Assembly (NCBI GenBank): GCA_038093515.1
Contig: JBBPSI010000256.1
Coordinates: forward strand, 1 to 33,474
Source: Butyriboletus loyo
Lineage: Eukaryota; Basidiomycota; Agaricomycetes; Boletales; Boletaceae
Direction of reading: 5' to 3'
DNA: 33,474 bases
This document shows positions 1-33,474 of this stretch, in pieces; the stretch's first letter is position 1, and each line of letters opens with the position of its first letter. A program made the position numbers and the translations under genes. Under the pieces are notes generated by a model, which had not been told where the DNA came from, did no database searches, and worked only from the letters and a program-made list of their open reading frames with translations.

Positions 1-189
1 AGGAAATTAAACCCAGCATTTTTGTTTATTTTTTCCTGCAGTGCCAATGTGCCTGAAAAGGAATCCCCAAGTGAGTTACATTACAAATATAGTACCAAAC
101 AATGACTCAGCAGGTTAAATCGCCAACAATGGTTTTTTCTACCTTGTTTCTCTTCTCAATGTCCTTCTGTTGCCCTTGCCACCACATCA

Positions 190-1074
190 TGTGATACCTC
201 CCTGCAGGCACTCAGTATGGCAAACCAGGTGAGTGCAATGCTGAGCCTTTAGTCATATCCTCTGAGCTGCCATATAGACTGTATGGGGGTCATTTTGGCA
301 TCTCCACAGGACCCTTGCAGCAAGCATCACTGTGTCTGACCTTGGGGCGAAATGGAGAACCCACAGGAGCTACTTCCAACAGAATGCTGAGCTGGCAGGC
401 TGCATTAACATGTCCCCAGCATGGTATCAACAGGGGTGCAATGTAGGTCACATTTGCTGCATATGGGCATCATACATTACATCTATTTACAGCATACCAA
501 TGGTGAGCTAGAGAGCTCTGCAATGTTAAAGGCAGGGCGCAATAATGATGGAGGGAGGGAGTGGCTTGGTGAGATTATGGGGGTGCATTCAGTAATGTCT
601 GCCACCATGAGCATCATGCATCCAGAGATGTATGAGCTAGTGTGGGAGGTGATGATTCAGCTTTGGCAGATCACACCTGCAGATAACCTCACTGACCTGT
701 GGAGTGTCCTTCAACTTTGGCCCTCCATTTTCAACAGCCTTTCTGCAATGGTGAACAGGTCCAGCTGCTACCATCTGGACCACAATGGGCTCCCACAATT
801 GTTCAACCAACTCCTCAGCATAGGGAATTATAGTGGCCTCAACCTGATCTTCCCAAGACAGGACTTCAGGCTATGGTATTCCCCAGGGACTGTAGTTGCA
901 TTCTCTGGGAGGCTTATTGTTCATGGGGCAGCTGAGGTAGCAGGGGACCAGGCCTGCATTGCATGATACATGCAGGACAAGGTCCACCAGACACTAGAGG
1001 TCCCACAGTGCAATTATGCTGAGATAAGCAAGGTGGGAAGTTGGGGGTCAAATGAGGGCAGCACAATTCAATGA
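190..1074 (+). pseudogene. TET/JBP-like 2OG-Fe(II) dioxygenase, decayed copy 1
   Basis: The frame matches the catalytic half of the TET/JBP family that oxidises 5-methylcytosine in DNA. Similarity to the copy at 24269-26462 starts near 190. Three exon pieces are joined by introns at about 213-289 and at 443-492; the second is 50 bp, the same length and place as in the other copy. The iron-binding HxD is visible as HLD (His 772-774, Asp 778-780) and the distal His lies in RLIVHG (922-924). The residue expected to be the 2-oxoglutarate-binding Arg reads Gln (GDQACIA). A TGA at 964-966 sits where the other copy has Trp; the frame then runs to TGA 1072-1074. The first piece is frameshifted and the N-terminal half is missing. 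This is a dead gene. Family assignment is from remembered motifs; I am fairly sure of it. Confidence 0.72.
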
Positions 1075-1124
1075 TGTATATAAAATGTTAAATAAATTTG
1101 CCAGCATCATGGATGCAAGCAGAG

Positions 1125-2040
1125 CTCCCATGCGGTTGAAAGGGAGCCCATCTGATTGGCAATGTGCCTGAGTGGTATGCAGAGCACCTGCTCAGTAAGT
1201 ATGGCACCCACCTGGTTGGCAGCAGACCTGTGTGGTAGGAAACACACCCACCTGGCATTGCATGTGCACAGTAGGCAGTGCATCCATGTGGTAGGTGGAG
1301 CACCTACACAGTAGGCTCAGCACCTGTGTGGTTGGCAGAGGACCTGCATGGTAGGCAATGTACCCACCTGACATTGTAGGTGTTACGCTTGGACTGGGTA
1401 AGTACGAGCGTAGACTTGGATATAGTTCTGGGACTCAAGAAGTCTTCTAGACGTTCAAGTCTAACCTTCGAGATGAAGGATTTATCCGGTGTTCGAGTTG
1501 AAGAAAGACGACTTGCTACTAGAGACGAGAGGACGAGGATATCGATGATGATTCCAAGTAGATCTAGCTTAGAGTACAACGTAGCTAGATCTCATCGTAT
1601 TTATAATACAGGGGAACGCGCACAGACCAAGGATAAAAGAGGAAAGAGGGCTATCGTACGATATGGAGGAGAATTGCCATTGGGCGAAGGGAAGTCGTAT
1701 GATAGAAGGTTATGGAATATTCCATAGGAGTACCTTAAAGGGAAGTGATAGATCGAGGGTTGGATCTCGCTATCTAAGAAGCGAAAGAAGAATATTCCGA
1801 GTTGCGTTGGCTAAAGGATAAGCTATCGTGAGATATGCTTAAGTAGAAAAGAAAAGAAAAGAATGAATCGTAACAGTAGGTGCACAGTGGGCAGTGCATC
1901 CGCACAGTATACAGAGCACCTGCACAGTAGGCACAGTATCCACCTGGTTGGCAGAGGATCCACATGGTAGGTGGAGGACCTGCAAGATATACACACTACC
2001 TGCCAGGTAGGCACAGCACCCACGCAGCAGGCAGAATGGA
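1125..2040. repeat. 20-bp minisatellite, interrupted by a solo LTR
   Basis: Diverged 20-bp monomers resembling GTAGGCAGAGCACCTGCATG run head to tail from about 1125 to 1380 and resume from 1876 to about 2040. The 495-bp LTR at 1381-1875 splits the array. Several adjacent monomers (for example 1272-1371) keep an exact 20-bp spacing. The array lies between the convergent TET and tail-ORF relics. I see no gene in it. Confidence 0.75.
1381..1875 (+). mobile_element. Solo LTR, 495 bp, Gypsy-type, TSD GTAGG
   Basis: The segment begins TGTTACGC and ends CGTAACA, so it has the TG...CA ends and short inverted terminal repeat of an LTR. The 5-bp target duplication GTAGG is exact at 1376-1380 and 1876-1880. 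A TATA-like stretch (TATTTATAATAC) is followed by GCGCACAGACCA, a core shared with the solo LTRs at 23597 and 25092; this sets the plus orientation. No internal element sequence remains, so it is a solo LTR left by LTR-LTR recombination. Assignment to Gypsy is inference from its ends and TSD length. Confidence 0.9.
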
Positions 2041-2239
2041 TGTGGGCAGACCACCCCCATCATGCAAGGCTTGTTAAGCAAATTCATAGAGCATGGCTCA
2101 GTTCATGTGGGTTCATATGAGTGTGGTGACATCAGACACAAGCTGGTGGGGGGCAGCTTTGGCTGGCTGAATAACATGGTGTGGGCCTGTGCAAGCATAA
2201 TGGGAGTGGCACAAATGATACATTTCAATTAATCCCCTC

Positions 2240-2505
2240 TTGTCCCTCAGGCTCTGCATGCCCCAGCAGCACATGGAGCTGTGCTCTGCAACCCCAGTGG
2301 TGTCCCATCTGGGAGTCCAGTGCTTCTATCCTCTCAAGGCCTTCCTGTAGTGCCTTTATACACTCCTCCTCATGTCAATCCAGTGCCTGATTTTGCAACT
2401 CAACCAATGGAGAGCTGTGGGAACCCCACAGATGCTATCTGGATTTCAGTATAGCTAATTACCATATAATACCAATCACATACCTGGAAGTATTTATCTG
2501 AGGCC
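2240..2505 (-). pseudogene. Decayed copy of the tail ORF found downstream of the KDZ gene
   Basis: Read on minus, this stretch matches 22749-23014 on plus: the peptide SDKYFQ against SDEYFQ, then a 45-bp intron at the same place in both (2439-2483 here, 22768-22812 there), then a diverged copy of the coiled-coil 3' end. The match is lost upstream of 2505. Stops occur in all frames. It lies convergent to the TET pseudogene, mirroring the arrangement of the two intact-order genes on the right side of the window. Confidence 0.6.
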
Positions 2506-3302
2506 TGCAGAATGTTAGACATTGTGCCTGGCCAAACCTCCAGGTTGTCTGGCAGCCCACTACTGGTACAAACTGTTACTCGTACGAAATCTCCATGTCT
2601 TTGTATACTAGCACCTGAGGGTCCAATACATGCATTCCCCTTGATTGTACCACCGCAAGCCTGGCAGCACGAGAGCATCATGTCACGTTCACATTGGTGT
2701 AGCACTGCCACTGCTCAAACCGTGCTTGTCCGATGCAAGTGAGAGCGCAACCCTGGGATTCTCTGTGGGAACCCCACTCACAAGACATAGCTGCACAGCA
2801 TCTAAGTTTTTCTGATTATCAAGACTTATGTCGGAAAATACACACGCTGTGCCCTGCAGCGCCTGAGCGGGCACAGCCACCAAGTGTCATGTGACTTGGG
2901 ATTCCACCTGCGCCTTCCGTTTTGAGCGAGGACCCCCCCACACCGCCACCGAGAGACCGAAGCCACTGATCGCGCGTGCATGCATGAGAACAGAACGAGA
3001 GCAGAAATGAACGAATGGACGAGAGCGGAGGGCGTGACCATGACTGCAATGTGCACGGATGTGCAACAATTCAGTTCATATGTTCTCGATGAGACTGCCA
3101 TTGATGAACTTGAAGGGAAAAAAAACCCCCACCTCTCTCCTTCGAGGGATGGGGGTTGAAAGAGCACCAGTAGAGTAGAGTATATATATTTCAAGCGTGT
3201 GAGAGGGGAGACAACTCGAAGAGAGGAGGTGAGTGCGAATGATGGCGAATTGACAACAGACAAAGCAGCTGGAGTGACTTGACTCGAAGTGAGAAGAGAA
3301 AA
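2506..3302. other. Intergenic stretch without a supported gene
   Basis: Short ORFs are present on both strands, but I see no recognisable domain or convincing exon structure. The stretch holds an inverted repeat of GCTGTGCCC and GGGCACAGC (about 2846-2876). Its left arm lies in a 20-bp segment (2835-2854) that recurs on the opposite strand at 28345-28364. A TATA-like TATATATATTTC lies at about 3180. It is downstream of the minus-strand recombinase gene, so the TATA match has no obvious client. Confidence 0.5.
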
Positions 3303-6058
3303 TTACTCAGGCTCATGAACAAGGTGAGAATGAGATGAAGCCCTGCAGCCTCTCCACAAGTGCACCTCTTGTTCGCCACGAGCCTCGTGCGCAGTATTGA
3401 TTGCATTGATGAGAATGGTGTGGCCCTTTGCAGCTTCAGGATATGCAGCAAGGAAGCAAGCCTCATTTGACTGGAACCTGTGTGAGTTGGAGGGTGAGTC
3501 TGGTTTGGAACAAGCAGACAAGTGAAGGGAAGGGTGGTGGTGGTACTCACATGCTGAGGAACTCGAGCGCAATGATGGACCATTGATGGTATTTGGCTGC
3601 GAAGAGCCAGTTGGCACCCTGTGTCCATTCAGGAAGCCAATCCCTGAGTGGGGTGTGAAGACCGAGTTCTGGAGCACCCTCCATCCAGTGCTGGATGATG
3701 TCTTGCCATGAATCGCTCCTTGGATGACAGCTCCCATCAGGATTGCGAACAGGGATGTCAGGTATGACAAGTCCTGCCATTGGAAGTGAATGTGACGAGG
3801 CTCGACAATGACTGGCAGTGCCACTGGGACCACTGGCGCTTGGGGCCCTGGCCCGACTCCCTGTCACCTCAGGCTCGATATGACCAGAGCTGGGCATGAT
3901 AGTGGATGGTGGCTGCATGATCGAGTTGCCATCAGGGCTGGAGGAGTTGTCATGAGCTGAGCAGTGGGCTGGTAAGGGAAATGGACGTGTGCTGGTGATG
4001 GTGGTCGATTGATGGCTAGGATCAGCAGGTGACTGTACTGCTGGTGCACTGACGGTGGGTGGCACGGGCCAGGGTGGAATTCTGATAAGGAGCTTCTGCT
4101 TCAATGGGTTCAAGCTCAGAGCACTGGAGTTTGTTTGGTGAGTGTTTGTTGTCCTGCCAAGTGGTAGCTTGTCAGAGATGATACCAACAAGTTCATGCAC
4201 AGTCCCATTGATGTGCACCATCCGGTTTCTCAAATCCAAGAGGTTGGTGGTGAATGAAGCAAGCATTGAGCGTACCTCTTCAGTACTGACAGGCTGAACA
4301 AGAGCAGCTTCACCTATCAATGACTCGTTGGCCTTTCGAGAGGTGAGTGCGAGGGCATCACTGTAATTGGTCTTGAAAGTGTGCAGCTCATTGAGCAGGT
4401 ATCGAATTAGGGTGTTGCACTGGGGGTGTGAAATGTTTCAGTGTCTGGGGTATGAGCGACAACGATGATGACACAATGAGTCAATGGCATAGGCTGACCT
4501 GCTCGTTCTCAGCCCACCTGCCCCACCAGCGGACCATTGCCAATGTCCAGCGTTCACCAACGGGTGCAAACATGAAACAATATTGAGCTCCACCCTGTCG
4601 AAAGCAGTGTGTGGAGAAGGAGCCACGAATGCCAGCTCCCATTGTTGCTTCATTGATCCACTTTTGAACAGTATCATGGGAGAGTTGCTCACAAGGCTGC
4701 ATGACACTGTTCGCTCCCATGGATGGGAATATGCAGTCATCTGGATCCAGTGCACATTCATAGTGATATACCTCCAACCACTTCATCCAAACAGACAGCC
4801 AAAGAAAAGGGTCTGAACCAGGTAAGTGAGGTTGAGGATACACCTGATAGTGGTTGCCTGTGGCAATCCATCAGTGGGTGATATGATCTTTCATGCCAGC
4901 AATACGATGATTGACACACACTCTTCAGATTGGTCTCACCCTTGTTGGTCTTCTGTTGCCATCCCTTTCTGTTTGTCAAATGAACCTCGAAGTGTACTTC
5001 AACATCAGTTCCGACCAGTTTCTCATTGAGAAGGTACTTTCTTACTGCTGCATTGACTGCAGCAGGATCGGCGATTGTAATGTGCTTCTGCTGTACTTTG
5101 GTAAGCTCAAAGCACCTGAGGTACGTTCATTGTCATCCACACCCTTCAGTTCTCACAGCTCGCATCTCGAAAAATCATGGAGCTTGCCTTGTCCACAAAG
5201 TCCATGCAGTGGCATCAAATGCATGCTGTTCCAGGTGATGAGTGAGCAGTGCATGCTCTTCAAGGCTGATCTCCAGTGCAGGAACTGTTTGATTGTTCGA
5301 CATGTCATCAAATGCATGCTCCAACATAGACATCACCTTCTCGAGCAATGGACAGCTTTTAAAAGACCATGTGAGCATTTTTTCCATGAATGCAGTTGTC
5401 ATCGGGAGTGAGTGGCTTCTGTCACCATCCTCTGAGCTTGTTTTGTGCTTCAGTGTGCTCATGATGTCTTCAACCTTGTGCGACCCTGCAGGATTACCTT
5501 CCCATTGCTGACTGAACTGATCAAGATGCCACCTTCCATGATAACAGCCACTGTCACTGTGATTATCAAGGAATCAATATCCATCAAGGTTTAATATATT
5601 TTGCCACACACTTTATCTCACAGATTCTTGAATGCGGCTTGTATTCCCTCAACTGTCATCCTTTGGAGATTCTGATGGAATCCTTTGTAGGTCAGGAACA
5701 GTGAGAGCACCTGATTGGAAAACTCGTTTGGCACACGGTCAAATGCATGAGCAAAGGCAGGGTTGGTGAATGGATCATCCATGCCCACAATGTGTTCAGA
5801 AGGCAAACAAGGCAGCTTCTTGGAGTCAGAGGATGTCTCATCCTGAAAGAACTCAGCAAGCCATTCACAGCCATGCTTCACATGGCCAGCATAGCATTTC
5901 TTCATGTTCGTTGCCTTGAGGTGAGTCTCCTTGCCAGTTTCTTTCAGTTTCTCAATCACCTTCAGGGACTTGATGGGTGATAGCACCCGTTTGCAATGTT
6001 TTTGTGGTGATTCCGGAAGCTGAGGAGCTTTCTTTGCTGACTTCTGGGCACATACCAT
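3303..6058 (-). CDS. Crypton-like tyrosine recombinase, six exons, apparently intact
   Basis: Predicted to cut and rejoin DNA through a Tyr intermediate, as transposase of a Crypton-like element. Exons: 6058-5622, 5556-5188, 5115-4922, 4857-4499, 4419-3551, 3477-3303 (about 800 aa, no internal stop, TAA end). Catalytic motifs appear in order: box I Arg in LWTRCFEL, a Lys in NRKGWQ, HxxR in THCFRQGG, Trp in RWWGRWAE, and the likely nucleophile Tyr in TLIRYLLNE. A Pro/Ser-rich linker and a conserved C-terminal block (IPDIPVRNPDG ... PELGLHTPL ... ACFLAAYPEAAKGH) follow. Intron 2 begins with GC rather than GT and splits the box I Arg codon. The start is the in-frame ATG at 6058; the frame is open further upstream, so the true N-terminus is uncertain. 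It lies downstream of the XPG-like gene on the same strand. Confidence 0.82.
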
Positions 6059-6233
6059 GGAGAATGGGTATGCAGAGACAGGATAAGTTGCCTGTGACCA
6101 CTCCAAAAGTTCCCCATGACCAAGGTAGGGTCAATTTCATAACTTGTTTCACAGGGGCATTCTAGTTGATGCCATGCCATCATACATACAAAAGATGTGT
6201 AGCTACTACAAATACAATACAGATGTGATGCAG

Positions 6234-8212
6234 TCAACCAATGATCTCAACTTCTCCATCTGACCCTTCCTTGACATGCTTAGTCTCAGACTCTGAGTCA
6301 TTTCCAGTCAGATCAATCATGACCATCCTGGGCCGCATGCACCCCATCACATCTGTGCTGTTGCCAGCGTCATCATGCAGAAAATCTCAAGCTTCTATCT
6401 GCTCTCAGGCCTTGATACCTGCCTCGAAGGTTGACACTGGCTGTATGAAAGAAGAAGAACAAAGACAAATCTTGTCAGTGACATGATGTGCTGCAGTAAA
6501 TCATAATACATGCCTCAGTGTTGTGACAGGCAAAAGACCTTGTCTCAGTGGGAAGTGCATACTCTACAACACAAGCAGGAAGGGTGATGAACATTGATTC
6601 ATGCTCCTTCTGTTTGCACAGTGGCAGTGACAGCACTGTGCACAGTACATCAGTGAACTGTCTCATATAGAGATGTGCCTTGTAGACAACAAGTCTTGAA
6701 CTGGTTGTCTCAACGACTCTGCAATGTACAAGCTTAAGCTTGTGTGCGAACATGGCTGTGTCATGAGGTTGCCTTTCAAGTTGATGTGGAGTCAACTTGG
6801 GGCTTGCTGAGCACAAGTGGGCAAGTCTTGCTTACCCCACATAGCAAGCGCAGAGCCACACCCTCCCAAATGGAGGCGCACATCTTTACAAGGGCCATGT
6901 TGCCATCCCATCCAAAATGGTGCTTGCAGAAAGATACAAGCATCTTGATACATGGTTGGAGGGAGCAGGCATGGAATCCAAAATCATTTCTCACACTGGT
7001 GGATGCAACGTCCTGGGTGGTGCAATGGGCAGAGAATGTGGTTATTGGGTGAATATATCTCTGCAAGATGTCAGCATTAGGAAATGAGTTAGTGATTGAG
7101 TTTGTGACTGCAGGATGCTTCCATCCAAGATATCCTTTGGGATCGGTAGCTAATACCCATCAAAGGTCATTCCGCCAGCCATGACAAAATACAGCAAAGT
7201 CTTCTGGCTGTTTGGTCAAGAAGGCATTGATGAGGGCATCACCAAACCCATATCGGGTGACGTCACAAGCGATCTTGATGCCACAGTGGGGAACCCCATC
7301 CTGAGCAGCAGCATGCCAGTGAGTGACAGTTCAACAGAGAGTTCCGTAGAAATAACTTACATCATAGTCTGCACCAGCAAGAAGAGCAACCAAGACAAGG
7401 CTGGCATGGTTCAAGCCTGCTGCAGCAGTGATTGCATGGTCCATGTAAACCTTGACACAGTCAAAATGACCAGGCTGCTCAGGGCTTTCAAGACGAAAGA
7501 AAGAAATTGCAATTAGTCAAAACACGAATTGAGGTGAAAACAGACTCAGAGGAAACACGACACACCAACAAATGACACATGTAGCACCAAACACGAGAGC
7601 ATCATTGTCTATTGTCAACACAGCATCAATGATTCCATGTTGACTGAGCCATGCCAGCTCAGCTTCAGCTTCGCCAGGTGCCTGGGTGAAAAAGTCAGAG
7701 CAGTATCTTGTCCAGTTATCAGATGTTTACCTCATACCATCTGAATCCAAACACAGCTAACATCTCTTGAAATACTCCAGTAAGCCAGTGTGGGATCTTA
7801 CAAACTTGCTTTTTCTGTTTTATGTCTGGTTGTGCTGGATCATCGAAAATGAAGAGCACATGGACAGGGAGGTTCAGGAAGGATGCGACCTGGTAAAACA
7901 GAGTCCGAAGCTCTGGATTCCTTCCTGCTCCCACATGGTTATGCTGGAAAACATGGCAGATGGCATGTATCCATGTGCTGCAGTCACAGCAACCTCAGTT
8001 TCAGGTGTGTGCATACCTTGCATCTACACCAATGGTCAACAGCTTCACATCACCAGCTCACCCAGTCGGGGGTAAAAAGCCTCATGGACTGTAAACTTGA
8101 CAAGTGAGTGCTCATCTGCAGCACAGGACAAAAGCTGTGAGGTTGATATCAGTTGACAGTGAAGAATTTGATGCACAATTTCAACTCACAGGCCACAGGC
8201 CCTTGAGCCCAT
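6234..8212 (-). pseudogene. XPG/FEN1-like PIN-domain nuclease, decayed
   Basis: Belongs to the XPG-I/PIN superfamily of structure-specific nucleases, in a branch expanded in mushroom fungi. Visible motifs: start MGSRACGL (8212), GVDAS (N-terminal metal-site Asp), GRNPELRTLFY, PHWLTG, the acidic pair in APGEAEAEL, the DxD in TIDNDALVFGA, GADYD, and GCGIKIA-like HCGIKIA. Introns fit at 8135-8189, 7978-8016, 7682-7730, 7301-7360 and 6796-6835. The last exon ends with MIDLTGNDSESE, which resembles a SUMO-interacting motif, and TGA at 6234. Decay: a reading-frame break between exon 1 and GVDAS, and in-frame TGA at 7160-7162, 6405-6407 and 6387-6389. The main metal ligands are retained, so inactivation looks recent relative to divergence. 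The exon joins around 7490-7560 and 6430-6560 are unresolved. Confidence 0.75.
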
Positions 8213-8339
8213 AGTATCAATGGGCTCAAAGTCTTGAGGGAAGCAGATCAGTTGTTGGGGGCCCCCTGACTACCTTGACTAGGGGGAAGGTTTGTCATTC
8301 CGATTGAAATAGACAAAAAGGAATGCCCAAACCAAATGG

Positions 8340-9050
8340 GAGGTGACCAGCACTGATCACATGCAGGCAGTGAGGTAGAGGCACAGAGCTGAAAGGCAGG
8401 CTGGAGGGTACAGATCTGAGTCCAGCCTCAGCACTCACGAGGTTATTGGCACTGATCACATGCAGGTGAGGAGGCAGAGGCACTGAGACAAAAGGTGCCT
8501 GAGGGTACAGATGTCCAGCATCAGCACTCACAAAGGTCACTGGCACCGATTGCACACAACCAAGGCCCAGGGGGCAGACACACCAAGACGAAAGGTAGGC
8601 TGGAGGGTGTTATGGTAGTGGACTACCTTTTTTCTCCACTACCATTTGGACTACCATTTTCACCTAGTGAATGGAGCAACCATTCAGCTTAGTCATCATT
8701 TCTCACGCATGGACACCATTTCTTTCATACTCAAGAAGCTTCCAGAGTATTCTTTCCTCATTAGTCTCTACGACTCCTGCGACCCGATTGGGGACATGGT
8801 CTGTGTGCAGACCCTTGTAGTATATAAACCCCACCTCTGTACAGTTGTACTTTATCTAGTTCTACACAGTCTTCTGCTAGCAATTAGTTCTCTTCCAGAC
8901 TCTTAGTGTGTGCACTAAGGCATAGTCTGAGACCCATCCAAGAATCGTCTCAAGAGTCCTGTGGCTACTCCAGAGTGCCACCTCAGAGTTCTTGTTGTTA
9001 GCGCCCAGTGTAACAGAGGGTACAGATGAGTCCAGCATCAGCACTCATGA
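8340..9050. repeat. About 95-110 bp tandem repeat, three units, last one split by an LTR
   Basis: Units start near 8340, 8439 and 8532. They share blocks such as CACTGATCACATGCAGG, GAGGCAGAGGCAC, GAGGGTACAGAT and CCAGCATCAGCACTCA. The third unit is interrupted at 8608 by a 408-bp solo LTR and resumes at 9016 with GAGGGTACAGAT, as expected for a clean insertion. No protein-coding potential is evident. Confidence 0.7.
8608..9015 (+). mobile_element. Solo LTR, 408 bp, TSD GAGGG
   Basis: Starts TGTTATGG and ends GTGTAACA, with exact 5-bp flanking duplication GAGGG at 8603-8607 and 9016-9020. A TATA box (TAGTATATAAACC, about 8818) supports plus orientation. It lacks the GCGCACAGACCA core of the three other solo LTRs, so it is a different family. 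No internal retroelement sequence is present. Confidence 0.9.
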
Positions 9051-9630
9051 GGTCCAGAATGGTTGCAACTTGAAGGATGGGCCTGGCCAAGGACAGTGGC
9101 CCACTGCATCCATCTTTTTGTCACAGTGAGGGTCTGATGAGCTGCAATTGAGGGGAGGGGAAAATAGAGTAAATGCTATACAGTAGCACTGAACTTACCA
9201 GTGTATTCCTGCAAATTTTCTGCAGGTTCCCATATACCACCATGTACCAAGGTTGTGGTATGCACAAGCAACTGACCGACCGCTTGGGCAGTTGGCTTAG
9301 CTAATGAGTCCAAATGAAGCAAGTGTCATGGTTGAGCTGCTGGCATGATGGCAAGAGCCCCTGAGGACGCTGTTTGTTGTGTAGCACAACTTGAAGCCTG
9401 AAGAGCCTGCAATGACAGGCTGGGTGGATGGTCATGAAATTCTGGGCAATGAGCTAGCCTCTTGTTGCAGTGACATCGGCTGGGAAGGTATAAAGTGGGA
9501 TAAAGTGCCAATTTGGCAGAGTAAAATGAGATAAGTGCATTGCCCCGAGAAATTTACAGCGATCTCATGCAATTTTTGTAAATTTTGTAAATCGCTCTTC
9601 ACCTCACACATCACCTCCACGGACATGGAA
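9051..9630. other. Unassigned stretch before the Rax2-like fragment
   Basis: I find no domain or exon structure I can support here. Short ORFs exist on minus but look like chance. The last part may be upstream sequence duplicated along with the Rax2-like fragment, but the similarity cannot be shown by eye. Confidence 0.4.
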
Positions 9631-10140
9631 GCACATTTGTATGTTGGTGGGGAGTTCAATCTGACCAGTGCCAACCACAAAATGGATTTGCTATCTATGA
9701 CCTTGTCGGTCAACAATGGCTGACTATGACTGCCCAACCCATCCAAGCTCAATCTGGTTCCTCGGTTGGCATCATGCACTCTATCACTGTGACATCCTAC
9801 AAGCCCAACACAATTACAGTCGCTGGTTTGTTTGCCCAAGCAGGCACAGCCGTGCATCGGGGCATTTTATCAGCCTGCCACTGGAACCAATGGAGTGCGC
9901 TGGGTTCTGATCTGCAGGGTGATATTTCTTCAGTTTTGTTTGCTGGTGTATGTCTGTATTGTTTCTTACCTGGGCACTACTAAACAAGGTTTGCAGAGCA
10001 ACCAAGAGCTCTTGGTTGCAGTGGGTGCCATCAGGTTGGCTGACAGCACTCCTGCAAATGTTGCACCATACAGTTTCACCAATGATAGTTGGACTGCGAT
10101 AGGTGACCCAACTATGATCCCTGGTCCTGTCACCCCTTGG
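9631..10140 (+). pseudogene. Rax2-like cortical polarity marker, internal gene fragment
   Basis: Rax2 proteins are large membrane-anchored cell-surface polarity markers with many beta-propeller-like repeats. The plus strand encodes a run typical of the family: YVGGEF, NGFAIYDLVGQQW, SGSSVG, NTITVAGLFAQAG, WSALGSDLQGDISSV, then after a likely intron (about 9940-9990) QELLVAVGAIRLADSTPANV, YSF, and IPGPVT. The frame must shift near 9690. The family is normally over 1,000 aa with a C-terminal membrane segment; only about 170 residues remain, with no start or membrane anchor. Similarity stops near 10140, just outside the inverted terminal region of the large element. This is probably a duplicated or captured fragment of a host gene. 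Confidence 0.65.
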
Positions 10141-10169
10141 GTCATCCCATCCATCACTCCCTGCCACCT

Positions 10170-10590
10170 CATATCGGAGTCTGTGCTACTGAACCACGCA
10201 GGAGCACGCTTCCCGATGGGACTTCCATCACAATCTCTGTCAATGTCGCCAAGGCACGTTCCACAACTCACTCAGCACCTGCTGAGTTAATTTCAGGCCA
10301 CCAGTGACAGCTCTCACATCATCTGCCAGACTACTGCTAGGCTCCCCTCATGCCAGTGGACACATCCATGCACTGTTTCCATTGGCCCAGGACAGTACTG
10401 AGGGGTGTCGTTGGCAAACTTTCCACATAATGTAGTCACATTGTCATGTAGCACATGGCCACCCCAGGTTGACAATATCACTTGGTAGACGGGCACCCTG
10501 TGGCAGGCCTGTGGGTGCATTAGGAATACTTTGACGGCAGGGCCTGCCTGAGCCAAAAATGACAGTGTTGATGAGTTGGCCTGCAGGGTA
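10170..10590. repeat. Left inverted terminal region of the large KDZ element
   Basis: This stretch is repeated in inverted orientation at about 27761-28130. The clearest match is 10454-10516 against 27779-27841, about 84 percent identical over 63 bp without gaps. Around it, shorter matching blocks in the same order (ATGTAGTCACATT, CATGCACTG, TCCCG-TGGGAC) extend the similarity outward to about 10200. It adjoins minisatellite array A on the inside. The outer limit is not defined; the adjacent Rax2-like fragment ends near 10140. Confidence 0.65.
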
Positions 10591-11815
10591 GGGAGATGTA
10601 GGATATGGGTTGCATGCGGGCAGGCCTGCCCATGGGTCGATGGAGGACCTATGCTATAGATGGGCAGGCCTGGAGGGGGTATATACTACAGACAAATGGG
10701 CCCGCTAAGGGTAAATATCATAGTTATATTACAGGCGAGTGCAGACAAGCAGGCCCTTGGGGTATTATGTACTTCAGACGGGGGAGCCTGCTAGGGGTGC
10801 ATGGAATAGTTGTGCTACTGATGGGGGGCCTGTAGGGTGATATGGAATGCAGACGAAGGGGCCTGCGGGCGGAAATGTGACTCAGACAAGCAGGCCCTCA
10901 GGGTGGTATGTGCTATGGACGGGCAGGCCTGCTGGGAGTAATTGTGAGGGCTGTGCTGCTTGTGGGGGGTGCATGGGGTGATATGTAATGCGGACGAAGG
11001 GGCCAGGGGATGGAAATGTCACTCAGACAGGCAGGCCTGCTGGCAGTACATATTTGGGCCAGACTATGGACGGGGGCCTGCAGGGGGATATATAAAGCAG
11101 ACGAAGGGGCCTGCAGGTGAATATGTGAATCAGAAGAGCGGGCCCATGTGGTGATATGCTGTGCTGACGGGCGGGCCTGCTGGCAGTACATCTTTGGGCC
11201 GCGCTACTGACAGGGGGCCCGCAGGGGGATATGTAAAGCAGATGAAGGGGCCCGCATGTGGATATGTCCATTAGACGAGCAGGCCCATGTGGTGATATGT
11301 GGTGCAGATGGGCGGGCCCGCTGGCGATATGTTTGCAGGCTGCTCTGCTGACAGGGGGCCTGCGGTGTGATGCGCATGAGAGGTGGGGAGCCCACTGGGC
11401 GATGCAGAAGGTGGTTGAGGGGGCCTGCAGAATTTTATGCCCAACAAATGGGCAGGCCGTGGGAAATGCAGAAAGTAGATGGGGGGCCTGCAGGGCAATT
11501 TGGCAGGGGGAAAGGGGGCCTGCAGAAATGCATTAAGCAGACAGGAGGCCCATGGGGAAATGCAGTAGATGTATGGGGGGCCCACAGAATGACATGCAGA
11601 GTGGGCAGGGGGCCTGCAGAGAAACATGGAAGGCGAATGGGGGGCCTGTGGGGCATTGCGGAAGGTTGATGAATGGGCCTGCAGCCTGCCATGTGTGGTG
11701 AGCGGGGGTCCAGAAGGGTGTTCCTACATGGTGATGCCCGCTGCCGATGGGCAGGCATGCGGGCAGTGCATGCAGCAGCTGTTCTACCTGCAGGGCAATA
11801 TGAGCTAACAATGGG
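10591..11815. repeat. Minisatellite array A (about 33-bp monomers, four-monomer higher order)
   Basis: Monomers resemble GGGCCTGCAGGGGATATG followed by roughly GTAAAGCAGACGA, with 33-43 bp spacing. A higher-order unit of about 140 bp recurs (for example 11075-11220 and 11213-11355). The monomers are related to those of array B at 26745-27760, but on the opposite strand. Long ORFs crossing it are by-products of periodic, stop-poor sequence. It lies just inside the left inverted terminal region. Confidence 0.8.
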
Positions 11816-11891
11816 AGGGTCTACTAAGTGGTAAATATTGGGCCCCAATTTAAATTTTAGGAGTTATGTCAATAGTTTAGTACATGTACAT

Positions 11892-13241
11892 TTAGATCCC
11901 ATTTACCCTATCTCTTTCAGCCTGAATAGCCTCCAACCTCTCTAGCTCTGTCAATACCCTCACCACTGCCCTGTGCCGCTGACCACATGCTCGCAAGAAC
12001 AAGGATTCATACCTCCGTATGACCCTTTCGATAGGGGCATCAAGCCGCTGTGCTTCATGTGTAGCGGTGGGGAGAGGATTCTCTTGAGGAATTGAGTAGG
12101 CACCCAAGGCTTCTGCATGAATGTAAGAATGAAGGAGGGTTAGGATGTGGAGAAATCCTCCTTACCCAAAGTGAAATGTTCCAACACAGGGAACCCTTCC
12201 ATCTGAAGCAGCCTAAGTGCGGCTGCATTCTCCTCAGGGGCTGGAAATGGATGTATTAGTTGGATGAATGGAAGAATAGGTGGCAACATGCTTACCAAGG
12301 GATCTGCAGTGGTGCTCCATTAGCATCCGCTGATTTTCGCACTGGTTGAAGGCCCACAGCTCCAGAATGTGGGGCGGGAATTCTGCCTGGAGCGGGCGCT
12401 GGTACCTGGCGAAGGCTGAGGGGGCAGGGTTGGCATTTTCAGGGGCAGGAGGAGGGTCTTGAAGACCACAGAAAGGTCATCAATACGAGGCATGGGGGAA
12501 TGCAGGGGGGCACTTACCAGGTAGGTCCACATCCATGGAGTCTTCATGAGCAAGACTGCCAGGATTTTGTGCAGCAGCTGAGGGGGCGGCGACCAAGGCA
12601 GGAGGTGGCGGGGGTTGGAGATGGGAGATGCCCGCGAGGGCGCATGAGGATGCAGGAACAGGTGGAGGCAGGGGAATGAAGATGTTGGCAAGGTCATCCG
12701 CAGAGCGGGACACAGCGATGGGAAAGAGTGGCGGCAGTGGAATTAAGATGGCGAAGAGGGGGTTTGAAGGGTGGGGGGCTGCGGCAGGGCGGGGAGGCAG
12801 CGTGGGAATGGTGGTCCCTGTGGGAATAATGATTTGGGGGGTGGCAGAAGGGGGGAGCATTGGCGGCGGGGGAATATTGAGGCCAGAGAAAGGGTTGGAC
12901 GCGTTGTGGGCGGCGGCTGGAGGTAGAGGTGGCGGCGGTATGAAGACGCCGGCAAGGGTATCAGAAGGGCTGCGGGCTGCGGTGCAGAGCGGAGGTGGCG
13001 GAGGGATAACCAAGCCTGCCAGGGGGTTCTGCAAGCTGTGGCAGGGGGTGAGAAGCGGCAGGGGTGGCAGTGGAATGACAACTCCCATGAGATTGTCCCA
13101 CCCATCTGAAGCGGCGAACGGGGATGCCTCTTCTCGGGGGATGTGGAACACCTCAGCTGTAAAGGGTGAATGTCCATATGCATACTTAGCATGGAACTTA
13201 CGAGAGTTGATGAAACGCACTCAGCGGTGCCTGCCCTCCAT
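11892..13241 (-). CDS. Proline-repeat protein of unknown function
   Basis: Four exons fit on minus: 13241-12518, 12457-12296, 12240-12166, 12112-11892 (TAA end), with 60-, 55- and 53-bp introns that keep the frame. The N-terminal block RFINSRKFHAKYAYGHSPFT is unlike the rest. After it come about seven imperfect repeats of 22-28 residues with the core NPLAGLVIPPPPPL. The C-terminal part is helical and charged (ERVIRRYESLF, RVLTELERLEAIQAERDRV). I do not recognise a domain with known function. The ATG at 13241 is followed six codons later by TGA (13223-13221), just before VRFINSRKF; the simplest ancestor is CGA. Either the start is spliced in differently or this copy is broken at its N-terminus. 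It is head-to-head with the Zn2Cys6 gene. Confidence 0.62.
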
Positions 13242-13388
13242 CAGTGGGGATTCATGATCTTTCTGCGGGAAAGGTGCGGGGCTCATGGTGGTTGGGCGGG
13301 TTGTGTTGAAGCGAGACTGAGGTGTGGAGCGCAGCTAAGACAACAATGAATTAATGATTACCCATTTGGGGTTGGTGGATTTCAAAAC
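13242..13388. promoter_or_regulatory. Short intergenic region between two divergent genes, possible shared promoter
   Basis: Only about 150 bp separate the starts chosen for the minus-strand proline-repeat gene and the plus-strand Zn2Cys6 gene, so any promoters must overlap. I see no strong TATA box or clear operator. The regulatory role is inferred only from the gene arrangement. Confidence 0.3.
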
Positions 13389-15758
13389 ATGTGGATGCGT
13401 GGGAATCTGGACATTGAACATTTTCCTCATTATATCAGGCCATCACACATCGCTCCACCCCCATCATCTCTTATTCCCTCTCAAATACTCAAGATGTTGG
13501 TGGATCAAATCCTAGAAAGTGCAAGTGCTCAGATCTCCCAAGCCATCAGGGAATATGTCAGCACAGGTGGCCAGGACAATTGGAACAGGGCGGTTGAGGC
13601 AATCGAGAGCAGTATGGTGAGTGATATAAGTATTTGGTGGATGTACATGGTGACTAATAAATTCAAGGACATGGCGATGGCAGTCATCAATGAGGTGGCT
13701 GAGGTGCTGCCACTTCTGGTCGCGGTCGACATGTTCTGGAGACGCGATCCCTCGGAGTGGCCCGATTGGCATCAGATTGTGCGGCAGGATCCTGAGGAGC
13801 TCGATGTGCACCCTTGGAGACAGGCAGAAGGTAGCAGGGGTGGGCCAAGAAGTGAGTATGGTTGGTCGTCGGTCAGAAGGGGCCATGTGCAGGTGAAGCC
13901 GGAGCCCATGGAAGAGGATGACCTGGAGGATGCGGAGGATGAGCAGAGGGGCGATAAGGATGCAGAGGAGGATGAGGAGGAAGATGTTCAGCGCCGGAAG
14001 CAGGTTGTGAAGGGGAAGAGGAAGGCGAATCCAGCAGCAGAAGAGGAAGAACGCGGGCAACCCCTTCAGCGGCAGGTGGACAGGGTGGGGGCATCCAGAC
14101 CATACCCCAGGATCATCCTGACGGCAGATGTGGAGGATGAGGAAAGCAATGATGCCACCAGTCGGGACAGGCCTGCTAACACCCCATCTCCCACCCTCAC
14201 CTACACCACCAGCTCAGCGCCCCTGCCCAGCACCTCACCCTCCATCGATACCACATCGGCATCCACCTCCCCGCAACCCAAACCCGCTACACCCTCCACA
14301 CAGACAAGAAGGAGGCAATTCACCGCGAAGGCGCTCAAGTTGCCCCTGCCCTCCCAGCCGCCGAATGCATGCGAGGAATGCGTGTGGGTTGGGGTGGAAT
14401 GCGTCCCCAACAACAAGGGCGCCTGTGGAACCTGCCGCCAACACAAGAAGCGGTGTAGCCATATGGGGGGCCCAGCGGTGGTGGGTTCCTCCTCCTGCCC
14501 AGCAAGATTGCCCACGCTGCCATCGGAGGAGGCCAGACATGCAGCGAGGGGGCGGTCAGAATCATCCTGGCTGATGAAGCAAATGTGCACAAGGTCGCAG
14601 TCAAGGCCCAGGATTCCTCCGCCACAGGGACCACCCCCCAGCATCCACATACCAGCATGCTGCCCTCAAAAGCAGCAACAATCCCCACCGCCCCAAGGCC
14701 AGTGAAGCAGCAGCCTACCGATGGTGGTCATCCGTGCCCTTCCCAGGGCAAAAGGTAAGTATTCTATTTTATGCACAATGATTCATATGCTGATTTTTGT
14801 AGCATTTACTTGGCCATCCGCAGCTGCCTCTACATCTGCAATCCCGCCCCCACCTCCACCCCAGCCCAAGCACCCTGGCAGAAAGGCTACCGCACCCCAC
14901 CCTTGCCCTTGCCCACCCCCTTCCATTGCGGCGGAAGAAGGGCTCACTCCCCCTCCCCTCGCCCCACCCAGCTCAGGTGCCCCCGCTGTGGCTGTAGGTA
15001 GGAACTCAGGGCTTCGCCCTGGGCCCTCCTATGGTGTCGATGGGTCTCCGCTCGTTTCATGGGCAGAGCATGCACAATTCTGCAAGGAGTTTGCAGCCCT
15101 GCAGGCGGCGCACCACACCCTGCAGATCGACTTCAACGAGCGGGTACGCATCCTGGAGCAGGGGTTCCTCTCCCTGGGGTGTGTCGTCAAACAAGCCCGA
15201 TGACATGCCCTGCAAATCCCCGCCAGTGTCCCATCTGCCGCCCCAGAATGGTCTGCCCCCACCACCCCAACAGTACCTCAATCCCCACCAGAAGCGACAG
15301 CTGCAGAGCTGCCAACGTCACCACCCTGTGGGACGCCCCCGCCAGGTGGTGCCATATCTCATGGCTCTGCTGCAGGCTCCTCCACACCCTGCCAGAGCGA
15401 GCAGGAGCCTTGCCAACGCAGCCTGCCAGCACCACCGCCACCTTCATCGGAAGCACCCCAAGCACCACGGGCTGCATCATACCTGCCAATCAAGTCACTC
15501 GATGCGGCAATGGAGGATGAGGCAGAGTCATCGGCAGGGAAGGAGGGAGATGAGGTGCAGGGAGAGGATGCAATCTCAGGGGATGGGGAAGGTAAGCCTC
15601 CTGCTGATGTGGCTGGGGAGATGGAAGAGCGGGAGGAGCGGATGGAGGTCACAGATGACAATGCCGCGGGATGTCAGGAGGAGGAAGGAATTGCAGGTCC
15701 GCCTGAGGAGAGGATGGAGGTGGTAGATAGCAATGTATACCTGGGCAGGGACATGTAG
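13389..15758 (+). pseudogene. Protein with internal Zn2Cys6-type cluster and acidic region, decayed
   Basis: Two exons, 13389-14754 and 14803-15758, joined by a 48-bp intron give a frame of about 773 codons ending in TAG. Order: an N-terminal helical region; an acidic stretch (about residues 175-205); a Ser/Thr/Pro-rich linker; and a cysteine cluster with spacing C-x2-C-x6-C-x7-C-x2-C-x6-C (CEEC to CRQHKKRC, about 14369-14458), which fits the GAL4-type zinc cluster. The C-terminal exon has a Pro-rich part, a likely coiled coil (FNERVRILEQGF) and a Glu-rich tail. In-frame TGA occurs at 14703-14705 and 15201-15203 with coding sequence continuing; both fit CGA to TGA. DNA binding is plausible from the cluster, but its mid-protein position is unusual for a GAL4-type regulator. 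A shorter start at 13494 is possible. Confidence 0.62.
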
Positions 15759-15914
15759 AAGTAGCTTTTCACCTTGTACATATTTATTTTCTGAATCAAT
15801 TTGATGTCACAATATTTATAAAAGAAATCTTATTATGAGGATGATGGTGACAGGCCCATATGCTACAAGAATTCTAACCAAGCCTATGTATGTATGTACT
15901 AGGGGATGGTTAGT

Positions 15915-18175
15915 TTAGTGGATGTTCTGCCTTTTTGACCCCCTTTTCACTGGTGTTTCGACCTCTGCATCAACAGGGATCGGCGCCTTGCAGGCACACA
16001 ATGACTTACGCACCACTGTATCCTCTGCGGATATCCTCCGCCATTTGGCAATTGGTGGGGTTGTGGGCCTGGGTGGGGAGGCATATCATTCCACCACATC
16101 TCTGACTGAGTCTTCCAATTGCAGCTGATGTGCAGTTTTCCTCTTGCAGGAAGGCCTCGCAGCTGGTTCTGTGGCAGAACTGCCCCCTTGGGTGATTGGC
16201 GGTACTTGCGCTGCTCGTTGCTGCTTAGGGGCTGATGTCAATGCCCCTGGATGTTTACCATTGGCCCCCTTATGCTTGGCGGATGCAGCAACTGTTTTCC
16301 TGCTCCTTCCAACGTTGGCCTCAGGATATGCAGCTGCAGGCTTCGGCGGAGGGTCTGCCACCCCCGCTGATGGCTCTGATGGCATTGACTGCCGACCCCG
16401 GAGAATACCCCTGCCCGCTGCAGCAGGCGGAGGGGAATTATCTGCCATGGCAGTAATTTGCGGGCGGGAATGGCAGGGAGCGCCCCCACCTAGGAGCCAT
16501 CCTAGACATCCCTGCTTGGGGGCCTGCCCCACTCCCTACCTCCTTCCCTGTGTCATCCCCATCATTCACCACCACCTCCTCACCGCCTTGCACCATGCCC
16601 TCCTGCAGCTCTCCTGACTCATCCAGCCAATGGTGAAATTTGAATACATCCTGGGGGTGGCTTGTCTGACGTTCTTGAATCAGGCAGAGGAAGTGCAATG
16701 CCTCCGCGGTTCTCATATGGCTGGGGTCATCGGGGAATTCAAAGTCTGGGGGGAGATGCACCTCCACGATGAGCTCATGCGCACGGGTGGGCAGCCTCTT
16801 GAATGGAGCATTAGCAGAGGGCTGACCGCAGGCTTTTCCTTTCATAGGCATCAATGAACCTTCCATAAAGTCATGGCGAGCGGGCTTATGGTAATGAGCG
16901 GTCAGAAATCCATGAACCATAGATTGAAGGCCACCCCTTGAGACATTGTCCAAGGCTCCAATCCATATCGACTCATCTCCGCAGGTTATAGCAGAGACAT
17001 GGTCCGCCTTAGCTGCCCGCCAGTGTTTCATTTTCTTCCGTGGACCTCATCACAAGAGCTGTCGTTGGAATTGCCCTCACTTTCCTCATCCTCCTCTGCG
17101 ACTCTGAGCGACTCTCCGATGAAGCTCTCCCAGTGGGAGGTGACCTTTGAGATCCCTTTGAAAGCCCGTCCACCGTGGATCTCCTCATTGACGTCACTCC
17201 TAGAAATTGTCAGCAATTACCAGGGAAACAGAGTCTAAGACTTACACTGCAGTAACCTTCTCTCCCTTCTCATTCTTCCATCCTGCCAGCATCACCAGCC
17301 GCATTCCACATGCCCGCCACATTTCATATGCAAACTCGTGGAAAAGATCTCCGCCATAGCGGGCTGCATTCCTAGGGTTTTGTCAGCCCCTGCTGATGTA
17401 GCATGAGGCCACAGAACTCACCTGGCCTTCACCTCGTCTGGTGGGCCCCTCTCCAGATTCCACTCCACCGCTGTTTCCTCTGCCTCTTCCAGCTCCTCCT
17501 GAGTCAGCTCCTTCATCATTTCACGCACCGCCTTCTGATAATGGGACAGTGCATCTGTGGTCCCCAACGTCTTTCGATACCGCTGCGTAATTATCTTGTT
17601 GATGTCCTCTTTTTTCTGCTCTTGCAATACTGACTTGGCAGTCCAGGAGCGGCCAACCTTGATGTGGCTATGATTAGCCCCGCCTCGACATTGGTTATAC
17701 AACCATGTTTTGTATGCCTATGAATGTTTATGGTCAAGTTTGATTTATTGGATGGAATCAAAGTGCTTACCTTTTCTCTGGCCGCCCATGCAAGGCCCTC
17801 CAAGTTCTTCAAGGAAGGCAGTTGATGAAGTTGGCAAGATATTTGGGCCAACAACTGTTTCCTTGCTCTCCCTTTCAGGCTCATCCATTGTGCCTTCGCA
17901 TTGCTAAGGACCTTCAGTTCTTCTGCAGAGACCTTCATACGAAAGGAGCGGATCAGGTCTTCTTCTTCCTCTCCTTCCAAATCATGGTCGGAAGAAGGCT
18001 CAGATGAACCGGAGCCCCCCTCAATCTCGGACTCTTCTTCCCCGCCTTCCGAATCACTGTCCACACCCAATTCGGATTTGCTTGAGCTTTCCTCCACCTC
18101 AGGCAAGTAATCATAGTCAGCTTCTGATGATGATGAATTCATATCAAAGTCTTCATGAAAGATGATGGAGGCCAT
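15915..18175 (-). pseudogene. Acidic/basic protein of unknown function, lineage-specific family, decayed
   Basis: Five exons fit on minus: 18175-17771, 17657-17422, 17371-17246, 17199-16584, 16441-15915 (TAA end). The N-terminus is Ser/Glu-rich and acidic; the middle has RSWTAKSVLQEQ, LSHYQKAVREMM, VEWNLERGPPDEVKAR and FAYEMWRACGMRLVMLAGW; then GDESIWIGALDN and FLTAHYH; the C-terminus is Lys/Arg/Pro-rich. I recall similar uncharacterised proteins in mushroom genomes, but no function is known to me. Breaks: a one-base frameshift in an A-run at about 17031 (HGRK runs into MKHW only after a shift) and TGA at 16086-16088 in an otherwise open frame. An upstream ATG at 18244 is also in frame. It diverges from the KDZ transposase gene, 316 bp away. 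The 142-bp fourth intron is the least certain join. Confidence 0.6.
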
Positions 18176-18491
18176 AGTGGATGAGGTAGAGTTGTGGATT
18201 GGGATGACAGATGGAGTCCGTTGTATTTCCTTCCGACATACCATCTATCCTGACAACCCATGTCCTGCTTCTGATGGAATTCTCCCTGTCATACTTTTCC
18301 GTAATTCAATACAGTTATGTGGTGTAAATATGTCTAAGATGTTCTAGCCCCACATTGCCGACCCTGACAGACCCTTGATGTGATGCCAACACATTACAGC
18401 AACATGTTAGTCACCTCTATGGTGCAAGAGCTTCATACAGCATCTGCACACAGAGTGAATACCTCATCTTGAGCTCCAAAACCTTCTAAAC
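18176..18491. promoter_or_regulatory. Intergenic region between the acidic-protein gene and the KDZ gene
   Basis: This 316-bp gap lies between divergent starts and probably holds both promoters. It includes an alternative in-frame ATG for the minus gene at 18244. I see no repeat or clear TATA box that decides a start, so the call rests on arrangement alone. Confidence 0.3.
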
Positions 18492-21400
18492 ATGAAGGGT
18501 AAACCAATAAAACATTCAAAGAAGGTCACTTGGGTCACTTGGGAAACCAAGCAGTCCACTAGAGGATCCAAAACCTCTTTGCTTCCAATCAGCAATGCCA
18601 TAGAAACTCCATCTAGAAAGAAATCTCGCTCCACACCCTCTTCCCCAATAAAGCCTACTCCCTCCACCTCCAATGCTGCAATACCCCCTGTCTTTGATGG
18701 TAACCCAGAGTTTGATGATGGGATCCAAGACTTTGAGTTCATACCAAGGCTCAGACTCCCTACCAAGGTTTATTTCCCATTACATAGAAATCCCTATAGC
18801 TCATCATTCTCAAAAGACCCAGAATGATTATCTCTGCCAGTGGGTCAATAGCAAAGATCTGTATTTGAAAATCCTACTTGATATGGAAGCCCCACCTGAC
18901 CCTAGGAAATGCTCAATATGTGAGGGGGATGGCATATATAGATGCTCTGATTGCTTTGGACAACCCCTTTGTTGCACCCTCTGTTGCAGAGCCCAGCACA
19001 GGCAGCTTCCATTTCATAGGATTGAGCAGTGGACAGGGTCTTTCTTTGAGACCTCATCACTCCGCCTTGTGAGTCTCATCTCCAATATCTCCACTCAACT
19101 CACTGATGACCTGCAGGCTGGCCTTGAAATCCATCTTGGCCATGGTGGACATCCCTGCCCAATCAGCGGGCTGGCCGCGGGCTCAGCAAATGACATTCCA
19201 ATTCAAATGGAGGATGCGGAATTCGAGGATGAACCATCAGGAGACATTCCTGCCTATTTGAAACCTCCGCCCGGGTCAGACTACCTTACAGTCGTAGATG
19301 TCAGCGGAATCCATTTTGTCTCTGTCAACTACTGTGCCTGTCCACAATCCGTGGCATGCCACATCCAGCTCCTTCAGGCAAGGCTCTTTCCATCCACAAT
19401 TGACAACCCCAGGACCACCTTCACCTTCTCTGTCCTGGATGATTTTATCTGAGATAATCTGGAATGTGGAACATCAGCAAGCAACTATTATAGTAAGCTC
19501 CACAGGATCACATCCAATATTTTCCCCCATCTTGTCACAGTGAGTTACATCATCTCCACCATGAGTTGGCGGGCATTCATGGCCCCCCAGGACAGGTATA
19601 GGGATCTGTTGCGAGTATCCCAAAAATGGCGGCTGCTCAAGCTTATGAAGTGGGGCGGTTTTGGCCACTGCCAGGATCCGCCACAGCCTGGAGATCTCGC
19701 CCTATTCTGTCCCGCCTGTCCACAGCCTGGAATTAATGTACATCCTACTGAAGATGATGATCTATCAGAGTGAGTTGGTTTCTGTGAACAGAGGGTAAGG
19801 AATAATCTGATGTGAGGGTTGTAACAGCTCAAAATACAGCCGTACAGTTATCATGGATGGGAATTTCAAAGTGGAACACTTGCATGATAGGCAGGCAGGA
19901 GATCAGGTTTGGCTCATGGATGGGCGGGGCTTCACGGTCACCCACGGCCCTTATCAGGCCTATCTTGCAGCCACGCACCACCCGCTAGAGGTATGTTACC
20001 AGGCTATCAGCTCCAATTCCCTGCTTACATGTCTTCCTCTGACCAAAACAGCGGTCCGCTTGCAACAACCACAGGGCAATCAATCAAGCCAATACCAGCC
20101 GCGGGAGACTTGAAGCAACCGGAATAGGGGCGACCGCCTGTGTGCGGCATGGTTGCTTCATCCCACATTCTGCAGTTGATTTCCAAAAGGGAGAGCAGTA
20201 GGTAATTGATCTTGAAGCACCCCTCCCTCACTTGACCTTTCAGCAGACAAGTCAATATGGATTACTCCCTTGCCAATGCCCTCAAGTACAACATGGAAGG
20301 CATCCGCCGCGTGATCAGCTTCTATGACATAAATTGCGCCTATATGAAGAAGCTGCAACAAAGAGTTAGCAATAACACCTTTATTGATATCCCCGCAGGT
20401 CTTGAAATAGTTCCGGGAATTGGAATATGGCATGTACATGGCCACCAACCTCAATGCTTCCTGCGATATGCCCTGCTTTTTATTGAAGGGGCGGGGTGGA
20501 TTGATGGGGAGATCATTGAAACCCTCTGGTCTATCCTTAATATAATCCTTGGATCCACCTGCGGAATGTCATCCCCGCATCGTCAAGAGCTCATTGACTT
20601 TCAGATGAATGACTCCAACTTCATGAAAATGATTCGAATGGGTGAGCATCATCAATCCCGACTGCATTCAGCCTTTGAAACATCTAACCAACTCTTCACC
20701 AGGGATAAATCTGGCAGGGAAGCTCAAGCTGGCTTGTCAGTCTGCTGTGGATGCCTGCAGGAAATTTGACAATATAGATGCCGCTGTTCCTGCAGCGGAG
20801 CGCAGGATGTGGCAGGAGCAATATTGGCGGGCATTAAATTCTCATTTGACTGATCCTTCTGCCATGGATGTATTTCTAATCAAAATGAATAAAGGTTGGT
20901 TTCTCTGTAGCTGAATGCATTTCATCTTGCAGCACTAATCTATCCGCTAGCCAAAACCGTCTGCAGTGTTGAATTGGACCTGCTAGCCAAGCAGCAGGAT
21001 AGGCCAACAACTTCATGGGGTGCAGCAACCTGGCTTTCCCGCAGGCTCCATATTGAGGAATTGCAAGTTATAATTATCAAAGACAGCCATATGTACGGGC
21101 CACGTGCAACAGAGGTCCAGCGATTAGCCATTGCCTGTCGGTCCGATCAATTATCTGCTGAGATATCCCAATTCATCTCTGATTCGGCCCCCTACCTTGG
21201 AGATTGCATTCAGAATGACTGCGACTCAGATACAGATGAACCTCCAAGTGACCTGGATGATCCTGAGGATGAAACCCCCAATCCAACCCTCTGTCCATCA
21301 CTGAGGCACTCAACCCTCCCCCTTCCATCCACATTGGGACCTGATGCATTGCAGGAATTTGGACTGCAAAACTTGGCTGACCAGGAGTTGCAGCTGCAGG

Positions 21401-22089
21401 TAGGTCAGGCGAATGATGCCCTCCATTCCATTTGAATGGCCCTGGCGGACAAAGCTGTTCTTTTTCGGACAGAGGTCCGCCATGCCAAAAGCCAGGTCAC
21501 CAACACCAGAGCTTGGGGAAAGGTCAATTCAGTTGATGCCGCCCTCGCACATTGCGCCGCTATTTACAGGAAATGCCGCAAGGCCATGATTTCCCTGGGG
21601 GCGGATGATGAAACCCTTGAAAGGTATCAGGACCTAAATGAGGCGGACCTGAATATAACCGCCACGATCTCAGATCCGAATGGCAGCGGACACCGCAATG
21701 AAGGCCTCACCTGGTTTTGGCTCTTGGATATACCGCGGGATGCACAAGAGGACAATTGGATGTCGGAATGTAATTTTCCAATTTTAACATCCAAATATAA
21801 GTTGATAAGCAACCCGACAGTCTATCACATAAATTGGTTTCGAGCTAAGGCCGCCTGCGATCATTGGAACGAAGAGGCGGAGCTTATTGCGGCAGAGTTC
21901 CAATGGACATCCAATTTCTTCGACATGAAAGTGGATCAATGGATGGAACTGGTGGCAGAAAGTGGATCCAGGGGAGAGCGCAGGCCTGCATGTTATGCCG
22001 CCCGACAGGCCGCTACATACAGCAGGCTGCGGGATCAGTGTCAAGATTCATTTGAGTCTGTTAAGATATGCCATAGGGGGCTTGCATGA
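18492..22089 (+). pseudogene. CxC2 cysteine-cluster KDZ transposase, decayed
   Basis: KDZ (Kyakuja-Dileera-Zisupton) transposases move DNA elements with an RNase H-fold domain. Ten exons keep one frame: 18492-18767, 18817-19068, 19117-19539, 19591-19769, 19828-19990, 20052-20197, 20247-20641, 20703-20894, 20933-21769, 21821-22089. The CxC2 cluster is RKCSICEGDGIYRCSDC followed by LCCTLCC and HRQLPFHRIEQW, then LGHGG. The KDZ core shows MDGNF, KGE, NMDYSL, FYDINC, WHVHGHQ, GEIIETLW and MNDSNFMKMI; Asp of MDGNF, Asp of YDINC and Glu of ETLW are the likely catalytic acids (inferred). The C-terminal part has ALADKAVLFRTEVRHAKSQ and WFWLLDIPRD. Two in-frame TGA codons (19450-19452 before DNLECGTS, 21433-21435 before MALADKAV) interrupt it; both fit CGA to TGA. 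Full length would be about 1,000 residues, normal for the family. Confidence 0.88.
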
Positions 22090-22497
22090 CATTAAATATA
22101 TATGCAATGTATTTCTACATAGCCGCGGTGTTCTGACTTTGACAAAATGTGCCACACTGCCAAATCAGGGAAACAATGTGCCTGTCATTCCTTATAAGGA
22201 TCAGTCTCTCGTGCAGCCATTCCTTTCCGACAGACCTTCCGGCAGATGCCTCTCCAATCCTTCTCCATCACAATGCCTGCCATCACACAAAGCATTCTGC
22301 AGTGGTCGATGTATTATCTCGGCTGCCACATTGAGGCCGCCACCTGCCACCTTTGCTGCCTGAAGGCTCAGAGCTGGCCCAGCCACTGGGAAGCCTCACT
22401 TGAGCGGGAATTCGTGAGCCCATCCAGCCTCAGGTTGATTTCCATGCTGATCTCTTGCCCCATATAGGCCTGTCTATTTGCTTTTCAAAGCACTTAC
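22090..22497. other. Gap between KDZ gene and tail ORF
   Basis: Directly after the KDZ stop come AT-rich bases, then sequence with only short ORFs in either direction. It may contain lost or unrecognised exons of the tail ORF, but I cannot support any splice pattern. Confidence 0.35.
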
Positions 22498-23014
22498 ATG
22501 ACTAGGTTCACTGTTCCTGTGCAATCTCCTGCCTGTCAAGGCATTTATCAACACTTCAAAGGCACTGATAAACTGCAGAGCAAGCTGATGGATATGGCTC
22601 CTGAAGCATTCAAGATGATCAACAACATCCCGACATTCCTTGCGGAGTGGAGTCCGAATCGTGCGGATGAGTTTGCCAATGATTGGTGGATGATGGACAA
22701 GGTGGATGAGGAATTTTGGGCAGGTGATGTGGGTGTATTCACTGATCTCTCAGATGAATACTTTCAAGTAGGTGATGATTATTATGCCATTTCCGGAATC
22801 GCTGACCCGCAGATAGAATTGGTGGGGGCCCCAAGATTCCCCATTAGTGGAGCGGCAAAATGAGCGGTTGGATCAAGAGGAGGAGCAATGCCTGAGGGCT
22901 ATCCAGCAGGACCTTGCTGCAATAGCAAGGCTGGATACAGAGGCGAGGCATTTCTGGACCCGCCGAATGGAGCTCCGTGCTCTTCTAGGCCATGAGGAAC
23001 TGCAGTCAGAGTAG
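22498..23014 (+). pseudogene. Tail ORF with C-terminal coiled coil, unknown function
   Basis: An open frame from ATG 22498 encodes a Trp/Asp-rich segment (FLAEWSPNRADEFANDWWMMD) up to SDEYFQ at 22767. A 45-bp intron (22768-22812) is also found at the same place in the relic at 2240-2505, which supports it. Beyond the intron, a different frame reads ERLDQEEEQCLRAIQQDLAA and ARHFWTRRMELRALLG to TAG at 23012-23014, a likely coiled coil. The join between the intron and this frame fails by one base or needs another acceptor, so this copy may be shifted. I do not recognise the family. It lies 3' of the KDZ gene and converges on the TET gene. Confidence 0.45.
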
Positions 23015-23169
23015 ATTATTAATGTGAAGTTATTCTGAGCTGTGATAAGAATGGTAATTAAGCAATAGTTAAGTCTGAGACTACTCTGCCTTCCCCCGAC
23101 CTGCCAGGCGGCCATGTGAACAGTCAGAAGCCACTCTGTGCCTGCTGACTGGCATTCGCTATGCTCCCC

Positions 23170-23530
23170 TGCCATTCCCGCTGCCTGCCTTGAGATGCCA
23201 CTGCAAATGCGCCCCGCCTGCGCTCAGATGCCCACCACAAATGTACCCCACCCACGTTCAGATGCCCGCCGCAAATGTATCCCACCCGCCTTGAGATGCC
23301 ACTGCAAATTCACCCTGCCTGCGCTCAGATGCTGGCCACAAATGTACCCTGCCCACGTTCAGATGCCCGCTGCAAATTCACCCCACCCACCCTGAGATGC
23401 CACTGCAGATGTGCCCTGCCCGCGTTCAGATGCCTGCCACAAATGTACCCCACCCACCTTGAGATGCCACCACAGATGCGCCCCACCCGCCACTAGATGC
23501 CTCCGCCCACTGCGTATGCATGCCGCCCAC
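23170..23530. repeat. 34-bp minisatellite, about nine copies
   Basis: Monomers resemble ATGCCCGCCGCAAATGTA followed by CCCCACCCACGTTCAG, each 33-34 bp, from about 23190 to 23500, with weaker copies to 23530. The array occupies the space between the convergent tail ORF and TET gene, as the 20-bp array does in the left relic, although the monomers are unrelated by eye. Confidence 0.8.
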
Positions 23531-23596
23531 CTTTGAATGCCACAACATTTCGTGAATGCACGCTGCCCAGCCCAAGTACCCTTTGGCAGCCCTTAT

Positions 23597-24134
23597 TGTT
23601 GCGAAGGCAACACGCAGTCGAATGCTAGCACGTAGTACCCAGCCACAAGCGGTCCACAACAGTTTCAGGTATACACAAGTACCTGGCAGAGATGAACTGG
23701 AGTCTCAACTTAATCCTCAACTGTTGCCAGCGAATAGACAAGTGGTTAAAACTAGGGAATCCTAGTCTAACCACGAGCCTTTATATATTGTACAGAAGTG
23801 CGCACAGACCATGCTGTGCGTGAGATGAATTACTATACATGGCTAGACTAAAGAAGAGAAGCGCAACGGTGATTAACCACACAAGGCGCGGGGATCAAAA
23901 AGAAGAGAAGTAAACGGAGATTAAATACATGTGTCGTGACGTCATAGAGTCTAGGCTTGGTCTAGGCCATGACATCATATGCTTAGTCAGCAGGAGATCA
24001 CATGTAAGTTCCCACGATCACATGTAAGTTCCCACGATCACGTGTACTATGTCACGTGATCTTTGAAGTTGAAAACGACTAAGTCCGAAGTGAAAGTGTA
24101 CGAAGTGTACGAATAAAATGTTATGATTATAACA
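23597..24134 (+). mobile_element. Solo LTR, 538 bp, Gypsy-type, TSD CTTAT
   Basis: Starts TGTTGCGA and ends GATTATAACA, with exact target duplication CTTAT at 23592-23596 and 24135-24139. It has a TATA box (TTTATATATTG) followed by GCGCACAGACCA, which sets plus orientation, and a short hairpin around the related word TGCGCACAGACCATGCTGTGCG. A 20-bp direct repeat (GATCACATGTAAGTTCCCAC, 23996-24015 and 24016-24035) lies near its 3' end. No internal domain remains. Confidence 0.9.
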
Positions 24135-24268
24135 CTTATACTCCTGCCTTCCGCCACTGTCTCTGCCTGCCCGGAATTAAATTTGACCGCCGATGACTTT
24201 ACATTGCAATCTGTCAACTCTGCATATATTCTACTCATCTATCTCCATATCCAGCTTATTGGCCTCTA

Positions 24269-26462
24269 TTATCCACCATATTCCAACCTTCCCAGCTTCT
24301 CCACCTGGGCATAATTACATCTTGGAACACCCACCGCTGCATGTACCTTGTCCTGCATGTACCATGCAATGCATGCGTGATCCTCCACTACCTCCGCTGC
24401 CCTGTGGACGATCAGCCTGCCTGAAAATGCAACCACAGTCCCAGGCAGATACCATAACCTCAGCTCCTGCCTTGGAAAGGTGAGGTCGAGGCCGCTATAA
24501 TTCCCGACTGTGAGAAGTTGATCAAACCATTATGGAAGTCCATTTTTGTCCAGATGGCAGGGGCTGGACCTGTTAACCATGGCAGAAAGGCTATTGAATA
24601 TGGATGGCCAGAGTTCCAGCACCCCCTGCATGTCCTTGAGGTCCTCCGCCGATGAGACGCCCCAGAGTTGGATCATCGCCTCCCGCGCTAAGTCATACAT
24701 CTCAGGATGCATGATGCTCATGGCGGCGGACATTACCGCCTGTGTGTCCATCATGTTTGCAAGCCAGATCCTCCCCTCATTGTTATTCTGCCCACCCTTC
24801 AGAGTGGCGGAAACCTCCAGTTCACCGCTGGAATGCTGCAAGCTGCGGTGAAGCTGTGTGTGCCTAATAAGTAAATCCGACTTACATCACGCCCTTGCTG
24901 ATACCATGCGGGGGACATGTTAAGGCACCCCGCCAGCTCCGCATCCTGGCAGAAATAGCTCTCCTGCATTCTCCAATTTTTACCCGCTTTTGATGCAGTG
25001 ATACTCCTCGTGAGGGTGTTGCAGAGGTGCTGAAATGAGCTCCATACCACCTCCTATGGCTGCTATTCAAATGGCAGTGGAACTGGCAGGCTGTTACGCT
25101 GGAGTGCGAAACAACTAGCAGCGAGCGCTTGAATAGGGGCTCGAGCCTAATCGGGAAGTGGCCGACTCGCGTAGACGACGCTATCGGGCTTCTGCTGAGC
25201 AAGTGTCTTCGAGATGTTGAGTGGTGGCGACCAGTCGAGATCGAGTAGAGACTTATTGGCTCAATCGGCAGATGGGGTATAAGCTAGATTGCTAGGCACT
25301 TGGTAGATGCGTAGAATTAGCTAGAGAAGCCGTACTATGCTAAGTACACTGGTATATATACTAATAGATATGGCGCACAGACCAAGCTGTGCGTGGCAGC
25401 GAGGGTGAAGGGTTATGAGTCGCGTCGAGTCATAACCATAAAATGTGGAGCGGCAAAGTGCCGGTAACGAGGGAGCGAAGCTCCGAGCAAGGTGGCGACA
25501 TCGTCAACGAATAGGAAGATCAGAAGGTGAAGTGACGATGTCCTCGAGGTGTGGCCCACAGGGCAAAGGGTGCGCGAACAGCGGAGCCCTTGGATACGGG
25601 TCTCGACGCGAAGGTACGACGCGTCGTAATCTAATCACGTGCTAGTCACATGATGCAACAAATGTCATTGGTCAAGAAAAGTGGGACGCGACAGCTCAAC
25701 TGTGGGTCCGGCCTGACAGGGCGACAAGACAGGGGCTATCTCAGTGTAGCGACACTGAGACTTGCAGAACGACCGGGGAAGTGGATAACGTCCACTAGGC
25801 GACTAAGGAGCGGGTGATGGGCGGCATCGCGAGACGGCGGGGGCGGCGGGGACGCGTGAGCATGGGAAAACGAGTGGCGGGGTATGCTTAGGGGTAAAAC
25901 TGTAACACAGGCCATGCATACACACCTGGTTCACCCTGCTCAATGCCTTCGGGAGATACCATGCAATGATATACCCCCTTTCATTGACTATCATAGCTGG
26001 CGCCATCAATGACCGCCAAGACCTTCCATCCAGGTCTGATGTGAGATTCTGCTTTGATTCATATCTCAACACCACATCCACTTCCCGCAGCGAATTAAAT
26101 TCCACCGGTGTGACTACCTGATAGATCAGCTGGTACCAGCTCTGATGTATGATAATCTTACCTGGATGCTTGTATGCCTCCGCTAAAGCATGCACCATCA
26201 AATCCGCCTTGCAGACTGTTTCCACAGAAATGTTGATGTTTGGAAGAATCTCCATTGGAACAGTGGTAGGTTGAATTTCGGCAGAGAATCGACCTTGCAT
26301 ATAAATCGAAATGTGATCCATGAGCTTGAGCAGGGACCCAGCTGGAGCCTTGGTGAAGGGTCGGGTGGAGGACATCGTGAGAATTCTATGAAACGACACT
26401 GGGAAGTAAATGCCATCCTCCACCTGATTATAGAGCCATTCATCTCCAAGACAACCGGGGTT
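24269..26462 (-). pseudogene. TET/JBP-like 2OG-Fe(II) dioxygenase, copy 2, split by an LTR in an intron
   Basis: TET/JBP enzymes oxidise 5-methylcytosine in DNA. On minus the frame is open from about 26462 (true start not found) through an N-terminal part, then DVVLRYESK and AMIVNERGYIIAWYLP to an exon end at 25926. An intron at 25054-25925 contains an entire solo LTR; without it and one TSD the intron would be 51 bp. The next exon (25053-24886) reads WSSFQHLCNTL and CLNMSPAWYQQGRD; a 50-bp intron follows (24836-24885). The last exon has MHPEMYDLAREAM, the HxD motif as HLD (His 24557-24555), SIFNSLSAMVNR and, after a TAA at 24532-24530 in place of a likely CAA, the distal His in RLIVHR and WYMQDKVH. 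The expected 2-oxoglutarate Arg reads His (EDHACIA). The frame ends at TAA 24269. Broken, but with most of the domain readable. Confidence 0.75.
25092..25907 (+). mobile_element. Solo LTR, 816 bp, Gypsy-type, TSD CAGGC, inside a TET intron
   Basis: Starts TGTTACGC and ends ACTGTAACA, with exact duplication CAGGC at 25087-25091 and 25908-25912. GGTATATATACTAATAG followed by GCGCACAGACCA gives plus orientation, antisense to the host gene. It is CpG-rich compared with the decayed genes around it, for example TCGAGATCGAGTAG and GACGCGTCGT, which suggests a younger insertion or less deamination. It sits wholly inside an intron of the TET-like gene. Confidence 0.92.
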
Positions 26463-26744
26463 TCAAGTCAAAGCAACCTAATGTGGCATGACTCCTATAT
26501 ATTCAAAATGCACCCGCCGCCCTGCATGTCCACAACCTGGCCAAGGAGTGCAATTAAATACATTTAGGTGGTAGCTCTTGGATAGAAGTCACCAGGCCCA
26601 CTCAAGCCTGTAGCAGAACAGCCTGCACATATAGAATGCCCCCCATTGATCCTGAAGGGACCTGCCCATTGCTGCGGCGGAATGCCCAATATTAGCTATC
26701 TGCTTGCCATATCCTTCATTTAATGCTAGTGGCCGCCCCTTCGG
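26463..26744. other. Possible upstream or 5' part of the TET-like gene
   Basis: A stop in the TET frame at 26463-26465 means that any further upstream exon must be spliced in. I cannot identify it. The stretch ends at the first monomers of array B. Confidence 0.35.
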
Positions 26745-27760
26745 CGCTGCAAATCGCATTGCGGGCCCGCCAGTATATGCCATGCCGCCCTACCCGCCAC
26801 CCCTCAGGCCTGCCTGCCACACTCCTGCCAAGAGTATACCTCTCTGCATGCCCCCTGCAGGCCCTCTCATTTGCAGCGCATTACCTCTATCTATACCTGG
26901 CGGGCCTGCTCATATGTACCGCAAATATGCCTGCAGGCCCTGTCTTCCCAAGCATATTTCCCCTATATACACCCCGCAGGCCCACCCATATGTACCCCAC
27001 ATACACCTGTGGGCCCTCTCATCCACCCCGCAGTCTGTCTATGCCACCTGGCGGGCCTGCCAATATATACCTCACATACACCTGCTGCCCCTCTCATTCA
27101 AAGCACATTTCCCCTATATACACCTGGCGGGCCCACCCATATATACCACATGTATACCTGCAGGCCCTGTTGTCAAAAGCACATTTCCCCCATATACACC
27201 TGGCAGGCCCGACCATATATACTATAAATATGTCTGCAGGCCCTCTTGTCTATCGTACATTTCCTCTATATACACCTGCAGGCCCTGTCATCAAAAGCAC
27301 ATTTCCCCTATATACACCTGGCGGGCCTGCCCATATATACTGCATGCACACATGCAGGCCCTGTCGCCCAAAGCACATTTCCCCCATATACACCTGGTGG
27401 GCCCAACCATATATACTGGAAATATGTTGGCAGGCCCTCTCGTCTATATCACATTTCCTCTATATACACCTGCGGGCCCCCTCATCTACCCCACACTCTT
27501 ACTATATACCCCCAGCAGGCCTACCCATATGTTGCATATATCCCCCCTGCAGGCCCCCTCATCTAAAGTACATTCCTTCTATATATACCTGGCGGGCCTG
27601 CCCACATATACCACATGTACACCTGCAGGCCCTCCTGTCTAAAGCACATCCCTTCTATATACACATGGCAGGCCCCCCATATATACCATATGCCCACATG
27701 CAGGCCCTCCTGTCTACCATACATTTCCTCTATATACACCTGGCAGGCCTGTCCATCAAT
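26745..27760. repeat. Minisatellite array B (about 76-bp units of 34+42 bp), inverted relative to array A
   Basis: Units contain CTGGCGGGCCTGCCCATATA and TGCAGGCCCTGTC then AAAGCACATTTCCCC and TATATACACC. The block CCTGG(C/T)(G/A)GGCC recurs at 27046, 27123, 27199, 27317 and 27393, mostly 76-77 bp apart. The GGGCC / CATAT / CCTGC words match those of array A read on the other strand. Very long plus-strand ORFs (up to 363 codons) arise because the units lack stops in all three frames; I do not treat them as genes. Confidence 0.82.
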
Positions 27761-28130
27761 GCTGTGCTAAATTTCACCCAAGGGCCTGCCCCAGGGTGGC
27801 CGTATGCCAGGTGACATTGTCAACCCAGGGTGGCCATCTGCATAGGAAAATGTGACTACATGGGCTCAACTTTCAGACCATTTCAATCAAGGAGTAGTCC
27901 TGCATGTTGAATTCAAGTTGAACATCAGACCAGTGCATGCATCCTCGCACGCCATATGGAACTGCCGATCCATCTCTGGCCACCAGACGACTCTCATGCC
28001 CTCTCCCCTGATCGTGCCAGTGGCCCAGGCCCCAGGACTTGACCATGGCGGCAGCAGTGGGAAGTCATTGGTGACAGACATTACTTTGCTTCTGGCAAGT
28101 GTCCCACCGGGATGTTGAACGTCAGACCGT
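27761..28130. repeat. Right inverted terminal region of the large KDZ element
   Basis: This is the inverted counterpart of about 10170-10590. The best match is 27779-27841 (reverse complement) to 10454-10516, at about 84 percent over 63 bp. The ordered smaller matches continue outward past ATGTAGTCACATT (about 27850-27865) and CATGCACTG (about 27932-27942) to CCCGGTGGGAC near 28100. It lies on the outer side of array B, symmetrical with the left side. The outer boundary is not resolved. Confidence 0.65.
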
Positions 28131-28260
28131 GCACGGGCCCTCATGCATCATATCGCACCGCATCATTTCCAGTTGGCGACAGACGTTGCTTTGCTTTCAG
28201 GTGTCCCACTGGCATGTTGAATGTCGGACCGCATGTTGGGCCCACCATATCCTGCTTCCT
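27895..28260. repeat. About 102-bp direct repeat in the right terminal region
   Basis: Two units start with GTGTCCCAC at about 28099 and 28201, followed by ATGTTGAA(C/T)GTC(A/G)GACCG. A weaker earlier unit with ATGTTGAA and CATCAGACC lies near 27905. The repeat overlaps the inverted terminal region and may extend it to about 28230 on the right side. Confidence 0.6.
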
Positions 28261-28334
28261 TTTTTGGATGCTGACTCAGCAGCTGCAACTCAAATCCAGG
28301 GTTCCCTGCGAGTGATCCTTTGACACATTTACAT

Positions 28335-28353
28335 GCTGTGCCCAGGGCACAGC
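28335..28353. repeat. Perfect 19-bp palindrome
   Basis: GCTGTGCCC and GGGCACAGC flank one central base. The right arm continues into GTGTGTATTTT, so 28345-28364 equals the reverse complement of 2835-2854. It may be part of a small inverted-repeat element or a protein-binding site; the function is unknown. Confidence 0.55.
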
Positions 28354-28409
28354 GTGTGTATTTTCTTGATTATAGTAACTTATGTCTTTCAAATTGTACG
28401 CCACATATT

Positions 28410-28808
28410 ATGACTACTACGCCATCACTGCTGTCAGTGCTGCCACTGGCTATTCTGCCTCCACCCCCTATCACACCAACATCACGCACCCAAGGCGCAA
28501 TCACTCCAGCCACTAGCCAAACCATGGTACTGACTCCAAATAATTTTGGTCATGCCTTGTCATCTTCGAAAATTGAGAAGTTGAAAGAAGGTAATTGGCT
28601 TGCATGGGAGATGCGTATGACTGCTGTCCTAAAAAGGAAAGGGGTATATGGCATTGTTGCTGGAACTGATTTCAGAATTGGTAAAGTCCGAGCAGGCGCA
28701 CCGAGGGCAACAAAGGATGCAAGGGTAAACCTATCAGTGGAAAGACTCACTGATAATACGAGAGTGAGAGTATCACAAACAGAGTATAAGGAGCAAGGCT
28801 CAACTTAG
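28410..28808 (+). pseudogene. Copia-type Gag N-terminal fragment
   Basis: From ATG 28410 the frame encodes a low-complexity Thr/Pro-rich start and then KIEKLKEGNWLAWEMRMTAV, the W-x2-W-like Gag opening common in Copia elements. The frame stops at 28806-28808, just before the LTR at 28835. No protease, zinc knuckle or Pol follows on plus. It is opposite in direction to the Copia element to its right and looks like the remnant of an older element cut off by that insertion. Confidence 0.6.
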
Positions 28809-28834
28809 AGATATCGCAGTAGTGATGATAGAAC

Positions 28835-29118
28835 TGAAAGATCTGGAGAAAAGCGACAAGCCATAAGGGCTGTCTTATATACAGTACATGAGTGTTTGTA
28901 CTTATGTTCTGTATAGTACCTTTATAAGGTATAGTATGAAATACATGACGATATGATAGAGATAAGAGATAAGACTAAGCATATCGTCCAATAGCATAAT
29001 AAGAGCTATTTGTAATGTGATAAGCGTGACTAGGTCTAGACAATGATGTCATATAGACCAGTCTAGAAACGTAGTGGCTGTAAGTGAAATACAGAAATAG
29101 AACACTACCGTTTCAACA
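28835..29118 (-). mobile_element. 284-bp Copia LTR, extra copy
   Basis: It begins TGAAAGATCT and ends TTTCAACA in plus coordinates, so it has TG...CA ends. It differs from 29199-29482 at only six positions I counted and has no indel (constant offset 364 bp). An 8-bp direct repeat GATAGAAC flanks it exactly (28827-28834 and 29119-29126). It is either a solo LTR or part of a tandem LTR structure at the end of the adjacent element. Confidence 0.8.
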
Positions 29119-29198
29119 GATAGAACTGAAAGATCTAGAGAAAAGACAACCAAACAACAACAACACTACTTCTAAGGTATATATGACATCATTCTAGA

Positions 29199-29482
29199 TG
29201 AAAGATCTAGAGAAAAGCGACAAGCCATAAGGGCTGTCTTATATACAGTACAGGAGTGTTTGTACTTATGTTCTGTATAGTACCTTTATAAGGTATAGTA
29301 TGAAATACATGACGATATGATAGAGATAAGAGATAAGACTAAACATATCGTCCAATAGCATAATAAGAGCTATTTGTAATGTGATAAGCGTGACTAGGTC
29401 TAGACAATGATGTCATTTAGACCAGTCTAGAAACATAGTGGCTGTAAGTGAAATACAGAAATAGAACACTACCATTTCAACA
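29199..29482 (-). mobile_element. 3' LTR of the minus-strand Copia element
   Basis: A 284-bp LTR, TG...CA, about 98 percent identical to 28835-29118. On minus it begins TGTTGAAATGG directly after a purine-rich run, which is the expected position of the 3' LTR of the element whose Pol frame ends at 29501. The matching 5' LTR would lie beyond the window. Confidence 0.85.
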
Positions 29483-29493
29483 CTCCTCCTCGC
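29483..29493 (-). other. Polypurine tract of the Copia element
   Basis: On minus the sequence is GCGAGGAGGAG, immediately before the 3' LTR, the standard place for the primer of plus-strand DNA synthesis. Confidence 0.7.
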
Positions 29494-29500
29494 TTCAGCA

Positions 29501-32500
29501 TTACTTCTTTATAGAGACAAAAGGAGAAAGAGAGAGCATGGACCGAACTTCTTCAAACCTCTGCCATGTCAGATTCTTCGTAAAGATATCTGCTGCTTGT
29601 TGTTGAGTAGGAGTATAGAAGAGAGTAATCTCCTTATCCTCGACGCATTCCCGGATGTAATGAAACGGAATTGCAATGTGTTTGCTGCGTCCTTCAACGG
29701 CAGGATTAGAAGCCAGAAATATAGCTCCCTGATTATCAACTAGAAGGGGTAAAGGACCAAGTCTGTATCCCATCTCGAAGAACAAGGAGCGCACCCAAGA
29801 GAGCTGTTTAGCGGTCTCGGTCATGCCCATATATTCTGCTTCAGTTGAAGAGTGAGCAATCTTGCGTTGTCGTCTGGATAACCATGATACTATGCCAGAT
29901 GCTAGAAATATACAATAACCAGTCGTTGAACGACGGGTTTCAATATCGCCTGCCCAGTCAGTGTCGCTGTATGCAATAAAGCCAGAATTGGCTCTCGGAC
30001 CAGACTGGCTGTGTCCGGAATACATTATGCAAAGGTCTGGAGTTCCAACCAGATAGCGGACTATATAGAGCGCTCTTTGCAAATGTTCTTCCGATGGATT
30101 GGAAGAAAATTGCGACATCTTGATGACAGCATGAGCGATATCGGGTCTAGATCCAAGCATGATGAATAGGAGGGATCCGATGACAGATTGATATTGAGAA
30201 CGCAAAGATGGCGATGCTTCGGTGGTTGATGGTGAAGGATTATAACCAGAAGGAAGAGGTGTGCGTGCGGGTTTTGCATTTTCAAGCTTGAATCGTTTAA
30301 TGACCTTCTGTGCGTAATCGCACTGATCCAGCCTCAGGGTACGATTTCTTCGATCCCTGGTAATCCGCATGCCTAAATACTCTTTCGCTTCTCCAAGGTC
30401 TCGACTCTCCCAAGTCTTCATAAAGTGCTTCTTGTGAGCGAGGACTTGTGCTTTATCACTACCCATAAAAAGAGCATCATCAACATATATAACTAAAATA
30501 ATGATGACTTTCCCGATGAATTTTATATAAGTTCCCGGGTCAGACAAGGTACGCTTGAAACCTTGTTTGATTAGTGATAAATGCAAGGCTTTGTTCCATT
30601 GAAGGGCCGCTTGCTTAAGGCCATAGATTGCTTTTCGTAGGCGACAGACTTTACTTTCTGAGCCTTTTTGAGCGAAACCCTCAGGTTGTTCCATATAGAT
30701 TTCTTCGTCAAGATCTCCAAAGAGAAATGCAGTCTTGACGTCTAGAGCCTCGATTTCCCAATCTTCTAAGGCAGCTAGAGCTAAGAGAATCCTAACGGTT
30801 TCAAACCTGGCAACTGGTGAGAAGGTTTCCTCGTAATCAATTCCGAAGATTTGGGTAAAGCCTTTTGCTACCCAGCGAGACTTGTATCGTCCATCGCTTT
30901 TTCGTACATTTATCCATTTCCCTTTAATGACTTGACGTCCCTTGGGAAGATCTACCAGATCCCATACTCGTTGTTCTTGAAACAACTTGTATTCCTCTCC
31001 CATGGCGGTTAGCCATAAGGATCTCTCGGCAGGAGGTAATCTCATTACTGCCTTGTGAGACTGTGGGATACCATCGACAGTAGCAGCAGCTAAAAGAGAT
31101 TTAATCCACTTAGCGCTGTACATCTGTCCTAAGTCATCTTCTTCATTTGTGGGTCTCGGTTGATTAACCGGTTGTGGAGTAGGAATTAACTCCTCCTGAA
31201 TAGGATCCAGTCCTCGATGTATTTCTCGTTCTATCTCGATCGGAGGTCGATTCCCATAAGCATTATCTGGGACAATCCGTGGAACACGGATGCGAGTAGG
31301 ACGAGGATTAAAGTCCTGACCAGTCTGCAAGAAGTCTGGATCATTGATCGCTGGTATTGGAGCACCTTGAGATCGTAAATCCTGATCGAACTCATCATAT
31401 AAGTCACGTTGGTGACCTCGAGCACGAATATCTCGAGTCGGATGATGTTGATGAGGACGATTGCGAAATTCAGTAATTCGTTCAGGATATACTCTTGTTG
31501 GAGGTAAGAAAGTGGAAGGACGAATCCGACCAGGATCTTCAAATGTTTCCAACGGAGGTATCATTTGACGTTTATGTTGGTGTCGATCCATAATAGACGA
31601 TCTATGTCCAGTATCTGGTGTTTCTCTTTTAACTCCATGACGTGGAGGTGAGAATAACGGTGGTTGTTCTTCATGAATGGAATCAGGAGATGGAGGATCG
31701 AGGATTAAAGGTGATGGTGGATGTTCAGGAATAACCCATGGTGAAGGTGTGACTGATGGTTGAGGAGACGGTTGTTGCATTTCGTCAGGATTAATGATGG
31801 GGGAAATTGGTGGTAGGCCTTCGCGTATTATACCGGTTCCATCAAATCGTACTCCTAGTGGAGGTGGCTCGTCAGCTCTTTGTTGATTTGAAGGTGGGGC
31901 GTCAGATGTACTATCTTCATCATCTCCATGTTCATCGGCATCTGTTGGAAGAATTGGAGGCGGAATTGTGGCTTGTCTGTCGTTCTGTTCTTTGGAACAA
32001 TGTGGGAAGTTTTCTTCGTCAAAAGTCGCGACGGACTCTACTAAAACTCGTCTTCGGGTTGGAGACCAAAAGCGATAGCCTTTGGTGCCAGATTCATATC
32101 CGATGAAGGTGGCTTGTTCCGATTTCGGAGACAACTTGTTTTCCCTGAGTTCCTTCTTTATAAAGACATATGCACGACATCCAAATACCCGGAAATATGA
32201 TATATCCGGTTTCTCCCCAGAGAACATCTCGATGGGGGTTTTCCAATTATGACGACGCATCGGTTGGCGATTGTAGATATGAAGTGAGGTTTCGGTTGTG
32301 TCCTGCCAGAAGACTTTTGGTAGACAGGCAGTATGGCGCATGGCTTCTTCTTTTTCCAGGATGGTCCTATTAAATCGCTCTGCATGACCATTCTGTTGAG
32401 GGGTGTAAGGTACAGAGAGCTGATGCTCAATGCCCCTGGACGAGAGGAACGTCCGAATGTCTTTAGACATGTATTCCCCCCCATGATCCGAACGGACAGC

Positions 32501-33474
32501 AAGAAGCGAAGACTGGGTCTGACGTTCAGCCCAGATGACCACTTCCTTAAAAGCATCAGCTGCCTCAGATTTAAGGCGCAAAAACCGCACGACTGCAAAA
32601 GCAGAATAGTCATCAATAAAAGTTAAAATGTAGCGCTTCTGAGTCCGAGAGTGTGTGGGGACTTCGACCAAGTCGGAATGCACTAGCCCAAGGACCCGAG
32701 ATGCGCGTTTGGATGAAGGCGCATAGGGACGTTCATGCATCTTGCCTAAGGCACAGCCTCGACAAGGAATGACGTCAGAAGGTTCAGGTAATAACGGCAT
32801 ACCCTTAACGTTCTTGTAAGCATGGCGTAGCACGTTCTTGGATGGATGACCAAGACGGTGGTGCCACAACGAAGAAGATCCAACATCCTGCAAGGAGTGG
32901 ATCCCGACATCTGGAGTTAGCATTTTAGCCTGAAACCAGTGGAGGGGATTGTTCGGAAGCAAGGCAGAAGCCTGCACTACCAAACGTCCTTGAGGGTTCC
33001 AAATCTTGGTTTGATCGGTGATTTCGCATCGATAACCTTCCTTGGTTAGAGCGGTGACCGATAAGAGTCTATGGGCTGCTTGAGGCGCATACCATACTCC
33101 TGTAAGCTCCAAAGGAATGGGCTTATCCTTCCCTAGTCGCTGTGATAACAACACAGTACCAGGTCCAAACATCTTCATGGTTGCGCCATTTGCTGTGATC
33201 ACAATTCTCTCGGTTTCTCTGAGATTCATGAAGTCGTCAACATGTGGTGTGACATGGTCTGTGCAACTGCTGTCAATCATCCAGGCATTGGAAAGAAGAT
33301 CCTTCTTTGAAGGGACATCTCTGGATGTGTAAGCTCCTGCAATATACAGATCACCAAGATCGAATTCATCGTTGTAATCATATACAGCATCATAGTCCTC
33401 AGCATCTCGCTGGTATGTAGAGTCGCAGACATTAATGTCATGGGAGTCAAGACCGTGCTTCCAAGTGCCATCAG
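29501..33474 (-). CDS. Ty1/Copia Pol polyprotein, 5' partial at window edge
   Basis: The frame is open from the window edge to TAA at 29501, about 1,324 codons without a stop. Order on minus: protease region with MIDSSCTDH (about 33280-33250); pre-integrase HHCC (HHRLGHPS to CRGCALGK); integrase with DDE in HSDLVEV (about 32670), RSDHGGEY (about 32480) and NGHAERFNR (about 32385); a proline-rich tether; reverse transcriptase with KGKWINVRKSDG, DVKTAFLFGDL and YVDD (30487-30476); RNase H with SDTDWAGD, STEAEYMG and VDNQGAI. This order (integrase before RT) defines Copia. The protease active-site triplet reads DSS where D-S/T-G is usual. Gag and the 5' LTR lie outside. It has no premature stops, unlike the older genes here, so it is a recent insertion. 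Confidence 0.95.
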   Translation of the reverse strand, partial: DGTWKHGLDSHDINVCDSTYQRDAEDYDAVYDYNDEFDLGDLYIAGAYTSRDVPSKKDLLSNAWMIDSSCTDHVTPHVDDFMNLRETERIVITANGATMKMFGPGTVLLSQRLGKDKPIPLELTGVWYAPQAAHRLLSVTALTKEGYRCEITDQTKIWNPQGRLVVQASALLPNNPLHWFQAKMLTPDVGIHSLQDVGSSSLWHHRLGHPSKNVLRHAYKNVKGMPLLPEPSDVIPCRGCALGKMHERPYAPSSKRASRVLGLVHSDLVEVPTHSRTQKRYILTFIDDYSAFAVVRFLRLKSEAADAFKEVVIWAERQTQSSLLAVRSDHGGEYMSKDIRTFLSSRGIEHQLSVPYTPQQNGHAERFNRTILEKEEAMRHTACLPKVFWQDTTETSLHIYNRQPMRRHNWKTPIEMFSGEKPDISYFRVFGCRAYVFIKKELRENKLSPKSEQATFIGYESGTKGYRFWSPTRRRVLVESVATFDEENFPHCSKEQNDRQATIPPPILPTDADEHGDDEDSTSDAPPSNQQRADEPPPLGVRFDGTGIIREGLPPISPIINPDEMQQPSPQPSVTPSPWVIPEHPPSPLILDPPSPDSIHEEQPPLFSPPRHGVKRETPDTGHRSSIMDRHQHKRQMIPPLETFEDPGRIRPSTFLPPTRVYPERITEFRNRPHQHHPTRDIRARGHQRDLYDEFDQDLRSQGAPIPAINDPDFLQTGQDFNPRPTRIRVPRIVPDNAYGNRPPIEIEREIHRGLDPIQEELIPTPQPVNQPRPTNEEDDLGQMYSAKWIKSLLAAATVDGIPQSHKAVMRLPPAERSLWLTAMGEEYKLFQEQRVWDLVDLPKGRQVIKGKWINVRKSDGRYKSRWVAKGFTQIFGIDYEETFSPVARFETVRILLALAALEDWEIEALDVKTAFLFGDLDEEIYMEQPEGFAQKGSESKVCRLRKAIYGLKQAALQWNKALHLSLIKQGFKRTLSDPGTYIKFIGKVIIILVIYVDDALFMGSDKAQVLAHKKHFMKTWESRDLGEAKEYLGMRITRDRRNRTLRLDQCDYAQKVIKRFKLENAKPARTPLPSGYNPSPSTTEASPSLRSQYQSVIGSLLFIMLGSRPDIAHAVIKMSQFSSNPSEEHLQRALYIVRYLVGTPDLCIMYSGHSQSGPRANSGFIAYSDTDWAGDIETRRSTTGYCIFLASGIVSWLSRRQRKIAHSSTEAEYMGMTETAKQLSWVRSLFFEMGYRLGPLPLLVDNQGAIFLASNPAVEGRSKHIAIPFHYIRECVEDKEITLFYTPTQQQAADIFTKNLTWQRFEEVRSMLSLSPFVSIKK

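Follow-up and report, generated by a model that had tools for sequence, protein, structure and literature searches.

TET genes in mushroom genomes are already known as transposon passengers. TET-positive Kyakuja DNA transposons have been described in Agaricomycetes, with the Boletales among the host orders, and the main text of that account gives two Laccaria families with CA..TG ends and no terminal inverted repeats (TIRs), and states that the function of mushroom transposon TET genes lacks experimental validation (Kojima, 2025; PMC12730594). In Cryptococcus, the elements KDZ1, KDZ2 and KDZ3, insertions of which were captured in the laboratory, are described in the available text as approximately 9-11 kb long, with TIRs of 139-241 bp and target-site duplications (TSDs) of 8 bp or 4-8 bp (PMC12810828). 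For Kat1, a domesticated hAT transposase of Kluyveromyces, the available text reports an activity that needs both terminal and subterminal repeats (PMC4763223).

Here we analyzed a 33,474-nt stretch of a Butyriboletus loyo contig (the window), and we conclude, with a probability of roughly 90%, that positions 10424-27867 make up a single insertion of a DNA transposon that is TET-positive and belongs to the KDZ (Kyakuja-Dileera-Zisupton) superfamily (Table 1). An initial annotation had proposed that a block of genes at this locus moves as one unit, and this is supported by the sharpness of the ends, by a duplicated 7-bp target and by two other contigs whose copies are collinear and nearly complete. 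It had also called the element composite, a description that finds no support here, where the analysis turned up a single transposase and a single pair of ends.

Table 1. Features of the element and its borders (window coordinates; C77 and C185 are contigs with other copies).
Feature	Position	Strand	Remarks
Whole element	10424..27867	+	17,444 bp; from genome-wide end patterns and aligned loci
Left TSD, AACTTTC	10417..10423	.	7 bases identical to 27868-27874
Right TSD, AACTTTC	27868..27874	.	perfect pair with 10417..10423
Left TIR, imperfect	10424..10548	+	first 6 bases unlike right end
Right TIR, imperfect	27742..27867	-	from alignment against left end
Left subterminal array	10549..11770	+	unit ~33 bp, GGGCCYGC core
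Proline-rich ORF	12483..13220	-	246 codons; Pfam search negative; frame free of stops in C77 and C185 too
Cysteine-cluster ORF	13350..14702	+	451 codons; Zn2Cys6-like by eye only; interrupted by a single stop in C77 and in C185
ORF	16441..17046	-	ORF list
Acidic protein ORF	17594..18244	-	217 codons; ORF list
CxC2-KDZ transposase gene	18492..22860	+	approximate, with introns; Pfam CxC2 E 1.7e-20, KDZ (PF18758) E 1.4e-24
TET/JBP dioxygenase catalytic region	24365..24919	-	HLDKNG motif; two in-frame stops in window copy
ORF upstream of TET region	25806..26462	-	same strand as TET; ORF list
Right subterminal array	26854..27756	-	sites mostly 33 or 42-43 bp apart

The inverted terminal regions had been placed at 10170-10590 and 27761-28130. 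Their similarity was confirmed (78% over 121 columns between 10430-10548 and 27861-27742, blastn E 3e-19) but their extent was not, the true ends being set inward by approximately 250 bp on both sides. The inverted ends gave a local score of 98, whereas the best of 500 shuffled versions of the left piece reached 32, and 96 of 117 aligned bases were identical in a gapped alignment, corresponding to TIRs of approximately 120 bp. The outer stretches, 10170-10423 and 27868-28130, scored 19, a value reached by 137 of 1000 shuffles (14 of 1000 reached the value observed with softer scoring); this similarity is near background and a weak hint at most. We rejected these stretches as terminal repeats: junctions in the aligned genome loci are abrupt, copies break off near 10424 or 27867, and the sequence beyond does not recur along with the element. 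A search of the host assembly gave 34 matches for the left end and 41 for the right, some of them assembly duplicates, and 0 for reversed control patterns. Nearly all of the printed left-end loci start CACATAATGTAG, the exceptions being L032 (one base off) and L036 (without the terminus); read inward, right-end loci start GAGCCC or AAGCCC, except for L058, which is without the terminus. The termini are asymmetric, CACATA...GGGCTC, the left end starting with CA and the right one ending in GGGCTC.

A target duplication, which the initial annotation had suggested looking for near the borders first proposed, was present as a perfect pair at the revised ones (7/7, AACTTTC). Duplications were found in only three of the four contigs having a correctly oriented left/right pair; the others flank a 3.6-kb relative nested inside another copy (C64:87744-91376; 7/7, CTTGGCA) and the element at C85:6069-8224 (6/7). 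At the site of the nested element, the copy on C77 has a single uninterrupted CTTGGCA, representing the empty site. No duplication borders the pair on C157 (35 kb), where the flanks differ, reading GTCTCGT and ACTTTCA. Flank-only queries of the host assembly did not recover an unoccupied version of the site at which the window element is inserted. The left flank (10060-10423) had one other match in the assembly, 74 bp on C64, and the right flank (27868-28240) had one, on C299, which carries the same insertion end.

The CxC2-KDZ transposase of the initial annotation was recovered by Pfam for both domains, and the locus combines the features of the KDZ superfamily, namely PF18758 with the CxC2 cluster, the acidic motifs and a target duplication, here of 7 bp, in the superfamily's range of 7-8 bp. 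The motifs MDGNF (at 19853), YDINC (at 20323) and GEIIETLW (within approximately 20506-20540) are what we take to be the sites of the acidic catalytic residues of KDZ transposases, and matching patterns occur in 112, 111 and 92, respectively, of 120 listed homologues. KDZ homologues numbered 755 among 7599 candidates; the 120 listed are from Boletus, Pisolithus, Scleroderma, Suillus, Imleria and Tylopilus, presumably all Boletales. The window gene has a TGA at 19450, where Leu or Arg is found in 77 of the 120 listed homologues, these being ones that match the motif; the stop is common to the window and C77 and is absent in C185. The TET-like frame was likewise found, with the AG-type TET motif (HxD, Gly at +5, Asp at +11) reading HLDKNGLP-stop-WFD in the window and HLDKNGLPQWFD in C299. 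For the TET copy 409-963, the nearest solved relative is CcTet (E 7e-16); this copy has Asn at +11. Because of the transposase TGA and the two TET stops, the window copy may be non-autonomous. The ORF upstream of the TET region, which had no Pfam match and no meaningful match among solved structures, is perhaps its N-terminal exon. The KDZ and TET genes are convergent in all eight contigs having both. At least one listed element end is held by 9 of the 15 contigs with a KDZ match and by 18 of the 24 with a TET match, leaving six without any in each set; many copies are truncated or end with the contig, so that the contigs lacking ends weigh neither for nor against the unit.

Six genes within the element, as first annotated, are plausible. 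The proline-rich and acidic proteins are both present as ORFs, as is the protein that had been called Zn2Cys6, although Pfam gives that label little support (Zn_clus E 0.047, short of the cut-off). At E 0.001 no homologue of the cysteine-cluster ORF was present in the 7989 best-sharing candidates, in a search that low-complexity words may have spoiled, and its cysteine region had none at E 10 among 17 candidates. An older lineage of the family has 67-72% matches to parts of the acidic-ORF region. We infer that the younger subfamily carries the proline-rich and cysteine-cluster genes as passengers or accessories. Codon-position counts across three copies gave no clear signal of purifying selection on the accessory genes, and we do not claim it; synonymous changes are rare in the core too, and hidden CpG decay confounds the test.

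The oppositely oriented GGGCC-rich arrays reported inside both ends were corroborated, as 32 of the 33 GGGCCTGC sites seen in the window (2.4 expected for its whole length) lie at 10540-11682 or 26857-27789. Genome-wide, 47 of 66 matches to an 18-base unit pattern lie on the inner side of a listed end, no more than 2 kb from it and in the same orientation (39 left and 8 right; 0.16 expected), and 19 are away from any listed end. The presence of arrays in distant and in gene-poor relatives is consistent with their being transposase sites. Alternatively, and quite possibly, although we lean against it, the arrays may be ordinary minisatellites that lie near the ends by chance and have no part in transposition. 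Minisatellites can expand unaided, a binding role is read from sequence, and internal deletion favours retention of end-adjacent DNA. The arrays of short relatives are kept partly because they adjoin the ends; the short element on C64 has internal arrays too, and end copies such as those on C46, C418 and C307 have few GGCC sites. However, a single unit with a single inward orientation is seen at both ends, and arrays occur in left ends just ~77-84% alike to the window's and in the right ends of C221 and C201, beside second-type TET genes. They also persist, with the termini, in two short, gene-poor elements that transposed and whose longest ORF is 131 codons. Site spacings of approximately 23, 33, 43 and 53 bp would fit helical phasing and those of 35, 37, 44, 45 and 49 bp near the ends do not; because of tandem duplication, the spacings are not independent, and phasing is not claimed.

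The unity of the 17.4 kb is supported by the other copies. The gene block at 11800-18700 is collinear at C77 and C185 (93%), and in part has the same order at C3, C157, C64 and C404. C77 is collinear with window positions 10424-23110 and is without the right end and the TET region, and C185 is collinear with 10867-20555, 20551-23353, 24738-25086 and 25910-27868 and lacks the left end together with most of the TET region; the window has the only full-length copy seen with both ends. It is improbable that the locus is instead a nested pile, in which a KDZ-TET element was joined by a left block (11800-17593) and arrays from other insertions or host genes. In favor of such a pile, the left block has no listed matches under 80% identity, whereas such relatives appear from 16593 onward, and transversion divergence among the three copies (omitting 13221-13349) is 1.47% in the left block (83/5657) versus 0.46% in the core (25/5461; Fisher p 3e-8), which indicates modules with different histories. 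The shared block order nevertheless speaks against it, as does the left end lying 1.34-1.38 kb before the block in the window, C77, C3 and C404, an arrangement indicating that the left block was gained before the copies spread. This distance is ~2.2-2.3 kb in C157, C64 and C129, and 10 kb in C249. Segmental duplication of a gene cluster without transposition is very improbable. One duplicated or allelic locus does exist, as C299 matches the window in both the element end and the adjoining right flank (373 bp at 91%). However, once C299 and the contigs that start identically are set aside, the printed flanks are unlike by eye; the flanks of the window are near-unique apart from these matches, and 7-bp duplications are present. 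Starships, which are tyrosine-recombinase giant elements, have a DUF3435 captain just within one end; no captain was found in the scanned element frames, a weak sub-threshold DUF3435 match at 4484-4870 being outside the element, and this identity was rejected.

The copies of the transposon bear clear marks of CpG decay. C>T changes among them affected 488 of 838 CpG sites, compared with 122/1985 for CpA, 48/2079 for CpC and 24/1594 for CpT, so that CpG sites mutate ~9-39 times as often as other cytosines, as expected for methylated DNA. No marked 5′-base preference was seen, and with rates of 0.56-0.64 for all four 5′ bases we rejected RIP with a TpCpG preference. Five C5-methyltransferase-like exon matches exceeded the cut-off, on four host contigs. 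We propose that the CxC2-KDZ transposase would cut the element ends and paste them into 7-bp staggered targets, that the transposase, or a partner encoded by the element, would bind the arrays at many sites, and that TET would oxidise methylcytosine on the element, countering silencing. A more elaborate version, which we consider doubtful, is that the arrays would be methylation-sensitive platforms for transposase assembly: host methylation of many array sites would block assembly, and TET would reopen the sites and license the ends, beyond raising expression. The GGGCCYGC core contains a CpG in its GGGCCCGC form. The platform reading also cites the greater CpG content of the window, which kept its TET region, than of C77 and C185, which lost all or most of theirs. 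The numbers retained are 365 versus 275 and 297 (private transversions 37, 38 and 34), a marginal excess (Fisher p 0.034, C>T versus transversions) of one copy over two. Given this sample, the marginal p-value and the stops in the window TET frame, we do not hold that TET protected its own copy.

A bounded unit with both ends, TSDs, short relatives and CpG decay makes the minimal mobile DNA and the use of TET testable. As in TET-positive Kyakuja, the KDZ transposase and TET/JBP gene occur together, with a 7-bp TSD and the AG-type TET motif (PMC12730594). Relative to Kyakuja the TSD length agrees, and CA..TG termini without TIRs are replaced here by CACATA...GGGCTC and imperfect ~120-bp TIRs; these, the arrays and the extra gene block set the window element apart from the Laccaria families as given in the main text, in which the words "subterminal" and "satellite" have 0 occurrences (PMC12730594). 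With Cryptococcus KDZ1-KDZ3 it shares a KDZ transposase, TIRs and TSDs; those elements have CxC1 rather than CxC2, and the available text mentions no TET, arrays or extra cargo (PMC12810828). Kat1 belongs to another superfamily and offers an analogy for array function only (PMC4763223). The KDZ-TET element is thus known in general, and its fully bounded form with arrays and extra cargo looks new.

The inverted similarity between 10430-10548 and 27861-27742 (78% over 121 columns, E 3e-19, blastn) is not a product of chance: it scores 98, and no shuffle out of 500 exceeds 32. When the host assembly (30.3 Mb in 420 contigs, the window being contig C256) was searched with 9700-10640, 41 rows were obtained (40 of 70 candidates scored): the window, one flank match (contig C64, covering 9700-10133) and 39 matches to element ends. 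Most of the latter (29) start within one base of 10424, two start 3-6 bases ahead of it and eight, mostly right-type ends, start 6-12 bases inside it. Query 27740-28420 gave 42 rows (40 of 67 candidates scored), in which end matches mostly finish at query 122-138, or about 27867; the window and contig C299 continue into the flank, and the other exceptions are downstream matches on C71 and C12 and a broken end on C161. Aligned copies have CACATAATGTAG as left terminus and GAGCCC (AAGCCC in three loci) as right terminus read inward, and by eye their flanks are unlike, except in C299 and in contigs with identical starts. Each flank-only query had one other match, 74 bp on C64 for 10060-10423 and 91% on C299 for 27868-28240. 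The initial annotation had proposed a search for other loci with the same inverted ends; allowing up to two mismatches we counted 34 left and 41 right ends and none for either reversed pattern, and the counts of ends include assembly duplicates with identical starts (C249/C103, C323/C129, C99/C117/C176/C189). Its terminal regions (10170-10590 and 27761-28130) hold as to inverted similarity and are too wide in extent, as copies begin at about 10424 and end at about 27867.

A target duplication was to be sought near 10150-10200 and 28130-28230; it is present, at other positions, and matches at 7/7 bases. Properly oriented pairs of left and right ends numbered four, and three have a duplication, including two short relatives, C64:87744-91376 (7/7, CTTGGCA) and C85:6069-8224 (6/7, GTTTCTT/ATTTCTT). 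A pair on C157 with ends 35 kb apart was rejected as a single insertion by this test (GTCTCGT/ACTTTCA). The C64 short element is nested within another copy of the large element, and at the equivalent position C77 has a single uninterrupted CTTGGCA, which is its empty site; the window and C185 read CTTGTTG there.

Features of the window
Feature	Position	Observation
Target duplication	10417-10423; 27868-27874	AACTTTC
Element	10424-27867	17,444 bp
Left block	11801-17593	Proline-rich and cysteine-cluster ORFs
Core	17594-23100	Acidic-protein ORF, CxC2-KDZ transposase
TET region	24365-24919 (-)	Two in-frame stops; C299, which has this insertion too, lacks one of them
Second TET sequence	409-963	Open for 185 codons; 65% protein identity to first; inverted (350-986 vs 24342-24978, 74%)
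Inverted match	2363-2502; 22749-22885	68%
Repeated 496 bp	1381-1876	Recurs inside KDZ gene of copy C185 (L070) at window-equivalent 20551-20555, overlapping by 5 bp; may be a small mobile element of its own
Minus-strand ORFs	3303-7159	One weak, sub-threshold DUF3435 hit (E 0.0099); may be left over from a tyrosine-recombinase element
Repeated region	28242-29482	Short pieces at C71 and C12; perhaps another transposon
Direct repeat, 284 bp	28835; 29199	98%
Perfect inverted match, 23 bp	2834; 28343	

Query 11800-18700 had 58 matches in the host assembly (39 of 39 candidates scored). Collinearity with other loci was found at C77 and C185 (full length, 93%); C157 matches query 1-5236 (88%), C3 query 1-4531 (92%) and further contigs parts of it. 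C77 is collinear with 10424-23110 and beyond this is without the TET stretch and right end, and C185 shows collinear pieces between 10867 and 27868, carries a 496-bp insertion and lacks most of the TET region; among copies seen, the window has the one full-length copy with both ends. The proposal that the block moves as one unit is upheld for the past by the sharp ends, the 7-bp duplication and these collinear copies. Matches below 80% identity, which we take to represent an older lineage, begin at or after query 4794 (window 16593), and therefore miss the left block and fall in the part with the acidic gene and CxC2. Transversion divergence among copies is threefold higher in the left block (83/5657) than in the core (25/5461), which may reflect an exchange of modules, a greater age or a difference in constraint. 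A second copy of the window insertion including the right flank (L074, C299:20000-26446), about 5% diverged inside and differing at 15 of 229 sites outside the element, may be an allele or a duplicated locus.

The subterminal arrays consist of a unit of about 33 bp (core GGGCCYGC) that reads inward from both ends, in agreement with the opposite orientations first described. Spacing is mostly 32-33 on the left and 33 and 42-43 on the right, and units spaced by 32-33 also occur in more distant end copies and both short elements; some end copies have few sites. An 18-base unit pattern matched the genome 66 times, 47 of these (39 left, 8 right) no more than 2 kb inside a listed end whose orientation they share, and 19 elsewhere, several of them on contigs with broken copies. 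The longest open frame of the short elements is 131 codons, and the C64 one retains 0.8 kb resembling 25092-25907 plus 0.4 kb resembling 23641-24024. The short relatives on C64 (L035, L068, L073) and C85 (L024, L069, L072) also contain an internal tandem repeat of 159 bp. From family knowledge, the KDZ transposase would act by cut-and-paste. The arrays may serve as binding sites.

CxC2 and KDZ domains were found by Pfam in the element. Of 7599 candidates compared with a rough frame-joined transposase, 755 were homologues; the 120 listed are named as Boletus, Pisolithus, Suillus, Scleroderma, Imleria and Tylopilus. A TGA in the transposase at 19450 is common to the window and C77 and absent in C185; the 77 of 120 homologues readable at this motif have Leu (51) or Arg (26). 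TET and KDZ face each other in all eight contigs with both, drawn from 15 contigs with KDZ and 24 with TET matches. Gene copies without ends had been named as evidence against the unit; a listed end is present on 9 of the 15 and 18 of the 24, and absent from the remaining six and six, many copies being truncated or stopping where their contig does. The second TET sequence, whose nearest solved relative is CcTet, is probably the remnant of a relative cut by the contig start.

Among three copies, C-to-T changes on either strand affect CpG at 488/838 sites, with no marked 5′-base preference, and CpA, CpC and CpT at 122/1985, 48/2079 and 24/1594. In 39 loci chosen by hand (repeated, short and terminus-less loci excluded), the mean CpG ratio is lower in element ends (0.37) than in outer flanks (0.56; paired p 0.002), with the opposite direction in 11. 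The host has five C5-methyltransferase-like exon matches above the Pfam cut-off, on four contigs. These patterns fit a methylated element, and thus a substrate for TET; TET may counter silencing of the element. Counted on one shared set of 12,239 aligned dinucleotides (10424-23110), 365 CpG are kept in the window, 275 in C77 and 297 in C185, with similar transversion counts.

TET-positive KDZ elements are described by Kojima 2025 (PMC12730594), where escape from silencing is proposed for them and TET-positive Kyakuja is the sole such type seen in Boletales. No report of subterminal GGGCC arrays in KDZ elements was found among the titles and abstracts listed in literature searches. The window element thus appears to be a variant, with features not found described, of a known kind of transposon. 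KDZ elements of Cryptococcus are described as active, with long TIRs (PMC12810828). Two Laccaria Kyakuja families are described as duplicating 7 bp of target, having CA..TG ends and lacking TIRs (Kojima 2025); the window element differs in the last two features. Because the end features described for Kyakuja differ from its own, we refrain from assigning it to Kyakuja proper.
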